Shown here piece after piece: positions 1 through 64,000 of a stretch of DNA of 64,000 nucleotides. The notes beneath the pieces were generated by a model that was given only the letters and a program-made list of their open reading frames with translations, searched no databases and was not told the origin of the DNA. The position numbers and the translations under genes were made by a program. The first letter of the stretch is position 1. Each line of letters begins with the position of its first letter. Source of the stretch: Candidatus Wallbacteria bacterium (GTDB lineage: Bacteria > Muiribacteriota > JAQTZZ01); assembly GCA_028687545.1 (NCBI GenBank), contig JAQTZZ010000013.1, positions 1-64,000 on the forward strand, given 5' to 3'.

Positions 1-2
1 TA

Positions 3-3000
3 CGGGATGTCTGGAACAGCGCAGACGGAAAGAACTGGACCCAGGTAACTAACCAGGGCCCGTTCAGCGCAAGATTTGGGACCTGCGCAGCTTATGACGG
101 CAGATTGTGGCTCTCCTGCGGGAAAACGACAGGTGGAGGAACAGTTGCCGATGTATGGTATACAAAGGATGGGGTCAGCTGGACCCAGGCTGTGTCTACT
201 GGACTCACCTCTCGATATTGCCATTCTATGACTGCTTTCAATGGCTCATTGTGGATCATTGCCGGATCTACCGGATCTGCTCCTTACCTGAATGACACCT
301 GGAATTATTATGACGCGCCTGTCTTCGGGCAACTGACAGTGCAATTGAACCCAGAAGAAGCAGTGTCATCCGGAGCAGGGTGGAGGCTGGTTGGAGAAAC
401 TGGTTGGCGCGATTCCGGAACCAATGCACAGGTGCAGGAAGGAGATGGCTACAAGCTGGAATTCAGACAGACCGGAGGGTATTGCACACCAAATGTTCTG
501 AAAGGCGTGATGCCGATTGACGGCACTGCCGAAAATGTGACGTATGCTGAATACAATCAGATCCTGAGCCATAACCTGACAGTAACGATCCTGCCGTCTG
601 GTGCAGTTTTTTCAGGAGCAGGATGGAGATTATCAGGAGAAAATCTGTGGAGAGGTAGCGGCTCAAGCGTCAGCTTGATTGAAGGCAGTACCTGTACTGT
701 GGAATATCGTGATGTGATCGGCTATAGCCAGCCTGAATCCGTGCATGGAACCATGGAGGCTGGAGATATATCTGTACCCTGCATCTATCAGGCTGTCCCG
801 TGGACCCAGGGCCAGACAGCAGGATTCGGCGGACGCTACGGTCATGGGAACATTGTCCTGAACGGGAAAATGTTCGTGATTGGCGGATACGACGGAACGT
901 ACAGACATGATGTCTGGAGCACAATCGATGGTTTGACCTGGACCAAGGAATGCGATGCTCCTTTTAGTTCCAGATACCTATTCGGCTGCACAGTTCATGA
1001 AGGTAAGATCTGGATTGCAGGCGGGAATGCTAACACCGTCCTCAAGTCAGATGTCTGGCAGAGCGCTGACGGCAAGAACTGGACTCAAGTAACTGCTGAC
1101 GGAGGATTCACAGCCAGGAGTGCTGCAGGGCTTGTGTCATTTGACGGCAAACTCTGGCTGATTGGCGGATGCATAACCGGAGGTGCTAGCAGAAATGATG
1201 TCTGGAGCAGTGTAGATGGAATTACCTGGACCAAAGAATGTGACGCTCCTTTCACAAGTCGTTTCTGCCATGGCACAGAAGTGTATGCCAATAAAATCTG
1301 GGTGGTTGGCGGATATACAACAACCAATAACACTTATTTGAAAGACGTCTGGAACAGTTCAGACGGGAAGATCTGGACTCAGGTGAGCAGCCAGAATCCT
1401 TTCAGTGTCAGGTACGGGACCTGTTCCTCATACAATGGAAGATTGTGGCTCTCCTGCGGGAAGACCTATGGAGACACGACAGTTGCAGACATCTGGTACA
1501 CGAAAGATGGAGTGAACTGGACCCAGGCTTATTCAACAGGCCTTTCTCCAAGATACTGCCATTCCATGACACCATTCAACGGATCTCTCTGGATCATTGC
1601 CGGATCTACCGGTACTACTCCATACCTAAACGACACCTGGAGTTATTACGAAGCTCCTGTGCTCGGACAATTGACAGTGCAATTGAATCCTGCTGATGCG
1701 GTGGCTTCAGGCGCAGGATGGAGGCTGACGGGTGAAAGCGGGTGGCGTAATTCCGGCACAAGCGCATCAGTGCAGGAAAGCGATGGCTACAGGCTGGAAT
1801 TCAGACAGACCGGAGGATATTGCACTCCAAATGTTCTGAAAGGCGTGATGCCGATCAACGGCACTACCGAAAATGTGACTTATATTGAATACAATCAGAA
1901 CCTGAGCCACAACTTGACAGTAGCGATCCTGCCGTCTGGTGCAGTTTCTTCAGGAGCAGGCTGGAAGCTGTCCGGCGAAAACCTATGGAGAAGCAGCGGA
2001 GCAAGCGTCAGTCTGAATGAAGGCAGCAGCTATATTGTGGAATATAGAGACATTGTCGGATACAGCCAGCCGGAAATTACTTATGGAACTATGGAAGCTG
2101 GAGATGTGACGGTAACTTGCACATATCAACCTGTATCCTGGACCCAGGGCCAGACCGCAGGGTTTGGTGGACGCTACGGGCACGGAAGCGTGGTACTGAA
2201 CGGGAAGCTGTTCGTAATCGGCGGATATGATGGAACATACAGGCGCGATATCTGGAGTACCGGTGACGGCATTGCATGGACCAAAGAATGTGATGCACCT
2301 TTTACAGCTCGATATTCTTTTGGTTGCACTGTGCATAATGGCAAGATCTGGATTGCAGGTGGAGGTGTAAGCACTGGGGTCAAGGCTGATGTCTGGCAGA
2401 GCGCTGACGGCAAGAACTGGACACAGGTAACTGCAGACGGAGGATACGGAGCAAGGAATGCAGTAGGGCTGGAATCGTTTGGAGGTAAGCTGTGGCTGAT
2501 CGGCGGATGCATAACAGGTGGTGCAAGCAAGAATGATATCTGGAGCAGTGTCAACGGAGTCACCTGGACCAAGGAGTGCGATGCTCCATTCATTAGCCGC
2601 TATTGCATGGGCACTGCAGTGTATGCCAACAAAATCTGGGTGGTAGGCGGATATACTACAACCAATAACACTTATTTGAAAGACGCCTGGAACAGCTCTG
2701 ATGGAATGAATTGGACCCAGGTGAGCGGCAGTCAGAATCCGTTCAGTGTCAGATTTGGAACCTGCACAGCATACGACGGAAGATTATGGCTCTCCTGCGG
2801 GAAGACCACAGGTGGAACAACAGTAGCAGATGTCTGGTACACAAAGGATGGAGTGAACTGGATTCAGGCTCCTACCACAGGTCTTTCTCCAAGGTATTGC
2901 CACACCATGACGGCATTCAACAACTCTTTGTGGATAATCGCAGGATCGACCGGGACCACACCATACCTGAATGATACCTGGTGCTATTTTGATGATCCGG

Positions 3001-4382
3001 ATAAGTATTTGCTGTCAGTAACAATCACACCAAGTGCTGCAATTACTGCAGGTGCGGGATGGAGCATTGACGGCGGAAACACCTGGAAGAACAGCGGAGA
3101 ATCCCCACAGGTTGCTGCTGACACCACTTTTGAGATTACATTCAAAAATGTTACAAACTACGTCACACCTGCCGGCATTGCAGCGACAATGGAGAACGAT
3201 ATCCAGGAAACAGGCAACTACCTGCCTGTTTATGGAGCACTGTGGCACCAGATCAATGGCAATGCAGAATTCTCACCACGGTATGGTGCAGGTGCAGCTG
3301 CCTTTATAAATGAACTCTGGGTCACAGGAGGATTCAATGGCACAGCTTATTACTCGGACGTCTGGCATTCTGTTGACGGCATCAGCTGGAACCAGGCTAC
3401 TGAATCTGCAGGCTTTACTCCGAGATACGGACACAGCTGCCTCTCATACAACGGCATGCTCTGGGTGATCGCAGGTTTTTCCAGTACAGGCTTGAAGAAT
3501 GATGTCTGGTGTTCAGCTGACGGCATAACCTGGACTCAGGCTATAGCAAACGCCGGATTCACTTCAAGATACGGCCAGGCCGGTTTCATCTTCAACGGCA
3601 AAATGTGGGTGACTGCGGGCTACGACTACACCGGATCATTCAAGAATGATGTCTGGTATACAACTGACGGGACTAATTGGACCCAGGCAGCAGGCAGTGC
3701 AGCTTTTGCGGCCCGCGCTTCACTCTCCGGCACAGTCTTTGCCAACCGTGCCTGGCTGATCGGAGGCATGCTGAGCCTCAATTCCAGCGCAGATGACGTC
3801 TGGAGTTCAATTGATGGCATCAACTGGTTGGAAGCTGTAAGTTCAGCCAGTATTGGCGCAAGAAGCGCATACTCTCTGGCCAGCTTTAACAGGAAGCTCT
3901 GGATTGTCGGTGGCATCAGGCCTGATCACACGATGCTGAGCGACATCTGGGAATCTGAAAATGGCTTGAACTGGATCAGGGCATCTGAATTCTCAGGCAT
4001 GTCAGCCAGATGCTCACATCAGCTGCTTTATTTCAATAACAAGATGTGGATCATTGCAGGAAACGATGGCATTCCGAGAAATGATGTCTGGTATTCTGAG
4101 CTTGAATCTCCGGCCTTCCCGGTGAATCTCTACCTTGATTCCACTGAAATCCTCGTACCTCTGGAAAGTGAATACCAGCTGCCTTGTACTGCAGAGGTTC
4201 TATACAACGGCGGCACAAATGAAGCGCACGACATCACCTGGTCTCTGACCACAGGCGGAGGGACTTTAAATGGGAATGTCTATACTGCGCCTGCTGTAGC
4301 CGATACAGCTGAACTTACTGCAACATACTCTGAGTATGATACGACGTTGACCACAGAAGTAAGAGTGATAAGCCAGGAGTAG
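3..4382 (+). CDS. Giant kelch-type beta-propeller surface protein, 5'-truncated by the window edge
   Basis: The reading frame is open to the first base, so the true start lies upstream. The visible 1459 residues hold the last two blades of one six-bladed propeller, then three complete six-bladed propellers. Each blade is ~50-56 residues with a GG-type strand and a 'DVW..xDGxxWTQ' turn. Propellers are separated by one or two ~60-residue modules with a GAGWRL...SG core, a type common in secreted bacterial repeat proteins. The C-terminus (about the last 90 residues) looks like a bacterial Ig-like domain. No enzyme motif is visible. It is probably exported and acts in adhesion or carbohydrate binding, but that is inference. 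The same GAGW and Ig-like modules recur in the protein at 9821. Confidence 0.85.
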   Translation, partial: RDVWNSADGKNWTQVTNQGPFSARFGTCAAYDGRLWLSCGKTTGGGTVADVWYTKDGVSWTQAVSTGLTSRYCHSMTAFNGSLWIIAGSTGSAPYLNDTWNYYDAPVFGQLTVQLNPEEAVSSGAGWRLVGETGWRDSGTNAQVQEGDGYKLEFRQTGGYCTPNVLKGVMPIDGTAENVTYAEYNQILSHNLTVTILPSGAVFSGAGWRLSGENLWRGSGSSVSLIEGSTCTVEYRDVIGYSQPESVHGTMEAGDISVPCIYQAVPWTQGQTAGFGGRYGHGNIVLNGKMFVIGGYDGTYRHDVWSTIDGLTWTKECDAPFSSRYLFGCTVHEGKIWIAGGNANTVLKSDVWQSADGKNWTQVTADGGFTARSAAGLVSFDGKLWLIGGCITGGASRNDVWSSVDGITWTKECDAPFTSRFCHGTEVYANKIWVVGGYTTTNNTYLKDVWNSSDGKIWTQVSSQNPFSVRYGTCSSYNGRLWLSCGKTYGDTTVADIWYTKDGVNWTQAYSTGLSPRYCHSMTPFNGSLWIIAGSTGTTPYLNDTWSYYEAPVLGQLTVQLNPADAVASGAGWRLTGESGWRNSGTSASVQESDGYRLEFRQTGGYCTPNVLKGVMPINGTTENVTYIEYNQNLSHNLTVAILPSGAVSSGAGWKLSGENLWRSSGASVSLNEGSSYIVEYRDIVGYSQPEITYGTMEAGDVTVTCTYQPVSWTQGQTAGFGGRYGHGSVVLNGKLFVIGGYDGTYRRDIWSTGDGIAWTKECDAPFTARYSFGCTVHNGKIWIAGGGVSTGVKADVWQSADGKNWTQVTADGGYGARNAVGLESFGGKLWLIGGCITGGASKNDIWSSVNGVTWTKECDAPFISRYCMGTAVYANKIWVVGGYTTTNNTYLKDAWNSSDGMNWTQVSGSQNPFSVRFGTCTAYDGRLWLSCGKTTGGTTVADVWYTKDGVNWIQAPTTGLSPRYCHTMTAFNNSLWIIAGSTGTTPYLNDTWCYFDDPDKYLLSVTITPSAAITAGAGWSIDGGNTWKNSGESPQVAADTTFEITFKNVTNYVTPAGIAATMENDIQETGNYLPVYGALWHQINGNAEFSPRYGAGAAAFINELWVTGGFNGTAYYSDVWHSVDGISWNQATESAGFTPRYGHSCLSYNGMLWVIAGFSSTGLKNDVWCSADGITWTQAIANAGFTSRYGQAGFIFNGKMWVTAGYDYTGSFKNDVWYTTDGTNWTQAAGSAAFAARASLSGTVFANRAWLIGGMLSLNSSADDVWSSIDGINWLEAVSSASIGARSAYSLASFNRKLWIVGGIRPDHTMLSDIWESENGLNWIRASEFSGMSARCSHQLLYFNNKMWIIAGNDGIPRNDVWYSELESPAFPVNLYLDSTEILVPLESEYQLPCTAEVLYNGGTNEAHDITWSLTTGGGTLNGNVYTAPAVADTAELTATYSEYDTTLTTEVRVISQE
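103..2990 (+). repeat. ~1.34-kb tandem repeat within the kelch gene
   Basis: The motif starting at 103 (gattgtggctctcctgcggg) recurs at 1441 and, with one change, at 2782, giving periods of 1338 and 1341 bp (446-447 codons). Each unit encodes two GAGW modules plus a six-bladed propeller. Units remain very similar at the DNA level, which implies recent duplication or gene conversion and makes this stretch prone to assembly collapse. Confidence 0.85.
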
Positions 4383-4444
4383 TAACCTTGTGATAGCTAC
4401 CAAAATATTGAAGAGGTGAAAGTCATGATAACTGGAGCAATCCT

Positions 4445-5365
4445 ATGAAAAAATTTGTGGTGACAGGCGGGGCCGGATTCATCGGGTCCGCACTGGTAAA
4501 ATTCCTGAAAAAGCAGGAACCTGACAGCAAAATCGTGGTCGTGGACAATCTGAGCACAGGCAGAATCGACAATCTTTTCGAGATCACCGGGCAGTATGAC
4601 ATGGAGCGCCTTGACATCCGGGAGTTTGAAAAGCTGGGCCGGGTGTTTTACGGCGCTGAGGCAGTCTTCCATCTGGCGGCCCTGCCGTCCGTGCAGATGA
4701 GCATCGAGGATCCTGTGCTCACTCAGGCCGTGAATCTCGGAGGAACCCTCAATGTGCTTGAAGCTTCGCGGAGGAACAAGGTGAAGAAAGTCGTGTTTTC
4801 CTCCTCCTGCGCAATCTACGGAGACGGCGAAAACCTGAGCGAAACGGCTCCGGACAGGCCGCTGTCGCCATATGCGCTTCAGAAGCTGGCCTCCGAGAAG
4901 TACTGTCAGCTCTATCATGAATTATTTAAACTGCCTACTGTCTGCCTGAGATACTTCAATGTCTTTGGTCCGGGCCAGGACCCCAAGTCCGACTATGCGG
5001 CAGTGATCCCCAGATTCATTACTGCAGCCAAGGTCGGAGAACAGCTGCGGATTTTCGGGGATGGAGAACAGACCAGAGATTTCATCTATCTGAAAGACAT
5101 ATTGCGGGCGAATATCACGGCTTTGAAAAAGGAAGCTGACGGAGGGATTTTCAATGTAGGCAGCGGCACAGCTGTCTCGATCAATACACTCGCTCAGACG
5201 ATTCTTTCGCTGACAGGCAGTAAGTCGGAAATCAAGCATGAGCGCCCGCGCCCTGGAGATATCAGGCATTCTCTCGCCAGAGTGGAAAAAGCCGCAGCCG
5301 CGCTTTCATTTAAAACAGAAGTCTCCCTCAGCGAGGGACTGAAGCGCATGATCGAGAGATTTTGA
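4445..5365 (+). CDS. NAD-dependent sugar-nucleotide epimerase/dehydratase (UDP-glucose 4-epimerase-like)
   Basis: Extended short-chain dehydrogenase of 306 residues, the normal family length. The N-terminus carries the NAD-binding TGGAGFIGS loop at residues 7-15, followed by VVDNLSTG. The catalytic region shows SSSCAIYG (the Ser) and SPYALQK (the YxxxK pair) around residue 140. A C-terminal RPGDIRHS stretch matches nucleotide-sugar binding in GalE/WbpP-like enzymes. A GGAG ribosome site precedes the ATG. The substrate cannot be fixed from sequence; UDP-glucose, UDP-GlcNAc or a related sugar for surface polysaccharide is likely. It stands alone between the kelch gene and a secreted hypothetical protein. 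Confidence 0.9.
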   Translation: MKKFVVTGGAGFIGSALVKFLKKQEPDSKIVVVDNLSTGRIDNLFEITGQYDMERLDIREFEKLGRVFYGAEAVFHLAALPSVQMSIEDPVLTQAVNLGGTLNVLEASRRNKVKKVVFSSSCAIYGDGENLSETAPDRPLSPYALQKLASEKYCQLYHELFKLPTVCLRYFNVFGPGQDPKSDYAAVIPRFITAAKVGEQLRIFGDGEQTRDFIYLKDILRANITALKKEADGGIFNVGSGTAVSINTLAQTILSLTGSKSEIKHERPRPGDIRHSLARVEKAAAALSFKTEVSLSEGLKRMIERF

Positions 5366-5373
5366 AGAAAACC

Positions 5374-5457
5374 TTAAAATATCAGCAGACTAAGTGAGAA
5401 GAACAGAAATACACTTGCCAGTATCAGATTCGCTAGTATCGGATTTTGTTTCAACAT
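5374..5457 (-). CDS. Possible 27-residue single-membrane-span peptide
   Basis: An ATG frame in the gap between 5365 and 5627 encodes 27 residues with an uninterrupted hydrophobic run (ILANLILASVFLFF) and a TAA stop. A slightly longer version from an in-frame GTG is possible. No convincing ribosome site was found. The frame may be chance, so this is listed only as a candidate. The rest of the 5365-5627 gap shows nothing else recognisable. Confidence 0.2.
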   Translation of the reverse strand: MLKQNPILANLILASVFLFFSLSLLIF

Positions 5458-5626
5458 GTTTTTCCACACCAGCTTTCAAAAAGCTTAAATTGATCAATTC
5501 TGCATAATTTATGCCAAGACATTTCATCTGTCAAGACAAAAAATGGACCGCAGACCTGAACTTGTTTTGATATTTTACGATAACTATTAAGAGAGTTAAA
5601 AAATCGGACTGAAACGAGGAGACAAT

Positions 5627-6064
5627 ATGAATTTTAAAATGTGGGTTCTGATATTTTTCGCAGTTCCGGCTCTTTTGGGATTTACCTCACAGAAACCGGC
5701 TGATACCGGCAATTCGCAGCCTCAGGTAAATCAGAAAGTCAGAAAATCCACCCAGACGGTCGAAATCGGAGTCATACGGGGGAAAACTTTTTCAACTCTG
5801 GATGAACTTCTGCAGGGAGTTCTGAAGAAGCATCATGCCTATATCAAATCCCTGAAGAAAGATAAATCCGGAAGATATCAGCTGGATGCCATAGCCTGCT
5901 CATCAACGATCAAGAGCGTGAGCGGTTTTTATACTGATCTTTCAGATTCGAAGCAGGTCAGCGAGATTTTTCTCAGGCAGGCCAGCAAGCTTTCTGATCA
6001 CAGCTGGGAGTTCTGGCTGGAATTCAGGAGTGAGCTTCCGGCAGTGAAGATCTGCACAAAATAA
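5627..6064 (+). CDS. Secreted protein of unknown function
   Basis: 145 residues preceded by a good ribosome site (acgaggaga). The N-terminus (MNFKMWVLIFFAVPALLGF) is a typical signal peptide with likely cleavage near residue 20-25, so the product is probably periplasmic or exported. The mature part is basic in the middle with two Cys (about residues 90 and 142) that could form a disulfide. No family is recognised. It is followed after 15 bp by the membrane protein at 6080 and may share its transcript. Confidence 0.6.
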   Translation: MNFKMWVLIFFAVPALLGFTSQKPADTGNSQPQVNQKVRKSTQTVEIGVIRGKTFSTLDELLQGVLKKHHAYIKSLKKDKSGRYQLDAIACSSTIKSVSGFYTDLSDSKQVSEIFLRQASKLSDHSWEFWLEFRSELPAVKICTK

Positions 6065-6079
6065 TGTACAATATCTTTT

Positions 6080-7012
6080 GTGGCTAAGAAAGTCAGTTTC
6101 CTAGATAAATTCCAGTTCGTATTCGGTACCGCTCTTTTCTGTTTCTGCATTTTTCTACTGGTGCGGTCTCTGGGACATTTCCGTTACCGTGACATCATGC
6201 GGGAGATCGGCAATCTCCCGCTTGAAAATATTCTGCTGGCAGTTATTTTAACATTCGCCAACTTCATGGAATTTATCGTTTATGATTTCCTGGCGATCAG
6301 GAATTTTCAGCACAAGGTAGGGACCCGCAGCCTGGTTTTCGGGACTTTCGTAAGTTTTTCGGTGGTGAACACAGCCGGTTATTCGTTGATCACAGGCTCA
6401 ACCCTGCGCCGCTTCCTGTATCGTGATGCGCAGCTGACTTATCTTGACTGCCTGAAAATAGTGGTTTTCAACGGTATCACATTATTATTGGGCTTGATCC
6501 TGATGAACGGGATCGGATTTTTGTTAAACGGAGGTTATATAGCCGGCAGGCTGCAGATCCCGAAATCCAATGTCCAGGTCGCTGGTTTCGTATTTTTGCT
6601 GATGATCTGCCTGTATGTTCTGGCAACAATATTCTATAAGAAGCCTTTAATCATCAAGACTGCTGAATTCAGACTGCCTTCACCGGCAGTGACTCTCGGG
6701 CAGTTCCTGCTGGGTGCGCTTGATCTACTGCTGATCGGTTCGGTCCTCTACTGCTTGCTGCCCGCCAGATTCAATCCCTCATTTTTTCAGTACTTCAGTG
6801 TTTTCCTGCTTTCCTTCCTCTCCGGAATCATCAGCACTGTTCCCGGGGGTCTGGGAGTGTTCGAACTGTGCATGGTTTATTTCCTTTCCCCGCATTTGTC
6901 GCAATCGGCGATTCTGGGTTCTTTACTCGCTTTCAGGGGGATCTATTACCTGTTTCCCCTGCTGCTGGGGCTGGCCACTTTCACGATCCACGTGCTTGTG
7001 ACAAAAAAGTGA
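6080..7012 (+). CDS. MprF/YbhN-type (UPF0104) lysylphosphatidylglycerol synthase-like membrane protein
   Basis: 310 residues with about eight hydrophobic segments. The signature STVPGGLGVFE near residue 255 is the hallmark of the integral-membrane flippase-like domain found at the N-terminus of MprF and in stand-alone YbhN/UPF0104 proteins. The C-terminal aminoacyltransferase domain of full MprF is absent, so lysyl-lipid synthesis is not expected. A role in lipid or polyprenyl-linked transport is the family-level guess. It starts with GTG and has no strong ribosome site. The YkvA-like gene follows 9 bp later, suggesting a two-gene unit. Confidence 0.75.
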   Translation: MAKKVSFLDKFQFVFGTALFCFCIFLLVRSLGHFRYRDIMREIGNLPLENILLAVILTFANFMEFIVYDFLAIRNFQHKVGTRSLVFGTFVSFSVVNTAGYSLITGSTLRRFLYRDAQLTYLDCLKIVVFNGITLLLGLILMNGIGFLLNGGYIAGRLQIPKSNVQVAGFVFLLMICLYVLATIFYKKPLIIKTAEFRLPSPAVTLGQFLLGALDLLLIGSVLYCLLPARFNPSFFQYFSVFLLSFLSGIISTVPGGLGVFELCMVYFLSPHLSQSAILGSLLAFRGIYYLFPLLLGLATFTIHVLVTKK

Positions 7013-7021
7013 AGTGATTTA

Positions 7022-7312
7022 ATGGGTTTCAGATCCTGGATCAGAGAAAAGTCCGCTCAGTTGAAGACACGGATCAGGGTCATTTCCGTCGCTGCCCGCG
7101 ATCCGAGGACTCCATGGTATGCCAGGATGCTGGCGCTGACCGCAATCGGTTACGCTCTCTCCCCGATCGACCTGATACCGGATTTCATACCTGTGCTTGG
7201 ACAGCTTGATGATCTGATCATAGTCCCGCTGCTTCTTTATTTTGCAGTGAGGCTGATTCCACGGGAAGTGATGGCAGAGGCCGAAAAAATGGTCTCAGAA
7301 CCTGCTCCATAA
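7022..7312 (+). CDS. YkvA/DUF1232 family small membrane-associated protein
   Basis: 96 residues. The central segment YALSPIDLIPDFIPVLGQLD is the diagnostic DUF1232 (YkvA) motif, followed by a hydrophobic helix (DLIIVPLLLYFAVRLIP). Family members are short, widespread and of unknown biochemical function. The gene starts 9 bp after the MprF-like membrane protein and is very probably co-transcribed with it, consistent with an envelope-related role. The 93 bp downstream are AT-rich and lead to the permease gene. Confidence 0.85.
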   Translation: MGFRSWIREKSAQLKTRIRVISVAARDPRTPWYARMLALTAIGYALSPIDLIPDFIPVLGQLDDLIIVPLLLYFAVRLIPREVMAEAEKMVSEPAP

Positions 7313-7405
7313 GTCTGCTTCAGTCTGACAATTTTGCACTGGATTTTTTATAAATATCTGATACATTATTACAAATTATAAAAATACAGAAATTGAGGAG
7401 GGCAG

Positions 7406-8890
7406 GTGCAGGCGATTTTCCGCACTAAGAGTGTTGATCAGCTGGTCAGCGATACCCGGGAAAAAGGGCAGATTCTGAAGAAGGTTCTGGGTCCGATGGA
7501 TGTCACAATGATTGGAATTGGTGCCATTATCGGAGCAGGAATATTCACGATGGTGGGCCGCGCAGCAGTCGGATCCGCCGATGGATCCGTGACTGGTGCC
7601 GGACCTGCATTGATTATTTCATTTATCATCACTGCAATTGCCTGTGGCTTTACGGCATTCTGCTACGCAGAATTTGCCTCGATGGTACCTGTTTCAGGAA
7701 GCGCATACACATATTCCTATGCCACAATGGGAGAACTGGTAGCCTGGATCATCGGCTGGGACCTGATCATCGAATACGCGATAGGCAATGTGGCTGTCGC
7801 CATAAGCTGGGCAGGATATTTCAACGATTTCATCAAGAGCATCTTCGGCATGGAGATTCCGATCTGGCTCAGGATAGATTACAGGACTTTCATGCAGAAA
7901 GGGTTAGATATCAATACGGTACCTCACATCGGCGGGATTCCGATCATTTTCAATCTGGCGGCAGTTGGCATCATAGTGCTTCTGACCATTATCCTGGTGC
8001 GCGGGATTAAGGAAAGCACTCGCTTTAACGATTTCATGGTGCTGATCAAGCTTGCGGTTCTTGCGCTCTTTGTAGGTATCGGTATTTATTACTTCAAGAT
8101 TGAAAACTGGCAGCCGTTCGCTCCAGGTGGCTTTACCGGCATTCAGGTCGGTGCGGCGACAATCTTCTTTGCCTATATCGGGTTTGACGCTGTGTCAACT
8201 GTTGCGGAAGAATGCAAGGATCCGGCCAAAGATATGCCGATCGGTATCATCGGCTCTCTGGTGGTCTGTACTATTGTCTATATCCTGGTCACCATGGCCC
8301 TGACCGGCATGGTGCCTTTTGCCGAACTGCGCAACAAAATCGCCGAACCTCTGGTAGCAGGACTTGAATATAATCATGTGAGTTACAAGCTGATAGCCTT
8401 GGTTTCACTGGGCGCGATTGTGGCTCAGACTGCGGTACTGCTCGTCTTTCAGATGGGCCAGCCGCGTATCTTCTTTTCCATGAGTCGCGACGGCCTACTG
8501 CCTGAATTTTTTGGCCGTGTACACAAGAAATTTCAGACCCCGCATGTTGCCACAATCATTACCGGAGTGGTTGTCGCCATTCTTTCGGCGTTCTGCAATA
8601 TTGATGAAATGGCAGATCTATGCAATATCGGCACACTTTTTGCCTTTATTCTGGTTTGTGCAGGTGTGATGATCCTGAGGATCAAGGATCCGGATCGGCA
8701 CAGGCCCTTCAAGGCTCCAGGCGGACTTTTGTTTCCGATTCTGGGCATTCTGTTCTGCGTCTATCTCATGTTCGGGCTACCCTGGATTACTTGGAAGAGA
8801 TTCATAATCTGGCTGGTGATAGGGCTGTTGATTTACTATTCATATGGTCAGCATCACAGCAAGCTTAGAAAAAATCCAGCTGATAACTAA
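7406..8890 (+). CDS. APC-superfamily amino-acid permease (cationic amino acid transporter-like)
   Basis: 494 residues with roughly 12 hydrophobic segments. The first helix has IGIGAIIGAGIFTMVG, the unwound substrate-binding motif of APC transporters, and FFAYIGFDAVSTVAEE in the middle is characteristic of the CAT/YfnA group. The start is GTG at 7406, six bases after a GAGGAGG ribosome site. It lies alone between the YkvA-like gene and a convergent secreted-protein gene. Substrate is uncertain (branched, neutral or cationic amino acids). The following 130 bp hold no gene. Confidence 0.9.
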   Translation: MQAIFRTKSVDQLVSDTREKGQILKKVLGPMDVTMIGIGAIIGAGIFTMVGRAAVGSADGSVTGAGPALIISFIITAIACGFTAFCYAEFASMVPVSGSAYTYSYATMGELVAWIIGWDLIIEYAIGNVAVAISWAGYFNDFIKSIFGMEIPIWLRIDYRTFMQKGLDINTVPHIGGIPIIFNLAAVGIIVLLTIILVRGIKESTRFNDFMVLIKLAVLALFVGIGIYYFKIENWQPFAPGGFTGIQVGAATIFFAYIGFDAVSTVAEECKDPAKDMPIGIIGSLVVCTIVYILVTMALTGMVPFAELRNKIAEPLVAGLEYNHVSYKLIALVSLGAIVAQTAVLLVFQMGQPRIFFSMSRDGLLPEFFGRVHKKFQTPHVATIITGVVVAILSAFCNIDEMADLCNIGTLFAFILVCAGVMILRIKDPDRHRPFKAPGGLLFPILGILFCVYLMFGLPWITWKRFIIWLVIGLLIYYSYGQHHSKLRKNPADN

Positions 8891-9022
8891 TTGATTTAGA
8901 ATTTCAGGTTTGAAGTTCAGGTTCATGGGAGGATGCGAAAAACTGCCGCTTTGATCTGTTTTTCAGATGAAGTACATGTTAAGTTTGAACTTAGAGGAGC
9001 TTCCATCTGCAGAATCAGATGC

Positions 9023-9715
9023 CTAGACTTTTTTTAGATATGCGGTCAGTTCCAGCGCTTGGGTTTTATACCAGCGGCGCAGGTTGAACAAGTCGCGGTT
9101 TTTGTCTATATTGAATTGATTCTCAGTGCATTTAAGATGGCGGTAAACCCACCACTCCAGTTGATTCACGACTGATTTTGTGTCTGAGTCGATCAGCGGA
9201 AAATTGAAATTCTGGCCTGAACCTTCGAGCATGTAATTGATCTGATAGAGTTCCGGCCTGAGTTCCGGATAATTCGGAAAAACAGCCAGAAATTCATTCT
9301 TCATTTTCAACAGCAGGGTACCATATCCGAAGCGGAGATTGACGTCCTTTTCCATGAAACGGGTTTTAATTTCATTATATGGGGAATAATCGCCCTTGAT
9401 CATCCTGTCGATGATCCGGGAGGCGAGATTGTCGGTTTCCCTGTCAATCTCTGCAGCTGTCAGGGAGTATCCTGCCTGAACCCTGGCTGTCTCTGCCGGT
9501 ATTTTCTGCTCCAGCAGTAAGAGATGCGCAGAGATCTGAATCAGGCTTTCAGTGAGATCCATTTTGTTACGGATGTCCAGCGCTCCGTTATCATCCTGCA
9601 CCGGCTTTGTGTAGCGGTAATTTTTAATGTCAGAGAAAAAGGGCCGGCCCGGAGGGTCGGCGGAAGACTGGAGAATAGAGACAATTAACCAAAAAAATAA
9701 AACCGCACCCTTCAT
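9023..9715 (-). CDS. Secreted helical protein of unknown function
   Basis: 230 residues with a clear N-terminal signal peptide (MKGAVLFFWLIVSILQSSA), so it is likely periplasmic. The mature part is mostly charged and helical, with aromatic residues clustered near the C-terminus (LEWWVYRHLK, LRRWYKTQALELTAYL). No catalytic motif or known family is recognised. It is transcribed divergently from the secreted protein at 9821, sharing a ~105-bp intergenic region. Confidence 0.65.
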   Translation of the reverse strand: MKGAVLFFWLIVSILQSSADPPGRPFFSDIKNYRYTKPVQDDNGALDIRNKMDLTESLIQISAHLLLLEQKIPAETARVQAGYSLTAAEIDRETDNLASRIIDRMIKGDYSPYNEIKTRFMEKDVNLRFGYGTLLLKMKNEFLAVFPNYPELRPELYQINYMLEGSGQNFNFPLIDSDTKSVVNQLEWWVYRHLKCTENQFNIDKNRDLFNLRRWYKTQALELTAYLKKV

Positions 9716-9820
9716 GGCGCCTCCAATGCAGGCTTTTATATGTTATCGCATGAATATCCGGCGTAATCAAATAGGGGTGAACAGTTGAAAATCCACTGTG
9801 TTTCCGCTACCATCCAGGAT

Positions 9821-11563
9821 ATGAAATTGCACCGGCTGTTCAGCGTATTTCTCTTTTCCACCCTGCTCTGGAATTCCCTGGCAGTTTCAGCACTTACCGG
9901 CACCATCCCCTTACAGACAGGCTGGAATCTGATCAGCCTGGGCCTTGAACCATCCAGTCCGTCAATTGAAGTGATCTTTGCCGGTGTCCCAGCCATGAAA
10001 TATGTAATGGGTTTTTTCAGGAGTCCTTCGGACTCAGGGGTAGAAGGGTTCAGAACCTACATGAACATTGACGGGTTGCGGGATTTTTCCACACTTACTG
10101 TGATGGATGCATTTCATGGCTACTGGGTCTATCAGACTGCCTGCGGAACCCTGGAAATTACAGGCTTAGCAATTTCTAATTCCACGGAAATCATTTTATC
10201 CCCTGGCTGGAATCTGGCAGGTTACTGGCTCCAGTCCGACAGCAGGCTGCCGCTCACGCAGGAGGAAACCGGAACTGTGATTGATTCCGTCTTCAACCAG
10301 ACTGCAGCGAACGGGACTGTTAAATACATCATGGGATTTTACAGGACAGACCTGGGCGCAGGAGATGGATTCCATACTTTCATGAACAATCAGGCGATCT
10401 CATTTTCCACGCTTTTCTCCCTGGACCCTTGGCATGGTTACTGGTTTTACATGAATGATCAGGCTGATCTGAAATACGGCCCTGACCTGGCCTGGGAATT
10501 AAAGATCCTGGACTGGATTGCTGTCTCGCCTGATTCGATCAGCGTCGGGACTGATGATGTGCTTGACCTTCAGAATCTTTCCGTAACCGCGCATTATACT
10601 GATGAATCTCAGAATCCTGCCTTTGGTTCGAGCTGGACAGTGAAGAGCGGAAGCGGTGCTATAAATGGAAGAAATTATCTTGCTCCTTCGACAGCCGGTT
10701 CTGCAATCCTGCTGTGCAGTTATACAAAAGGCGGGATCACTGAAACCGCCGAATTATCGGTGTCAGTGTTTGAAAAAAAACGCAGCCTGACAGTCAATCT
10801 CAGCCCTGAAGACGCCATCCTGGCCGGCGGCAGGTGGAGCATCAATGGAGGAGGCACCTGGCTTTCCAGCGGATCAGTTGAAAACCTGGCCAAAGGGACA
10901 GAGTATCTGATCACTTTTAAAAATGTCGGTTATTTTACTACCCCTCAATCTATCTCAGGCACAATTACAGCAGACACGGTTGTTACGGGAGCATACATCT
11001 TTCAGGATCCGTATCCGAGCGTTGCAGTCACGGACATCAACGGCACTGCAGTCACAATGAGCACCCCTGCCGGCGATGCCTCAGCTATTGACAGCATCCC
11101 TGCTTTTGAGATTCCACAATATTCAAGCTCAGTCACACAGCTTTTCTCAACCACATTTGACACTTCAGGCAACACGAAGAGCTTTTCCACAGCGATCCAG
11201 TATGTAATCACAGGCTCGGTCAGCAGAGCCACAGTTGAGCTTTCGAGCCTGAATTACAACGTGCAGACAGGGATGTTCAGTATTCCGAATGATGCTAAGG
11301 TCTATGTCTCTATCAACCAGAACGGGACAGTGGGAGCCGTTAATTATGACAATCTGTACGAAAAAATCTTTACCATCTCAGAGCACAAACTGAATCTGAA
11401 TCTGACTCAGCCCTTGCTCAATTCTCTCAATTCCATGATCAACGGGACTGTCCAGAGCGGGCGGATCTATAATTTTTCGCTGATTATCAAGAACACATAT
11501 TTTTATGCCAGAGGCGGCCGTTACAACCGCGTCAACGGTTCAATCCAGTATTTACCGCAATAA
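9821..11563 (+). CDS. Secreted multidomain protein with 'GWNLIS' repeats and GAGW/Ig-like modules
   Basis: 580 residues from the ATG at 9821. An in-frame TTG at 9785 would add 12 residues, but the ATG gives a cleaner signal peptide (MKLHRLFSVFLFSTLL). Two ~105-residue repeats follow, each opening with GWNL and closing with a FxxHGYW(V/F)Y motif. An Ig-like segment and one GAGW-type module (here AGGRWSI) follow, both shared with the kelch protein at 3-4382. The C-terminal ~190 residues are Ser/Thr/Asn-rich with no recognisable domain. It is probably extracellular or surface-exposed; its function is unknown. Confidence 0.7.
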   Translation: MKLHRLFSVFLFSTLLWNSLAVSALTGTIPLQTGWNLISLGLEPSSPSIEVIFAGVPAMKYVMGFFRSPSDSGVEGFRTYMNIDGLRDFSTLTVMDAFHGYWVYQTACGTLEITGLAISNSTEIILSPGWNLAGYWLQSDSRLPLTQEETGTVIDSVFNQTAANGTVKYIMGFYRTDLGAGDGFHTFMNNQAISFSTLFSLDPWHGYWFYMNDQADLKYGPDLAWELKILDWIAVSPDSISVGTDDVLDLQNLSVTAHYTDESQNPAFGSSWTVKSGSGAINGRNYLAPSTAGSAILLCSYTKGGITETAELSVSVFEKKRSLTVNLSPEDAILAGGRWSINGGGTWLSSGSVENLAKGTEYLITFKNVGYFTTPQSISGTITADTVVTGAYIFQDPYPSVAVTDINGTAVTMSTPAGDASAIDSIPAFEIPQYSSSVTQLFSTTFDTSGNTKSFSTAIQYVITGSVSRATVELSSLNYNVQTGMFSIPNDAKVYVSINQNGTVGAVNYDNLYEKIFTISEHKLNLNLTQPLLNSLNSMINGTVQSGRIYNFSLIIKNTYFYARGGRYNRVNGSIQYLPQ

Positions 11564-11596
11564 AAACAGAATGAATATGATCCCACTTAAAAACTT

Positions 11597-11620
11597 ACCA
11601 ACATACTAACTTACCAACTT
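11597..11620 (+). repeat. 8-bp tandem repeat, three units (consensus ACYAACWT)
   Basis: The gap between 11563 and 11661 contains accaacat-actaactt-accaactt. The same octamer type, in the opposite orientation and five units long, ends the window at 63961-64000. Confidence 0.6.
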
Positions 11621-11660
11621 CTTGCAGGAAACAAGGAGTATCAGAGTTTCGTTACCACCA

Positions 11661-12635
11661 TTATTTCACATTCCTTTTCCAGAAAAATATTGCTTCCCGC
11701 TGGTATTTCGGGTCGGCCTCAAATCCGTTATAGCGTTCCGGAGCGAGCCGCACAGCGTCGATCCTGCCGCCCAGTTCCATGATTTTCCGCTTGGCCTGAT
11801 GCAGGTTGTCCACTGCAGTGGAATCCCTGACGCCTGCGAAAAGATAAAAATTCTTCAGGGAAAGCGGCAGGTCGCCATGCAGGGGGTTGTTCAATTCAGG
11901 CATCACTGTTCCTTCCTCATAACCGTAAGCTGAGATGAAAAGCTTGTATAGCCCGGTCTGCTTTTTCGTGTCGAGCAGGGCCAGCGCAGGGCAGATGGTG
12001 GCTGCGCGTCCCGGGCAGTAAAGAGCAGAGCTTTTCAGATCCCCATACTCACTTTCCATCAGATAAGAGAGAGCATGTTCTGCCGCTTTGTAGACTGTTT
12101 CATAACCAAGATAATCGAAGTAATCCAGACTGTCGTGGCTTTCATTCACCAGATCAGCTTCGGGATCGGTGTTCTGCTTTTCGGATTGCCGGATATCGGA
12201 GAAAAGGCGTTCTGTGCTGCTTTTTTTACTCTTTTTACTGGTCTTGGTCAGAGAGGATTTCGGCCATCCCCACTGAAGGGAAATCAGAGCGAAATTCTCC
12301 AGCCTGGCAGTATCAAGCAGATCCAGGATGGTCTTATAAGCGCTGCCGTTCGCCCCATGCAATGCCACCATCATCAATCTGTCCGGAAGATTCTTGAAAT
12401 CCGGGGGCAGCCAGTATACGAAAAAGGTTTTCTCAGAAGGCAGATTGACGATTCTGCAGCCATTGAGTTTAGCCTGCCGATAGTTGGCCGGATCCCCTTT
12501 GCAGATTTTCAGGCCGTCTTCCTTGGTTTCATATGGAAGCGGGACTTTAGGCGCAGGCGCGACTTTATGGCGCTTCGATTTCGCAGCGCAAGGTGCTATC
12601 AAAATCATGATTAAAAAGTACAGCAGGTATCTCAT
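11661..12635 (-). CDS. Secreted alpha/beta-hydrolase-like protein, nucleophile motif not evident
   Basis: 324 residues with a short signal peptide (MRYLLYFLIMILIAPCAA) and then a basic stretch. The segment RLMMVALHGANGSAYK resembles the oxyanion-hole HG motif of alpha/beta hydrolases, and NFYLFAGVRDST resembles the late strand carrying the acidic residue. Where a GxSxG elbow is expected the sequence reads CPGRAATICPA, so the enzyme may be inactive or use another residue. The gene ends 36 bp before the start-side neighbour, a 51-residue membrane peptide transcribed upstream on the same strand. Fold assignment is by motif only. Confidence 0.5.
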   Translation of the reverse strand: MRYLLYFLIMILIAPCAAKSKRHKVAPAPKVPLPYETKEDGLKICKGDPANYRQAKLNGCRIVNLPSEKTFFVYWLPPDFKNLPDRLMMVALHGANGSAYKTILDLLDTARLENFALISLQWGWPKSSLTKTSKKSKKSSTERLFSDIRQSEKQNTDPEADLVNESHDSLDYFDYLGYETVYKAAEHALSYLMESEYGDLKSSALYCPGRAATICPALALLDTKKQTGLYKLFISAYGYEEGTVMPELNNPLHGDLPLSLKNFYLFAGVRDSTAVDNLHQAKRKIMELGGRIDAVRLAPERYNGFEADPKYQREAIFFWKRNVK

Positions 12636-12671
12636 TTTCCCTCCAGGAAAGATCTATGATAATTTTTCACG

Positions 12672-12827
12672 CTACCTGAAAAATCTGAACAGCCAGTCAG
12701 TCAGCAGGCCCAAATGGTCTACTTTTCCGGGAGTTTTTTCAGTGTAAGGTTTTTTCAGGAAAGTGATGGCGATCAGCGCGAACGGAATCAAAACCAGCAC
12801 TACCAGAAGTTTTAATAAAAGAGCCAT
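12672..12827 (-). CDS. 51-residue membrane peptide coupled to the TerB-like gene
   Basis: The ATG (12825-12827) overlaps the stop of the upstream TerB-like gene in a TAATG arrangement, a classic sign of translational coupling. The product opens with MALLLKLLVVLVLIPFALIA, one strong transmembrane helix, followed by a short basic cytoplasmic-type tail ending in WLFRFFR. No homologous family is recognised. The coupling makes it much more credible than a random short frame. Confidence 0.55.
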   Translation of the reverse strand: MALLLKLLVVLVLIPFALIAITFLKKPYTEKTPGKVDHLGLLTDWLFRFFR

Positions 12828-13240
12828 TATATGCTTGGGAATACTTTCTTCAGATCTTTTTCGACATCTTCAGGCTTGCCGTACTGGCCGTATTTTTCCA
12901 CCAGTCCGTCGATCTTTTCAAGTTTCTGCTGGTCGATCTTGAAATAGTCGGCTACGAAATAAATAAAGTCTTCCTCACCTTCTGCCAGTTCCTCGTCAGC
13001 TCCTGTCAAAGAGAGCAGTTCGTACATCAGTTTGACCTGCGATCCCAAGTTGCCGAAAGGCTTCAGAGCCTGGCCGAAGTCGAAATCCCCATTATCCAGA
13101 TTGGATATGCCTGTTTCCTTTTTGATCCTGGACAGGTTTTTTTCTTCCTCTTCAGTCAGGATATTGTCGGACTGGGCGATCCGCTTCGAAAGTGCCAGAA
13201 GCGATTTTTTCTGCTCAGGGTTGAAAGATTTTTCAAACAT
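12827..13240 (-). CDS. TerB-like (tellurite resistance TerB / DUF533-type) helical protein
   Basis: 137 residues from the ATG at 13240, five bases after an AGGTGG ribosome site; a GTG at 13249 would add three residues. The protein is all-helical and acidic, with the two-fold 'SD.ILTEEEE' and 'DEELAEGEEDFIYFVADYF' pattern typical of TerB-fold proteins, in which acidic residues bind metal. The family length of ~140 fits. TerB domains are often linked to membrane-associated stress or phage-response complexes. Here it is coupled to a one-helix membrane peptide, which suggests membrane recruitment. A kinase/coiled-coil region lies divergently beside it. Confidence 0.6.
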   Translation of the reverse strand: MFEKSFNPEQKKSLLALSKRIAQSDNILTEEEEKNLSRIKKETGISNLDNGDFDFGQALKPFGNLGSQVKLMYELLSLTGADEELAEGEEDFIYFVADYFKIDQQKLEKIDGLVEKYGQYGKPEDVEKDLKKVFPSI

Positions 13241-13376
13241 TTGCACCACCTGGAAAAAATAAGATTTTTCTAATGATAAACGGGAAACAGGGAAGATTCA
13301 ATCCCCGCAGTTTACAGTGAGCTGCATGAGAAGTAGAATATCAGAATCAAATTTGATACCTGAACCCATCGGCTTT

Positions 13377-13384
13377 GGAGGAGG
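13377..13384 (+). promoter_or_regulatory. Strong ribosome-binding site that sets the GTG start at 13389
   Basis: GGAGGAGG lies four bases before GTG AGC CAT GCT. This start gives an N-terminus SHAVV, identical to the paralog at 20029. It therefore overrides the longer frame beginning at 13317. Confidence 0.8.
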
Positions 13385-13388
13385 ATTT

Positions 13389-14921
13389 GTGAGCCATGCT
13401 GTTGTGACGATAGTGGAGGGGATTCCGAAAATCCTGCCCAAGATTATCCATTATCAGGCGGCTCCCAGCCAGGTCGACATCATGTCCAAACTGCTTTATT
13501 CGCATACAGGCGCGCTGGGGGCTTTCGCCTTTCTGGCAGCCGGTGCAGGTGCAGCACTTGCCAAGGGGTACATTGAAAAAGAAATTCTCAAGCGGGAGCT
13601 TGCGCGGCTGCAGGTGCAGCTGAACGGCAGGGCAGCCTGCCTGGAAGAGGAAGACCGCGCCAAGCTGAAGCTGGAACTTGGCGAACTGGAGAGATTCGGT
13701 TCAGAGCTGCTCTCAGAATGCGACTGCTGCATGCTGGAACTGAAACAGGCAGCTGATTCATTGAAACTGATTATCAAACAGTATCAGTTGACCAAACAGA
13801 AAATTGAATTTCTGAAGCTTGAAGAGCTGGAACATGGAGTCCTCGTTAAGGCGTCTGAAGCGGAAGTGGACGCTCTGTTCCTGGCGGCTGAAAACCTGCC
13901 TGAACTCAATCAAAAGAAGGAAATCCAGCAGCTGAAGAAAATCCGGACTGAAAAAAGCACTGACAAAGCAAAAGAATGTGTTAAGCTCGACCGAATCCGG
14001 CAAAAGCTTCAAGAACTGATCAGTATCAATCAAGTGCAGAAAGAAACGGCTGGAATCGGCTTCGCTGAAGCCGCAGCCCTTGCTGTGAGCCGCAAGTCCG
14101 GTAAGATCAGGAAACTGAAAGCCGATTTCCGTAAGTTTTACGGGCGGATCGGGGAACTGGACCCGGATACCCAGGCTTTATTATCAGAACTGGCCGCAGA
14201 AGCCGAGGGAACAGAATCCCACGAGCGTCTGCAGATGATCAGGGATGAAGCGCAGTTGAAATATGGAAAGCTCAAGGAAGATCTGGCCTGGGACAAGGTC
14301 TGCAGGGAAGAGCTGGAATGGCTGGTGGAGCAGTTGATTGAAGTTCCGCAGGCCGGGGCGGTCCTGGAGAAAGTGCGGAAGTTACTCGCATCCAGAATCG
14401 TCACCAGGCAGGAAACTGCCGGAATCTCCAAGCTGGTAAGCGAATTTCTGGCAGAGCAGGCAATGCGGGAAGCCAAAGAACAGGAGCGGGTAGCTGATTC
14501 AGTCCGCCAGGCATTGGAAGCGCTGGGCTATGAAGTGCTGAAGGATTTTCCAGGCGATGATCTGGCTGCTAGATTAAGTCGGGGTGAGGCGGTTTATCTG
14601 GATTCGAAATGGAGCGGATATAAAGTGCTGCTGAAAATGAGCCGGAATGGAGAGCTGATCACCAGGCTGGTGCGGGTGGTAGGAACACCGGATGAGCAGA
14701 AAAGGATCAGTGCGGATCAGCGGCAGAAGGACAGGGAAATCTCCCTGGAATGGTGCAGGGACTATGACAGATTCAAAGCGAAACTTTCTGAACTTGGCTT
14801 CAAGCTGGAAACAAAACTGAGACTTGAACCCGAGGAAAATGAAATCCAATACATAGTGGATGAAAAGATTGCCAGCCGGGACAAGAGAGCCGTCAGTCAG
14901 AATGAAAAAAAGGAAATTTGA
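13389..14921 (+). CDS. 'MSHAVV' coiled-coil protein, copy 1 (partner of the kinase at 14933)
   Basis: 510 residues from the GTG at 13389. After ~30 residues comes a small-residue hydrophobic segment (GALGAFAFLAAGAGAALAKG), possibly a membrane-inserting helix. About 300 residues of charged heptad-like helix follow, rich in Glu, Lys and Leu. A compact C-terminal domain (~110 residues) has the pattern ALGYEV...VYLDSKW..YKVLLK...G..ITRLVRVV and ends in QYIVDEK. The full-length paralog at 20029 shares this order throughout. No known family is recognised. The family kinase starts 11 bp downstream, as also happens with copy 2, so the pair is almost certainly a functional unit. Confidence 0.75.
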   Translation: MSHAVVTIVEGIPKILPKIIHYQAAPSQVDIMSKLLYSHTGALGAFAFLAAGAGAALAKGYIEKEILKRELARLQVQLNGRAACLEEEDRAKLKLELGELERFGSELLSECDCCMLELKQAADSLKLIIKQYQLTKQKIEFLKLEELEHGVLVKASEAEVDALFLAAENLPELNQKKEIQQLKKIRTEKSTDKAKECVKLDRIRQKLQELISINQVQKETAGIGFAEAAALAVSRKSGKIRKLKADFRKFYGRIGELDPDTQALLSELAAEAEGTESHERLQMIRDEAQLKYGKLKEDLAWDKVCREELEWLVEQLIEVPQAGAVLEKVRKLLASRIVTRQETAGISKLVSEFLAEQAMREAKEQERVADSVRQALEALGYEVLKDFPGDDLAARLSRGEAVYLDSKWSGYKVLLKMSRNGELITRLVRVVGTPDEQKRISADQRQKDREISLEWCRDYDRFKAKLSELGFKLETKLRLEPEENEIQYIVDEKIASRDKRAVSQNEKKEI

Positions 14922-14932
14922 ACTGAATTATT

Positions 14933-17344
14933 ATGGCTAAACTGGAAGACTTGTCTGATCGTACGATTGCTGAAGAGCGGACTTTGAATGAATCCGAACG
15001 CACCCTCTCAGATCCGCAGACACAGCCGGATAAAAAAATCAGTGCATTCCGCAGCTACAGGGTGCTGGAACTCCTGCCTGCCTCCGGGGCTGAGGCTGAT
15101 ATTTACAAAGTCACGAAATCAGGCCGGGATTTCATCCTCAAATTATACAGATACGGTAACACTCCCAATACAGAGGCTCTCAGGAAAATCATGGAAATCA
15201 GCCGGAAATTTCCCGGGGACGTGATCCATGTTTTTGAATCTGAATTCGACGAGGAATCCAGGCGTTATTTCGAGATAATGGAATATGTCCGTTTCGGATC
15301 CCTGAAAGATCTCATGGCTGACCGGGATTATTTCACCCATGACAGGATGCTCGAATTGGTCCCTGCATTGATGAAAGGATTGAAAACCCTTCATTCCAAC
15401 AATCTCCTGCACCTTGACCTCAAGCCCTCCAATATTCTGGTGAGAAACCGTTCCCCGCTTGAATTGATTTACACGGACTTCGGAGTTTCTTCGGTGATTG
15501 ACGACGAGATCTCCCGGAAAATGACCATGAATCTGAAGGGTACACCTATGTACTGGTCGCCTGAGGCTTTTACGCAGGTGGTGGGAAGGGAATCAGATTT
15601 CTGGTCAGTCGGAGTAATCATTCTGGAAATCCTGAAAGGCAGGCATCCGCTGCATGGGCTGGACATGCGGAACATCATGTACAGCCTGTCCACGAAAGGG
15701 CTGGAGGTCCCTGGAGACCTGCCCAAAGCCTATCAGCAGCTTCTGAAAGGTCTATTGACGAGAAACCCGGGCCGAAGATGGTCTTTCGCAGAGGTCGAAC
15801 GCTGGCTTTCCGGCGGGACTGAAATACCGGTGTTTTTCGATTTCAAGCCTGAATTCAGAGAGTTCCAGAGTCCGATTTCATTCAACGGCAAGGATTTCAG
15901 TTCCCTGGAGGAACTGCTGCATGCTTTCATTCTGGACGAGGAGAGCTGGATAGAAGGCAGGGAACTCATAGCCGGCGGCAGTCTTGAGGAATGGCTCAGA
16001 CGAAACGGAGAGTATGATTACTGCATCACGATTGAGAAACTCAGAAAAATGGCCAGGAACGACAAGGATTACATGCTGGTGAAGATCACGCTGGCCTATC
16101 TTAAAGGAACTGGATTTGTTTTCTACGGGAAATTGATATCTTTTGAAAACGTTTTTCTCTTTGCCTCCAGGGTGCTCTCCGGAAATTTTTCCCACGGGGA
16201 GCTTTGCATAGTCAAGGCCCTGATGAGCGGAGCGCTTCTCAACTATTACAAGGATTATCTGAGGGCGATCCAGAAAGATGAAGACAGGGACGAGTTTCAT
16301 CAGCTGCTCTCCGTGATGCGCTCCGAGCATGCGAAAGAATCCTTTGAAAGCAGTCTGGCCGGACTGCTGCAGATTTTCGATTTCTGGTGGAAACCAGAGG
16401 AATATTATTTCCCTGCTGACTGCTCCATTCATGAGAAGGTTGTTTTCCTGCGCGAGCACGCCGGTTGCATGATGAAGAAAAAAGACTTCCTGCTCCTCAG
16501 GGAGCAGTATTTTATCCCTATGGAAATGGTGGAAGGGCTGCAGAGCGGGGAACTCCAGCTGGTCCATAATTATCTGCAGGAGTTGAAGAGGCTCAGGGAG
16601 GAACGGCTTCTGGTGGAGCGTGAGAAAGTCGGGCCGAATGTGGTCACGCTCAAGGAATATCAGGAATTCGGAAAACTCTGCAAGAACAGGGTCGACATTT
16701 CTCTATACCTGATCATTCCATCGCTTCTGAAATCTCTTTCCAGTCCGAGATTTTTCAGGTATGAATTCTGCAAGTTGAGCCAGTATCTGAAGAGCCTCAG
16801 GCAGGCAGAGATAGAATGGAGCAAATATGACAAGCGGCTGCTGCGGGAACTGGAAGACGTTCTTCAGGCTCCCCGCTTTGCGGATGTAAAACTGCATGAA
16901 TTGCTGATTACGGGTTTGATGAGCGCATTTCTATTTCTGGAACTGCAGTATCTGCTGAAACCGTTGTTCCCGGAGTCGATCCAGGCAGAATCAGGTCTGA
17001 ATGCAGGATTGATACTTCTCGCGGCTGGAATCGGGCTGTTTTCCGGAGCTTACAAATGGGTGGATTCCCTGGAAGGCGAGAGAATGGTTTCGTTCGGCAA
17101 AGGCTTTTTCCTCGGTGCATCTTTGTCACTTTTATTTTTATTCCTGTTGAAATGGACCGTGCCCGGCACAAGCATGTTTGTCACTGCAGCCAGCGGTTTT
17201 GTTTTCGGTTTTGCGATCTGTTATCTGATCTATGATTATTACGGGGCAAAAAAAATAGCCAGGATTTACGAAGATTATCTCTACCGGATTCTGGCAGTGG
17301 AAGCGCAGAACAAGTCAGACAGGCTCAGCGACCGGAAAAGGTGA
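14933..17344 (+). CDS. Membrane-anchored Ser/Thr protein kinase, family copy 1
   Basis: 803 residues. Residues 1-30 carry repeated phospho-acceptor-like motifs (SDRTIAEERT, SERTLSD). The kinase domain spans ~40-295 with the ATP lysine in FILKLYRYG, catalytic HLDLKPSN at ~160, TDFGVSS at ~182 and a SPEAF activation-segment end. The glycine loop is degenerate (PASGAEADIYK), but catalytic residues are present. A ~350-residue middle conserved among paralogs but not recognised (FDFWWKPEE, YLKGTGFVFYGKL) follows, then about four transmembrane helices (~655-780) and a short basic tail. It lies 11 bp after MSHAVV copy 1. Its 3' end overlaps the opposite-strand kinase by 20 bp. Confidence 0.9.
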   Translation: MAKLEDLSDRTIAEERTLNESERTLSDPQTQPDKKISAFRSYRVLELLPASGAEADIYKVTKSGRDFILKLYRYGNTPNTEALRKIMEISRKFPGDVIHVFESEFDEESRRYFEIMEYVRFGSLKDLMADRDYFTHDRMLELVPALMKGLKTLHSNNLLHLDLKPSNILVRNRSPLELIYTDFGVSSVIDDEISRKMTMNLKGTPMYWSPEAFTQVVGRESDFWSVGVIILEILKGRHPLHGLDMRNIMYSLSTKGLEVPGDLPKAYQQLLKGLLTRNPGRRWSFAEVERWLSGGTEIPVFFDFKPEFREFQSPISFNGKDFSSLEELLHAFILDEESWIEGRELIAGGSLEEWLRRNGEYDYCITIEKLRKMARNDKDYMLVKITLAYLKGTGFVFYGKLISFENVFLFASRVLSGNFSHGELCIVKALMSGALLNYYKDYLRAIQKDEDRDEFHQLLSVMRSEHAKESFESSLAGLLQIFDFWWKPEEYYFPADCSIHEKVVFLREHAGCMMKKKDFLLLREQYFIPMEMVEGLQSGELQLVHNYLQELKRLREERLLVEREKVGPNVVTLKEYQEFGKLCKNRVDISLYLIIPSLLKSLSSPRFFRYEFCKLSQYLKSLRQAEIEWSKYDKRLLRELEDVLQAPRFADVKLHELLITGLMSAFLFLELQYLLKPLFPESIQAESGLNAGLILLAAGIGLFSGAYKWVDSLEGERMVSFGKGFFLGASLSLLFLFLLKWTVPGTSMFVTAASGFVFGFAICYLIYDYYGAKKIARIYEDYLYRILAVEAQNKSDRLSDRKR

Positions 17345-19928
17345 TTTTAAGCGGCAGTTTCCCGCCTGCATTGAAGAAACGGAAATAGGCCAGCAGCCGT
17401 TTTCCCGGTAGTTTGAGTTCCTCATCGGGTTTCGGTTCCACTGACTCGATTTTTACTTGATCAGTTACAGTCACCAGCACTGCGTGATGCCTAGACGCGC
17501 AATACGGATAATCCAGGGCTGAAAAGATGGCTTTACTGCCGTTCCTGACGATCAGATCTGAGCCCTCGAATTCAGCAGCCATGAAAACAGCCTCACCGTT
17601 ATTCACGGGTTCGGCCGGGATTACTTGGGCTACAAATCTGCCGAACTTGGAAGAAGTTTTCTTGTATTTTACTTCGAGAATCCTGCCCCTTGAGTCAGTG
17701 AAAGGAGTGAGCGGAACATTATGCAGCATCAGGGGAATCGATTTGACCTGTTCAGAGGCATAAATATAATCAGCATAGATTTCCAGCAGACCGCATTTTT
17801 CCCCTTCGATCTGGTAGCTGGAAATCCGGCTGTAGCTGAAGTGCTTTGAGAATGCCTGCGGATTCATTCTCTGAAAGCAGGCGCGTTTGGCGAATTTCAC
17901 CGAGATACTCAGGAGTTCAGGTGAGATCCCTTCAGCCGAAAAACCGTCCATCGGCCAGTTGTCGATCCGTTCCCGGATTTCTTCCATGGTGAGAAAATCG
18001 AACTCTGACCCGGTGTTTTTGGCGATCTGGAGATACTTGAGGGCTTTTTCCTCGTCCCCTGTCAGGCGGTTGATCCGATAGAGGAGATAGTAATTAAATG
18101 CTTTGCCGGAATCGTTGCGGTCGAGGCCGATGGCTCTGCGCAGCTCATTGCAGGCTGCTTCGTTCCTGCCGAGGGATGCATAGGCCCTGCCCCGGTATGC
18201 CGCAGCCCAGTCCAGCGACGGATCGGTTGTCGCGATGGTGTCGAGTCTGGCTAGGGCGTCCTCAAACCTTCCGACATACAGCAGCTGCTGTATGATAAGC
18301 AGATTCAGGTTTGGGAGATCCGGGTATTTCCTGACCCGTTCCTCGAGCAGGGAGATGGCCGATTCGGTCTCGCCCAGGACCATCAGGTTTTCAGCCATTC
18401 CGAGATAGGCAGCGTTGTTTTCAGGATTCAATTCAATGAATCTGGACAGGCTGGACATGGATTTGTCGAAATCAGTGACAGCTTCCAGTACCATGAAATT
18501 CATCCAGTGCATCAGAATATCGTTTGCATAAAGTTGCAGGTAACTGCTGCAGAGCTTGGCTGCAGCGGAATAATCATGCTTCAGGGCTTTCTCCAGAATA
18601 TCGAGTTTCAGCCTTTCCTGTTCTGGCAGCGAATCGTAAGCTTTTTTTGCTTCAGCCAGGAGAGGTATGGTTCTCTTCGATTCTCCGATTGTATTATACG
18701 AGAAATACAGAAGCAGGAGAGAATCCACGAGCAGCGGATTCATTTCCAGGGACTGGACAAGCTTGTCGATGGCCTGCTCGTACCAGAAATTCACGAAATA
18801 ATCGGTCTTCGCTTCCTCGAACAGTGCCCTGGCCGCGGAATCAGAGCGCACGGCTGATTTTGCCGGCTTTCTGGCTGTGGAAACTTCTTTCCTTTCAATC
18901 TGGGGTATTTCCGAGATTATTTTAGGGGAGTTCCCGGTCATGTTCAGAAAGAAATCACGGATACCCTGGAAAATCGGACTGATCCGGTCTGCGGAGCGGA
19001 TCTCATCCGCCAGTTCTGAGGTGGATTGATACCTCTCTTCCTGTTCGCTTTCCAGGCATTTCATGATGATGTGATTGACCTGAGAGGGGATTTTCGGGTT
19101 AAGGGTGCGTGGTTCGGGAAAATCAGCCCTGGTGATGCGTCCGATGGTAGCTGCCAGTTCCTCTTCCTCCACGGGTCTGCGCAGGGTGCACAGCTCATAA
19201 TAAACTACACCCAGGCTGAAAACATCGGTCTGGGGTGTAATCTTTCCTTTCTTTCCCATGAATTGCTCTGGAGCCATGTAATTCATTGTGCCCAGGATCT
19301 GGTCTGAGCGAGTCAGATCGTGCCCGTCCCCGGTTTTAGCCAGGCCAAAGTCCACCAGTTTGACTGCTCCGTTCCGGCAGATGAGAATATTGGAGGGCTT
19401 GATGTCGCGATGAGTGATTCCCAGTTTGTGTACTTCAGACAGGGTATCCGCGATTCCTGCGATCAGGGAACTGGCTTTACCGAGATACTCCGGATCTTCC
19501 AGAGGATCCGTCAGGGGATCGCGCAGAAAATATGGCTGGTCTGGTGTTGACTCTTTCAGATAGCCCATTTCCAGAAGTTCTTCTGGTTTGTATTTCCCTT
19601 CAGAAAACAACTGGGCTTTTTTCAGGAAACTGTCCAGCGAAGCTCCTTCCACGTATTCCATCACATAATAGGGATGATTCAGATGTTCACCGAAGGCGTA
19701 AATCTGGACCACTCCCGGATGCCTGCATTGAGCAAGCAGCTTGGCTTCCCTGAGAAACCGCTCCCTGCTCTTGTCGTCAGCGGATGTCCCCATCAGCTTG
19801 ATCGCTACCAGGCGGTCCAGCGCAGGATCATGGGCCTTGTAAACAGCACCCATCCCGCCTTCGCCGATCTTATCGGAGACTGCACAGCCGGAGAGGGTTG
19901 TGCCACTCTGAAGTTCAATTTCTTTCAT
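17325..19928 (-). CDS. Ser/Thr protein kinase with C-terminal TPR repeats
   Basis: 867 residues. Unlike the four paralogous kinases here, this has a canonical Hanks domain: GEGGMGAVYK glycine loop, VAIKLMG lysine, THRDIKPSN catalytic loop, VDFGLAK and APEQF. It occupies residues ~15-320. A Ser/Lys-rich linker and a series of TPR-like helices (~365-650) follow, then a beta-rich C-terminal region. No transmembrane helix is obvious, so it is probably cytoplasmic. It sits between the two MSHAVV-kinase pairs on the opposite strand, converging with the first and diverging from the second with ~100 bp between starts. Its substrates may include the neighbouring kinases; that is inference. Confidence 0.9.
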   Translation of the reverse strand: MKEIELQSGTTLSGCAVSDKIGEGGMGAVYKAHDPALDRLVAIKLMGTSADDKSRERFLREAKLLAQCRHPGVVQIYAFGEHLNHPYYVMEYVEGASLDSFLKKAQLFSEGKYKPEELLEMGYLKESTPDQPYFLRDPLTDPLEDPEYLGKASSLIAGIADTLSEVHKLGITHRDIKPSNILICRNGAVKLVDFGLAKTGDGHDLTRSDQILGTMNYMAPEQFMGKKGKITPQTDVFSLGVVYYELCTLRRPVEEEELAATIGRITRADFPEPRTLNPKIPSQVNHIIMKCLESEQEERYQSTSELADEIRSADRISPIFQGIRDFFLNMTGNSPKIISEIPQIERKEVSTARKPAKSAVRSDSAARALFEEAKTDYFVNFWYEQAIDKLVQSLEMNPLLVDSLLLLYFSYNTIGESKRTIPLLAEAKKAYDSLPEQERLKLDILEKALKHDYSAAAKLCSSYLQLYANDILMHWMNFMVLEAVTDFDKSMSSLSRFIELNPENNAAYLGMAENLMVLGETESAISLLEERVRKYPDLPNLNLLIIQQLLYVGRFEDALARLDTIATTDPSLDWAAAYRGRAYASLGRNEAACNELRRAIGLDRNDSGKAFNYYLLYRINRLTGDEEKALKYLQIAKNTGSEFDFLTMEEIRERIDNWPMDGFSAEGISPELLSISVKFAKRACFQRMNPQAFSKHFSYSRISSYQIEGEKCGLLEIYADYIYASEQVKSIPLMLHNVPLTPFTDSRGRILEVKYKKTSSKFGRFVAQVIPAEPVNNGEAVFMAAEFEGSDLIVRNGSKAIFSALDYPYCASRHHAVLVTVTDQVKIESVEPKPDEELKLPGKRLLAYFRFFNAGGKLPLKITFSGR

Positions 19929-20028
19929 ACTTTCAGATTAACAACGCAGGCCGTATTTGTCAAAATGACAGGGTGCTGCGAGTTTACAGGGTTCCGGAAA
20001 AAATGTAAGATGAATTCAAGGGGGAAAA

Positions 20029-21501
20029 ATGAGCCATGCCGTCGTGCTGACACCCACCCAGGTGCTTGGCAACTTACTTTTCACGCCGACTACTGCGGGT
20101 GCTCTGGCTTTCATAGCTGCCGGCGCCGGCGCAGCCCTGGTCAAAGGTTACATTGAGAAGGAAATGCTGGGAAAGCAGCTGGAAAACCTCCAGATCGAGC
20201 AGCGTTCCCAGATCAGGGAACTGGAAGAGACAGATGGCAGGATGATTTCCGTAGAGCTTGAAAAGCTGGCTCTCAGGAACAAGGAACTGCTGACCGAGTG
20301 CTGCGCAAACAATATTTTTCAATTAAAGGAAAAAGGGTGTCTTCTTAAGATGATCATCCACGAACATCAGGAAGTGAGGCAGAAAATCGAGTTTCTGAAG
20401 ATTGACGCCCAGGAATGCAGGAGGCATCTCGAGGTCGTGGAATCCGCCATCTGTGAATGCTTCGATAAAATCAAGTCTTTCCCGTCCAGCGATGGTCTTG
20501 CCAGGGAACTGGAAAGGCTGGAACAGCTCCGTCAGGAAGCCGGGAAATCCTCCCTGCGACAGAAATGCGCATCCCTGGATGAGATCAGGGAGACGCTTGA
20601 AATGATCATCCGGATTTACGAGACCACGAGAGAAACTGAGAAGATCAATCTCAGCGAAAAATTAATGAATCTGGAAAGCCCTAAAGCTTCCAGAATCAGA
20701 ATCCACAGAACAGAAATCTCGAGATTTTTCGATAAAATCGGACAGCTGGACCGTGCAACCCAGAGTTCCCTGCAAAGTCTTGTAAAAGAGTCCGGGGCTG
20801 AGGAATCCCTTGACCGCCTGCAGCTGGTTGAAAATGAAATCAAGCTGAAATACAGCCGGCTCAAAGGGGAGCTGTCCTGGGACAAAGTGCACAGGGAAGA
20901 ACTCGGCCGGCTGCTGGCTCTACTTTCACAAAACCCGAGGGCCGGAAAAATTACGATGGCGATAGAAAAAGTCCTTTCAACTCCCCTGATTTCCAAGGAA
21001 AACGCAGACCGGATCTCGAAATCGGCAAGTGATTTTCTGATGAAGGAAACCGGAAGCGACATCCGGGCGGATGAAGCGATCGGCAAGGTCGGGCAGGCCC
21101 TGGCAGCTCTAGGATATGACGTCATGACCGGCAGTGATGGAGAGGTAGCGGGAAAACTGAAGCGTGGAGAAGTAGTCTATCTCGACACAAAGTGGAGAGA
21201 GTATAAAGTAATGCTCAAGTTCAGCGGAAACGGGGAAATTGTGACCAGAATGGTCCGGGTTGTAACTGCTGCACAGGCGAAACAGGAAATTTCCATGCAT
21301 CAGAAGCTCAAAGACCGTGAAATAGCATCTGAATGGTGCAGTGAGTACGATCAGTTCCTGGCTCAGCTTGCCAGCCTCGGACTCCCGATGGACGTAAAAA
21401 TCCGCAAGGAACCTGACGAAGACCTGCAATATATTGTGGATGAAAAACCGGCAGGAAAGGAGAAAGGCGGACGGACGGAACGGAAGTCGCTGAAAGCCTG
21501 A
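20029..21501 (+). CDS. 'MSHAVV' coiled-coil protein, copy 2 (partner of the kinase at 21510)
   Basis: 490 residues, starting at an ATG after AAGGGGG. Same plan as copy 1: MSHAVV start, small-residue hydrophobic segment (GALAFIAAGAGAALVKGYIEK, residues ~25-45), long charged helical region, then the C-terminal domain (ALGYDV...VYLDTKWREYKVMLKF...RMVRVV...QYIVDEK). Cys residues near 85-90 are conserved with copy 1. The kinase gene starts 8 bp later. Conservation of both ends and of gene order suggests that this protein receives or localises the kinase signal, perhaps at the membrane. The function is otherwise unknown. Confidence 0.75.
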   Translation: MSHAVVLTPTQVLGNLLFTPTTAGALAFIAAGAGAALVKGYIEKEMLGKQLENLQIEQRSQIRELEETDGRMISVELEKLALRNKELLTECCANNIFQLKEKGCLLKMIIHEHQEVRQKIEFLKIDAQECRRHLEVVESAICECFDKIKSFPSSDGLARELERLEQLRQEAGKSSLRQKCASLDEIRETLEMIIRIYETTRETEKINLSEKLMNLESPKASRIRIHRTEISRFFDKIGQLDRATQSSLQSLVKESGAEESLDRLQLVENEIKLKYSRLKGELSWDKVHREELGRLLALLSQNPRAGKITMAIEKVLSTPLISKENADRISKSASDFLMKETGSDIRADEAIGKVGQALAALGYDVMTGSDGEVAGKLKRGEVVYLDTKWREYKVMLKFSGNGEIVTRMVRVVTAAQAKQEISMHQKLKDREIASEWCSEYDQFLAQLASLGLPMDVKIRKEPDEDLQYIVDEKPAGKEKGGRTERKSLKA

Positions 21502-21509
21502 AAACTTGA

Positions 21510-23921
21510 ATGTCCAGTCAACCGGAAAATTCATCTGAAATCACCCGTTGCGAAGATAGAACCATCATCGAATCAGATAGAACTGCCGGCGGCGGCCCGG
21601 GCTCAGACACTCCCAGGAAAATCAACAGCTTCCGTGGATACCGCGTGCTGGAAATGTATCCGGCCGCTGGTGCGGAAGCCGATATCTACAGAGTCGGGAA
21701 AGACGGCCTGGATTTCATTCTGAAATTGTATCGCTTCGGCAATACCCCGAATCTGGAAGCATTGAGCAAAGCCCGGGAAATCGGCGAGAAATTTCCAGAC
21801 GACCTGATCCGGATTTATGAATCTGATTTCGATCCGGATTTGAAGAGATACTTTGAGGTGATGGAATATGTCCGTTTCGGTTCCCTGAAAGACCTGATTG
21901 CCGAACGTTTTTTTTCAGGAGACAGGTTTAACCTGCTGCTCAGGGAAATGCTCAATGGTTTGAAAATCCTTCATTCCAACAATCTGCTGCATCTTGACCT
22001 CAAACCATCCAATGTGCTGGTGCGCAGCCTGGAACCGCTGAAACTGGTCTTCACTGATTTCGGAGTTTCTTCAGTAATCGATGACGAAATTTCCCGCAAA
22101 ATGACCATGAATCTGAAAGGCACTCCTCTCTATTGGTCACCAGAAGCCTTTACCCAGGTGGTGGGACGCGAATCTGATTTCTGGTCCCTTGGCATTGTCC
22201 TGCTCGAGATTCTGACACTTAAGCATCCGTTTCAGGGCCTGGACATGAGAAACATCATGTACACCCTGTCCACCAAAGGAGTTGAGGTGCCGGTAATTCT
22301 TGAACCGTCGCATCAATTACTGTTGAAAGGCCTGCTGACCAGAAACCCCAAAAAAAGATGGGGAATCGCTGAACTTGAACGATGGCTTTCAGGTGAACTG
22401 GAAATTGATATTTTTTTCGACTACAGGTCTGAATCAAAGGAATATCAGATCCCTTTTTCATTTCAGGGGCTGGAGTTTCATTCCCTGACCGAACTGGTGC
22501 ACGCCTTCATCCGTGACGAGGAATGCTGGAATTCTGCCAAGCAGCTCATAGCCAAGGGATTCCTGGAAGACTGGCTAAAAAAGAACGGTGATTACGAGAA
22601 CTGCGTGATCTGCGAGAAATTACGAAAGCTCGCCAAAAACGACCCGGACTTTACCCTGGTCAAGATCATGCTGGCATATCTGAAAGGTACTGGTTTCGTG
22701 TTTTACGGCAGGCTGATCACTTTTGAGAATGTGTTCCTGTTCGCAACCCGGGTGATCGCCGGGCGAGCCGGACAGGGAGAGACTGCCATTGTAAGGGCTG
22801 TCGTGACAGGAGCCCTGCATACTTATTACCTGGATTACCTGACCGCAGTCCAGAAAGATCCTGAACAGGATGATTTCAGCCAGCTGCTTTCAGTGATGAA
22901 ATTCAATCTTCCGAAGATTTCTCTTGAAGACAGCCTGACCAGCCTGTTCCGGATTTTTGATTTCTGGTGGAAACCAGGAGAGTTTTTTTTTCCTGAAAAA
23001 CACACGATCAAGGAAAAGCTGTCTTTTTTAAAAAACCATGCCGACAGCCTGCTCAAGAAAAAGGAACTGCAGCAGATACAGGAGCGGTATTTCATCCCGC
23101 TGGAACTGGCGGAAAATCTCGGCAGTCAGGATCTCCAGGAAGTGATCGATGCCCTGGAAATACTGAAAAAAATGCGTGAAGACAAGGCCCTGATTGAAAA
23201 GGACAGGATCAGCGATGAAGTATTTTCCGTGAAAGACTATCTCCAGATCGGGAAATTCTGGAAATTCAAGGTGGAAGTCCAGCTCTACCTGAAAATCGCG
23301 AGCCTCCTGCAGGCAGTGGAAAGGCCCAGATTCAAGGGGCATGAATTCCACCAGCTGCGGGAGTATCTGATGGTCCTGAGAGGCCCTGATGTGGAATGGA
23401 CAAAATATGACCTGGAAGCCTTGAAAAATCTGCTGCAAGCCATCAAACCGCACCGTTATTTCAACAGTTCTGTTTTTCTGACCCTGTCCTCCGGGATTGC
23501 GCTCGCCCTGATTTTTGTGATTCTGGACTCTATCTGCCTTTACCTGCTGGGAGATATGCTGATGGGTAATTCCCTGCTGGGTTCTATGGTTCTGCTTGCG
23601 CTTGGCTGCGGATTGTTCCTTGGCACCTATTCGACCATTGACGCATTTACCGGGGACAGGATCGCATCATTCGGCCGGGGTTTCTTCTCCGGTGTGATCG
23701 GAACTCTGGTATTGGAGTTTATGCTGAGATCGATACTCAGAACCATGGGGCCACTCTCGCTTCTCTGCAGCGGATTTCCGGCAGGTGCCGGACTGTATCT
23801 CCTCTGGTGCGACTATTACAGGGAACGCAGGATCAGCCGTGTCTACGAGAGTTTTTTATACAGAATCACCGCAGTAGTGAATCAGGATCTGAAATATGGG
23901 GCACAGTCCCAGGGGAAATAA
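21510..23921 (+). CDS. Membrane-anchored Ser/Thr protein kinase, family copy 2
   Basis: 803 residues, the same length as copy 1. The N-terminus has CEDRTIIESDRT acceptor-like motifs. The kinase domain contains FILKLYRFG, HLDLKPSN at ~160, TDFGVSS and SPEAF. The middle region keeps the family landmarks (FDFWWKPGE, YLKGTGFVFYGRL), and the C-terminus has about four membrane helices followed by RISRVYESFLYRI. All catalytic residues appear intact, although the glycine loop reads PAAGAEADIYR. It directly follows MSHAVV copy 2 and converges with the secreted-protein gene at 23942 after 20 bp. Confidence 0.9.
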   Translation: MSSQPENSSEITRCEDRTIIESDRTAGGGPGSDTPRKINSFRGYRVLEMYPAAGAEADIYRVGKDGLDFILKLYRFGNTPNLEALSKAREIGEKFPDDLIRIYESDFDPDLKRYFEVMEYVRFGSLKDLIAERFFSGDRFNLLLREMLNGLKILHSNNLLHLDLKPSNVLVRSLEPLKLVFTDFGVSSVIDDEISRKMTMNLKGTPLYWSPEAFTQVVGRESDFWSLGIVLLEILTLKHPFQGLDMRNIMYTLSTKGVEVPVILEPSHQLLLKGLLTRNPKKRWGIAELERWLSGELEIDIFFDYRSESKEYQIPFSFQGLEFHSLTELVHAFIRDEECWNSAKQLIAKGFLEDWLKKNGDYENCVICEKLRKLAKNDPDFTLVKIMLAYLKGTGFVFYGRLITFENVFLFATRVIAGRAGQGETAIVRAVVTGALHTYYLDYLTAVQKDPEQDDFSQLLSVMKFNLPKISLEDSLTSLFRIFDFWWKPGEFFFPEKHTIKEKLSFLKNHADSLLKKKELQQIQERYFIPLELAENLGSQDLQEVIDALEILKKMREDKALIEKDRISDEVFSVKDYLQIGKFWKFKVEVQLYLKIASLLQAVERPRFKGHEFHQLREYLMVLRGPDVEWTKYDLEALKNLLQAIKPHRYFNSSVFLTLSSGIALALIFVILDSICLYLLGDMLMGNSLLGSMVLLALGCGLFLGTYSTIDAFTGDRIASFGRGFFSGVIGTLVLEFMLRSILRTMGPLSLLCSGFPAGAGLYLLWCDYYRERRISRVYESFLYRITAVVNQDLKYGAQSQGK

Positions 23922-23941
23922 GAAGGCCATGCAAATCCGGT

Positions 23942-24796
23942 TTATTTTATGCTCAGGCTGTCCAGGCTCTGCCCGTTGAGGACGCTGCTGATGGCCTCCC
24001 GCACTTCATCCCGCACAGGTTGAATTTCTTCATTCAGGTTCGCTCCCAGGTATTTCAGGATGCAGGAGTCGATTTTCAGTTCAGGCAGGTTGTGGGCTGT
24101 GGCGAGCTGTGAGAAGTGTTCTCCGACTATTTCCTTCAGCGAAGCATAGTCCTCATACAGATTTTCCAGAGTGCGGTCAAAGTTGCCGGCTCTGATCAGT
24201 GATTTTTCCGCCTGTGCGATGCAGGAAAGCTCAGCCATTGTATAGACGAGCCTGGCTGTGTCGTCGTTGTCTTTGCCTGTGCTGAGTTTCTTCTTGAGTT
24301 TTTCTGCTTCCTGAGCTGTAAGCAGTTTCCGCTTCACCGCGCTGTCAATGCCGCTCAGAATGCGTTTTTTGATTCTGTCTTTTTTCTGCTGGGAAACAGT
24401 AGTGGGCAGATTCAGGTAACGCTGGATCCTTCTGACATAGAAGTTGTACGCGAATTTTCCGCGGTCCTGAGTGCATTTGGCGAGAGTATCAATCGATGGA
24501 TCAATCTGAGGATCAGGTTCTGTCAGTTCGAAGCCCAGCCCTTTGGCTTTGATCTGGGCTGTCAGTTTGGCTGCCTCGTCCTTGGTAAGGATTCCGGCTT
24601 TCACTCCTTCATTGATCGCTGTGATCAGGGCATTTTTCAGCTCTGCCTTGACCTGGGCCGGAGTACCAGCAGGCAGGTTGTTGTAATTGTCGACCATGGT
24701 CTGGTAGACCTGGACTGCCGTCGTATCTCTGGTGTCTGCATAAAGGATGCCTGTCAGAAGGATGAATATTGTGAGAATCAAAATTGAATTTTTCAT
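23942..24796 (-). CDS. Secreted helical protein of unknown function
   Basis: 284 residues with a signal peptide (MKNSILILTIFILLTGILYA) and a GAGGGGGG ribosome site. The mature protein contains two related segments, AINEGVKAGILTKDEAAKLTAQIK and GIDSAVKRKLLTAQEAEKLKKK, each a helix-loop-helix with an '(I/L)LT.(D/Q)EA.KL' core, so it has an internal duplication. No named family is recognised. It has its own near-consensus promoter (24833-24860) and lies between kinase copies 2 and 3, so a periplasmic sensory role is possible but unproven. Confidence 0.65.
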   Translation of the reverse strand: MKNSILILTIFILLTGILYADTRDTTAVQVYQTMVDNYNNLPAGTPAQVKAELKNALITAINEGVKAGILTKDEAAKLTAQIKAKGLGFELTEPDPQIDPSIDTLAKCTQDRGKFAYNFYVRRIQRYLNLPTTVSQQKKDRIKKRILSGIDSAVKRKLLTAQEAEKLKKKLSTGKDNDDTARLVYTMAELSCIAQAEKSLIRAGNFDRTLENLYEDYASLKEIVGEHFSQLATAHNLPELKIDSCILKYLGANLNEEIQPVRDEVREAISSVLNGQSLDSLSIK

Positions 24797-24832
24797 ACGG
24801 ACCCCCCTCGATACTGTATACCTTATATTTTA

Positions 24833-24860
24833 ATTATATTTGGAAAATGACCTTTGTCAA
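24833..24860 (-). promoter_or_regulatory. Consensus sigma-70 promoter for the secreted protein at 23942-24796
   Basis: On the minus strand TTGACA (24855-24860) is separated by 16 bp from TATAAT (24833-24838). Both hexamers are perfect, and the -10 box lies 36 bp upstream of the ATG. This is one of the strongest-looking promoters in the window. Confidence 0.7.
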
Positions 24861-24953
24861 TTTCAGAATAATTTTTCACCTGAAAATGGGTCGTCCGATT
24901 TTAAAGACAAAATTTACAAAACCGTTAAAGACGGGTAAAATGCTGCCAGTCAA

Positions 24954-27344
24954 ATGAACAACCTTCACAATCAATCGGGAAAAAATGGTATCAACGATCA
25001 GACAGTCTACGAATCAGACGCTACAATTTCCGAATCCCTGGATGCTTTGCACCCTGAGAGTTTAAGCCAGTTCCGCTCTTACCGGGTTCTGGAGCTTTTT
25101 CCTGCAGCCGGAGCAGAAGCAGACATCTACAAGATCTCAAAAGATGGCCGGATCTACATTCTCAAACTATACAGATATGGCAGCAACCCTAATCTCGAAG
25201 CCCTGAAAAAAGTAAAAGAAATAGGGGAAAAATTCCCCGGAGATGTGGTCAGGATTTATGAATCCGATTTTACCGAGGATTTGAAGAGATATTTCGAGGT
25301 AATGGAGTATGTAGAATATGGTTCCCTAAGGGACCTTCTGGCTGATAAAAATTACATGTCAGGGAACAGATTGAAAGATATACTCGCTGAGATCTTGAAA
25401 GGGTTGAAAACCCTGCATGCCAACAATCTGATCCACCTGGATCTCAAACCTTCCAATGTGCTGGTGAGAAGCCGCGACCCGCTGGACCTGGTGTTCACTG
25501 ATTTCGGGGTTTCTTCAGTGATTGACGATGAAGTTTCCAGGAAAATGACTCTTGGCCTGACTGGAACTCCAGCCTACTGGTCTCCTGAAGCCTTCACCCA
25601 GATTATTGGAAGGGAGTCTGATTTCTGGTCCCTGGGAATGATCATTCTGGAGCATTTAAGCGGCTGCCACCCTTTCCAGGGGCAGGACATGAGGAATATC
25701 ATGTACAGATTATCCACCAAAGGAGTGGAAATCCCTGCAGGGATCGATGGGTCCTGGCGCTTGCTGCTGAGCGGCCTGCTGACCAGAAATCCCAGGAAAA
25801 GGTGGGGATTCGAGCAGGTCCGGAAATGGCTGGCAGGAGAGCGGGAAATTCCGACTCATTTCGATTTCCTGCCTGAAACGAGGAAATATCAAAAGCCATT
25901 TTCCTTCCGCGGCGAGGATGTGTTTTCGCTGGAAGAACTGCTTCATTCAGTGATCCGCAACGAAGATCATTGGGAAGTAGGCCGTACTGCTCTGGGAAAA
26001 GGATTTATCGAAGAATGGCTCAGGATAAACCGGGATTATGATAATAACCTGATTGTGGAAAAATTACGCAAACTCGCAGGATCTGACATTGATTTCGCCC
26101 TGGTCAAGCTTGTACTTGCCTATCTGAAAGGCAATGGATTCGTATATTACGGCAAACTGATAACTTTTGAGAATGTTTTCCTTTTCACTTCCAGAGTGGC
26201 TGCCAGAAAGAATACCCAGGGAGAGGCCTGCATAGTCCGGGCAGTGATCAGTGGAGCATTGCTCGTTTATTACAGAGATTATCTCCTGTCCATTCAGAAA
26301 GACCCTGACAAGGATGAATTTCATCAGCTGCTCGAAGTGATGAAGTATAATCTGCCGAGAGTTTCATTTGACGAGAGCCTGATCAGTCTGTTCAGAATTT
26401 TTGACTTCTGGTGGAAACCCGGGGAATTTTATTTTCCTGAAAACTGCACTGTACGCGAGAAGGTTTTCTTCATAAAAAACCATGCGGACTGTCTGTTGAA
26501 AAAGAGGGAACTTCAAGAGATCAAAAAAAAATTTGCCGTTCCTGAGGAACTTGAGGAGAATCTTCTCAGCCGGGAGATTGAGACTGTGATCGATTCTCTG
26601 CTGATCATGAAAAAAATCAGAGAAAACAATGCCCTGATTGAGAAAGATAATATTCCTGAGGTTTTTTCCGTCAAGGAATATCTGGAAATCGGCAGGATCT
26701 GGAAGAACAAGGTCGATCTGTCTTTGTATCTGAAACTGCCTGATTTGATAAAAGCCCTGGAGTCCCCCAGATATCAGAATTATGAGATAGGAAAGCTCAG
26801 GGAATATCTTCAGATCCTGAAAAGCCTGGATACTGAATGGAAACCCTTTGACAAGGAAATAATCCGGGAAGTTTTGAAAGCAGGTGTGATCCCTTATTCC
26901 TGCCGGAATAAGGCGATCTTTTCAATCCTGTTCGGGATAGCCTTCTGGTTGATTTCTTCAATCGTTTTTATTTTTTTAGCTGCATTTGTCTCCCTTGTTT
27001 CCAATCAGATGCCTTTCTCAGAGAGCACTTTGAATCTTCCTGCCCTGGCTGTCGGCCTCTGGGCAGGAACATATTTTGCGATCGACTCATACAACGGGGA
27101 GCGCGTAATTCCTTTCTGCAAGGGATTCCTGATCGGTACTATCTGCACCTTGCTGATTGAGTACTCAGTCCAGTGGCTTGTCGGGAGCGGAGACAGCCTG
27201 GCCATTCTCGGGTGTGCCGAATTCAGCCTGGGCTTCATCTTCTACTTTTTCTGGCGGGAATACCATCTTGAAACCAGATACAAGCATGTGTATGAGCGTA
27301 ATCTTTATCGGATCCTGGAGATCGTCAACTTTACCATCCATTGA
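24954..27344 (+). CDS. Membrane-anchored Ser/Thr protein kinase, family copy 3
   Basis: 796 residues. The N-terminal motif is more divergent (NDQTVYESDATISES) but keeps Thr next to acidic residues. Kinase landmarks: YILKLYRYG, IHLDLKPSN at ~160, TDFGVSS, SPEAF. The family middle region (FDFWWKPGE, YLKGNGFVYYGKL) and about four C-terminal membrane helices are present. Unlike copies 1 and 2 it has no MSHAVV gene immediately upstream; the preceding gene is the divergent secreted protein. No clear ribosome site precedes the ATG. The secretin gene at 27401 follows after ~56 bp. Confidence 0.9.
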   Translation: MNNLHNQSGKNGINDQTVYESDATISESLDALHPESLSQFRSYRVLELFPAAGAEADIYKISKDGRIYILKLYRYGSNPNLEALKKVKEIGEKFPGDVVRIYESDFTEDLKRYFEVMEYVEYGSLRDLLADKNYMSGNRLKDILAEILKGLKTLHANNLIHLDLKPSNVLVRSRDPLDLVFTDFGVSSVIDDEVSRKMTLGLTGTPAYWSPEAFTQIIGRESDFWSLGMIILEHLSGCHPFQGQDMRNIMYRLSTKGVEIPAGIDGSWRLLLSGLLTRNPRKRWGFEQVRKWLAGEREIPTHFDFLPETRKYQKPFSFRGEDVFSLEELLHSVIRNEDHWEVGRTALGKGFIEEWLRINRDYDNNLIVEKLRKLAGSDIDFALVKLVLAYLKGNGFVYYGKLITFENVFLFTSRVAARKNTQGEACIVRAVISGALLVYYRDYLLSIQKDPDKDEFHQLLEVMKYNLPRVSFDESLISLFRIFDFWWKPGEFYFPENCTVREKVFFIKNHADCLLKKRELQEIKKKFAVPEELEENLLSREIETVIDSLLIMKKIRENNALIEKDNIPEVFSVKEYLEIGRIWKNKVDLSLYLKLPDLIKALESPRYQNYEIGKLREYLQILKSLDTEWKPFDKEIIREVLKAGVIPYSCRNKAIFSILFGIAFWLISSIVFIFLAAFVSLVSNQMPFSESTLNLPALAVGLWAGTYFAIDSYNGERVIPFCKGFLIGTICTLLIEYSVQWLVGSGDSLAILGCAEFSLGFIFYFFWREYHLETRYKHVYERNLYRILEIVNFTIH

Positions 27345-27400
27345 TACCATACAGGCGGTTATTTATTGCATAACGCCTTTCCTTGTGATTGAATATTGGC

Positions 27401-29653
27401 ATGAAGATAAGGCAATTTTTCAGCTTTTCAGTGATCTGGATTCTGACTGCGGTTTTAATCACTTTGTCTGCAGCTTCCTCTGAGGAAAACAAGAAGTTTC
27501 CCATTCTTTACACAGGCAAGCTTCCTGATCATCAAAAGATCGTGGCCAGGACCGAAATTGATACCCATTACCTGCAGGAGCGGGTTGCAGACCTGCTGAA
27601 GGACCAGAAAATCGGCGAGAACGACTACCAGCTCCAGCTTTTCTCCGAATCAGGGGATCTGGTAATCCGTGCCGGGAATGAAAAGATCAGGGACCAGGTT
27701 CTCGAGATTCTCAGAAACGTGGAAAAGTATTATTACACTGTCATCCAGACCAAAACCATTGCGCTCCATTATGCCAATGCAGTGGAACTGGCAGAACTTC
27801 TCAGCAATATTTACAACCCCAAAACTTACATACAGCAGGATGACGGCCAGTTCTTCGTCAAACGTGACCCCTCAGGGATCGACATCTCGCCTGACAACCG
27901 GACCAACTCGATCGTGGTGACTGCTCCGCTCAATCTGATTAATAACCTCCAGGAGACTGTCGCTTCCCTGGATCGACATACCACACAGGTGTTGATCAAG
28001 GTTCTGATCGCGGAAGTCTCACTTGACGAGAATAACCAGTTCGGGGTGGAATGGAATTTCACTGATGGCACATTTCTGGGGAATGACGCCAGCAAGGGCA
28101 AATCAGTGGTCGATTTTGGCTATCAGTCCCAGACCAGCCAGGATGACCTGCTGGGATTAAAGTACAGCGTGCTTTCCGCTGACAGGCTGAAAGCCTTGCT
28201 GCAGATGCTTAAAACCACCAGCAAGATCGATGTTCTCTCCTCTCCGCAGCTTGTGACCTCAGACAACAGCCACGGTTATTTTCAGGAGTCTGTCCGGATC
28301 CCGGTGCTCAAAACCACAGCTACAGCGACAGGAGTGATCAGCACTTCAGTCGAGTACCAGGAAATCGGAATCAAGCTGGAAGTCACACCCAAGATCAATG
28401 TCGACGATTACATCAAGCTCGACGTGGAGCAGACGATCCAGAATATTCTCGAATCAGCCACTGTGCAGAATGCACCTACTTTTTCCAACCGCGTTGTCCA
28501 TACCAGTGTACTGGCTAAAGACGGCAATACAGTAATCATCGGAGGCATGCTTAAGAATAATGAGTCTGTGACCCGCAGGAAGGTCCCTGTTCTCGGGGAC
28601 GCTCCCCTGATCAAAAATGCTTTCCGCAGGAACTTCAAGACTTCCCAGAAGACAGAGCTGATGGTTTTCATCACTCCCAAGATCATCAGGACGGATAAGA
28701 CAATCCAGGAAACAGTAGCAGATTTGAATGCCCCCAGACTGAAAGAAAAACTGGAGAATTCTTCCAGGGATTACTTTGCACTGAGGGAAGAGGCGGGCAG
28801 CAAAGAGATCAAGGTCACTGACGTGGGGGAAGACAGGGTCGTGATCAATGCAGGAAAGGCCGACAATGTCGGGAACAAGGACGAATTCATTCTGGTGCGG
28901 CCCAGCAAGGAATATTACCATCCCCAGACCAACCAGTTGATCGCTGTTGACGAGCTGGAAATCGGCAGGATCAGGATCGAAACCGTCAGTGATAAGACAT
29001 CGATCTGCAACATCCTCTATCTGAACAAGGACGAGAAAGTGCAGCCTGGCGATCTGGTCAGGCCCTCGGCAGGCATGGATTTCGACAGTTTCAAGATGAT
29101 TTCCACTGATTTTTCACTGAAATTCCTGGCAGACAGGCTGCAATGCGGGATAATTTGCGAAGTGCAGAACAGTACCAATTCTCCGCAGATCAAGACGGAA
29201 TTTCCCTGGAAAACCAATGAAGTGCAGTTTTCGATAAAATCCGGAGAGGTTTTTGCCCCTCTCAAATCAGTCTGGAAAGGAGACAGGTACGAAATCTTCT
29301 TCGACAATGTGGTCGAGCCCTTGGAAATTATCAACCTGAAAGTCACTTATTCCCTGCCTATGGACGAGACTGAAGTACTCAATGAGCAGATTAACAATTC
29401 CGAAGCTTATGCCAGGTTCCATTCTTTTGTCGGAGGCAGTACGGGAAATTACCAGCTTTCGATTTCAGCCTGGTTCAGGGGACGCCTGATACTTAGAAAT
29501 TTCGATATTCCTCCGGCAGTGATCGACAATCCTGACGGAAGCTGCACTCTTGTCTGGACCCATCTGGGGTCGGTCCAGTCAGTGGAAGGACAGTTCAGAT
29601 ACGCTGAACCTGAAAAGCTGCTCAAAGCTCTGAAACAGGTAAAAAAACCTTGA
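27401..29653 (+). CDS. Secretin (type II/IV-like outer-membrane channel), copy 1
   Basis: 750 residues from the ATG at 27401; a TTG at 27389 would add four. A signal peptide is followed by N-domains of the secretin_N type (TIALHYANAVELAELLSNIY..., RTNSIVVTAP). The secretin core shows VLIKVLIAEVSLDE and the signature VIIGGMLKNNESVTRRKVPVLGDAPLI...FRR, ending in ELMVFITPKII near residue 430. Beyond the usual end it carries ~320 extra residues, including a beta domain (VVINAGKADNVGNKDEF...VQPGDLVRP) resembling the C-terminal domain of FlgT-like proteins. No secretion ATPase or inner-membrane gene is adjacent. It overlaps the next secretin by 4 bp. Confidence 0.85.
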   Translation: MKIRQFFSFSVIWILTAVLITLSAASSEENKKFPILYTGKLPDHQKIVARTEIDTHYLQERVADLLKDQKIGENDYQLQLFSESGDLVIRAGNEKIRDQVLEILRNVEKYYYTVIQTKTIALHYANAVELAELLSNIYNPKTYIQQDDGQFFVKRDPSGIDISPDNRTNSIVVTAPLNLINNLQETVASLDRHTTQVLIKVLIAEVSLDENNQFGVEWNFTDGTFLGNDASKGKSVVDFGYQSQTSQDDLLGLKYSVLSADRLKALLQMLKTTSKIDVLSSPQLVTSDNSHGYFQESVRIPVLKTTATATGVISTSVEYQEIGIKLEVTPKINVDDYIKLDVEQTIQNILESATVQNAPTFSNRVVHTSVLAKDGNTVIIGGMLKNNESVTRRKVPVLGDAPLIKNAFRRNFKTSQKTELMVFITPKIIRTDKTIQETVADLNAPRLKEKLENSSRDYFALREEAGSKEIKVTDVGEDRVVINAGKADNVGNKDEFILVRPSKEYYHPQTNQLIAVDELEIGRIRIETVSDKTSICNILYLNKDEKVQPGDLVRPSAGMDFDSFKMISTDFSLKFLADRLQCGIICEVQNSTNSPQIKTEFPWKTNEVQFSIKSGEVFAPLKSVWKGDRYEIFFDNVVEPLEIINLKVTYSLPMDETEVLNEQINNSEAYARFHSFVGGSTGNYQLSISAWFRGRLILRNFDIPPAVIDNPDGSCTLVWTHLGSVQSVEGQFRYAEPEKLLKALKQVKKP

Positions 29654-31890
29654 GGACAATCATCGCCCTTTTATTACTGTTCATCCAGTGCGCTTCAGCG
29701 GAGGACCTGCCTGCAGTCCTGCATGGAAAGCTCGTGGAACTGGGAAAATCCTATACAAGGACTTCAGCAGGGAACAGCGGGATTCTCGAACGGGTGAAAA
29801 CGATCCTCGCTAAAAAAGGCATTGCAGAAAGCGAATACAGGATTGAACTTTATCCCGAATCCGTGGATGTGCTGATCAGGGCTAAGAACGACAAGATCAG
29901 GGACGAAGTCTATTATACTTTCCATGATGTGGAAATCTATTATTTCGGCTCTGTCCAGACCAGGACTTTTACACTTCAGTATGCTTCTGCCAAGGACGTG
30001 GCTGCCACGCTGAGCAATATCTATGCCCCGCTTTCCTTTTCCCAGCAGGACGGAAAAACTGTAATCAGGAGGCAGGATGCCCAGAATGACGTGTCAGCCG
30101 ACTTGCGCACCAATTCCCTGGTGGTGACTGCCCCGCCCTGCGTGATGGACGGCATCAGAGAAACGATCCTGGCCCTTGACAGGCGTACGACACAGGTGAT
30201 GATCAAAGTGCTGATTGCCGAGGTCTCCCTTGATGAGTCCAGCCAGTTCGGGATTGAATGGAACATGCTGGACAGCTCTCTTTTCGGCGGAGAAAAGGAA
30301 ACCACCAACACTAAAATCGATTTCGGAAACCAGACCCAGGACAAGCAGGATGAGCTGATGGGTTTGAAGTATTCCATACTGAGGGAAGACAAAATGCGGG
30401 CCATGCTGCAGGCCCTGCAATCCTCCTCCAGAATCGACGTGCTTTCATCGCCCCAGCTGGTGACAGCCAACAACAATCAAGCTTATTTCGAAGAAACAGT
30501 CAAGGTGCCGGTCGAGAACACCACCACTACTGCTACAGGTGTAATCAACACTTCCATAGATTACCAGGAGATCGGGATCAAGCTCAATGTGCGGCCGCAG
30601 GTCAATCCGGATGAAAACATCATGCTGGACGTTGAACAAACCATTCAGAATATTCTGACCTTTACTAATGTCCAGAATGCTCCCACTTTTTCCAACAGGG
30701 TGGTGAAGACCAAAGTGCTGGCCAGGGACGGCCACACAGTCGTGATCGGCGGCCTGCTGAAAGACAATGTCACCATCAACCGGAAAAAAGTTCCCCTGCT
30801 AGGCGACCTGCCGCTTGTCAAGGACGCGTTCAGAAGAAACACCAGAGAGACCAGCAAAACCGAACTGATGGTATTCATCACACCACAGATTTTCAAGACA
30901 GATATGAAAATGGAAGAGGTCATTCCCAAGCTGCATACTCCTGAACTCAAGGAAAAACTCAGTAAAATCTCAGATGATTTCCTGACAATCAGGGAATCAG
31001 AAGGGCCAAGGGAATTCTATGTGATCGATGTCAACGGAGATGAACTGCTTCTAAATCTCCGTAAAAGCGACGAAGTGCGGATCGGAAGCGAATTCAGAGT
31101 GGTCAGGCCCGGGCAGCAGTACTTTGATCAGAAAACCAACCGGATGGTGACAGGAGAAGAGCAGAAAATCGCCAGGATCAAAATCATGTCGATCAGGGAA
31201 AGCACTTCACTGGCATCTGTGATCTTCGTAATGGAAGGCGAAAAAATCCAAAAAGGGGACCGGGTGCGGCGCCCTGACGACAGCAATTTCGCTTTCAGCG
31301 AGTTCAAGGTGCAGGAACTGGAGATAAAGCTTGATCTCAGGCTGGATAGCACCGCAAAATTGATCGCTGTCCTGAAACTGAAGAATATCAGCAGTTTTCC
31401 TGCGATGAAAACAGAAGAACAGGAGGGAACCTCCGGTGAAGTCAATCTCTCCATTAAAAAAGGTGAAGAATGGATTCCTTTAAAGACTGTCAGAACATCT
31501 CCGGCAGAAGACAGTTATAAAGGTATGATCTATTTCAACCGCTGGATTCAACCCGGTGAAGAGTTCAGCATGAAGATCGAATATGTCGCAGCAGCCGGAG
31601 CGTTTTGTAACGTCAAAGAGAAATGCCTTACGGAAATCAAAGACCTGAGCAGCTTCGATCCTTTTGAGATGAATTTTGGTCCATATTCCGATGACTGCAA
31701 GGTCAATGTGGTAATCCATAATCCTGGAGAACTGCTGGTGCGTGACTTTGATTTCAAGCCATTTGTGATGACACACTCCGATAAAACCACTTCCCTGATC
31801 TGGACCCATATCGGGGCCCCATTGAGAATAAAGGGCAAAACCAGATTCAAGGACCCGCAAGCAGTCTTGAAAAACTTACTTGAACAATAA
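29650..31890 (+). CDS. Secretin (type II/IV-like outer-membrane channel), copy 2
   Basis: 746 residues, collinear with copy 1 and clearly a tandem duplicate that has diverged. It starts with TTG inside the stop region of copy 1 and has a signal peptide (MRTIIALLLLFIQCASA). Secretin landmarks are VMIKVLIAEVSLDE and VVIGGLLKDNVTINRKKVPLLGDLPLV, with ELMVFITPQIF closing the core. The same C-terminal extension is kept (LRKSDEVRIGSEFRVV...IQKGDRVRRP). Two secretin paralogs in one operon may form mixed rings or serve two machines. A radical SAM gene begins right after it. Confidence 0.85.
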   Translation: MRTIIALLLLFIQCASAEDLPAVLHGKLVELGKSYTRTSAGNSGILERVKTILAKKGIAESEYRIELYPESVDVLIRAKNDKIRDEVYYTFHDVEIYYFGSVQTRTFTLQYASAKDVAATLSNIYAPLSFSQQDGKTVIRRQDAQNDVSADLRTNSLVVTAPPCVMDGIRETILALDRRTTQVMIKVLIAEVSLDESSQFGIEWNMLDSSLFGGEKETTNTKIDFGNQTQDKQDELMGLKYSILREDKMRAMLQALQSSSRIDVLSSPQLVTANNNQAYFEETVKVPVENTTTTATGVINTSIDYQEIGIKLNVRPQVNPDENIMLDVEQTIQNILTFTNVQNAPTFSNRVVKTKVLARDGHTVVIGGLLKDNVTINRKKVPLLGDLPLVKDAFRRNTRETSKTELMVFITPQIFKTDMKMEEVIPKLHTPELKEKLSKISDDFLTIRESEGPREFYVIDVNGDELLLNLRKSDEVRIGSEFRVVRPGQQYFDQKTNRMVTGEEQKIARIKIMSIRESTSLASVIFVMEGEKIQKGDRVRRPDDSNFAFSEFKVQELEIKLDLRLDSTAKLIAVLKLKNISSFPAMKTEEQEGTSGEVNLSIKKGEEWIPLKTVRTSPAEDSYKGMIYFNRWIQPGEEFSMKIEYVAAAGAFCNVKEKCLTEIKDLSSFDPFEMNFGPYSDDCKVNVVIHNPGELLVRDFDFKPFVMTHSDKTTSLIWTHIGAPLRIKGKTRFKDPQAVLKNLLEQ

Positions 31891-31906
31891 GGGGAGCTTT
31901 CAAGAT

Positions 31907-33028
31907 TTGACTGAGAAAATTCCATCCCTTTACAGAGAACTGGAGCTGCAGATCGGTTTTACCGACTTCTGCGATCTCAATTGCCGGATGTGCGTGCAGT
32001 CATTTGACAGATTTGGAGTTTACGGGAAAGAGGAATTGAAATTAGCAACTCTGCATCAGGGGAAGAAAGGCTTCATTTCCGAAAAACTCCTATCTAAAAT
32101 AGTTGATGATCTCGAAAAATCGCAGCTGGATTTTCGTTTTATTCTTCTCCACTGGCTGGGTGAGAGTCTGCTTCATCCGGAATTCCCGCTCTTTCTGAAG
32201 GCTCTTTCGAAAATCAGATTCTCCGGAGAATTCATGCTCTTCACCAATGCTTTGCAGCTTTCGGAAAAAACAGGGAAAGAAATCCGGAATATCTTTACTG
32301 AGTCAGGCCATAAAATGATTCTGGTCTTCTCCCTGGATGCTTTCTCTCCAAAGACCTTCAGCCTGATCAAAGGAGCTGCCGACTTCAACGTGATTCTGCA
32401 TAACATCAAAAATTTCATTACTAAATTCGACCTGCCAAACTTCAGATACATCTTCCGGTTTTTAGTCTTACGTGAAAATTTCAGGGAAGCGGAAAAATTC
32501 CTGGAATTCTGGAAACATTTTGTTTCCGGTGAACTGGGGTCAACCGATCTGGCAGTTAGCTTTAATGAGGAAAAGCCCAGGGACATAGGGAATAAATTCA
32601 TCATCAACTTCAGACGCGCCGCTGCGATCATGCAGGAGGAAATGGAGCTTCTTCATAAGGAAACCGTGGTCAGGCTGGGGTTGGTACAGAACCAGCCAGG
32701 CAGGATCACTGATTTCGGAGATCTGATTTCAGGGGAAACCGTGAGGCCTCCCTGCCCGGCTCCATTCAGAACCCCGGTAATTCATTGGGACGGCCGGGTT
32801 ACTGCCTGCTGCGCAGACAGCGAACTTGAGCTCTGCCATGGGAATCTGGAAAAAAGCACTTTTTCGGACATATTTCTTAGTGATCAAGCCGGACTGTTAA
32901 GAAAAGCGCATCTTTTCAACCGGAAATTACCTCCGCGTTGTGAGCGCTGCGGAAATCTGATGGGGAAAGGACTCAGCTGGAGTCAGATCACTGAACTGAA
33001 ATCATTTTATTCTGAATCGCAACCCTAA
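31907..33028 (+). CDS. Radical SAM protein with SPASM-type C-terminus
   Basis: About 373 residues from the TTG at 31907, placed ten bases after an AAGGGGAG ribosome site; an upstream TTG at 31880 would overlap the secretin gene. The CDLNCRMC motif (Cx3Cx2C) binds the radical SAM 4Fe-4S cluster. The C-terminus has VTACCADSE...CHGN and CERCGN, a SPASM-like arrangement for auxiliary clusters. SPASM proteins usually modify ribosomal peptides or proteins. No short precursor gene was recognised next to it, so the target is unknown. Adjacent secretins may be related by transcription only. argG follows after ~20 bp. Confidence 0.8.
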   Translation: MTEKIPSLYRELELQIGFTDFCDLNCRMCVQSFDRFGVYGKEELKLATLHQGKKGFISEKLLSKIVDDLEKSQLDFRFILLHWLGESLLHPEFPLFLKALSKIRFSGEFMLFTNALQLSEKTGKEIRNIFTESGHKMILVFSLDAFSPKTFSLIKGAADFNVILHNIKNFITKFDLPNFRYIFRFLVLRENFREAEKFLEFWKHFVSGELGSTDLAVSFNEEKPRDIGNKFIINFRRAAAIMQEEMELLHKETVVRLGLVQNQPGRITDFGDLISGETVRPPCPAPFRTPVIHWDGRVTACCADSELELCHGNLEKSTFSDIFLSDQAGLLRKAHLFNRKLPPRCERCGNLMGKGLSWSQITELKSFYSESQP

Positions 33029-33049
33029 AGATTTGAATCAGGAGGAAAC

Positions 33050-34324
33050 ATGGATAATGGGAAAAAAGTAGTTCTCGCTTACAGCGGAGGTTTGGACACA
33101 TCCGTAATTTTAAAATGGCTGGTGGAAAAGGGATTTGAGGTGATCTGCTTTGTGGCAGATGTAGGACAGAGAGAGGATTTTGATGCAGTCCGGGATAAAG
33201 CCGTGAAGACTGGAGCTTCAAAGGTCAGGATCCTTGACTTGAAAAAAGAGTTCGTCACTGATTTTATTTTTCCGGCTCTGTGGGGTAATGCAATCTATGA
33301 AGGACGATACCTGCTCGGTACTTCCCTGGCCCGGCCGCTGATCGGGAAATACATGACAGAAACCGCCAGAAACGAAGGTGCAGGATACATCTCTCATGGA
33401 GCAACCGGCAAGGGCAATGATCAGGTGCGCTTTGAGCTGACCTGCTTCGCGCTGGATCCGAAAATCAAAGTCATAGCTCCCTGGAAGGACCCGGAGTTCC
33501 TTTCTGCATTCAATGGGAGGAGTGATCTGATCGCATATGCTGAAAAGCATGGGATCCAGGTCAAAGCGCAGATTTCCAAACCTTACAGTGAAGATGAGAA
33601 TCTGATGCACATCAGCCATGAGGCCGGAATACTGGAAGATCCAGGGTTCCCGGCTCCGGAAAATGTATACAGTCTGACAGAGTCACCCAGAAATGCACCG
33701 GATTGTGAAACCAGGATTGAAATTCAGTTCAGGGATGGCAACCCGGTACTGCTGAAAAACCTGGAAGACGGAACCGAAAAGCAAGATCCGCTGGCTCTGT
33801 TTTGCTGTCTGAATGAACTTGGAGCCAGAAACGGAGTGGGAAGGCTGGACATGGTTGAAAACCGTTTTGTGGGTATCAAATCACGAGGTGTTTACGAAAC
33901 TCCAGGAGGCACCATCCTCTGGGCTGCACATAGAGACCTGGAATGCATTGCTATGGACAAGGAAGTGATGCGTCTGCGGGACATGCTTTCCCCGAAGTTT
34001 TCTGAGCTCATCTACAACGGCTTCTGGTTCTCCCCGGAAATGGATTTCCTGCTGGCTGCGTTCTCCAAGTGCCAGGAAGCCATCGACGGCATAGTTACTG
34101 TCAGCCTGTACAAAGGGAATGCTTATGTTACCTCAAGAAAGTCTCCGACTTCCCTTTACAATCAGGACCTGTCCAGCATGGAAGTTGAGGGAGGCTTTGA
34201 CCAGACGGATTCCAGGGGATTCATCAATATCAATGCGCTGCGGCTCAAAGCCCACAATCTGGTGCTCAGGAGCACTGACCCATATGGCTGGCGCAAAACG
34301 CTCACTTCCAGGAGCGGAAAATGA
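33050..34324 (+). CDS. argG: Argininosuccinate synthase
   Basis: 424 residues, slightly longer than the usual ~400. It catalyses ATP-dependent joining of citrulline and aspartate in arginine biosynthesis. The N-terminal PP-loop [10 protein letters not shown] is diagnostic, as are [11 protein letters not shown]-type (here [16 protein letters not shown]) and APWKDPEF. A strong AGGAGG ribosome site precedes the ATG. Its last four bases overlap the argH start (ATGA), so the two are translated from one message. No other arginine genes are visible in the window. Confidence 0.96.
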
Positions 34325-35517
34325 GGCTCTGGGACAAAGGGATTGATCCGGACGCGATGGTTGCGGAGTTCACTGCCGGCAATGACCCGGAAATCGACCT
34401 TGAGATTTTGCAATTCGACTGCCAGGCTTCTGCTGCACATGCCAGGATGTTGAAAAGCCTGAACATATTTGATCAAGTCGAACTGGATGGAATTATCACA
34501 GAGCTGGATGCGATCAGGAAAGAAGCCCTGGCAGGAACTGTGACAATCCCTCCTGAAATGGAAGACTGCCATACTTATGTCGAGGACAGGCTTACCAGAG
34601 TCCTGGGCGAGCCTGGCAGGAAAATTCACACTGCCAGGTCACGTAATGATCAGGTCCTTACCGCTGTCAGACTGTATGAAAAAGACAGACTGGAAAAAAT
34701 CAGGGAATCATTATCAATCCTTTCCAGATCGCTTGAATCATTCAGCAGGAAGCACAGCGATATCCCCATGCCCGGCTATACCCATACACGCAGGGCTATG
34801 CCCTACTCAGCGGGATTGTGGGCCGGATGTTTCTTGGAAGCACTTGCCGATGATCTGACGATCGTCGCATCTGTGGCAGCCCTGATCGACAGGTCGCCGC
34901 TCGGCACAGGCGCAGGCTATGGCGTCCCCATGGAAATCGACAGGGAAATGACGGCCAGGGAACTCGGGTTTGCGGGGTTGCTTGAAAATTCCTCGTATGC
35001 CCAGCTGACCAGGGGAAAATATGAAGCTGCAGTCCTGCACGCACTTTTTCAGGTCATGCTCGACCTGAACAGAATGGCATCAGATATCATACTTTTTTCT
35101 TCGGCTGAGTTCGGTTTTTTTATCCTGCCTGAGAAACTATGCACCGGCAGTTCGATCATGCCGCAGAAAAAAAACCCGGATCTGCTGGAACTGGTCAGAG
35201 CACGGCTGCATCTGATTTCCTCCTGCGAAATTCAGGTCAGGGGGTTGATCTCAAACCTGACCAGCGGATATCACAGGGACATTCAGCTCTCCAAGGAACC
35301 TGTGATCAGGGCATTCAGGATCACACTTGACTGTCTTGCCGTAATGACAAAGATTTTCACTGAAATGTCGGTAGACAGGGAAGCCTGCCAAAAGGCTCTC
35401 ACGCCAGAGGTGTTCGCTACTGCCAGAGCGTACGAACTCGTCAGGCAGGGTATTCCGTTCCGGGAAGCCTACAGAAGAGTTGCGGCTGAGCTTAATGCAG
35501 CGGCAAAAGATTCATAA
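34321..35517 (+). CDS. argH: Argininosuccinate lyase, shorter than usual
   Basis: 398 residues against a typical 440-460. It cleaves argininosuccinate to arginine and fumarate. The family signature [16 protein letters not shown] and the substrate loop TARSRNDQV are present, with YTHTRRAMP matching the conserved substrate-binding segment (usually YTHLQ.AQP). The N-terminus starts later than the standard WGGRF opening (LWDKGIDP is a close variant), and the last ~30-40 C-terminal residues are missing. The active-site Ser loop is intact, so activity is expected. It is coupled to argG through a 4-bp overlap. Confidence 0.93.
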
Positions 35518-35581
35518 CAAACTATTCTGACTGTCAAGTATATATGATATCTTAGAAGTAATTTCATAACATGGAGCCGTC

Positions 35582-36697
35582 ATGAAACCTTTCCTGCTGC
35601 TTGCCGTCATTTTATCCGGAGGGACAGCCATGGCTTTTAATGTCACTTTTTCAGTCACAGCCCCTGCAGGCACTGAAAAATTATTCATCACAGGCAACTG
35701 CCGCAATCTGGGCGACTGGAATCCTGGACAGGTGGAAATGACGAAAACAGGTCAGGTATTTCAATTCAGCACAACCCTGGAAGGGAAAATCGAGTATAAA
35801 TACACAAAAGGCAGCTGGGATGGAGTTGAAAAAGACGGAAAAGGGCAGGAAATCGGGAATCGCACTTTGGAAATAACGGCAGATATGGTCATCAAAGATG
35901 CAGTTGCCGTTTTCTCAGACACAGCAAAGGCCAAACCAAAAAAGAGCCTGACAGGCAGCATCGAATTGATCGAAACCCTGAAATACAAGCTGATTGTCTA
36001 TCTTCCTCCTGGTTATCGCAGAAGTAAAAAGAACTATCCGGTTTTTTATCTCCAGGACGGCCAGAACCTGTTTGACGCTTCCACCAGTTTCATGGGTGTG
36101 GAATGGGGCTGCGATGAAACTGCAGAGAAGCTGATCAAGCTGAAGAAAGTCGAACCATTGATTATGGTCGGTATTTACAACTCTTCTGAGCGGATCAGCG
36201 ATTATACCGCATTTCCGGATCAGAAAAACGGCGGAGGCAAGGCTGATCCATACCTTGATTTTATCGTTAAATCTGCAATGCCCTTTATCAATTCCCATTA
36301 TCGGGTAAAAAGCGGGCCTGAAAACTGCGGAATCGGCGGCAGTTCGCTCGGCGGTATTTTTTCACTTTATGCCGCTTTTTCCCATCCTGAGCTGTTCGGC
36401 AAATGCGCAGTGATCTCACCATCATTATGGTGGGCTGACCGCGCCATTCTGAAGTGGCTTTCCGGAAAAGGACCCGGGAAAATCTGGCTGGACATGGGAG
36501 ATCAGGAAGGTGAGCCTGGCGAGGAAGCCGTTCAGTCCATCCTGAATCTGCGCAGCTTAAAGGAAAAATTGATTGGCATTGGTTATGCCGAATCGGATTT
36601 AAGCTATCTGGAAGTCAAGAATGCTGCTCATAACGAAGCAGCCTGGGCTGCAAGGTTTGACAGGGTTTTAAGCTTCCTGTTTCCAGCCCTGGAATAA
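35582..36697 (+). CDS. Secreted esterase (esterase D/enterochelin-esterase type) with N-terminal CBM20-like domain
   Basis: 371 residues with a signal peptide (MKPFLLLAVILSGGTAMA). Residues ~20-110 match the starch-binding CBM20 pattern (VTFSVTAPAGTEKLFITGN, LGDWNP, YKYTKGSWDGVEKDG). The catalytic part is an alpha/beta hydrolase of the putative esterase family: VFYLQDGQNLFD, nucleophile elbow GGSSLGG around residue 255, and NAAHNEAAWAAR supplying the His. Similar proteins hydrolyse carbohydrate or siderophore esters. A GGAG ribosome site precedes the ATG. It is monocistronic and convergent with the next gene. Confidence 0.85.
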   Translation: MKPFLLLAVILSGGTAMAFNVTFSVTAPAGTEKLFITGNCRNLGDWNPGQVEMTKTGQVFQFSTTLEGKIEYKYTKGSWDGVEKDGKGQEIGNRTLEITADMVIKDAVAVFSDTAKAKPKKSLTGSIELIETLKYKLIVYLPPGYRRSKKNYPVFYLQDGQNLFDASTSFMGVEWGCDETAEKLIKLKKVEPLIMVGIYNSSERISDYTAFPDQKNGGGKADPYLDFIVKSAMPFINSHYRVKSGPENCGIGGSSLGGIFSLYAAFSHPELFGKCAVISPSLWWADRAILKWLSGKGPGKIWLDMGDQEGEPGEEAVQSILNLRSLKEKLIGIGYAESDLSYLEVKNAAHNEAAWAARFDRVLSFLFPALE

Positions 36698-36702
36698 ACA
36701 TT

Positions 36703-37611
36703 TCAATACTTCTGACCCTGCAGAATCTCCTTTTTATCCAGCAGATCCTGGAATCGTGCCAGAAACTGAGCAGGGGATAATTCGAATGATGGGGAGAGCA
36801 GAAATTCTTTCCTGTGATGCCCGTAAAGCCGCTGGATCACGATATCCGGTCTCAGATTTTGAAGGAATTCAGCCAGTAGATCCATGTATTCATCCACAGA
36901 AAACAGGTGGAACTTCTGTTTCTGATAGTCATTGCCGAGTACTGTATTCCTGAAAACATCCAGCTGCTGGATTTTCAGAAAATTCACCGGAAGTTTGGAG
37001 ATCACCCGGGCGGTCCTGATCCAGTGCTCACGAGTTTCCCAGGGAAACCCCAGGATCAGATGCAGCCCGGCCTGAATGCCTCTCACTGAGGTTTGTTCAA
37101 GAGCAGTCACCAGACACTGGAAATCATGGCCTCGATTGACCCTCGCCAGCGTATCGTCCGAAATTGAAGGCAGCCCGTATTCGAGTGTAATATCCCAGGT
37201 CCTGGCAAGCAGGGCCAGATGATCCAGTTTCCATTCGTCTACGCAATCAGGTCTGGTGCCGATGCAGAGCCCGCTGACCTGCGGCAAAGACAGTGCTTCA
37301 TTGTAAATTTTGATCAGTCGCGACAAAGGTCCGTGTGTATTGGAGCCTGACTGGAAGTAGACCAGGAATTTTTCCGGATTCTGCCTGACTCTGCTGACCA
37401 TGATCCCATGCCTGATCTGTTCAATGATTCCGAGTCTGCGCACTGATTCAGGTGCTGAAAAAGCCGATGGATCGCAGAATGTGCAGCCGCCGTGCGTGAT
37501 CGAACCATCCCGGTTGGGGCAGGAAAATTGAGCATCTACCGTGATCTTCTGCACCCGGCAGCGGTATTTTTCCCTCAGACAGGTAGAGTAATCGAGATAT
37601 CTTTTTCCCAT
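36703..37611 (-). CDS. Radical SAM protein, TIGR01212/YhcC family
   Basis: 302 residues, the family length. The N-terminus reads GKRYLDYSTCLREKYRCRVQKI and then CPNRDGS..HGGCTFC, the extended cysteine motif distinctive of YhcC/TIGR01212 proteins. Further conserved stretches are YFQSGSNTHGPL, GTRPDCV and LHLILGFPWET. Family members are distantly related to Elp3-like enzymes and lack an established reaction. It is divergent from kinase copy 4, with ~70 bp between starts, and converges with the esterase. Confidence 0.9.
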   Translation of the reverse strand: MGKRYLDYSTCLREKYRCRVQKITVDAQFSCPNRDGSITHGGCTFCDPSAFSAPESVRRLGIIEQIRHGIMVSRVRQNPEKFLVYFQSGSNTHGPLSRLIKIYNEALSLPQVSGLCIGTRPDCVDEWKLDHLALLARTWDITLEYGLPSISDDTLARVNRGHDFQCLVTALEQTSVRGIQAGLHLILGFPWETREHWIRTARVISKLPVNFLKIQQLDVFRNTVLGNDYQKQKFHLFSVDEYMDLLAEFLQNLRPDIVIQRLYGHHRKEFLLSPSFELSPAQFLARFQDLLDKKEILQGQKY

Positions 37612-37682
37612 GTCCTGTTATTTTACCATGGTTGGGAGTAGAATTAATAAGCTTTAGAGCAATTTTAGACTGCTTGAAAAAA

Positions 37683-40103
37683 ATGGCTGACAAGAATAAA
37701 AAAAACCTTCAAGACAAGACGCTGATCGAGGATCGCACTATCCTGGAATCAGACCGTACACTGGCCGGAAAAACTGGCGATCCCGGGCACAAACTGTCCA
37801 GTTTCAGGGATTATTCAGTGCTGGAGCTGCTGCCTGCCGCGGGATCAGAAGCAGACATCTACAAAGCGGCAAAAAACGGTGAAGTCAGAATTCTGAAGCT
37901 ATACAGATTCGGAAACAATCCCAATCTGGAAGCTTTGAAGAAGATCCACGAAATCAGCGGCAAATTTCCAGCTGATGTGGTCAGGATCTTCGAATCGGAT
38001 TTCGACGAGGAATTGAAGCGTTACTATGAAATCATCGAATATCTCCCGCTTGGATCACTGAGAGAACTTTTTGACATGCTGCGGGGTAACGACCGCCTTC
38101 TGATTGATGTGATCCGCTGCTTCAACAATGGACTCAGGCTGCTGCACTCCAATAATCTGCTGCACCTGGACCTGAAACCTTCCAACGTGATGCTGCGGAC
38201 TCTGGACCCCTTGAAACTTGTTTTCACAGATTACGGAGTTTCTTCCGTGATTGATGATGAAATCTCCAGAAAAATGACGGTCAACCTGAAAGGCACTCCC
38301 ATTTACTGGTCCCCGGAAGCTTTCACTCAGATCGTAGGCCGCGAGTCAGACTTCTGGTCTCTGGGCATGATTGTGCTGGAAATCCTGCTCGGCAGGCATC
38401 CCCTGCAGGGGCAGGATATGCGGGTAATCATGTATACTCTTGCCACCAAGGGGATCGATGTGGATCAGTCTCTCCCTGACAGATATCAGCTGCTTCTGAA
38501 AGGGCTTTTAACTCGAAATCCCAGAAAGCGCTGGGGCTATGATCAGGTAGCCCGCTGGCTGGCCGGGGATTCGGAAATCCCGGTCTTTTTCGATTTCTGC
38601 CAGGAAATCAAGGGCCTTCAAAAACCTTTCGGTTTCAGAGAAGCTGACTACCATTCCCTGGAGGAACTGCTGCATGCCTTTGTGCATGACGAAGACTCCT
38701 GGGAGACGGCTAAGATCATCATCGGACACGGATATCTCGAAGACTGGCTGAAGCGGAACGGCGAGTTCGACAAATGCGTAATCATCGAAAAGCTGAGAAA
38801 ACTTTCCAGGAATGACCTGGATTTCCTGCTTCTGAAACTGACCCTCACTTTTTTGCGTGGCACTGGATTTGTAGTTTTCGGTAAATTGATCAGTTTCCAG
38901 AGCGTTTATCAGATTACCACCAGGGCTTTAGAAGGCAAGTGCACTCCAGGCGAAACCAATGTGATCAAATCTGTGATTTCAGGAGCGCTGCTGACTTATT
39001 ATACTGATTACCTGACTTCGATCCAGCGTGACCCTGAAGGGGACGAGTTCTGCCTGCTGCTGCGGGTGATGAAATTCAATGTTCCCAAGATGCTGTTTGA
39101 AGACAGCCTGAACAGTCTGCTGGAGATCTTTGAATTCTGGTGGAAACCCCAGGAGTTCATATTTCCTGGAAACTGCGGAATCAAGGAAAAGATCGCCATG
39201 TTGAAAAACCACGGCGAACTTCTTCTGCGCAAGACCGAGCTCGAGGCCCTGTCTGAGAAGTACTATCTGCCGCTCGAAATCATGGAAAACCTGGGGGCCA
39301 GTCAGCCGGATGTGGTGGTGGATTATTTACGAATCCTGCAGAAGCTGCGCCAGGATGACTCGCTGATCGAAAAAGCTAAAATCAAGGAATCAGTGTTTTC
39401 TGTCAAGAAATATGTGGAAATCGGCAAGTTCCGGAAGAACAAGATCGACCTGTTTCTGCTGAGCAGGCTCCCGCTCCTCTCACAGCATTTATTCGCAGTC
39501 AGATTCAAGACTTACGAATTCAAGATGCTCAGGGAGTATCTCGAGATCCTGAAAGGCTGCGATCTGGAATGGACCAGAGCGGACAAGGAAGCCATCGACG
39601 ACCTGGCCGAGAGCATGGAACCAAGGTCTTATCAGACCAGGAAGTATTTTTTCGCCTGCCTGAACGGACTGGTCTTCGGCTGGGTCTTCGCCATGTTCGG
39701 CATTCTCTACCTGGATTTTCTGGCAGGAATTAAATACTATATTCCTAATCCCAGTTCCTCTTCCGGGATGCTGGTGCTGGGGTTGGGATTTCTGGTGGGG
39801 ATTGTCCGCAGTTTTGAGGAACCGGAAGGGGAAAGGCTCAACGAATTTGTGAGATGGTTTCTGGCAAGTTCGCTGGTGCTGTTCGCTTTTTTCCTGTTGA
39901 TGTGCAGGCTGATTCCATGGAGCGGACCCTATGGAGCAGCTGCAGTCGGGTTCCTGCTCGGCAGCTTTTTTTATTTTATTGTGAGCGAGTATTACACAGA
40001 GATCCGGGTCAGCAGGATTTACGACAAATACCTCTACCGGATACTTGCGGTCAGAAATCAAACAACAAGGGAAGTGAAAAATGAAATTGGAAAATCTGCC
40101 TAA
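37683..40103 (+). CDS. Membrane-anchored Ser/Thr protein kinase, family copy 4 (first gene of the AAA+/rSAM/FHA operon)
   Basis: 806 residues from the ATG at 37683. An upstream in-frame start at 37632 is less likely, because the paralogs begin just before the acceptor motifs. The N-terminus has EDRTILESDRTLAG. Kinase landmarks: RILKLYRFG, HLDLKPSN at ~160, SPEAF. The magnesium motif reads TDYGVSS, so DFG is DYG here only. The family middle (FEFWWKPQE, FLRGTGFVVFGKL) and C-terminal membrane helices are present. Its 3' end overlaps the AAA+ gene by 23 bp, which ties this paralog to a remodelling ATPase. Confidence 0.9.
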   Translation: MADKNKKNLQDKTLIEDRTILESDRTLAGKTGDPGHKLSSFRDYSVLELLPAAGSEADIYKAAKNGEVRILKLYRFGNNPNLEALKKIHEISGKFPADVVRIFESDFDEELKRYYEIIEYLPLGSLRELFDMLRGNDRLLIDVIRCFNNGLRLLHSNNLLHLDLKPSNVMLRTLDPLKLVFTDYGVSSVIDDEISRKMTVNLKGTPIYWSPEAFTQIVGRESDFWSLGMIVLEILLGRHPLQGQDMRVIMYTLATKGIDVDQSLPDRYQLLLKGLLTRNPRKRWGYDQVARWLAGDSEIPVFFDFCQEIKGLQKPFGFREADYHSLEELLHAFVHDEDSWETAKIIIGHGYLEDWLKRNGEFDKCVIIEKLRKLSRNDLDFLLLKLTLTFLRGTGFVVFGKLISFQSVYQITTRALEGKCTPGETNVIKSVISGALLTYYTDYLTSIQRDPEGDEFCLLLRVMKFNVPKMLFEDSLNSLLEIFEFWWKPQEFIFPGNCGIKEKIAMLKNHGELLLRKTELEALSEKYYLPLEIMENLGASQPDVVVDYLRILQKLRQDDSLIEKAKIKESVFSVKKYVEIGKFRKNKIDLFLLSRLPLLSQHLFAVRFKTYEFKMLREYLEILKGCDLEWTRADKEAIDDLAESMEPRSYQTRKYFFACLNGLVFGWVFAMFGILYLDFLAGIKYYIPNPSSSSGMLVLGLGFLVGIVRSFEEPEGERLNEFVRWFLASSLVLFAFFLLMCRLIPWSGPYGAAAVGFLLGSFFYFIVSEYYTEIRVSRIYDKYLYRILAVRNQTTREVKNEIGKSA

Positions 40104-42030
40104 ATGGGCTAGAGAGATTGTCAGATTCCTTTCGATCAGACCCCAGTTCGCACTCTGGGGAAACATCTATGACATCTACCCTTTTGAAAAGGACGGACGG
40201 ATCGTCACCTTTAAAATAACTGATTATCTGAGGGAAATTTTAAAAAGCGAGGGCTTTGACCTGATCCTGGAATATGAACCTCTTTATGGATTCTCAATGC
40301 TTGACGGAGATCCTGAAGTATTCAAAAAAATCATGGAAGGCAAAGTAGAACAGAAAGTATCTGAACACAATCCGCGAACTGCTCAGGGCATCGGCATGGC
40401 AGCGACTGCTGTGATGGCTCCAGTACTTGCCGTGGGTGCTGCGGCGATCAAGGGCACTGACTGGCTGATCTCCAGGAATAAACCCCTGCTCTGCTCCCTG
40501 TCCAAAGGATATGACATCATTGAGAAACTTACCCACAACGACCTGGCATATGTGGCTGTGATCCTTAAATATGTTTCAAGGCTTTCCGACATCTGCAGCC
40601 CTGTTGATCAAAGCGAGTTTTACTACCGGCTGTTCCGACTGCTGCACAATTCCAGCCCTAAGATGATCGGTGGCTCCCGCTATCCAAAATTCAATACCAC
40701 GATCTTCGTGATGGACAAGGAAAACGACATCCCTGCCTGGTTCACGATCGGGAACCCTAAAATGAAAGTGATCTCGATCCCCAAGCCGGACAATCAACTC
40801 CGGAAGGCCATCGTGCAGAACGTGGCTAAGAATCTGGGCGGATTTGAAACGATCGAGGAAGTCAAACGAAAAGATTACCTCTCTTTGTTCGTGGATCAGA
40901 CAAACGAGCTCTATGCCAGCGAAATAATTTCCATCGTCAACCTTGCCAAAAAAGAGAACATCTCCTTTGCAGATATCGGGGACGCAATCAAGCGCTATAA
41001 GCTCGGCATCATAGAAAATCCCTGGTCAAAACTTGATCCTGTTAAGATCAATGACTCTGAATCCATTCTGATGAAAAGGGTCAAAGGTCAACCCAGGGCT
41101 CTGCGCAAGGCTGCTGACATCATCAAACGTTCGGTCTACAATCTTTCCGGTTCTCAGTACTCCAAATTCTCCCAGAAACCGAAAGGTGTGATGTTCCTCG
41201 CCGGACCCACAGGAGTAGGAAAGACGGAGCTTGCCAAATCTTTGGCTGAACTGATCTTCGGTTCTGAGACCAGTTATGTGCGTTTCGACATGAGCGAATT
41301 CTCCAGGGAGCACACTGACCAGAGAATGATCGGAGCACCTCCCGGTTATGTCGGTTACGAAGTCGGAGGAGAGCTGACCAATGCAGTCAAGCAGAATCCG
41401 TTTGCAGTCCTGCTGTTCGACGAAATCGAAAAGGCACACCCTAAGATCCTGGATATATTTCTCCAGCTTCTCGATGATGGCAGGCTCTCTTCCGGCCGGG
41501 GTGAAACTGTTTATTTCTCTGAATGTCTAATCATTTTCACCTCTAATCTTGGAGTTTATGAAATCGGGCCTTCAGGCGAAAAAATCCAGCGGATCAAGCC
41601 TGAGATGGGTTATGAGCAGATCGAGCAGAATGTGCGCAACGCCATTGAGGATTATTTCAAGTTCACGATCCAGAGGCCTGAAATTTTGAACAGGATCGGC
41701 GAAAATGTGGTGATTTTCGATTATATCAGGAAAGAAGTGGCAGGACAGATCTTCGAAAAAATGCTTTCCAATGTGGTGGGAAAGCTTACTGAAACCTTCA
41801 GGATCGATATCAGAATGGAGCCTGAATTCAAGGAGAAATTGAGAAGCGTCTGCTGTGAAAATCTGGCCATGGGCGGGCGCGGCATAGGCAACAAAGTGGA
41901 GGAGATCCTGGTGAATCCGATTTCACGTTCATTGTTCCAGCTTTCAGCCAAAGAAGGGGAGATTTACACACTGACGGATATTGAAAAGGAAAACGGCTCA
42001 TGGCAGCTGAAAATGAAAAAAGTGGCCTGA
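40081..42030 (+). CDS. Clp-like AAA+ ATPase with unusual N-terminal region
   Basis: 649 residues. The C-terminal half is a ClpB/ClpA D2-type module: Walker A GPTGVGKTE (~375), FDMSEFSREHT, GAPPGYVGYEVGG pore-type loop, Walker B VLLFDEIEKAHP (~443), TSNLG sensor 1, then a ClpB small domain with MGGRGIGNKVEE. The N-terminal half lacks Walker A but has the ALWGNIYDIYPF pattern of larger ATPases with a degenerate first module. It also has an Ala/Gly-rich hydrophobic segment (~100-125, GMAATAVMAPVLAVGAAAIKG) reminiscent of that in the MSHAVV proteins. It overlaps the kinase gene by 23 bp and the radical SAM gene by 31 bp. A protein-complex remodeller acting on the kinase pathway is the inference. 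Confidence 0.88.
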   Translation: MKLENLPKWAREIVRFLSIRPQFALWGNIYDIYPFEKDGRIVTFKITDYLREILKSEGFDLILEYEPLYGFSMLDGDPEVFKKIMEGKVEQKVSEHNPRTAQGIGMAATAVMAPVLAVGAAAIKGTDWLISRNKPLLCSLSKGYDIIEKLTHNDLAYVAVILKYVSRLSDICSPVDQSEFYYRLFRLLHNSSPKMIGGSRYPKFNTTIFVMDKENDIPAWFTIGNPKMKVISIPKPDNQLRKAIVQNVAKNLGGFETIEEVKRKDYLSLFVDQTNELYASEIISIVNLAKKENISFADIGDAIKRYKLGIIENPWSKLDPVKINDSESILMKRVKGQPRALRKAADIIKRSVYNLSGSQYSKFSQKPKGVMFLAGPTGVGKTELAKSLAELIFGSETSYVRFDMSEFSREHTDQRMIGAPPGYVGYEVGGELTNAVKQNPFAVLLFDEIEKAHPKILDIFLQLLDDGRLSSGRGETVYFSECLIIFTSNLGVYEIGPSGEKIQRIKPEMGYEQIEQNVRNAIEDYFKFTIQRPEILNRIGENVVIFDYIRKEVAGQIFEKMLSNVVGKLTETFRIDIRMEPEFKEKLRSVCCENLAMGGRGIGNKVEEILVNPISRSLFQLSAKEGEIYTLTDIEKENGSWQLKMKKVA

Positions 42031-42620
42031 TCAATCTGATCCATTTCCCTGTGCTGACCCTTGGAATCGGGAAACGCATCGGGATCTGGTTTCAGGGCTG
42101 CTCAATCCACTGCCCTGACTGCATCGCGCGGCACACCTGGGATTTTTCCGAGGAGTACCGGATTGAGATATCTGAAGTGATTGTGTCTGTCAGGAAATAC
42201 GCTGCCGATTCTCCAGAAGGGATCACGATTTCCGGAGGCGAACCTTTTGATCAGCCTGAAGCTCTGCATGGACTGCTTGAAGGTTGCAGAAATGAAGGAT
42301 TTGAAGATATCATGGTTTATTCAGGATATGAATTTTCGCGGTTGCAAAAACTTTATAAAAAGACTGTTTCTCTGATCACGACTCTGATTGACGGCAGATT
42401 CGTGTCAGGAGACGCTACCAGGAGTGTCTGGAAAGGGTCTGAAAACCAGAAAATGCATATTATTACCCGGAAAAAGGGACTGCGTGAGAGATATCTGGCC
42501 TTCCGTGAAAGTGAAACAGGGAAGAGATCTTTGCAGATTGTGGAAAACAGTGGAAAAATATTTGTGGTCGGGATTCCTGACCAGAAAGACGCTGAGGTGA
42601 TCAAACATGGGCTTGTTTAA
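42000..42620 (+). CDS. NrdG-like small radical SAM protein (4Fe-4S single-cluster type)
   Basis: 206 residues. CSIHCPDC gives the Cx3Cx2C cluster motif, and ISGGEPFDQ is the SAM-binding motif of glycyl-radical activating enzymes such as NrdG. No glycyl-radical enzyme (NrdD, PFL) lies nearby, so activation of ribonucleotide reductase is unlikely to be its local role. Instead it overlaps the Clp-like AAA+ gene by 31 bp and originally overlapped the FHA gene. The final codons (KHGLV, stop) lie inside the left 66-bp repeat, so the protein is complete despite the insertion that follows. Confidence 0.85.
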   Translation: MAAENEKSGLINLIHFPVLTLGIGKRIGIWFQGCSIHCPDCIARHTWDFSEEYRIEISEVIVSVRKYAADSPEGITISGGEPFDQPEALHGLLEGCRNEGFEDIMVYSGYEFSRLQKLYKKTVSLITTLIDGRFVSGDATRSVWKGSENQKMHIITRKKGLRERYLAFRESETGKRSLQIVENSGKIFVVGIPDQKDAEVIKHGLV

Positions 42621-42638
42621 AATCTGTCCCTGCTGCGG
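42573..42638 (+). repeat. Left 66-bp direct repeat
   Basis: Begins attcctgaccagaaagacg and ends tgctgcgg. It contains the last codons of the radical SAM gene and a duplicated start of the FHA gene. It is identical to the copy at 45363. Confidence 0.9.
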
Positions 42639-42648
42639 ACACAATTAG
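42607..42648 (+). pseudogene. Truncated duplicate of the FHA-gene start
   Basis: This 5' copy encodes MGLFKICPCCG followed by two foreign codons and a stop. It matches the first eleven codons of the FHA gene at 45397 and is a by-product of the repeat flanking the insertion. Confidence 0.8.
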
Positions 42649-42733
42649 GTTGGGCGCAATCCTTTCGGCTACGCTGAAAAAGGAAGATACCAAGGATTTC
42701 AAGCTGATAGGGAATTCATTCCAGATTGTTTAG
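42638..42733 (+). pseudogene. Possible 3' fragment of an unknown gene at the left edge of the insert
   Basis: One frame runs open from the repeat junction for ~31 codons with a protein-like composition (LKKEDTKDFKLIGNSF) and then stops. It has no start and could be a gene tail captured at the insertion boundary, but chance is not excluded. Confidence 0.25.
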
Positions 42734-42863
42734 AAGTTCGTGGGAACAGGTGGCCATGGCAGGGTAGTAACAGTGTTAGACATACACTTAGCATTCAAAC
42801 TGAGCAAAGTGTAGGCCTGACACTCTGATCTGATCCAGCGGAAGCTGGAATCAAGGGAAGTTC

Positions 42864-42910
42864 GGGGTCATGTCGTTCCCAATTTCTCACCCTAACTACG
42901 ACTTGACCTC
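42864..42910 (+). repeat. REP-like imperfect palindrome, copy 1
   Basis: 47 bp with arms GGGGTCATGTCGTT and TACGACTTGACCTC around a 19-base loop; the arms can pair as a hairpin. Copy 2 lies 238 bp downstream with the same loop type (cccaatttct.accc). It lies in the ~450-bp gene-free stretch 42734-43187, which otherwise shows no gene. Confidence 0.6.
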
Positions 42911-43101
42911 GTCGGTAGGAGCTTTCGATTCTTAAGTTACCCAATATCCAGGTTGCTGCAGTTGCACTGGAAGCGGTAAGAGCACAATTCCGAACAATTT
43001 ATTATCATGTACTGATAATGTAGTGTTAACGAGTAGTATACGCTTAGTCAACGGTTCGTCAACGCTAAATTAACATTATATGATATAATATATACAAGAT
43101 C

Positions 43102-43148
43102 GGGGTCATGTTGTGCCCAATTTCTTACCCAAACCACAACTTGACCTC
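43102..43148 (+). repeat. REP-like imperfect palindrome, copy 2
   Basis: 47 bp with arms GGGGTCATGTTGTG and CACAACTTGACCTC. Relative to copy 1, TCG/CGA in the arms has become TTG/CAA, so both sides of a stem pair changed together. This compensatory change supports a selected or recently mobile hairpin. Confidence 0.6.
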
Positions 43149-43187
43149 GTCCAAATGCGATCAAAAACCATGTAGGGGGAATCCTGG

Positions 43188-43298
43188 ATGGCAATCGTAA
43201 AATGGAATCCAGCAATCGAATCGATCAAGGGGAAAGTCAAAGGTTTTGTCTACACCAAAAACGGGATCGTCAAAGCTGACTTGCTTAATCAACGATGA
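43188..43298 (+). pseudogene. 36-residue 5' fragment of a small hypothetical gene
   Basis: ATG frame reading MAIVKWNPAIESIKGKVKGF and ending VKADLLNQR. The opening resembles small phage- or accessory-island proteins that begin M(A)xVKWNP.... The frame stops after 36 codons and overlaps the start of the next frame, so it is probably a truncated remnant joined to other DNA near 43280. Confidence 0.35.
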
Positions 43299-43896
43299 TA
43301 ATTATCCAGTTGACAAAGCCCAAGAATGGCATCAATCTGAAGAAGACACTCCTCACTTTCAGTCTATGATGAAAAAAGTGCTTAAATATGAAAGATTTTC
43401 ATCCTTGGATAGAGAACTCCAATGGAAAGAATACATACGTTTAACTTACGGGGCTATCTGCGATATTGTCCATACGAAAGGACAAGAGGCAGCGCAAACT
43501 TATTTTCATTCTGTTATCAGTTCATCATTCGATGGAATCAATGTGATGAGTTTTGAGGAAAAAAGTTGTGCTGAGGCGTTAGATAGATTTCTCGAAGTTG
43601 TTGGACACATAGCTATCATGTTGTGCGCCAGCAATCCGATTATCACTGTCGGATTAGACCTTGAATCCAAATTCGGCCTTAATGGCCCTGTTTCGGGTTT
43701 TTTCAACCCTGATCAAGCTGCGCGTTTGTTTGAGTTGTTGCCAACCTCTTATAGAGAATTTTTCAAGAGGCTGCAAGAGAATGACGCTGAAGTGAAAGCG
43801 TGTCTTGATGGATTTAACAATCTGCCGGATATTACGGAAGAAGAGATAGAAAAACAGATGGGAAATGATTGTTTTAACATTGTAAAAATGGAATAG
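43246..43896 (+). CDS. Hypothetical protein, probably 5'-truncated or rearranged
   Basis: An open frame of 216 codons from a TTG; an internal ATG at 43366 would give 176. The first dozen codons are read in another frame from the preceding fragment, and protein-like composition begins at about CLINDDNYPVD. The body is acidic and mostly helical (LDRELQWKEYIRLTYGAICDIV, EEEIEKQMGNDCF). No family is recognised. It may be the 3' part of a larger gene brought in with the insert. The DUF1016 gene follows after ~70 bp. Confidence 0.4.
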   Translation: MSTPKTGSSKLTCLINDDNYPVDKAQEWHQSEEDTPHFQSMMKKVLKYERFSSLDRELQWKEYIRLTYGAICDIVHTKGQEAAQTYFHSVISSSFDGINVMSFEEKSCAEALDRFLEVVGHIAIMLCASNPIITVGLDLESKFGLNGPVSGFFNPDQAARLFELLPTSYREFFKRLQENDAEVKACLDGFNNLPDITEEEIEKQMGNDCFNIVKME

Positions 43897-43964
43897 CTGG
43901 TTAGAATCCAGGGAGGGCGGGGAAACGGGTAAGACTATCAAAGAAAATTTGAAGGGTATTGGAT

Positions 43965-45020
43965 ATGAGTTCTAAAACAACTTCCTACAGCGAGCTGTTT
44001 TCGCAGATCAGAAAACTGATTCTTTCTGCTCGTAAAGCAGTAAGCCGTAATGTAGATACGATCCAGGTTCTGACTTGTTTTGAAATTGGCCGTAGGATTG
44101 TGGAACATGAGCAGCAGGGGCTTAAACGTGCAGAATACGGCAAACAAATACTCAAGGATCTCTCTAAACGCTTGACTGATGAGTTCGGCAAAGGTTTTTC
44201 TGAGGATAACCTTACTAATATGCGTAAATTTTATCTTGCCTATCGTGAACAAAAACAGATTTCCGAGACACCGTCTAGGAAATTGGCAACGCTAAAAGAT
44301 ACGCCGGAAACACATGCACAGCTCACTCTCAGCTGGTCCCATTATGTTTTCTTGATTGGTGTTAAAGATGAAAATGCCCGCAGATTTTATGAAATAGAAA
44401 CCGCGCAGCAGGACTGGTCATTGCGTGAACTCAAACGACAGTTTGATTCCGGCTTGTATGAACGACTGGCGCTCAGTCGTGATAAGGCAGCAATCATGAA
44501 GCTGGCACAGGAAGGGCAAACCGTTTCCAATCCCAAAGATTTACTTAAAGAACCTTACGTTTTAGAGTTTCTTGGACTTGACGAGAAATCAAAATATTCT
44601 GAAACCGATCTGGAATCGGCAATTATTGATAAGCTGGAACATTTTCTGCTAGAACTTGGAAAAGGGTTTCTTTTTGAGGCACGGCAAAAACGATTTACCT
44701 TTGATGAAGACCATTTTTTTGTTGATCTGGTTTTTTACAACCGGCTATTGCACTGCTATGTATTGATTGATCTCAAAATCGGCAAGCTAACCCATCAGAA
44801 TATTGGACAGATGCAGATGTATGTCAATTATTTCGACAGGTTTGTAAAATCAGAAGATGAAAATCCTACTGTGGGAATTATTCTCTGCAAAAAAAAGCAC
44901 GATGCTCTGGTGGAAATCACCTTACCCGTAAATGCCAATATTTTTGCCTCTGAGTATCAGCTTTATCTGCCGACCAAAGAAGAATTAAAGCAGAAACTGA
45001 TGGATTGGGCGGAAGAATGA
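43965..45020 (+). CDS. DUF1016 (YhcG-like) PD-(D/E)XK nuclease-fold protein
   Basis: 351 residues from the ATG at 43965; a TTG at 43959 adds two. The N-terminal domain (RKAVSRNVDTIQVLTCFEIGRRIVEHEQQG...LSKRLTDEFGKGFS..NLTNMRKFYLAY) is the diagnostic DUF1016_N winged region. The C-terminal half carries the nuclease core: GFLFEARQKRF, FFVDLVFYNRLLHCYVLIDLKIGK (the D...xxDxK catalytic pattern) and PTVGIILCKKKHD. Family members are common in defence and mobile islands, often beside restriction genes. It is complete and lies inside the 66-bp-flanked insertion next to a DUF262 fragment. Confidence 0.9.
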   Translation: MSSKTTSYSELFSQIRKLILSARKAVSRNVDTIQVLTCFEIGRRIVEHEQQGLKRAEYGKQILKDLSKRLTDEFGKGFSEDNLTNMRKFYLAYREQKQISETPSRKLATLKDTPETHAQLTLSWSHYVFLIGVKDENARRFYEIETAQQDWSLRELKRQFDSGLYERLALSRDKAAIMKLAQEGQTVSNPKDLLKEPYVLEFLGLDEKSKYSETDLESAIIDKLEHFLLELGKGFLFEARQKRFTFDEDHFFVDLVFYNRLLHCYVLIDLKIGKLTHQNIGQMQMYVNYFDRFVKSEDENPTVGIILCKKKHDALVEITLPVNANIFASEYQLYLPTKEELKQKLMDWAEE

Positions 45021-45065
45021 AATTGACAGGACGGATAATGCAAATCCAATTTAAGGGAGTGAAAA

Positions 45066-45254
45066 ATGGAATCATTTGATTCTACAAAAAAGAGCCTATA
45101 TGAAATCCTCAAAGATGTTAAACTCGGTAAAATTCAGCTTCCTGACTTTCAGAGAGGTTGGGTTTGGGATGACAACCGAATCAAAGGAATTTTAGCAAGC
45201 ATTGCAAAATCATTTCCCATTAATCTTTCCTACGAAAAATTGACACTCTCTTAA
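45066..45254 (+). pseudogene. DUF262 (GmrS/GmrSD-like) N-terminal fragment
   Basis: 62 codons. KIQLPDFQRGWVWDDNRIKGILASI is the conserved N-terminal DUF262 motif (the (I/L)PxFQR.(Y/W).W pattern) of proteins related to the GmrSD restriction enzyme. Normal members run to several hundred residues. Here the frame leaves the family consensus after SFPI and stops, so it is a truncated remnant. A ribosome site (GGGAGTG) precedes the ATG, so a short peptide may still be made. Confidence 0.65.
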
Positions 45255-45279
45255 TGTTAACTAGAAATCGGAGGGCAAG

Positions 45280-45390
45280 ATGGAAAATGTAAAAGGAGAA
45301 TTTCAAGAAAATGTTCAGGGCAAAGTGGAAGTGGAGATAGGAGACGCTCCTTATCCTATGGCATTCCTGACCAGAAAGACGCTGAGGTGA
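45280..45390 (+). pseudogene. Short reading frame running into the right repeat
   Basis: ATG after a GGAGG ribosome site. 28 codons of acidic, protein-like sequence (MENVKGEFQENVQGKVEVEI...) run into the right 66-bp repeat and stop there after 36 codons. It appears to be the start of a foreign gene cut off by the insertion boundary. Confidence 0.4.
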
Positions 45391-45428
45391 TCAAACATGG
45401 GCTTGTTTAAAATCTGTCCCTGCTGCGG
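45363..45428 (+). repeat. Right 66-bp direct repeat
   Basis: Identical to 42573-42638. It carries the authentic FHA start codon (45397), and its first part duplicates the end of the radical SAM gene. Confidence 0.9.
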
Positions 45429-45858
45429 GACCAGGAATTCGACTGAAGAAATGATGTGCACTTACTGTCTGGGGGATATTTCCCACATCAACCCCTCGGA
45501 CGATTCCGAGTCTGTGGCAAAGGCAGAAGTGCAGGTTCCCGCTGCTCCGGCTAGCCTGGTTCTGATTGCGGCAGACGGCAGCAGGATCAGCCTCGGTTCA
45601 GGCGAAATCATAGGCAGGAGCGCGAAAGGCGCTGAGATTTTCCAAAAGGACAGGCAGCAGGGCAAGACTGTTTCCAGAAAACACGCCAGATTCAGCCAGG
45701 AGTCAGGCGGCTGGACTGTGACTGACCTTAATTCAGGAAACGGGACATTTCTGAATGACGCCAGGCTCACTTCAGGAGAGAAGAAAAAACTTAATGCTGG
45801 AGACAGGCTGAGTTTTTCCTCTTCCTCAGTCGAATTCACTGTGAAATTCGAAATTTGA
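45397..45858 (+). CDS. Zinc-ribbon plus FHA-domain phosphothreonine-binding protein
   Basis: 153 residues. The N-terminus has a four-cysteine zinc ribbon (CPCCGTRN...CTYC). Residues ~70-150 are an FHA domain: IIGRSAKGAEI, VSRKHARFS (the phosphate-binding Arg/Ser and structural His), DLNSGNGTFLND. FHA domains bind phosphothreonine. The natural ligands are plausibly the DRT-motif N-termini of the family kinases, the first of which heads this operon; that link is inference. Its ATG originally overlapped the radical SAM stop codon, and its own stop overlaps the next gene by 4 bp. Confidence 0.9.
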   Translation: MGLFKICPCCGTRNSTEEMMCTYCLGDISHINPSDDSESVAKAEVQVPAAPASLVLIAADGSRISLGSGEIIGRSAKGAEIFQKDRQQGKTVSRKHARFSQESGGWTVTDLNSGNGTFLNDARLTSGEKKKLNAGDRLSFSSSSVEFTVKFEI

Positions 45859-47972
45859 AGTTCTACCCGCATTTTCTTTTCCTGTTTGCACTTTTTCTTT
45901 CTGGCGCTGCGGGACTCATCAATGAGATCGTCTGGCAGAGAGCGCTCAAAATCTATTTCAGCGGGGCTGAGGCTGTTCCTGCCATGCTCGTAGTCCTGTC
46001 CTTCATGGCCGGGCTCGGGCTTGGTTCACTAGCAGCCGGTCGGCGCTCCCGCAATCTCGGAAATCCGGTCAGAGCGCTCAGTTTGATCGAAATCCTGCTT
46101 TTTTCGATCAATCTGCTGATCTGTCTGCTGCTTTCCCTGAATTTCGGGGACAGTCTGTATGCTGTTCAGCGGATGGCCCTGCTGACAGGCATTCCACTCA
46201 AAGTGGTCTATGGGGTGTGCTCCTTTTTACTGCTTTCAGTGCCCTGCTGCCTGATGGGTCTGACTCTGCCCATTGCGGCTGAAGTCTTTCAGCGGCAGTT
46301 CGGATTCACAGACAGGCGCAAACTGGATTTCCTGATCTTTTTCAATACGGCCGGGGCAACACTCGGGTGCCTGCTCTGCGGAATCTACTTTCTGCCGTAT
46401 CTGGGCCAGCTGAGAAGCCTGATCCTTGCTGCAGTCTGCAATCTGTCTGCTGCGGTGATCTTCGCGCTGCTGAAAAGCAACCGACCCTCATGTTGCGAAT
46501 CACCTTTACCCGCTCGTTCCACATCTGGATTGAAAAAAGAGGAAATCCTGGGATTTCTGCTTGGATTCCTGGCGCTTTCATATGAAATGTATCTGTTCAG
46601 GATCCTGCAGTTAAGCCATGGTCCGCTTCCATACACCTTCACAGTGATCCTGTTTTATTTCCTGCTTTTCTGGAACCTGGGGGTTTTACTGAACGAGTTC
46701 GTGCCAGGCGGTACGATCCCCTGCCTTGCAGCTGCCGGTGCCATGATCATCGCCATGCCCAGGGTTTTTGAATACGAGCGCTTCAGCCATCAATTCAGCC
46801 TTTTCTTCGGGATCACGATCTATTTTCTGCCCTGCCTGGTCTGCGGAATAGTGTTCGCGCGCATTCTCAAGCGGCATACTGAGCTCTGGGGAAGCGACGT
46901 CGGCAGATTCATGGGTCTGAACACTTTCGGGAGCTGTCTCGGGATTTTTCTGGTCACTATCTTCGGGCTGCAGCTGAACTTCGATTACCTGGGTCTGATG
47001 ATCGGAATCGGGTATCTGTCGGTCTGTCTCCTGGAATCAGATTATTCCAAGGCCAGGCTGAAATTTGCTCTGACAGCTTTAATCGTTCTGGAGATCGCCA
47101 TTTACTGCGCTGCCCTCTCGCAGCCTGTTGAAGGAACAGGTGCCAGAAGATACTTCGGCCGTGAGGGAGTGGTTGAAATCCTGCGTCAGAGCCTGCTGGT
47201 AATCTGGAACGGGCTCGGGCATTCATCCCTTTCTGTGAACCAGAACCATCTCGGGTCCGGGAACTGGTATCTCGGGGTGATCCCTTTTTTATGCCATGAA
47301 CCGGATAATTCGCTGGAAGTCCTGGTGGTCGGACTCGGGGCAGGAATCACTTCCGCCACCATCGCAAAATCCGGGAGTGTGGCGTCAGTGGACAATTATG
47401 AAATCAACGAAGTCCTCAAACTGATCCTGAGGGATTATCCTGATGGCACCTTGAGAGTAAGCGAGAATCCTAAGTGCAGGATTTTCTGGCAGGATGCCAG
47501 GACTGGACTTGCGCTCAATCCGAAGAAATACGACCTGATAGTGCAGCAGCCCCTTTATCTGATGCAGGCCGGCAGTTCCCTGCTCCTGTCACGCGAGTAT
47601 CTGTTGCTTCTCAAATCAAGGCTCAGAGAGCGCGGTCTGATCTGCATCTACTGTAACAGCATGGGCTGTCTGGAGCAGTATTATCTGGTGCTGAAAACCG
47701 TGCAAAGCGTTTTTTCCCATTGTCTGAGTTTCGGGGGTTTTTATCTTCTGATTGCTTCAGACTATCCCTTTGAATACACCAGGGAGAGCGTGATGTCCCG
47801 CCTGAGCGCGGATGATGAACTCTGCAGGGAGATACTGGGATATAAGATAGAGCAGGTTCTGAATTACATGGACACCCGGGAATTGTCTTACAGCTGCCCA
47901 TACCTGATCACAGATGATTCACCACTGGTTGAATATCCGGAAATAGTGAAGAAGCTGGTCAGGATCCAGTGA
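45855..47972 (+). CDS. Membrane protein fused to a spermidine-synthase-like domain
   Basis: 705 residues starting with TTG inside the FHA stop (4-bp overlap). The first ~430 residues contain about twelve hydrophobic helices, with the opening FLSGAAGLINEIVWQRAL typical of MFS/spermidine-synthase fusion proteins. The C-terminal part has a Rossmann methyltransferase-like fold: VLVVGLGAGITSATIA, the acidic VDNYEIN and YDLIVQQPL. The aminopropyltransferase active-site Asp-rich motifs are not clearly kept (QQP in place of the usual DxxDP), so polyamine synthesis is doubtful. As the last gene of the kinase/AAA+/rSAM/FHA operon it may be the membrane effector or a substrate. Confidence 0.8.
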   Translation: MKFYPHFLFLFALFLSGAAGLINEIVWQRALKIYFSGAEAVPAMLVVLSFMAGLGLGSLAAGRRSRNLGNPVRALSLIEILLFSINLLICLLLSLNFGDSLYAVQRMALLTGIPLKVVYGVCSFLLLSVPCCLMGLTLPIAAEVFQRQFGFTDRRKLDFLIFFNTAGATLGCLLCGIYFLPYLGQLRSLILAAVCNLSAAVIFALLKSNRPSCCESPLPARSTSGLKKEEILGFLLGFLALSYEMYLFRILQLSHGPLPYTFTVILFYFLLFWNLGVLLNEFVPGGTIPCLAAAGAMIIAMPRVFEYERFSHQFSLFFGITIYFLPCLVCGIVFARILKRHTELWGSDVGRFMGLNTFGSCLGIFLVTIFGLQLNFDYLGLMIGIGYLSVCLLESDYSKARLKFALTALIVLEIAIYCAALSQPVEGTGARRYFGREGVVEILRQSLLVIWNGLGHSSLSVNQNHLGSGNWYLGVIPFLCHEPDNSLEVLVVGLGAGITSATIAKSGSVASVDNYEINEVLKLILRDYPDGTLRVSENPKCRIFWQDARTGLALNPKKYDLIVQQPLYLMQAGSSLLLSREYLLLLKSRLRERGLICIYCNSMGCLEQYYLVLKTVQSVFSHCLSFGGFYLLIASDYPFEYTRESVMSRLSADDELCREILGYKIEQVLNYMDTRELSYSCPYLITDDSPLVEYPEIVKKLVRIQ

Positions 47973-48449
47973 TCACTGAATCACAATCCCTTCAGCCTTC
48001 AGGGCCTCCCACCATTCATCGAAATAGGTGAAATTCAGGCCGGCAAAGATCAGGGTAATTCCCCAGAAAAATTCCAGATCGAATCTGTCCCCAGTGAAGA
48101 TAAACATGACAGCACCCATGACAAAGGGGGTGACTGCCAGAGAAACCGAAAGAAAAGAGGCTGTATAAAGTTTCCTGATCAGGGGCATCAATCCATTTTC
48201 AGCGGCCGGCATGGAAGAGAGAAGTTTCTTCTTCAGGAATCTGGCGGTAGCGAATTCCACGATTGTAAGCAGCAGCAAGGCTGATCGCAGGATTTTCAGG
48301 CGCTCTGCCGAAAACAGGAAGGCCTGGTTATGCTGGTGAAAATAAAACATGATGGCGATCACAGGGAGCATCGCCAGGAAAAGCACCAAACTGCTGAGCC
48401 AAAGATAGCGCCTGTAATAACCGAAGAGTTCTGTCCTCAGATCTTCCAT
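47973..48449 (-). CDS. Four-helix integral membrane protein of unknown function
   Basis: 158 residues with four predicted membrane helices (~20-36, 50-66, 92-112, 124-142) and short charged ends. No family is recognised. It is the last gene of a minus-strand unit after two GH3-like enzymes: only 9 bp separate it from the upstream GH3 gene. Its stop abuts the stop of the opposite-strand membrane/spermidine-synthase-like gene. Confidence 0.6.
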   Translation of the reverse strand: MEDLRTELFGYYRRYLWLSSLVLFLAMLPVIAIMFYFHQHNQAFLFSAERLKILRSALLLLTIVEFATARFLKKKLLSSMPAAENGLMPLIRKLYTASFLSVSLAVTPFVMGAVMFIFTGDRFDLEFFWGITLIFAGLNFTYFDEWWEALKAEGIVIQ

Positions 48450-48458
48450 TTATTTTCT

Positions 48459-49958
48459 TCAGGCCTCCTTTAAATCGGGCGGCGGGTAGCCGATGATCTC
48501 CTCTACCAGAGCAGGGTCGCGGATGATTCTGGGCATTTTACTGTGGCCAAAATCGGATTTTCTCTTCTCCAGCCAGGACTGGAATTTTTCTTTGTCCACG
48601 AATCTGACCTCAGCAGGGTCGAAGTTTTTATACAGCAGGCGGTACAGGCTGCTGTTTTCCTGAAGGTATTTGTCCAGTCTGGCTGAGATCCATTCCGGAT
48701 CATGCTTCTCCCAGGCTTCGTTCTTCTCAAATACCCAAAGGTACCTGGGTTTGGGACCTGTTTTTCCCAGCACTAAAAATTCCCCTGGCTGTGATTTCAG
48801 CTCAACAGATAAGTTTTCCACTGTTTTTTCAATTACGTGAATCGAAGTCTTCTCTCCTGTGAGATTCAATGTCAGGACTGTGCGGCCCATGATCTGGAAC
48901 AGCGGAATTTTCGGATCAAGACACTGGATCACGTCACCCAGTACATAGCTGAAAGCCCCGTTACCGGTGGTCACAGCAGGAACATATTCCACTCCTTCGG
49001 ACAGTTCGGTGATCAGTTTCCTCTGGCGGTAATTCTTGTTCTGGTAATCATCAAATGGGATGAATTCATAGAAATTATGGTCTGTGAAAAAAAGCATGGA
49101 TTCAGGATTATCCGGGGATTGATGCCCGAATATTCCTTCTGTGGCAGCATAATACTCTATGATGCTGACTTTCTTCCCCAGAGCTGCATAAATCTTGTCG
49201 TCGTAAGTACGATAATTGACGCCTGTACAATAGATCACTTCCAGATTTCTGGCAAAGCTCGCAAATTCAGACCTCGTGAAATAGGAATGCCTGGCTTTTT
49301 CCAGGAAGTCCAGAATCGATGCGGGAATCCCGAATATTGAGCCAATGGCTTTGCCTTTGATTTCCCTGGCAATGGTTCTTGTTTTCTCGTTCCAGTCCTG
49401 GATGTTGATGGTAGCAGGGCAGGGGATTATCCGGCGTTTCATCAGGTGAGGGGCTGCTTCAGCCAGAATTCCTGAGATCGGGCCGTAAGGTATTCCCCCG
49501 GTCGTCAGTCCCAGGGAACTGCAGCCTGAAATTGCCAGGATTTTTTTGTCCAGGACTTTTGAATTCGGGTATTTTTTTATGAAAAGGGAAAGAAGATAAA
49601 GCTCTTTTTTTCGGAAATCCTTCAGGATCGATCCTGGCACAGGAATCAGCTTGGGCTTGCCTGTAGTTCCTGTGGATATCCCGAAATGCCCTGCTTTCTC
49701 TCTGATCGCCGCGCCGGACCTGCCTGCAGCTTCCTGTTCCCACATTTCCCGGATGTCTTCATAATGCTGGATCTGGACCCTTTTCCAGTAATCTGAGACG
49801 CTCCTGATGCTGCCGAGGGAAAACTTTTTATAGATCTTTGTATCCCTGGAATCATCTATCCTGGACAGCAGGGCATTTTCCTGGAGCCTGAAAGTGTCTC
49901 CCTCAATCTTTCTGGAGAAGGCTGTGAAAATTCTGTTTTTAACAGCAGACCATTCCAT
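48459..49958 (-). CDS. GH3-family adenylating enzyme (acyl-acid amido synthetase-like), copy 1
   Basis: 499 residues. The ATP motif GISTGTTGKPKLIPV (~100) and the later YYAATEGIFG (~265) match the two nucleotide motifs of the GH3/JAR1 branch of the acyl-adenylate superfamily, and VTTGNGAFSYVLGDVIQ matches the third region. Plant relatives conjugate auxin or jasmonate to amino acids; bacterial substrates are mostly unknown. It overlaps its paralog by one base (TGATG), so translation is coupled. The two copies are similar throughout, pointing to tandem duplication. Confidence 0.85.
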   Translation of the reverse strand: MEWSAVKNRIFTAFSRKIEGDTFRLQENALLSRIDDSRDTKIYKKFSLGSIRSVSDYWKRVQIQHYEDIREMWEQEAAGRSGAAIREKAGHFGISTGTTGKPKLIPVPGSILKDFRKKELYLLSLFIKKYPNSKVLDKKILAISGCSSLGLTTGGIPYGPISGILAEAAPHLMKRRIIPCPATINIQDWNEKTRTIAREIKGKAIGSIFGIPASILDFLEKARHSYFTRSEFASFARNLEVIYCTGVNYRTYDDKIYAALGKKVSIIEYYAATEGIFGHQSPDNPESMLFFTDHNFYEFIPFDDYQNKNYRQRKLITELSEGVEYVPAVTTGNGAFSYVLGDVIQCLDPKIPLFQIMGRTVLTLNLTGEKTSIHVIEKTVENLSVELKSQPGEFLVLGKTGPKPRYLWVFEKNEAWEKHDPEWISARLDKYLQENSSLYRLLYKNFDPAEVRFVDKEKFQSWLEKRKSDFGHSKMPRIIRDPALVEEIIGYPPPDLKEA

Positions 49959-51445
49959 CAGGCCTCCATTTTTCCGATTATATCTTCAGCGATCCTGGGA
50001 TCTTTGATGATTCTTGGGATTTTACTGTGCCCTAAATCCGCATTCTTCCGTTCGAACCAGGCTTTGAAACTGTCCCGCTCTATCAGCAGCACCTGAGAAG
50101 GAGAAAAATTGGTGGGATAGAGCAGTTTATAAAGATTGTTGTGTTCCTGGAGAAAATGATCCAGCCTGGATGCGAGCCTCTCAGTTCCCTGGCTGTCCCA
50201 GATCGAGTTTTTCTCTATGACCCACAGATAGGACTGTCTGCCATTGATGGTCCTGCCTGTGACAAAAAACTCACCTGGTTCAGAGTTCAGTTCCCGAGAC
50301 AGACTCTGCACTGTTTTCTCCACCACCGAGATCGCGGTCTTTTCACCGGCCAGATTCAGAGTGAGCACTGTGCGTCCCTTGACCCTGAACAGCGGGACTC
50401 TGTGATCCACGCACTGGATCAGGTCTCCAAGGACATAGCTGAAAGTGCCGTTTCCGGTGGTGACTAACAGGGCATAATCTTCACCGTCTTTCAGCTGATG
50501 CAGTAATTTCCTGTTACTGTAGTCCTTCTGGAGATATTCGTGGAAAGGTATGAATTCAAAAAAAATCGTATCTGAGAAGAATTCCATTGAATCAGGGTCA
50601 ATTGCGGACTGATGGCCGAAAATACCTTCACTGGCAGCATAGTAATCCAGAAAATTCACTTTCCTGCCGAGCAGACTCTGAATTTTGTCCTGATAACTTC
50701 TGTAATTCACACCACTGCAGAAGATGGCTTCCAGATTCGAGGCGAAAAACTCAAAATCGCTTTTGGAATAGATGCCCTTAATTTTTTCCAGGTAATTGAG
50801 GATCGTAGCCGGGATACCTAAGATCAGCCCAATGTCCTGGTGCCTTGCCTGCTCCGCGATGGAGTCAGCTTTCTGGTTCCAGTCGCAGAGATTGATCACT
50901 TCGCTTGTGGGAATTCGTTTGTGCCTCATGAGCAGCGGTGAGCCTTCGGCCATTATCCCTGAAATTGTGCCATAGGGAATCCCGGACTGCGTTTTTCCCA
51001 GAATAGCGCTTCCGGTGATGGCGAGGTGTTTCTTGGAAAGAATTCTGGATTCGGGATGTGCTTTCAGATAAATGGAAACAAGCTGCATCCCGCGCCTGCG
51101 GAAATCCCTCAGCAGCTTTCTCGTGACAGGAATCAGCTTGGGGATTCCTGTGGTGCCGGTGGAAACAGCGAACTTGTGGATCCTGCTTCCGACAGTAACG
51201 TTTATGTTCCCTGTCGATTCCGAATCCCAGTATGGTTTCAGGTCCTCATAATGATGGACCGGTACTTTCTGCTGATAGCTCTGAGTCGATGAAATTTCTC
51301 GAAAGCCGTATTTTTTTCCCAGGACAGTCTCTGCCGAGTCATTGAGGCGGGCGAGCAGGGCTTTTTTCTGGAATTTGGCAGTACTGCCGTTTTTTTTTTC
51401 TGTAAACAACGAAAAAATACTGTTTTTAGTTCTTGTCCATCTCAT
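49958..51445 (-). CDS. GH3-family adenylating enzyme (acyl-acid amido synthetase-like), copy 2
   Basis: 495 residues and the first gene of the three-gene minus-strand unit. Motifs are the same as in the neighbour: AVSTGTTGIPKLIPV, YYAASEGIFG, VTTGNGTFSYVLGDLIQ, with RVKGRTVLTLNLAGEKT near the hinge. The paralog at 48459 is collinear. Two coupled copies may form a heterodimer or act on two related acids. Upstream (51446-51566) is AT-rich and probably holds the promoter, though no clear hexamers were identified. Confidence 0.85.
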   Translation of the reverse strand: MRWTRTKNSIFSLFTEKKNGSTAKFQKKALLARLNDSAETVLGKKYGFREISSTQSYQQKVPVHHYEDLKPYWDSESTGNINVTVGSRIHKFAVSTGTTGIPKLIPVTRKLLRDFRRRGMQLVSIYLKAHPESRILSKKHLAITGSAILGKTQSGIPYGTISGIMAEGSPLLMRHKRIPTSEVINLCDWNQKADSIAEQARHQDIGLILGIPATILNYLEKIKGIYSKSDFEFFASNLEAIFCSGVNYRSYQDKIQSLLGRKVNFLDYYAASEGIFGHQSAIDPDSMEFFSDTIFFEFIPFHEYLQKDYSNRKLLHQLKDGEDYALLVTTGNGTFSYVLGDLIQCVDHRVPLFRVKGRTVLTLNLAGEKTAISVVEKTVQSLSRELNSEPGEFFVTGRTINGRQSYLWVIEKNSIWDSQGTERLASRLDHFLQEHNNLYKLLYPTNFSPSQVLLIERDSFKAWFERKNADLGHSKIPRIIKDPRIAEDIIGKMEA

Positions 51446-51566
51446 CTGATCACCTGTAGTCCTTGTTTCTGTATCTGCCTTGCCATGTAATCGAAGGCTG
51501 ATATCTTTGAATCAATTTTACCGGTTAGTCATGTTTTGTCAAGAAGATCGCAATTAACAATAGGGT

Positions 51567-52388
51567 TTATTTCCCGTTGAATTTTCTGAGCCATTCTCCG
51601 GCCAGTTTGTGGGCTTCAGAGATCTGTTCCCTTTTCATCAATGAAGTGAGGACTTCCCGGTTGGCGATTGCGGATTTTTTCAGGTCGTCGCTTCCAGCGA
51701 CCAGCGAGAGTTCGAACCACATATAGGCCTGGACCAGGTCCTTCTGAACCCCCTGACCGTTCTGATAGAGGCAGCCCAGGTTGAACTGTGCCTTGGAATA
51801 ACCAAGATCTGCCGCCTTGCGATACCAGCCGGATGCCTCGAACAGATCCTGCTTTACGCCCTGCCCGGTTTCATACATCAGGCCCAGATTCAGCTGAGCT
51901 CCCGGGTCGCCCTGCAAAGCTGCCTTGCGGTACCAGGCTGCTGCTGTGGCGAAATCCTGCTTGACTCCCAGCCCATTGTCGTACAGCAGGGCCAGGCTGT
52001 ATTGCGCATCCGAAAGGCCGAGTTCAGCGGCCTGCTGATATTGCTTCGCAGCCTCGGCATAGTTTTGTGGAACGCCGGTTCCTTCCTGATAGAGGCAGCC
52101 AAGAGAATACAGTGCGTCCGGAAATTTTTTTTCTGCTGCCAGGCGGAACCAGAGCGCGGCAGTTTCGCATTCCCTGGTAACTCCCAGACCCTGCAGATAC
52201 ATGTATCCGATGCTGAACATGGCTTCAGGCAGACCCTGGTCGGCAGAGAGCAGATAGAATTTGAGAGCCTGGGTATGGTTTCCTGCATGGAAGGCATCCA
52301 GGCCCTGCTTGAGCCAGACTTCAGCCGAGGTATCAGCTCTGCATTCCAGAGCCAGGCAGAGCAGGAGCAGCAGCATGATTCTGGGCAC
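51567..52388 (-). CDS. Secreted Sel1-repeat (TPR-like) protein
   Basis: 273 residues from the GTG at 52388, five bases after AAGGAGG. The longer frame from 52478 lacks such a site, and its first 30 residues precede the signal peptide. The N-terminus (MPRIMLLLLLCLALECRA) is a signal sequence. Five to six Sel1 repeats follow with the A..LGxxYxxGxGVxxDxxxAxxWYRKAA pattern. Sel1 proteins are scaffold or adaptor modules in periplasmic and signalling complexes. It is divergent from the HExxH protein at 52442, with ~50 bp between starts. Confidence 0.88.
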   Translation of the reverse strand: MPRIMLLLLLCLALECRADTSAEVWLKQGLDAFHAGNHTQALKFYLLSADQGLPEAMFSIGYMYLQGLGVTRECETAALWFRLAAEKKFPDALYSLGCLYQEGTGVPQNYAEAAKQYQQAAELGLSDAQYSLALLYDNGLGVKQDFATAAAWYRKAALQGDPGAQLNLGLMYETGQGVKQDLFEASGWYRKAADLGYSKAQFNLGCLYQNGQGVQKDLVQAYMWFELSLVAGSDDLKKSAIANREVLTSLMKREQISEAHKLAGEWLRKFNGK

Positions 52389-52441
52389 TGTGCCTCCTTG
52401 GAGGATTTTCAATCCTATGATAACATATTCCAGGGTGATAA

Positions 52442-52735
52442 ATGAAAATCCATCTCCGCCGTGCCAGAGGCTTGTCACGCATCTATCTGAAAGTGATGAA
52501 GTTCAGAGCGCTGGCCTGGCCTCCTGACACTGTCTATTTTGTCGGTGACCGGCCTGACAAAAGGCTTTTAGGCCACGAATGTGTTCATTTTCGCCAATAC
52601 AGGCGGGAGGGTCTGATCCGCTACTTTTTCCGCTGGTGGTGGCAATATTTCAGAGTAAGCTACGAAAAAATCGACTATGAGCTCGAAGCTCGTGCCGCAG
52701 AAATCAAGATGGACTTTCAGAGGAAAGAAACATGA
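52442..52735 (+). CDS. Small HExxH zincin-like protein
   Basis: 97 residues. GHECVHFRQYRREGLIRYF contains the HExxH zinc-binding motif (HECVH), and the later YELEARAAE supplies an E..A..E helix as in minimal gluzincin-like peptidase folds. This is the pattern of short DUF-type proteins with 'HE..H..Q' and 'Y..E.EA', far smaller than known peptidases. Activity is unproven. It has no signal peptide. Its stop overlaps the start of the CPBP protease gene by 4 bp (ATGA), so the two are coupled. Confidence 0.6.
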   Translation: MKIHLRRARGLSRIYLKVMKFRALAWPPDTVYFVGDRPDKRLLGHECVHFRQYRREGLIRYFFRWWWQYFRVSYEKIDYELEARAAEIKMDFQRKET

Positions 52736-54318
52736 GAAAATCAGGGATTCCCTTATTTATTTTTTTACTGATGACTTCGCTGCCGCTTTATGCCAGATCT
52801 CACAACAGTAGCGGAACCGAAGAGATCGAGGGGTTTCTCTGCAATGTCTCAACAACCCAGTTTGTCCGTGACGATCAGGAGAAGAACGATTATTCGGTTT
52901 TTTTCCACGATCTGTATTCTCCAGTAGGATTTCCCGGAACCGCGGAAGCAATGGCTGGAATGTTTTCAGGAATTGTGGCAAAGCTCAAACAAGTTGAGTA
53001 TGAACAGAACCAAGACAATTATGCCGCAGCTTCAAATCTTCTGGAAGATGAGATCCGCTCAGCGCAGGGAGTGTTAAGGGAGATCCTGATCCTTGATCTT
53101 CTCGACAACTGCATCTGTTCAGCCATGAAATACCAGGGTTTCACCCTGAGCAGGGAGGTTTTTTCAAGCTTCAGGGCTGAAATCAGCTTGAAAAAGTCGC
53201 GCTCCAGATACCTGGAATTATGCTATAAACAGCTGGACTGCATGATTTACTATTACCCTGATTATCAGGATTCAGGGGATTGCGCAGATCAGATGGCTGT
53301 GACTGAGGCTGCCAGGCTGATCAGGGATTCCGGATTCGACGATGCAGTCCGGTTAATAGACACACATAAACTGCTGAATGATTCAGGAGAAGTGTTGGAC
53401 TGGCTGCAGACAATGCGTTGTTATGCTGCATTCCTCTCCGGGAAATCAAGAAGTAAAGAGTTGCTGTCGGATGTTCAGCGGACTGGCATGGCTGCGCTGG
53501 ACAACTTGTTCGATTTTCTGGACAAGAAGTCGGAACTTTCTCAGGAAATCGGATCTCTTTGCGAAAGGCTGAAATCAAGTCCTAAGTCAGAGGAGTCATA
53601 TGCCAAAAGCGATCTGGCCGGGAAGCTGATTTCCTGGACTCTTAAAAATTGCAGGTTTAAGCTGACATTGGAACTTGTCATTTTTTCCCAGGATGCAAGA
53701 ACGCTTTTTGTGGTCAATTCTACCGTTTTATTTTTGGTGATCACGATTCCCTTCATTGTGTTCGGCCTATGGAAGAAAAGGTCATCCAGATGTTTTCCGG
53801 ACGATGACATGCTGGAGCGGCACCTGAATTTTGGAAGCCGGGTCAGATTTGTGCTCTGCGTGCCAATGATCGCTTTCTTTCTTTCATGGCTGCTCGAACA
53901 GATAGAGGGATATCTGATCAGCCTGGTGTGGGGTTCAGAGCTGCTGGACAGATTTACAGCTGAAGCTCTGGATGCTCCGTCGCTGTTCGACAGGTTTGAT
54001 GTAATGGTAATAGCTGCTCCATGCGTGGAAACTCTCATTCTGATGGGCATGCTCTGGTGGTTCGGAATGCTGGCGTCCACCAGGAAGCAGCAGCTGATCA
54101 GTTCCGGAATCTTCTGGGGTCTCCTGCATGCCCCCAATACCCTGCTCGCTCTGATCCCGGTCGGGATCGGATTCATCATTGATTCGTTCACTTACCAGAA
54201 ATGGCGCAGGGAAGGGCGTTTCATGGGTTTCCTGATGGCTTTCCTGATCCACGCAGGACACAACTTCATCTGCTATCTGATTATCTTCATGTCTAAAATC
54301 GGTCCTGCTGTGCCCTGA
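52732..54318 (+). CDS. CPBP (CAAX-type) intramembrane protease with N-terminal extracytoplasmic helical domain
   Basis: 528 residues. A signal peptide or anchor (FIFLLMTSLPLYARS) is followed by a ~300-residue soluble helical domain. The C-terminal ~200 residues contain several membrane helices with the CPBP motifs: APCVETLILM (motif 1, with ET in place of EE), FWGLLHAPN (motif 2 His) and LIHAGHNF (motif 3 His/Asn). Motif 1 is weaker than usual, which could reduce activity. Such proteases process membrane or prenylated substrates. It is coupled to the small HExxH protein at 52442. Confidence 0.75.
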   Translation: MRKSGIPLFIFLLMTSLPLYARSHNSSGTEEIEGFLCNVSTTQFVRDDQEKNDYSVFFHDLYSPVGFPGTAEAMAGMFSGIVAKLKQVEYEQNQDNYAAASNLLEDEIRSAQGVLREILILDLLDNCICSAMKYQGFTLSREVFSSFRAEISLKKSRSRYLELCYKQLDCMIYYYPDYQDSGDCADQMAVTEAARLIRDSGFDDAVRLIDTHKLLNDSGEVLDWLQTMRCYAAFLSGKSRSKELLSDVQRTGMAALDNLFDFLDKKSELSQEIGSLCERLKSSPKSEESYAKSDLAGKLISWTLKNCRFKLTLELVIFSQDARTLFVVNSTVLFLVITIPFIVFGLWKKRSSRCFPDDDMLERHLNFGSRVRFVLCVPMIAFFLSWLLEQIEGYLISLVWGSELLDRFTAEALDAPSLFDRFDVMVIAAPCVETLILMGMLWWFGMLASTRKQQLISSGIFWGLLHAPNTLLALIPVGIGFIIDSFTYQKWRREGRFMGFLMAFLIHAGHNFICYLIIFMSKIGPAVP

Positions 54319-54325
54319 TCTTTTG

Positions 54326-56080
54326 TCACTTTCTGATCAGGCTGACCCTGCCGCTGATCCTGTATCCTGTTTCTCCGTGTGATCTTCTCAACAGCCCGTC
54401 CACATTCACGAAATAGGATCCAGGTTTGGCAGGGATGATCCTGAGCGCAGTAGTTCGGAATATTTTCACTCCCAGTTTTTCCTGCTGTTCGTTCAGCGTT
54501 CCTTTCCAGGAGTGGATCAATTGTTCCAGGGTTTTCAAAAACCCAAGGTCACTGGCCACTACTGCCAGAAAATCCCCGCTCGCCAGTGGGATACCTTTGG
54601 CGACCGGCAGATGTTCGCCCAGATCCCCGTTCATGATCAGGATGAAGCTCAGGTTTTCGAATTCAGTCTCCAGATCATCAGCTATGACTTTGAATTCAGT
54701 TGTTTTCCCGAAGAGTTTCTGAAAATAATGTTTTAGGATCGCTAAAAACACGCCTACTATGAACGGACCCCTGTCTCCCAGAAGATAACCCAGGAATCCC
54801 TTGTAGTATTTAATAAATCTGTTTTCAGTGAAAAAAGGCACATCACCGAAGATTCCCACTCCCCCGAAACCGATGAAATGATATTTTCTGCGCCAGCCGG
54901 AGCTGTCTTCAGTCTTCACTTCCAGCACGTCGCTCTCCATGATGCGGTCTTTCGAGAAACCATCGCAGATGATCGCAACTGCCGGTTCCAGTTCGTCCGG
55001 GATCTGCAGGGCTTTACCGATCAGGTCGGCAGACCCTTTCCGAAGAAAGGCCAGCCTGAGTCCGCTTTTTAAGCCAACAGAGCAGCAGGCTTCCAGGATG
55101 CTGTTGAAGGTACCGGCACCTCCGGCTGAGACTATCTTCAGGCAACCTGATTTCAGCACTTCCCGGGCTTTTTTTCTGGCGGCCTGATGCGTATCCACGA
55201 TCTGCACGGAAGTATGCGGGCTGTGTTTGCAGAATTCCTCTTCCAGATGGTCCAGTTTTTTCCAGTCTTTGACAGATCCTGAGATTGAAGTTGCGATCAC
55301 GCTGATTTCCGGGATTTGTTTCTGGGACATGATGATCTCCTTGGTTTTTTCCAGTACTTCAGCCTGGGTCAGACTGTCAGTGCAGATCGGAAAGACCCGC
55401 ACTCCGAATTTATCTTCGAGGATCCTGAGCGTAAATTCATATGCTTCCTGAAGTGTTCTGAGAAATTCCCGCTGTTCGTGGGACTGGGTTTTCCCGCCTC
55501 TCTGCTCGATCCTTTCTAGAGCTGTCTCTGGAGCAACCTTTAAAAAAATGACATTACCTGGGATCTGAAGTGAGGTTCGGAAAATCCAGCCGGCCCACAC
55601 GATTTCAGGGATACTGCTTAAATAGCGCAGGCCATTACTCAGGTCGAGCTTTTTTCCGCCTGAAAGATAGGTGATGCATCTTTCATATTCCGCTTCATTG
55701 AATGCCTCAGGCCTGTAATGTCTGCCCCAGCCCATGATGTTGATCAGAGGAGCGCCGTCGGTGATGATCAGGTCAGGCGAGAATCCATTCACAATTTCAT
55801 TCTGGATTCTGCTCCTGCATAACAGCTCTGTCAATTTTCCGATCTCATACAGGTATTCATTCCGGCTGAACTTGATCAGGCTGCCGATCAGATAACCGAC
55901 CCTCAGCCTGTTAAGTCCTTCGGGTTCAGTCAGCCTGCCGTTGAAGCCCGAGATGACTGCCTTTTCCCCGATACCTGCGAGAGAGAATTTTCCAGCCAGG
56001 GCTGTCAGAATTCCATGATAGCAGGAACTTTTCCCGCTGCCGTCGATTCCCACTACTGCGAAGTGCCTATCAGTTCTCAT
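54326..56080 (-). CDS. Fusion of a thymidylate-kinase-like P-loop domain and a diacylglycerol-kinase-like lipid kinase domain
   Basis: 584 residues from the ATG at 56080, which overlaps the end of the acyltransferase gene by 11 bp; a start at 56107 adds nine residues. Residues 1-250 form a P-loop kinase: VVGIDGSGKSS Walker A, ITDGAPLINI, and a lid with RIEQRGGKTQSHEQREF. The second half has the DAGK catalytic pattern (VSAGGAGTFNSILEACC, in place of the usual GGDGTxNEV), an FGFGGVG-type segment (IGFGGVGIFGDVPFF) and a C-terminal beta half with ASGDFLAVV. The combination, next to acyl-lipid genes, suggests phosphorylation of a lipid and of an unknown small molecule. I know of no standard name for it. 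Confidence 0.75.
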   Translation of the reverse strand: MRTDRHFAVVGIDGSGKSSCYHGILTALAGKFSLAGIGEKAVISGFNGRLTEPEGLNRLRVGYLIGSLIKFSRNEYLYEIGKLTELLCRSRIQNEIVNGFSPDLIITDGAPLINIMGWGRHYRPEAFNEAEYERCITYLSGGKKLDLSNGLRYLSSIPEIVWAGWIFRTSLQIPGNVIFLKVAPETALERIEQRGGKTQSHEQREFLRTLQEAYEFTLRILEDKFGVRVFPICTDSLTQAEVLEKTKEIIMSQKQIPEISVIATSISGSVKDWKKLDHLEEEFCKHSPHTSVQIVDTHQAARKKAREVLKSGCLKIVSAGGAGTFNSILEACCSVGLKSGLRLAFLRKGSADLIGKALQIPDELEPAVAIICDGFSKDRIMESDVLEVKTEDSSGWRRKYHFIGFGGVGIFGDVPFFTENRFIKYYKGFLGYLLGDRGPFIVGVFLAILKHYFQKLFGKTTEFKVIADDLETEFENLSFILIMNGDLGEHLPVAKGIPLASGDFLAVVASDLGFLKTLEQLIHSWKGTLNEQQEKLGVKIFRTTALRIIPAKPGSYFVNVDGLLRRSHGETGYRISGRVSLIRK

Positions 56081-58715
56081 GTTTATCCACCAGACTGACC
56101 ACCGCATCCCGGATCTGCCTTGAAATCAGCCTGTATTTTTCGTAGTCAGTCCCGCATCCGGACATGTCCATCCGGCCGGCCTGAATCTGCGGGCCGATCA
56201 GGATCCCTACCTTAGCGGGTTTCGGAATCATTGCACCTTTGGGAAGGGATTTATCAGCTCCATAGATATACACCGGAACTACCGGTATTTTCAACCGGAG
56301 AGCCAGGGCACCAATCCCGGGCTTGAATTCCGTCAGACTGCCGTCCCTGGTCCTGGTGCCTTCCGGGAAAAGGATCACTGATTTTCCGAGCAGGATCAGC
56401 TCCTCGCAGATCCTGAGCCCTCTGACGAAATCACCAAGCCTGTCGAAAGGGAAGGTATTGAAAAAAAACCTGACTGCACTTCCCTTGATTTTTTTAGAGA
56501 AAAAATAATCCCTCGCTGCCGGCGCGAGTATATCCCTGACCCTGTTGAAAGGCAGGGCCGTCAGTATGAGGGGGAAATCCAGCAGGCTGGCATGATTAGC
56601 TGCCACGATGAAGGATCCTTTTTCAGGTATGTTTTCGAGTCCTTCGACCCTGCAGTCTAGAAAAGTCTTGAAGATTGATCTGAACAGCAGGTATGACATC
56701 TGATGAAAGACGGAAAATTTAGCGTTCGTTTCCATTATTTTCCGGGCTTCATCCCTGAAATCATCGTCGTTTTCCCGTTCAAGCGGACCACTTATCGCAA
56801 ATCTGCAGAGTTCCTCCATGGTATTAATCTCAAACGCTGAACTCTCTGGAATCGAAATGCCTTTTTCTCTCTGCAGTGCTGAGAACACTTCGATTTTCAT
56901 CAGCGAATCGATCCCCAGATCCGCGTATAGATTTGACTGCATGGAAATCTCTATGCCGGATCCTGAGATCCTGGCCACTATTTCCCTTAAATCATCGGTG
57001 AATTCATTGCCTGTAGGAATGTTTTTCCCGTTTTCCTGGGAAGGAATTTCGGTTTTCGCATTCTTCACGAGATCGTTCACCAGAGCCCGTTTGATTTTTC
57101 TGGAAGCTGTCTTCGGAAGTTCCTGATCCCAGATTTCAAAGCTGGAAATCCGCTTGTAATCAGCGAGGTTGCGGCTCAGCCTGTTTATCTCTGCCGCAAT
57201 GGTCTTCCTGACCAGGTTTTTACTTCGGTCCGCAGGCTCAAATCTATCCAAGTCCGGAAAAATCACGGCATGGACTTTTTCGCTCCCTTTGCGGGAACCC
57301 TCCGCGGCTTTTCCCAGTACGCAGATTTCTCTGATAAACTCGCTTCTGCCGATCACCTCTTCCACCTCTTCCGGATAAACCTTTTTCCCTGCTCCAAGCA
57401 CGATCAGGTTCTTTTTCCTGCCTGACAGGAAAAGATATCCATGATCGAGATAACCCAGGTCTCCGGTGTGAAACCAGCCGTCCCTGATCACAGAAGAGGT
57501 GAGGTCCGGTTTTCCGCTGTAGCCTGACATCAGATTCGGTCCGCGGACCAGCAGTTCTCCTGTGCGGGGATCGCTCGCGTTGCTTCTCTCGATTTTCACT
57601 TCCACACCAGGCAGGGGCTTTCCGACAGATCCCAGCCGGTTGTCTCTAAAGGTGTTGACTGATACCACAGGTGAGGTCTCGGTCAGACCGTACCCTTGAA
57701 AAACGTTGAAGCCCATAGCTCTCAAGTCTGATTCCAGGCTGATGTCCAGGGGCGCTCCTCCGCAATAGAAACATCTGAGGCGGCCTCCGAATTTCCGGTG
57801 AATGGTGCGGAACAGAAATCTGCCTGGATTGATTCCGAGTCTGTTTAAACAAAGAGAAAATTTCAGCATCAGGTCAAAGGCTTTGCGGACAGGGTCCGGC
57901 ATTTCCCTGATCTGGCGCAGGATACCGTTGTGGATCATCTTCAAAATCAGGGGCACACAGACGATCATGGTGGCCTGCTGCTGATTCAGCAGAGCGGTGA
58001 TGGAGGGTGCGCTGAGGCTTTCGCAATAGGTGATACCCGCTCCCCCATAGAGAGGGCCGATCAGGCCTGCGACCAGTTCGAACATGTGGTTGAGGGGCAG
58101 GATGGAGATGAAATGATCATCCGGGCTGATCTCAAGTACAGAGTTCAAGGCACGGGTTTCGAAGAGGAGATTGCCATAGGTCAGTTCCACTCCCTTGGCT
58201 ACGCCCATAGTGCCCGAAGTGTAGACGATCAGGGCAGTGGCGTCGGGATCAGCATGCGGAGCGCAGCCGTCTTCTGAGCTGGAGCTTTGGAAATCTGCGA
58301 TCTGAATCAAATTTTCGTCGGTCCGGTCCAGACAGATAACCTGTTCCAGTAATGGAAGCGCCTGCCTGTGATTAGAAATGCCCAGAAAGGGTGCGGAGAC
58401 GAAAATGCACCTGCACTTCGAATCATTGAGGATGAAGATGATTTCCGGCCAGCTCAGTCTGCTGTCGATCGGAACTACGATCCCGGACATGGAGACGATT
58501 CCGAAGAAAGCTGCTGCCCATTCCGGTCTGTTTTCCGAGAGGATGGCGATCCTGTCCCTGTCTCCCAGTCCATGCCGGCACAGGATTCCGGCAATGGCAG
58601 CAGCCATGTTCCTGAGCCCGGTAAAGGAAATTTCCCTGTCTTTGAGCCTGAGCGCAGTCCTGTCACCGAATCGGCTTACTGCTTCGTGGAAAATCTCAAG
58701 AATCGAATTTCTCAT
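56070..58715 (-). CDS. Trifunctional acyl-CoA/ACP synthetase - acyl carrier protein - PlsC acyltransferase
   Basis: 881 residues from the ATG at 58715; a further upstream ATG adds eleven. Residues ~1-540 are an AMP-forming synthetase (VYTSGTMGVAKG, YGLTETSPVV, GWFHTGDLGY, KTASRKIKR). Then an acyl-carrier domain has GIDSLMKIE, the Ser being the phosphopantetheine site. The last ~230 residues are a PlsC-type acyltransferase (NHASLLDFP, FPEGTRTRDGSL). This resembles Aas (acyl-ACP synthetase/2-acyl-glycerophosphoethanolamine acyltransferase) with a built-in carrier protein and reversed domain order. It would activate a fatty acid, load it on its own ACP and transfer it to a lysolipid. Confidence 0.88.
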   Translation of the reverse strand: MRNSILEIFHEAVSRFGDRTALRLKDREISFTGLRNMAAAIAGILCRHGLGDRDRIAILSENRPEWAAAFFGIVSMSGIVVPIDSRLSWPEIIFILNDSKCRCIFVSAPFLGISNHRQALPLLEQVICLDRTDENLIQIADFQSSSSEDGCAPHADPDATALIVYTSGTMGVAKGVELTYGNLLFETRALNSVLEISPDDHFISILPLNHMFELVAGLIGPLYGGAGITYCESLSAPSITALLNQQQATMIVCVPLILKMIHNGILRQIREMPDPVRKAFDLMLKFSLCLNRLGINPGRFLFRTIHRKFGGRLRCFYCGGAPLDISLESDLRAMGFNVFQGYGLTETSPVVSVNTFRDNRLGSVGKPLPGVEVKIERSNASDPRTGELLVRGPNLMSGYSGKPDLTSSVIRDGWFHTGDLGYLDHGYLFLSGRKKNLIVLGAGKKVYPEEVEEVIGRSEFIREICVLGKAAEGSRKGSEKVHAVIFPDLDRFEPADRSKNLVRKTIAAEINRLSRNLADYKRISSFEIWDQELPKTASRKIKRALVNDLVKNAKTEIPSQENGKNIPTGNEFTDDLREIVARISGSGIEISMQSNLYADLGIDSLMKIEVFSALQREKGISIPESSAFEINTMEELCRFAISGPLERENDDDFRDEARKIMETNAKFSVFHQMSYLLFRSIFKTFLDCRVEGLENIPEKGSFIVAANHASLLDFPLILTALPFNRVRDILAPAARDYFFSKKIKGSAVRFFFNTFPFDRLGDFVRGLRICEELILLGKSVILFPEGTRTRDGSLTEFKPGIGALALRLKIPVVPVYIYGADKSLPKGAMIPKPAKVGILIGPQIQAGRMDMSGCGTDYEKYRLISRQIRDAVVSLVDKHEN

Positions 58716-58826
58716 TGATGTATAATAACATAAACACTCATTTGTCACCGACGGGATCGATCAGGTAAAATGATTGTAAATATTAAATAATGTGATTCAG
58801 GGGAGGATGGAACGGGGAACTCAAGG

Positions 58827-59978
58827 ATGCTGAATGTTTTGATTTTCTGGTTCTGGCTGTGCTGCCTGAATTGCCAGGCAGCAACCAGGATTCTAGTGCT
58901 GGGAGATTTGCAGATTCAGGGGACTGTTCCCCTGGAATTGAACCGTGAAACAGCGGTGACCGACTGGAAAGGGCAGAAACTGGCCTCTGAAGAATTCGGT
59001 AAATCGCTCAAAACATTGATCACAGCTTCCATGCCGGACATGATTTTGCAGACCGGGGATTTCGTGGAATTCAATGAATCTTTGAAAATCGCCTGCACCG
59101 GCGAAGCCGGGACGCTGGAGATCATTCCTTATCCTGTGCAGGAGTGGAGAGATACACTGCAGTTTTTCCCGGGAGGGACAGACATATACACTACTCCAGG
59201 CAATCATGACACTCTGAAGGAAACACTGTTCAAAGCGCACTATACTGATCCGGGAAAATCTAAATTCGTGGTGGATGGGCTTAACCGACCGCCGTCTTAT
59301 CTCAGTTTTGAAGAGCGGAAAGATCTGCAGGAGCTGAGATTTCCCAATCTTAAAGGCAAGCTGCGGCTGGTCCTGTCTCCATCCAGCTACCTGGCCTATT
59401 TTTCTGAGTTTAATCTGTTGTCGCTGGATGGAGATGAGATCCAGAAGAGTAACTCTGTATTGGAATTTTTTGCCTCGCAGATGCCGGCAGGCGATCAGAA
59501 ACCTCTGATCATACTCTGCCATTATCCGATCTATCCCGGCAGGAAGAAAAACAATGCCGTCTCAGGCAAGATAGCACAGGCTCTGCTGCCGTTTCTGAAT
59601 ACTCACAACTGTGTTCTGTATTTAAGCGGGCATGAACATTATTATCTGCGCTATGCCGACGAATCGCTGCGCAACATGTACACTGAGATTGATGCACCGA
59701 CCGCCAAATTCGTGACAGTGGGTAATTTCTGCTGCAAAGAACCTGACAGATACGACTTCAATCCAAAATTCGGTAATAAAAAAGACTATTATCTTTACGA
59801 AGGTCCAAATTATGCGGAGATCAACATCGACGAGGAAAAGCTTGAATTCAAAGCCTATGGAAAATACACGGCAGGCTGGGAGAAAATCGACAGTTTCACG
59901 CTTGTTTTCAAAAGCGAAGCTGCTCAGAGTGCCGAGACCGAGGAAGTGAAGAAGAACGAGGAAACAAGCCCGGAATAA
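58827..59978 (+). CDS. Secreted calcineurin-like metallophosphoesterase
   Basis: 383 residues with a signal peptide (MLNVLIFWFWLCCLNCQA). Metallophosphatase motifs in order: LVLGDLQIQ (DxQ in place of the usual DxH), LQTGDFVEF, TTPGNHDTL, LCHYPIYPG and SGHEHYYLRY, so the di-metal site is largely intact. The C-terminus is Glu/Lys-rich and ends in the stem of a terminator. It is likely periplasmic or exported. Substrate is unknown; phosphodiesters or phosphoproteins are possible, and the number of kinases nearby makes the latter worth noting. Confidence 0.85.
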   Translation: MLNVLIFWFWLCCLNCQAATRILVLGDLQIQGTVPLELNRETAVTDWKGQKLASEEFGKSLKTLITASMPDMILQTGDFVEFNESLKIACTGEAGTLEIIPYPVQEWRDTLQFFPGGTDIYTTPGNHDTLKETLFKAHYTDPGKSKFVVDGLNRPPSYLSFEERKDLQELRFPNLKGKLRLVLSPSSYLAYFSEFNLLSLDGDEIQKSNSVLEFFASQMPAGDQKPLIILCHYPIYPGRKKNNAVSGKIAQALLPFLNTHNCVLYLSGHEHYYLRYADESLRNMYTEIDAPTAKFVTVGNFCCKEPDRYDFNPKFGNKKDYYLYEGPNYAEINIDEEKLEFKAYGKYTAGWEKIDSFTLVFKSEAAQSAETEEVKKNEETSPE

Positions 59979-59988
59979 TCCCGGGCTT
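59966..59988. terminator. Bidirectional Rho-independent terminator
   Basis: AAGCCCGG, 7-base loop, CCGGGCTT, followed by TTG. The stop codon of the phosphoesterase lies in the loop. On the other strand it sits just after the PspC gene, so it can serve both convergent genes. Confidence 0.7.
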
Positions 59989-60006
59989 TGTCAAGCGCTC
60001 TTCAGA

Positions 60007-60261
60007 TTACTGCTGGGGCTTGTTTTCAGGTTCCGGCGTCACGGTACTTGCATCCTCCGAATCCCGGCGGCGGATCGGCCGGTAGATCGTAGTCACTACG
60101 AAAAGCAGGTACAGGCCTACCCCGATGCCGCTGATGAAACCCAGTGCCACGAACATGATGCGCACAATCACAGGGTCGATTTCGAAGTATTCACCGAGCC
60201 CTCCGCAGACTCCGCTGATGACCCGGTCCTCGCGCGAACGGTAATAACGTTTTGCAGCCAT
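60007..60261 (-). CDS. PspC-domain membrane protein
   Basis: 84 residues. The opening KRYYRSREDRVISGVCGGLGEYFEIDPVIVRIMFV is the complete PspC domain signature, followed by one long membrane helix (FISGIGVGLYLLFVVTTIY) and a charged tail. The PspC family modulates phage-shock or membrane-stress responses and sometimes regulates other membrane proteins. No pspA or pspF is in the window. It is expressed from its own region and ends at the shared terminator. Confidence 0.92.
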   Translation of the reverse strand: MAAKRYYRSREDRVISGVCGGLGEYFEIDPVIVRIMFVALGFISGIGVGLYLLFVVTTIYRPIRRRDSEDASTVTPEPENKPQQ

Positions 60262-60405
60262 GTTGCCTCCTTTAGCTGGTTTCTAATTACAGTTTAGCTC
60301 AAATCCTGGATCTGCGGAATATTTACCTTGCAACAATCCGCAACAATCGGATAGATCAGAAACCGCGGGAATAGAGGGTGAAATCAAGAACTGCCTGACT
60401 GTAAA

Positions 60406-60546
60406 TTAATTTATCTTCTTATCTTTACAATGGTTGCATCTGGTGATTTCTTTTCTGGAACGGTCATTAGTTTTGGAACAAACGGTATCAATCCGCATGT
60501 CGATTAATGATCGAACATTAATGGCATAAATGCATCTTTTGCCCAT
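60406..60546 (-). CDS. 46-residue Cys-containing small protein with its own promoter
   Basis: The ATG at 60544-60546 follows GGAGAG by three bases. The product starts MGKRCIYAINVRSLIDMRID and has Cys at residues 5, 23, 37 and 40, with a C-terminal CNHCK pair suggesting a small zinc site. It is basic and ends KDKKIN. A TTGACA-N16-TACAAT promoter lies ~60 bp upstream on the same strand. No family is recognised, but promoter, ribosome site, frame and cysteines together make a real gene likely. Confidence 0.6.
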   Translation of the reverse strand: MGKRCIYAINVRSLIDMRIDTVCSKTNDRSRKEITRCNHCKDKKIN

Positions 60547-60606
60547 GGTCTCTCCTTTCTCCCCCAATTAGAGATTCTCCCGACCATGGCTTCACTGCAT
60601 ATCGCT

Positions 60607-60634
60607 ATTGTACCCATGTTATGTTCAATGTCAA
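60607..60634 (-). promoter_or_regulatory. Near-consensus sigma-70 promoter for the 46-residue protein
   Basis: On the minus strand, TTGACA (60629-60634), a 16-bp spacer and TACAAT (60607-60612). Transcription would begin near 60600, leaving a ~55-base leader before the ATG at 60546. Confidence 0.65.
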
Positions 60635-60733
60635 CAGTATTGCGGACAAAGTCACAATACGCACTTCACCATCTCCCAGGCATTCGGAATTTACCGCATT
60701 GAAAAGTCCAGGTCATGGCTGGAACCGTTCAGC

Positions 60734-61618
60734 TTAATATTCCCCCGGCCGCCTCATTCTTGTGTTGCTTTTAGACTGCACTGCCAGGTTGTGGCGGGAG
60801 TCGGAATAGCTGCAGCAGGTCCAGGGCGGGTTGATCGAGGCATCGTTCATCCGGACATAAATATCGGCTTCAAATGATCTGCAGCCTGCGCCGTTGTTCC
60901 TGCCCACCAGCAGGCTGACGAAGTTGTAGTGGCCGTCCAGAGTGCCGGCATCAATGCCGGTTGCCGGTTCCTGCAGCGTCAGCGATCCGATGCATCCTGC
61001 CATCGGCTGCCCGGTCGGATCCTTGCCAGTATCATTTGTCGAACTGTCGCCTGTCGTAAAAGTGACTGTCGCTGCACTTGTATTATCATAGGAACCTTTG
61101 AACTGGAAATCAGCTCCATTTACAGCGGCTTTCATCGGATATTTCGGAGTTTTGCTGAAATAGATGGTGATCACGTCCCCGTTGTCGAGCTGGCCGTTGC
61201 CGTTCACATCACCGCTCTGGGCAGCATCGTATATAGCCAGGGGCGGCAGGTAGGAAACGATCAGATTGTCTCTGTTGGCAGGATCCATGATGTCCATGGA
61301 CACCTTGCCGTCAGGTCCGTTGGACATGATGATTCCGTCGGTGGGTAAGATGGAATACTGGTTGCCCCATGGGTCTCTTTTGTTTTCCGTCAGATATCTT
61401 GGCACCAGCCAGTCCAGGGTCTCGCATTTCCTGGATTCCTGGGCCTGGAAGCGGACGATAGCGTCGCGGACCCCGTTCATGGAGCTCTGGGCTGTGGAGA
61501 TTCTGGCCCTTGTGGCCATGTCCCCCAGTTCAGGGAGCAGCACAGCGATCAAGATTCCGATGATCGCAACGACGATCATCAGCTCGACCAGTGAGAAGCC
61601 TCTAATTTTGTGAGACAT
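60734..61618 (-). CDS. Type IV pilin/type II pseudopilin-like protein with a calcium-loop-like insert
   Basis: 294 residues from the ATG at 61618, after GGGGG; an upstream in-frame start at 61660 falls in the promoter. The short leader MSHKIRG is followed by FSLVELMIVVAIIGILIAVLLPEL, a perfect class III signal with the Gly-Phe cleavage site and Glu5. The globular part begins like GspG (WLVPRYL.ENKRDPWGNQY) but is about twice as long. Around residues 135-147 it has GDVNGNGQLDNGD, an EF-hand/dockerin-like calcium loop. It carries a sigma-54-like promoter. No assembly genes adjoin, though secretins occur at 27-32 kb. Confidence 0.88.
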   Translation of the reverse strand: MSHKIRGFSLVELMIVVAIIGILIAVLLPELGDMATRARISTAQSSMNGVRDAIVRFQAQESRKCETLDWLVPRYLTENKRDPWGNQYSILPTDGIIMSNGPDGKVSMDIMDPANRDNLIVSYLPPLAIYDAAQSGDVNGNGQLDNGDVITIYFSKTPKYPMKAAVNGADFQFKGSYDNTSAATVTFTTGDSSTNDTGKDPTGQPMAGCIGSLTLQEPATGIDAGTLDGHYNFVSLLVGRNNGAGCRSFEADIYVRMNDASINPPWTCCSYSDSRHNLAVQSKSNTRMRRPGEY

Positions 61619-61659
61619 GATTCTACCCCCTGATAAACTTAGTATTTGTAAACTGATCA

Positions 61660-61675
61660 AGCAGATTGAATGCCA
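61660..61675 (-). promoter_or_regulatory. Sigma-54-like (-24/-12) promoter of the pilin gene
   Basis: Minus-strand TGGCATTCAATCTGCT keeps GG and GC with exactly ten bases between them, as in the TGGCACG-N4-TTGCW consensus. It lies ~42 bp upstream of the pilin ATG. Sigma-54 control of pilin genes through PilR-type activators is known in other bacteria. The stretch 61676-61985 upstream shows no gene. Confidence 0.5.
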
Positions 61676-61985
61676 TTTTAAGGCTGGTTAACAACCAAAC
61701 ACTGTGCAGACGAAGATGAGGTGGAATCATTGCAGGACAGGCATTTAAAGCCGGCGGTTCATGAATTCAGGACTGGTCCCTGCTGGAACAGGCATTGAGT
61801 TCAGGGTTATTTTAGCGGTTTTTGTTCAGAAAAGTGTAAACTTTACCCAAGTCTGGCACACTATCAAGAATCATCTCCTGCTGACTTTTGATAGGCAAGA
61901 GCTGATTTTATGATCTGAGTTACTTCCCAAATACTTTTACCGGCTGTAAATATTTGATACAATAGGGGAAGGCAATTAGAGAGAT

Positions 61986-62072
61986 GGTGCCGAAGGAGGG
62001 ACTTGAACCCTCATGGGCCTAAGCCCACCGGATTTTGAGTCCGGCGCGTATGCCAATTCCACCACTTCGGCA
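61986..62072 (-). tRNA. tRNA-Leu (anticodon CAA)
   Basis: 87 nt including an encoded CCA. The acceptor stem GCCGAAG pairs with CTTCGGC. The anticodon arm CCGGA-CTCAAAA-TCCGG gives anticodon CAA (codon UUG). A long variable arm (TGGGC...GCCCA) marks a class II tRNA of the leucine type, and GGTTCAAGTCC is the T-loop. The discriminator base is A. Confidence 0.95.
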
Positions 62073-62081
62073 CTGCTTAAA

Positions 62082-62109
62082 TACTATGGAAATTAGTGGA
62101 ACATGTCAA
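62082..62109 (-). promoter_or_regulatory. Promoter of the tRNA-Leu gene
   Basis: Minus strand TTGACA (62104-62109), 16-bp spacer, TAGTAT (62082-62087), ending about ten bases before the tRNA 5' end. It overlaps the upstream side of the opposite-strand lipoprotein gene. Confidence 0.55.
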
Positions 62110-62128
62110 TACCGGGAATGAGGTAGGA

Positions 62129-62725
62129 ATGTCGGAAGTTCTGTCTGTCAGCGGAAAAAAAATATTGATGCTGTTGCCTTTTCTGGCAGGCCTTTTACTG
62201 ACAGGCTGCGGGAAGCAGAAAGTCAGAGCAGTCTATCCGGATTTTTATCCTGATCCGCTTGCCATGTTCGAGGAAGTCTGGAAGCAGAACGGCAAACCGG
62301 ATACAGCAGTGACCAAAGGGAGCGGTGAAGTGTCAGGAAAGACTCTCCCGATGTTTTCAGCGGATAAGGAAAAAATCCGTAAAATGGTTAATCAGGGGGA
62401 TTTCAGCGAAATCAACAACCTGGTCGGAAGCGGTAACATGGACCAGGCTATCAGCAAATTGAAAGCAATGAAATCCGCCTACAGGGACGATCCTGAGAAG
62501 TACAACCCTTTCCTGGTCATGCACTGCTCCTTCTATCTGTCGGATCTCTATCACAAGAAGAACAGCCCGGAATGGAAGAGCGAAATGGACGACGTGATGA
62601 AATACTACACTAATATCAGCGAAAACCCGGATGTGAAGAAAGTGGTGCAGGACATGCAGGATGTGGACAAATTCATGCAGCAGTTCCACCCGGTCAACAC
62701 CACAGAGGTCGAAAACAACCAATAA
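62129..62725 (+). CDS. Lipoprotein of unknown function
   Basis: 198 residues from the ATG at 62129, preceded by GAGGTAGGA; a GTG at 62096 would add eleven residues but overlaps the tRNA promoter. The signal ends in a lipobox, LLLTGC, so the Cys near residue 27 is lipidated and the protein is membrane-anchored. The mature part is helical and charged, with an ASKLKAMKSAYRDDPEKY-like region (TPR-like spacing) and a possible third helix pair. No family is recognised. Its stop shares one base with the HD-protein start (TAATG), so the two are translationally coupled. Confidence 0.75.
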   Translation: MSEVLSVSGKKILMLLPFLAGLLLTGCGKQKVRAVYPDFYPDPLAMFEEVWKQNGKPDTAVTKGSGEVSGKTLPMFSADKEKIRKMVNQGDFSEINNLVGSGNMDQAISKLKAMKSAYRDDPEKYNPFLVMHCSFYLSDLYHKKNSPEWKSEMDDVMKYYTNISENPDVKKVVQDMQDVDKFMQQFHPVNTTEVENNQ

Positions 62726-63942
62726 TGTTCATCAATGATTCGATCCATGGCCTGATGAAGCTCTCGGAGCTTCAGAAGGACCTTCTGGTGCTGCCTGAAG
62801 TGCAGCGGCTGCAATGGATCAGGCAGCTGGGGCTCTCCTTCCTCTGCTACCCTGGAGCCGTGCATACCAGGATCTCCCATTCGCTCGGGGTTTCCTATCT
62901 CGCCGGCAGGATCGCCCGTCACCTGGACCTGCCGCAGAAAGACATTGAACTGGTTGAAGCAGCAGGGCTTCTGCACGATATTGGACACACCCCGTTTTCC
63001 CACACCCTTGAATCGATGCTGGAAAAAGGGCATATGGAAATTTCCAGGGAAATGGTGACAGGAGCCAGGGTCATACCTATGGAAGGGGCGGGGAAAATCC
63101 CGGAAATACTGGAAAAGCATCAACTGGACCCGGTCAGGATTGGGGAACTGATTACCAACCGCTATCGCGGAAGCGAACCGCTGCAGCAGATCATTTTCGG
63201 TGATTTTGATGCAGACCAGCTGGACTACCTGGTGCGCGACTCTTATTTCTGCGGGATCGCCCACGGCAGGATCGACATTTACCGGATCATTTATACCATG
63301 GCATTATCTGATGACGGCTCCAGGCTCTTTCTCAGGGAAAAGGGGATCGAAGCGATCGAAGAGATGCTGGTAGCCAGAGAGCATATGTATTCGAGCGTCT
63401 ATACCCACAAGACATCCCGCAGCGCCGAGCTGATGCTGCTTAGTGCAGTCCGGAAAGCCGGCGCCAGGCTCGGTGCTTTCGATTCCATGGTGGATGCGCA
63501 GCTTTTCTCAGCGCTGGAAAATGCGACCCCTCTGGGTCGGGATACAGTCTCCAGGCTTTTAACCAGAAGACTTTTCAAAATGGCGTACGCCCTTTACAAT
63601 CAACCTGATCTGCGCAGCCGGCTGCAGGCTGTTTCGCAGAAATACAGCGAGAGCGATCTGGAAAAGATCATCGCAGAGCGTGCCGGAATTTCTGCGGACC
63701 AGGTGATTGTGGACATGCCTGTGGAAGCGCTCAAGCTTGGGGAACCCCGCCTGAAAAAGATCAACATCACTGTTCTGACCAAGGAAATGCAGGAAAAGCC
63801 GCTCCAGGAAGTCTCTACTCTGATCCGCTCTCTGCTCGAAAAGGAGGGCACCAATGTCATACTCGGAGTTTACTGCGTTCCGGAAAAACGCAAAGAGGTC
63901 AGAGAGGCGGCTCTGGAAGTTTTAAAGAGTGATTCAGTTTAA
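62725..63942 (+). CDS. HD-domain phosphohydrolase (dGTPase/SAMHD1-like)
   Basis: 405 residues. The opening INDSIHGLMKLSELQKDLLVLPEVQRLQWIRQLG and RISHSLGVSYLAG, then LLHDIGHTPFSHTLE and later GDFDADQLDYLVRD, supply the H...HD...D metal ligands of the SAMHD1-like HD family. Members hydrolyse dNTPs or nucleotide second messengers. About 130 C-terminal residues lack a recognised domain. It is coupled to the lipoprotein at 62129, which may bring the pair to the envelope. The octamer repeat 63961-64000 follows. Confidence 0.92.
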   Translation: MFINDSIHGLMKLSELQKDLLVLPEVQRLQWIRQLGLSFLCYPGAVHTRISHSLGVSYLAGRIARHLDLPQKDIELVEAAGLLHDIGHTPFSHTLESMLEKGHMEISREMVTGARVIPMEGAGKIPEILEKHQLDPVRIGELITNRYRGSEPLQQIIFGDFDADQLDYLVRDSYFCGIAHGRIDIYRIIYTMALSDDGSRLFLREKGIEAIEEMLVAREHMYSSVYTHKTSRSAELMLLSAVRKAGARLGAFDSMVDAQLFSALENATPLGRDTVSRLLTRRLFKMAYALYNQPDLRSRLQAVSQKYSESDLEKIIAERAGISADQVIVDMPVEALKLGEPRLKKINITVLTKEMQEKPLQEVSTLIRSLLEKEGTNVILGVYCVPEKRKEVREAALEVLKSDSV

Positions 63943-63960
63943 TCGCTGGTTCTATGCTTG

Positions 63961-64000
63961 AAGTTGGTATGTTAGTAGGTTGGTATGTTAGTAAGTTGGT
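63961..64000 (-). repeat. 8-bp tandem repeat, five units, running to the window end
   Basis: Read on the minus strand: accaactt-actaacat-accaacct-actaacat-accaactt, exactly five octamers of the ACYAACWT type. Units alternate C and T at position 3. The same family occurs at 11597-11620. It probably continues beyond the window. Confidence 0.65.

Follow-up and report, generated by a model that had tools for sequence, protein, structure and literature searches.

The window analysed here, a stretch of 64,000 nucleotides from a Candidatus Wallbacteria bacterium, contains two copies of a gene pair that encodes a protein beginning with MSHAVV (CC) and a Ser/Thr kinase, and raises the question of what the CC protein does beside its kinase and whether the two act alone. 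Our answer, to which we assign a probability of about 0.6, is that CC serves as the adaptor of a phosphothreonine signalling system which, when complete, consists of a single operon encoding a kinase, CC, an AAA+ ATPase, a radical-SAM (rSAM) protein, an FHA/zinc-ribbon protein and a PP2C phosphatase, working in the steps set out below. The window holds a duplicated and split version of this operon, in which the part that encodes the fourth kinase (K4), the AAA+ protein, the rSAM protein and the FHA protein has been broken by an insert. The operon is not described in the literature that our search could reach, most subscription papers lying beyond it, and the six-gene signalling system is apparently undescribed so far.

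The paired genes and their paralogues

The two modules have the order and short spacing described in the original prediction: on the plus strand, CC1 (13389-14921, GTG start) is followed after 11 bp by K1 (14933-17344), and CC2 (20029-21501, ATG start) after 8 bp by K2 (21510-23921). They are paralogous, CC1 and CC2 being 41% identical end to end, far above chance, and K1 and K2 53% identical over a length that takes in about 500 residues beyond the kinase domain. Both CC proteins have MSHAVV as their N-terminus and share an Ala/Gly-rich N-terminal helix and a conserved C-terminal domain of about 110 residues, located in CC1 at approximately residues 40-58 (Ala/Gly helix) and 370-493. The motif QYIVDEK was correctly placed at the end of this domain, where it forms the last strand, but it is not the very C-terminus, since some 17-20 further residues, forming a basic tail, follow it in the CC proteins. 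The coiled coil from which the family was first named has fared less well. The middle region of about 300 residues is E/L/K-rich and Pro-poor, a composition that suggests such a structure, but in a test of helical periodicity CC1 does not exceed shuffled sequences (8.6 vs 8.0 +/- 1.8) and CC2 does so only weakly (10.8 vs 7.5 +/- 1.8), so that the test gives no proof and a coiled coil is not established.

The CC domain has no match in Pfam, NCBIfam or the PDB, nothing credible emerged from a sequence search of the PDB, and neither PHROGs nor viral contigs contained a relative. Two models of the C-terminal domain, built from 11 and 29 sequences (pLDDT 67 and 75; pTM 0.58 and 0.66), predict the order helix-helix-three strands-long helix-strand; fold searches with both models against the PDB, and with the first model against viral structures, returned no match at E <= 0.001. 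The Ala/Gly N-terminal helix is found in most CC members. The CC proteins of G037, G039, S105 and S187 have no N-terminal hydrophobic helix, and membrane anchoring is therefore not universal.

A search with the non-kinase region identified four members of the kinase family in the genome of the window, K1 to K4, and no others. K3 (24954-27344) and K4 (37683-40103, in an ORF open from 37632), both on the plus strand, have no CC gene with them; like a third CC paralogue located on another contig, they were not part of the earlier account. This third paralogue has no adjoining kinase and is flanked, as judged by eye, by a methyltransferase-like and a pseudouridine-synthase-like gene. K1 to K4 retain the catalytic Lys, the non-RD motif HLDLKPSN, DFG (DYG in K4) and WSPE, and the Hanks-type motif set (Lys, HxDxKxxN, DFG, APE-like) is present in these kinases and their relatives together with an atypical glycine loop, GxEADIY. 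Several hydrophobic segments, transmembrane-like in K1, occur in the kinase C-terminal regions. With moderate support, trees group CC1 with CC2, and K1 to K4 together and apart from the kinase of G002, a genome of the same family as that of the window, which places the CC/kinase duplication within the lineage of the window. The kinase-TPR gene noted between the two modules does lie there (17325-19928, minus strand); it encodes another type of kinase and appears unrelated to the system, as both the family C-terminal region and the N-tail motif described below are missing from it.

A six-gene operon in Synergistota and its parts in two phyla

Approximately 14 kb from the CC-kinase part of the window, the genes between 37683 and 45858 are part of the same system. 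The K4 gene overlaps that of the AAA+ ATPase (40081-42030, plus strand) by 23 bp, and the latter in turn overlaps the gene of an NrdG-like radical-SAM / Fer4_12 protein with a CxxxCxxC motif (rSAM, 42000-42620, plus strand). The FHA gene (45397-45858, plus strand) encodes a zinc ribbon and an FHA phosphothreonine reader, and is split from rSAM because of an insert of about 2.7-2.8 kb (42639-45359) between 69-bp direct repeats. The first repeat (42570-42638, plus strand) comprises the 3' end of the rSAM gene and a broken start of the FHA gene; the second (45360-45428, plus strand) is 99% identical to it and extends into the intact FHA gene. At about 0.41, the GC content of the insert contrasts with 0.48-0.51 for the genes on either side; an ORF (43246-43896) and a gene for a YhcG-like nuclease (43959-45020) lie within it. 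Prior to the insertion these genes stood in the order K4-AAA+-rSAM-FHA, matching the same-family relative L057/G002, in which these genes are contiguous; in G001 the order is AAA+-rSAM-FHA-K. A kinase and an FHA protein are present in the window, and no PP2C gene was seen there; among the neighbourhoods inspected PP2C was seen in Synergistota loci only.

Two phyla were surveyed in depth, with 40 genomes from the phylum of the window and 188 from Synergistota; E-values of the whole-genome searches are per genome, and the contigs include several short ones. In all, 27 genomes of the two phyla encode the CC C-terminal domain. Within the phylum of the window it is present beyond doubt in 8 of 40 genomes, a ninth match (G016:C70) being short and weak and so most likely due to chance, and the N-terminal region of the AAA+ protein is strongly matched in the same eight genomes and weakly in two others. 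In Synergistota, CC was found in 19 of 188 genomes and a strong AAA+ match in 19, with 18 common to both. The exceptions are G105, which has CC and no AAA+ match, and G199, in which the AAA+ gene lies at a contig end and CC may be cut off. The corresponding hypergeometric P values, 1e-8 for the phylum of the window and 6e-23 for Synergistota, ignore relatedness and serve as a guide only. The AAA+ ATPase tracks CC across genomes more closely than the kinase does. In a named genome collection three contigs were found, from Candidatus Wallbacteria, Candidatus Muiribacteriota and Synergistaceae, the first two being the same as G002 and G001.

The full order kinase-CC-AAA+-radical SAM-FHA-PP2C is seen in the Synergistota loci L114, L116, L118 and L122; L125 and L126 have the six-gene order with two kinases, and L127 is rearranged to AAA+-rSAM-FHA-PP2C-CC-K. 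All of these loci encode Thr kinase, PP2C and FHA together. Eleven further loci show partial or contig-truncated forms, and rSAM is missing from some operons (L036, L115). The AAA+ gene directly adjoins CC in 17 of 19 Synergistota loci (in L127 the two are three genes apart) and is never adjacent to it in the phylum of the window (0/10).

The pairing of CC with its kinase, from which a physical partnership had been proposed, can be viewed against this background. A kinase adjoins CC in 20 of 26 decidable loci of the two phyla, in either gene order (2/3 in the genome of the window, 5/7 in other genomes of its phylum and 13/16 in Synergistota; G139, G140 and G190, cut at a contig end on the kinase side, are left out). 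The CC domain is thus not found mostly alone or beside unrelated genes, nor is it always next to a kinase, the six loci without one being the third copy in the genome of the window, G001, G010, G136, G193 and G105; the kinase also occurs without CC. CC precedes the kinase in the window, G002 and G009 but follows it in G036, G037, G039 and almost all Synergistota; that the pair has stayed together while its order changed points to a functional link. The two proteins may plausibly be physical partners. What did not hold is the view of a two-gene module, as CC and kinase belong to an operon of six genes. An unlikely alternative keeps the pair self-contained, with CC as an adaptor or substrate of its kinase and the AAA+ and FHA genes as neighbours by operon history only. 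The distance between CC-kinase and the AAA+ gene in the window, G002 and G009 is in its favor, as is the origin of CC1/CC2 and K1/K2 within this lineage. However, CC co-occurs with the AAA+ gene even when the two are unlinked, the genes form a single operon in Synergistota, and CC proteins are also found without the kinase.

A candidate phosphothreonine switch and its output

Inspection of motifs indicates that the catalytic residues of the kinase, AAA+, rSAM and PP2C proteins are intact. The FHA core residues (GR, SRKH, NGT) are likewise intact in most copies, those of G001 and G037 deviating at NGT. The AAA+ protein combines an N-terminal region that is family-specific and has no Pfam match with a ClpB-D2-like module containing Walker A (GPTGVGKT in the window), Walker B, an arginine finger and the GYVG pore loop, a feature of threading unfoldases that most of the copies examined possess; the copy in the window has this loop and the sequence RPEILNRI. 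The kinase N-tails are otherwise hardly alignable and share the motif T-[ILVFMR]-x-[E/D], represented in K1 by TIAEE/TLNES/TLSDP. With starts corrected, the motif is present in 22 of 22 family kinase N-tails, mostly at least twice, and persists across the two phyla. Strict matches number 37 compared with 2.9 +/- 1.6 in shuffles, and at least two copies within 50 residues occur in 18 of 22 kinase ORFs as called (a set that includes the unrelated TPR kinase, which has no motif) and in 0 of 286 other ORFs, counts that overstate certainty because related kinases are not independent samples. A Thr with an acidic residue at +3 is a known preference of FHA domains.

There is precedent for phosphothreonines near an N-terminus that are read by FHA domains, in DgcB, GarA and OdhI (PMC6733907), and in type VI secretion (T6SS), where FHA binds TssL phosphorylated by the kinase at Thr14 and so switches assembly (PMC3953482). 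From the motif, the FHA gene in the operon and these precedents we infer that the N-tail is autophosphorylated, docks the FHA protein and is reset by PP2C. In the proposed working of the system, the membrane-anchored and intact-looking kinase would take up a signal via its large C-terminal region and phosphorylate the threonines of T-[ILVFMR]-x-[E/D] in its own N-tail, thereby allowing the FHA protein to dock until PP2C returns the tail to its initial state. CC, anchored in the membrane through its Ala/Gly helix, would use its C-terminal domain to couple the state of kinase and FHA protein to the ClpB-D2-like AAA+ protein, which would unfold or remodel a target, and the radical-SAM protein may modify a component or sense the redox state. 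With its conserved C-terminal domain and, in most members, its Ala/Gly helix, CC is the likely link between kinase/FHA and AAA+, and the AAA+ protein, with the motifs given above, the likely effector. More tentatively, we consider it possible that kinase N-tail, FHA protein and PP2C form a self-contained switch that gates a ClpB-like threading ATPase via an adaptor family that is new, as is its C-terminal domain; this would be a signal-controlled protein-remodelling system that stands alone, independent of type VI secretion, and is spread across Synergistota and Wallbacteria-like bacteria.

Two further explanations assign the same genes another purpose. We think it improbable that the system regulates envelope assembly in the phylum of the window, for example type II secretion or type IV pili, a reading suggested by two secretin genes that begin 44 bp after K3 and by prepilin-like genes beside the AAA+ gene in G009, G010, G037 and G039; no such genes stand beside the Synergistota operons inspected, and the secretin and prepilin linkage was noticed without a background count. 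Least probable is a role in anti-phage defence or another kind of conflict, for although the distribution is patchy, the insert carries a defence-type nuclease, and the kinases resemble mad6 of MADS and other defence kinases (mad6 being their best PADLOC match, E 3e-39 for K1, and MAD6 the best-scoring named NCBIfam kinase family for K1 and K4), the equivalog scores of 93 and 68 bits fall far below the cut-off of 460 and cover the kinase domain alone, CC has no PADLOC match, and the Synergistota operons inspected are bordered by genes of metabolism, transport or regulation rather than by defence islands.

What had looked like an orphan gene pair now belongs to a system of six defined components that biochemistry can test, and its recognisable predicted docking motif and new adaptor domain can be used for searches in other bacteria. 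Were the AAA+ protein its output, eukaryote-like Ser/Thr signalling would directly control bacterial protein unfolding.

Relation to known systems

The overall layout of CC recalls DUF1257/Ycf35, which also begins with MS, has an Ala/Gly N-terminal segment and a small C-terminal domain, and is partnered with a Ycf46-like AAA+ protein. The layout is suggestive, but CC is not assigned to that family: PF06868 (DUF1257) has no match in 10 CC members scanned and no hit in the genome of the window, and profile alignment (hhalign) gives a score of 26.8 against 12.2 +/- 2.2 for column-shuffled profiles (maximum 19.5 of 200) with a probability of 8-21% and an alignment that shifts as more sequences are added. 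We treat a relationship of the CC domain to DUF1257/Ycf35 as a lead. The N-terminal helix of CC aligned with that of DUF1257 over one column, which gives homology no support, and no relation was found between the N-terminal region of the AAA+ protein and Ycf46. The AAA+ protein resembles the second AAA+ module of ClpB/ClpA in its Walker A/B motifs, GYVG pore loop, arginine finger and D2-small domain; it differs in having a single AAA+ module behind the family-specific N-terminal region and in scoring far under equivalog cut-offs, with 244 bits for ClpB (cut-off 1232) and a lower score of 212 bits for the ClpV/TssH model TIGR03345 (cut-off 885).

The closest functional parallel is the threonine-phosphorylation pathway of T6SS, which consists of the kinase PpkA, the PP2C phosphatase PppA, Fha and the AAA+ ATPase ClpV. 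Both gene sets unite a membrane Thr kinase, a PP2C, an FHA reader and a Clp/ClpB-class AAA+ protein, and both feature a phosphothreonine near an N-terminus, there Thr14 of TssL (PMC3953482) and here, as predicted by the motif, in the kinase itself. The CC and radical-SAM genes have no counterpart in the T6SS pathway. The sheath gene of T6SS, PF05943 (TssC/VipB), is absent from 40/40 genomes of the phylum, that of the window included, the E. coli control being positive; a kinase-FHA-phosphatase circuit would here be bound to a Clp-class unfoldase in a setting independent of T6SS. By analogy, then, the system appears to work like the T6SS threonine-phosphorylation pathway without belonging to it.

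Insert at the rSAM/FHA junction

A low-GC insert of 2.8 kb (window 42570-45428) is flanked by a 69-bp direct repeat, in which the junction between the NrdG-like radical-SAM (rSAM) gene and the zinc-ribbon/phosphothreonine-reader (FHA) gene is present twice. Flanking duplications as long as 69 bp are unusual for transposons, and no recombinase was recognised in the insert. Two genes lie within the insert: one for a YhcG-like nuclease (PADLOC PDC-S02 match, E 7e-144) and an ORF with no convincing family match. The left, apparently non-coding part of the insert contains a 56-nt direct repeat (88%; 42858-42913 and 43096-43151, spacing 238).

Gene neighbours in the window and phylum

Divergent from CC1, a MSHAVV helical adaptor-like (CC) gene, lies a TerB-like gene (12827-13249). 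K3, one of the kinases without a CC partner, is followed 44 bp on by two tandem secretin-like genes (27389-31890) with weak C-terminal matches to FlgT_C-like domains. Elsewhere in the phylum, prepilin-like genes adjoin the gene for the ClpB-D2-like AAA+ ATPase in four genomes (loci L059, L060, L061 and L062).

Variant kinases, CC proteins and a parallel arrangement

In two genomes (L020 and L021) the kinase ends C-terminally in a formylglycine-generating-enzyme-like (FGE-sulfatase) domain, with a Pfam match given for L021; in both, MSGPKGF is the start of the CC protein. At L119, a CC variant starting with a charged helix has PP2C and small membrane-protein genes nearby; no AAA+ gene of the system's family was detectable in that genome.

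The phylum's DUF1257 proteins (L074-L082) have an Ala/Gly N-terminal segment, and their genes share a locus with genes for a Ycf46-like AAA+ protein and a TPR-like protein; several of these loci also include a small ORF. These DUF1257/Ycf46-like loci constitute a small-protein-plus-AAA+ arrangement that parallels the CC system.

Follow-up and report, generated by a model that had tools for sequence, protein, structure and literature searches.

Bacteria frequently encode serine/threonine kinases and FHA proteins, for few of which a circuit is known. One described case, which operates alongside ClpV, is the threonine phosphorylation pathway of the T6SS (PpkA, Fha, and PppA); in Agrobacterium, Fha binds an N-terminal phosphothreonine of TssL that has been phosphorylated by PpkA (PMC3953482). 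A second described group is the vWA-MoxR/FtsH ternary conflict systems, which contain an AAA+ ATPase to which an FHA protein and a (pseudo)kinase are sporadically added; one subset also has a radical SAM partner (PMC7159879). In Pseudomonas aeruginosa, moreover, core defense hotspot 1 is flanked by a DUF4011 gene and a radical SAM gene (PMC10250203).

This work presents an analysis of a 64,000-nt stretch (referred to here as the window) of a Candidatus Wallbacteria genome assembly of 4.54 Mb in 108 contigs. We consider it probable that the window encodes a widespread and so far undescribed system in its split form, which is anchored in the membrane, and that docking of an FHA adaptor at phosphothreonine gates a machine composed of an unfoldase and a radical SAM enzyme. 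Judging from the proteins that recur together, four components would form the core of this system: an AAA+ unfoldase of the Hsp100 type (AAA), a radical SAM enzyme resembling NrdG (rSAM), a coiled-coil protein (CC), and a protein with a kinase domain. An initial annotation of the same DNA held that no described system combines the families encoded here, and a literature search (with subscription journals and preprints outside its scope) retrieved none; no assigned role for any part of the system was found in that search.

Organization of the locus

The initial annotation recognized a five-gene operon at 37683 to 47972, and all five ORFs are present on the plus strand, with families as claimed on the basis of matches to family models. 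The first gene (37683 to 40103; PF00069, E value of 1.4e-25) encodes a membrane Ser/Thr kinase with an N-terminal TLIE/TILE tail and C-terminal TMs at residues 663 to 681 and 726 to 744. An earlier TTG start is available at 37632, but the ATG at 37683 better matches the tails of the paralogs. The kinase is followed by the ClpB/ClpC-like AAA (40081 to 42030; AAA_2, E value of 1.8e-47) and by rSAM (42000 to 42620; Fer4_12, E value of 1.6e-27), which carries CX3CX2C, GGEP, and a C-terminal GIP. The last two genes encode a zinc-ribbon FHA adaptor (45397 to 45858; FHA, E value of 5.1e-16; ICPCC...CTYC) and a membrane MFS/spermidine-synthase-like protein (45855 to 47972). Neighboring reading frames overlap by 23 bp (kinase/AAA, 40081 to 40103), 31 bp (AAA/rSAM, 42000 to 42030), and 4 bp (FHA/fifth gene, 45855 to 45858). 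At the rSAM/FHA junction, the overlap was 14 bp prior to an insertion, with the old FHA ATG at 42607 to 42609 and the rSAM stop codon at 42618 to 42620. These overlapping frames are the basis for regarding the operon as a single expression unit.

Membership of the proposed five-gene set stood for the kinase, AAA, rSAM, and FHA genes and was withdrawn for the fifth. The spermidine-synthase-like protein scores 46.6 bits against NF037959 (fused MFS/spermidine synthase; cutoff of 40), and its nearest relatives are found in Riflebacteria genomes that lack this AAA. It was thus dropped as a system component and is a lineage passenger that is translationally coupled to the operon. Two tandem GH3/acyl-adenylate-like genes adjoin the operon on the minus strand (48459 to 51445), and an AMP-ligase/acyltransferase gene lies at 56070 to 58748 (both assigned by eye).

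The functional cluster begins well before this operon, near 13.4 kb, with two pairs of CC and kinase genes on the plus strand. CC1 (13389 to 14921, GTG start) ends 11 bp before KIN1 (14933 to 17344), and CC2 (20029 to 21501) ends 8 bp before KIN2 (21510 to 23921); both CC proteins begin with MSHAVV and carry EWC at the C terminus. A further kinase gene, KIN3, follows at 24954 to 27344 (plus strand). Relative to the kinase at 37683, KIN1 is 49% identical over its length, KIN2 is 52% identical (E value of 2.7e-272), and KIN3 is 51% identical (E value of 1.1e-253). KIN1 has C-terminal TMs and a TxxD/E tail, RTIAEERTLNESERTLSD. The genome holds exactly four full copies of this kinase family, all of them within the window, two of which (KIN1 and KIN2) have a CC gene upstream. 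CC1 and CC2 are encoded about 18 to 27 kb away from the AAA and rSAM genes, and the presence of four kinase copies suggests several inputs into one AAA-rSAM module. Between the CC-kinase pairs, a different Ser/Thr kinase with apparent TPR-like repeats is encoded on the minus strand (17325 to 19928), its frame running 20 bp into the end of KIN1. A tandem pair of secretin-like genes (27389 to 31890, by eye) follows KIN3; other secretion genes were not recognized nearby.

An insert at the rSAM/FHA junction

The rSAM and FHA genes are now separated by a 2.7-kb insert (42639 to 45359) that lies outside the system and is missing from all relatives. It is bordered by two direct copies of a 69-nt repeat (42570 to 42638 and 45360 to 45428), which are identical at 66 nt. 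Neither gene is disrupted by the insert, since the duplicated stretch includes the rSAM end as well as the FHA start. The inserted DNA encodes a DUF1016/YhcG nuclease on the plus strand (43959 to 45020; YhcG_C, E value of 2.4e-54; PDC-S02, E value of 6.7e-144) and a truncated DUF262-like frame (assigned by eye from the translation); no integrase is present in it. As a whole, the insert occurs once in the genome, and short dispersed repeats are found at its ends, with copies elsewhere at 94% identity over 121 nt (contig C29) and 86% over 72 nt (C39 and C62). The 66-nt identical target duplication is much longer than transposon duplications usually are, and the insert may be an assembly artifact. 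An internal 56-nt repeat (42858 to 43151) is present in two copies that are 88% identical and 238 nt apart. Relatives from Nitrospirota, Muiribacteriota, and Hydrogenedentota lack the insert and have the same 14-bp overlap as the preinsertion window, and the overlap is exactly 14 bp in the insert-free loci L048, L049, L051, and L052. Judging from these relatives, the 14-bp overlap is the ancestral arrangement.

Conservation of the gene neighborhood

To survey related loci, we used as a query the N-terminal half of AAA, which is absent from ClpB. Searching 84,980 species genomes yielded 78 usable loci, and a gene was counted as a neighbor if it was located no more than five genes away on the same strand. 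The kinase family was near AAA in 64 of the 78 loci, rSAM in 60, and the CC gene in 54, while an FHA gene was a neighbor in 10. None of these partners was present at 9 of the 78, for example in Riflebacteria. Among ClpB-type control loci, rSAM or the kinase family was found within 1.5 kb in 0 of 22. The AAA and rSAM genes are therefore neighbors across many phyla, contrary to the outcome that the initial annotation had named as refuting its proposal. For GC-rich loci, the longest ORF was taken as the gene, and the start is too early in some cases.

The system genes travel together in at least 10 bacterial phyla, which makes this a fixed-part circuit kept, among others, in laboratory-tractable species of Pseudomonas (for example, P. 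protegens, locus L104), the Burkholderia group, and Rhizobium. Translational coupling is retained as well, with relatives having AAA/rSAM overlaps of 22 to 34 bp followed by the 14-bp rSAM/FHA overlap. The closest relative with the gene set is another Candidatus Wallbacteria genome (locus L047), next to which the window is placed in the AAA tree (support of 99). Gene order varies. In L048, the order CC-kinase-AAA-rSAM-FHA forms a single run; L051 has AAA-rSAM-FHA-PP2C-CC-kinase, and L058 has PP2C-CC-AAA-rSAM-FHA-kinase. An Aristaeella plasmid (L128) encodes, in one run, a DUF4011 helicase-nuclease, a kinase, CC, a zinc-ribbon FHA protein, rSAM, AAA, and PP2C. The PP2C-type phosphatase that joins the operons in L051 and L058 is also present by sequence in L056, L065, and L066; in the host genome, none is close to the window operon and one is encoded elsewhere.

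One explanation for the original five-gene observation is chance assembly of unrelated overlapping genes in a single lineage. The insert and the fifth gene show this locus to be open to unrelated genes, but the neighborhood, down to the 14-bp overlap, is kept between phyla, and we regard chance assembly as already refuted.

In some loci (L038, L039, L050, L059, and L060), the AAA relative is solitary, and AAA therefore also has uses that do not involve rSAM. Four solo relatives (L038, L039, L040, and L041) are located next to prepilin-like genes, with a KsgA-like gene also present in L038 and L039. Riflebacteria additionally encode a second AAA family, which occurs with rSAM and a CC-like gene in L044 and L045; in L046, its neighbors are FHA, CC, and, as judged by eye, a vWA-like gene. 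Because this second family pairs likewise, the core is older and more varied than the form found in the window. A Riflebacteria operon of the fused type described below (L043, 8891 to 15113) is apparently broken by frameshifts, with several parts lost or split. Outside of these genomes, E. coli genomes gave no match at the DNA level, phage records gave matches only to the Clp D2 part (none reaching 80% coverage), and viral contigs gave one match.

The unfoldase and the radical SAM enzyme

AAA contains one active D2-type module preceded by a D1-like, degenerate N-terminal half that lacks a Walker A motif. The Walker residues are invariant in 21 relatives, and the second ring domain is intact, with the pore loop GYVG. 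AAA-family models match the D2 half only. The predicted fold aligns over its full length to the two-ring Clp ATPases ClpC and ClpB in Foldseek (519 to 725 columns; best E value of 9.8e-31, with a TM-score [TMq] of about 0.5). The N-terminal half is therefore a degenerate first ring domain. No protease partner for AAA is evident in the operon, as previously noted.

For rSAM, the CX3CX2C motif is present in 65 of 65 relatives, and the nearest solved structure is the PFL-activase 3c8f. In agreement with the initial annotation, neither NrdD nor another glycyl-radical enzyme gene was recognized in the window or in related operons.

These two proteins could also be taken as a quality control or stress module, in which AAA would remodel oxidized or misfolded proteins, rSAM would serve as an accessory repair enzyme, and the kinases would report stress. 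AAA is indeed a genuine Hsp100-type motor with a GYVG pore loop, and rSAM is of the activase type. Nevertheless, Hsp100 repair factors are not normally linked to helicase-nuclease proteins, nor are they so patchy in occurrence, and the host genome already encodes three Clp ATPases besides AAA. We therefore regard a quality control role as unlikely.

The coiled-coil protein

The initial annotation missed CC, which is encoded in most of the operons and is 370 to 520 residues in length. Its members diverge widely; shared features are an invariant initial M1-S2 (often MSGPKVVRIV), an invariant LGY motif, an invariant Y, a near-invariant D, and a near-invariant C, the last located in a WC motif near the C-terminal end. 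CC1 and CC2 are 40% identical, and CC1 aligns with CC proteins from distant operons. No match to CC was found in Pfam, PADLOC, NCBIfam, or PHROGs. The AlphaFold model of CC2 (mean pLDDT of 79.6) consists of long helices and a C-terminal alpha/beta domain, and a comparison of this model to the PDB gave no match at an E value of ≤0.001. A fold assignment based on Foldseek was rejected, as the matches were weak and scattered (best E value of 0.7).

Owing to its constant company and the near-invariant C-terminal cysteine, CC is a candidate substrate of rSAM; the family as a whole is an obvious place to look for a substrate new to radical SAM enzymes. A separate proposal, that CC is a glycyl-radical protein, arose from the resemblance of its Gly-Tyr-x-V to the GYAV of pyruvate formate-lyase. 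That claim was dropped because LGYxV is a common helix-to-strand turn and the model places the motif at such a turn.

Split and fused kinase architectures

Two forms of the system can be distinguished by their kinase-domain protein. In the split form, to which the window belongs, the kinase is a separate, intact protein with a TxxD/E-rich tail and usually with C-terminal TMs, and a separate zinc-ribbon FHA protein is encoded. The kinase at 37683, for instance, has intact HLDLKPSN and DYG motifs. In the fused form, a single protein of ∼2,100 residues combines a zinc ribbon, a degenerate kinase domain, a helical region, an SF1 helicase, and an MTES_1575 nuclease, and no FHA gene is present. Fused proteins occur in Pseudomonadota, Verrucomicrobiota, Cyanobacteriota, and Chlamydiota, and nearly all fall into one branch of the AAA tree. 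A profile of the split kinases extends beyond the kinase domain into the fused proteins (best E value of 1.4e-97).

HxDxKPxN and D[FY]G are kept in 15 of 15 split kinases. Among the fused proteins, DFG is found in 0 of 48 and the catalytic K and N are both kept in 3 of 48, while the zinc-ribbon CxxC is present in 49 of 49; as the sequences are related, none of these split and fused counts represents independent events. The tails of the split kinases contain 35 TxxD/E motifs versus 11.3 in shuffled sequences (0 of 2,000 shuffles reached 35), a count that overstates independence, given that the 15 kinases are related and include the four paralogs of the host genome. For the fused proteins, the tails contain 71 such motifs versus 58 when shuffled (72 of 2,000 shuffles reached 71). 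Judged by motif, the tail of the split kinase is thus an acceptor of the FHA type, which bears out the acceptor-like repeats described in the initial annotation. The second Aristaeella kinase has TxxN repeats in place of TxxD/E. The kinase at L065 (1 to 2562) has a near-perfect tandem GRTVADSAASP in its N-terminal tail, an extreme TxxD acceptor tail.

Read directly from the sequence, the phosphothreonine-binding motifs of the FHA adaptor (GR...SRKH...NGT) are intact, and its zinc ribbon is kept in most split-type relatives. On the simplest reading, the phosphothreonine-FHA link would achieve in trans what the fusion achieves in cis, namely, attachment of a zinc ribbon to the protein with the kinase domain. 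The two forms are in this sense a natural experiment, which suggests such a connecting role for the FHA adaptor. The notion of a membrane kinase cascade, as originally put forward, applies to the split form and does not extend to the fused form, in which the core is linked to a soluble helicase-nuclease with a degenerate kinase.

Under an anti-phage or anti-plasmid reading, sensing and switching would fall to the kinase and the AAA-rSAM pair; the fused form would release its helicase-nuclease against invading nucleic acid, and the split form would work by way of the membrane kinase and an abortive response. The helicase-nuclease half of the fused protein scores with the anti-phage families PDC-S37, ProA, Hhe, and MkoA. 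Occurrence is patchy (7 of 200 Pseudomonas genomes), plasmids of Rhizobium and Aristaeella carry the genes close to transposases or a recombinase-like gene, and AAA clades common to Chlamydiota, Pseudomonadota, and Cyanobacteriota suggest transfer. The DUF4011 gene (protein PA14_RS11765) and the radical SAM gene that border hotspot 1 of P. aeruginosa (PMC10250203) belong to the core of all isolates, which would be atypical for an accessory defense gene. These two genes are candidate members of this operon, and in strain PAO1 the genes PA2725 (chaperone), PA2726 (radical activating enzyme), PA2727, and PA2728 resemble it. Further arguments against immunity are that the flanks are mostly ordinary (a handful of defense matches in 117 upstream and 118 downstream ORFs), that PADLOC has no AAA, rSAM, or CC model, and that the window form lacks the helicase-nuclease. 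In our estimation, an immune function is a real possibility whose chances fall somewhat below even. It concerns purpose and is compatible with the phosphothreonine-FHA-gated unfoldase-rSAM explanation.

Proposed mechanism

For the gated unfoldase-rSAM machine that we favor, the following sequence of events is proposed. On receipt of a signal, the membrane kinase would become active and phosphorylate its own tail at threonines. These phosphothreonines would serve as docking sites for the zinc-ribbon FHA adaptor, which would recruit AAA and rSAM. Binding of Fha to TssL provides a precedent for the self-phosphorylation and docking steps. AAA would pull either on CC itself or on a protein bound to it, such that a site is exposed for modification by rSAM, and the change made by rSAM would relay the signal. 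In operons having a PP2C, this phosphatase would reset the kinase tail. Signaling by the kinase domain would no longer be needed in the fused form, because the zinc ribbon is covalently joined to the helicase-nuclease, the likely effector.

Radical modification may, as the initial annotation inferred, be under phosphorylation control. A more specific proposal, which we put forward only tentatively, is that a phosphothreonine switch allows an Hsp100 unfoldase to present CC to rSAM within an immune or stress system not previously described, and that FHA-docked active kinases have been exchanged in evolution with degenerate kinases that are fused to a zinc ribbon and attached to a helicase-nuclease. 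If the proposal is true, this would be, to our knowledge, the first case of an unfoldase handing a protein to a radical SAM modifier. It would join phosphothreonine signaling, Hsp100 unfolding, and radical chemistry, three processes not known to cooperate.

Comparison with known systems

The individual enzymes resemble characterized families but fall short of the corresponding models. AAA shares with ClpB, ClpC, and ClpA a D2-type AAA_2 module, the small domain, and the GYVG pore loop; it differs from these in lacking an M-domain, in its degenerate D1 half, and in having no IGF-type ClpP loop in its sequence. Its score against the ClpB equivalog model is 243.7 bits, compared to a cutoff of 1,232. 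Similarly, rSAM shares CX3CX2C, GGEP, and GSxNQ with NrdG and the pyruvate formate-lyase activating enzymes but has an extra C-terminal segment with a conserved GIP end, and it scores 87.5 bits against the NrdG equivalog model (cutoff of 126.1). The kinase domain is similar to that of the MADS kinase MAD6, but its score of 67.8 bits is far below the cutoff of 460, and the other MADS genes are absent from the window operon.

For the fused-type relatives, the SF1 helicase (DUF4011/AAA_11/AAA_12) and nuclease half is shared with MkoA (Mokosh), Hhe, ProA, and PDC-S37. These matches mainly concern the helicase-nuclease half, and the families have no AAA, rSAM, or CC partners in the libraries. Assignment to Mokosh type I fails because the window kinase lacks a helicase and the fused relatives match MkoA only in part.

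The T6SS pathway shares more of its cast: a membrane-linked Ser/Thr kinase, an FHA reader, an Hsp100 ATPase, and, in relatives of the window, PP2C. The kinase and FHA protein form a pair with intact catalytic and phosphothreonine-binding motifs, as in the T6SS module, and in both cases the reader docks (here, by prediction) within an N-terminal region, at a phosphothreonine produced by the kinase. This overlap raises the alternative that the system regulates a surface or secretion machine, much as ClpV and the threonine phosphorylation pathway do. Two secretin-like genes just behind KIN3 (27389 and 29650; assigned by eye, with weak phmmer matches to a secretin-like locus) and the prepilin-like neighbors of solo AAA relatives in Riflebacteria point in the same direction. 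However, no Tss structural genes were recognized by eye among the window ORFs, AAA falls below the curated ClpV cutoff (TIGR03345, 212 bits versus 885), and the pilin/secretin link is missing in other phyla. The system described here also adds rSAM and CC, neither of which belongs to the T6SS pathway. Regulation of a secretion machine is, accordingly, quite improbable.

With respect to the vWA-MoxR/FtsH systems (Kaur et al. 2020, PMC7159879), AAA belongs to another family, being Clp-type, and rSAM to another context. No vWA component was recognized in the window, the vWA-like gene of L046 being part of a distant paralog operon. Of the published ideas, these systems and the phosphorylation pathway of the T6SS come closest, but features that were tested or are missing here speak against assignment to either. 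While the single domain families are already known, the libraries and literature searched contain neither the combination nor the CC family nor the swap between split and fused forms.
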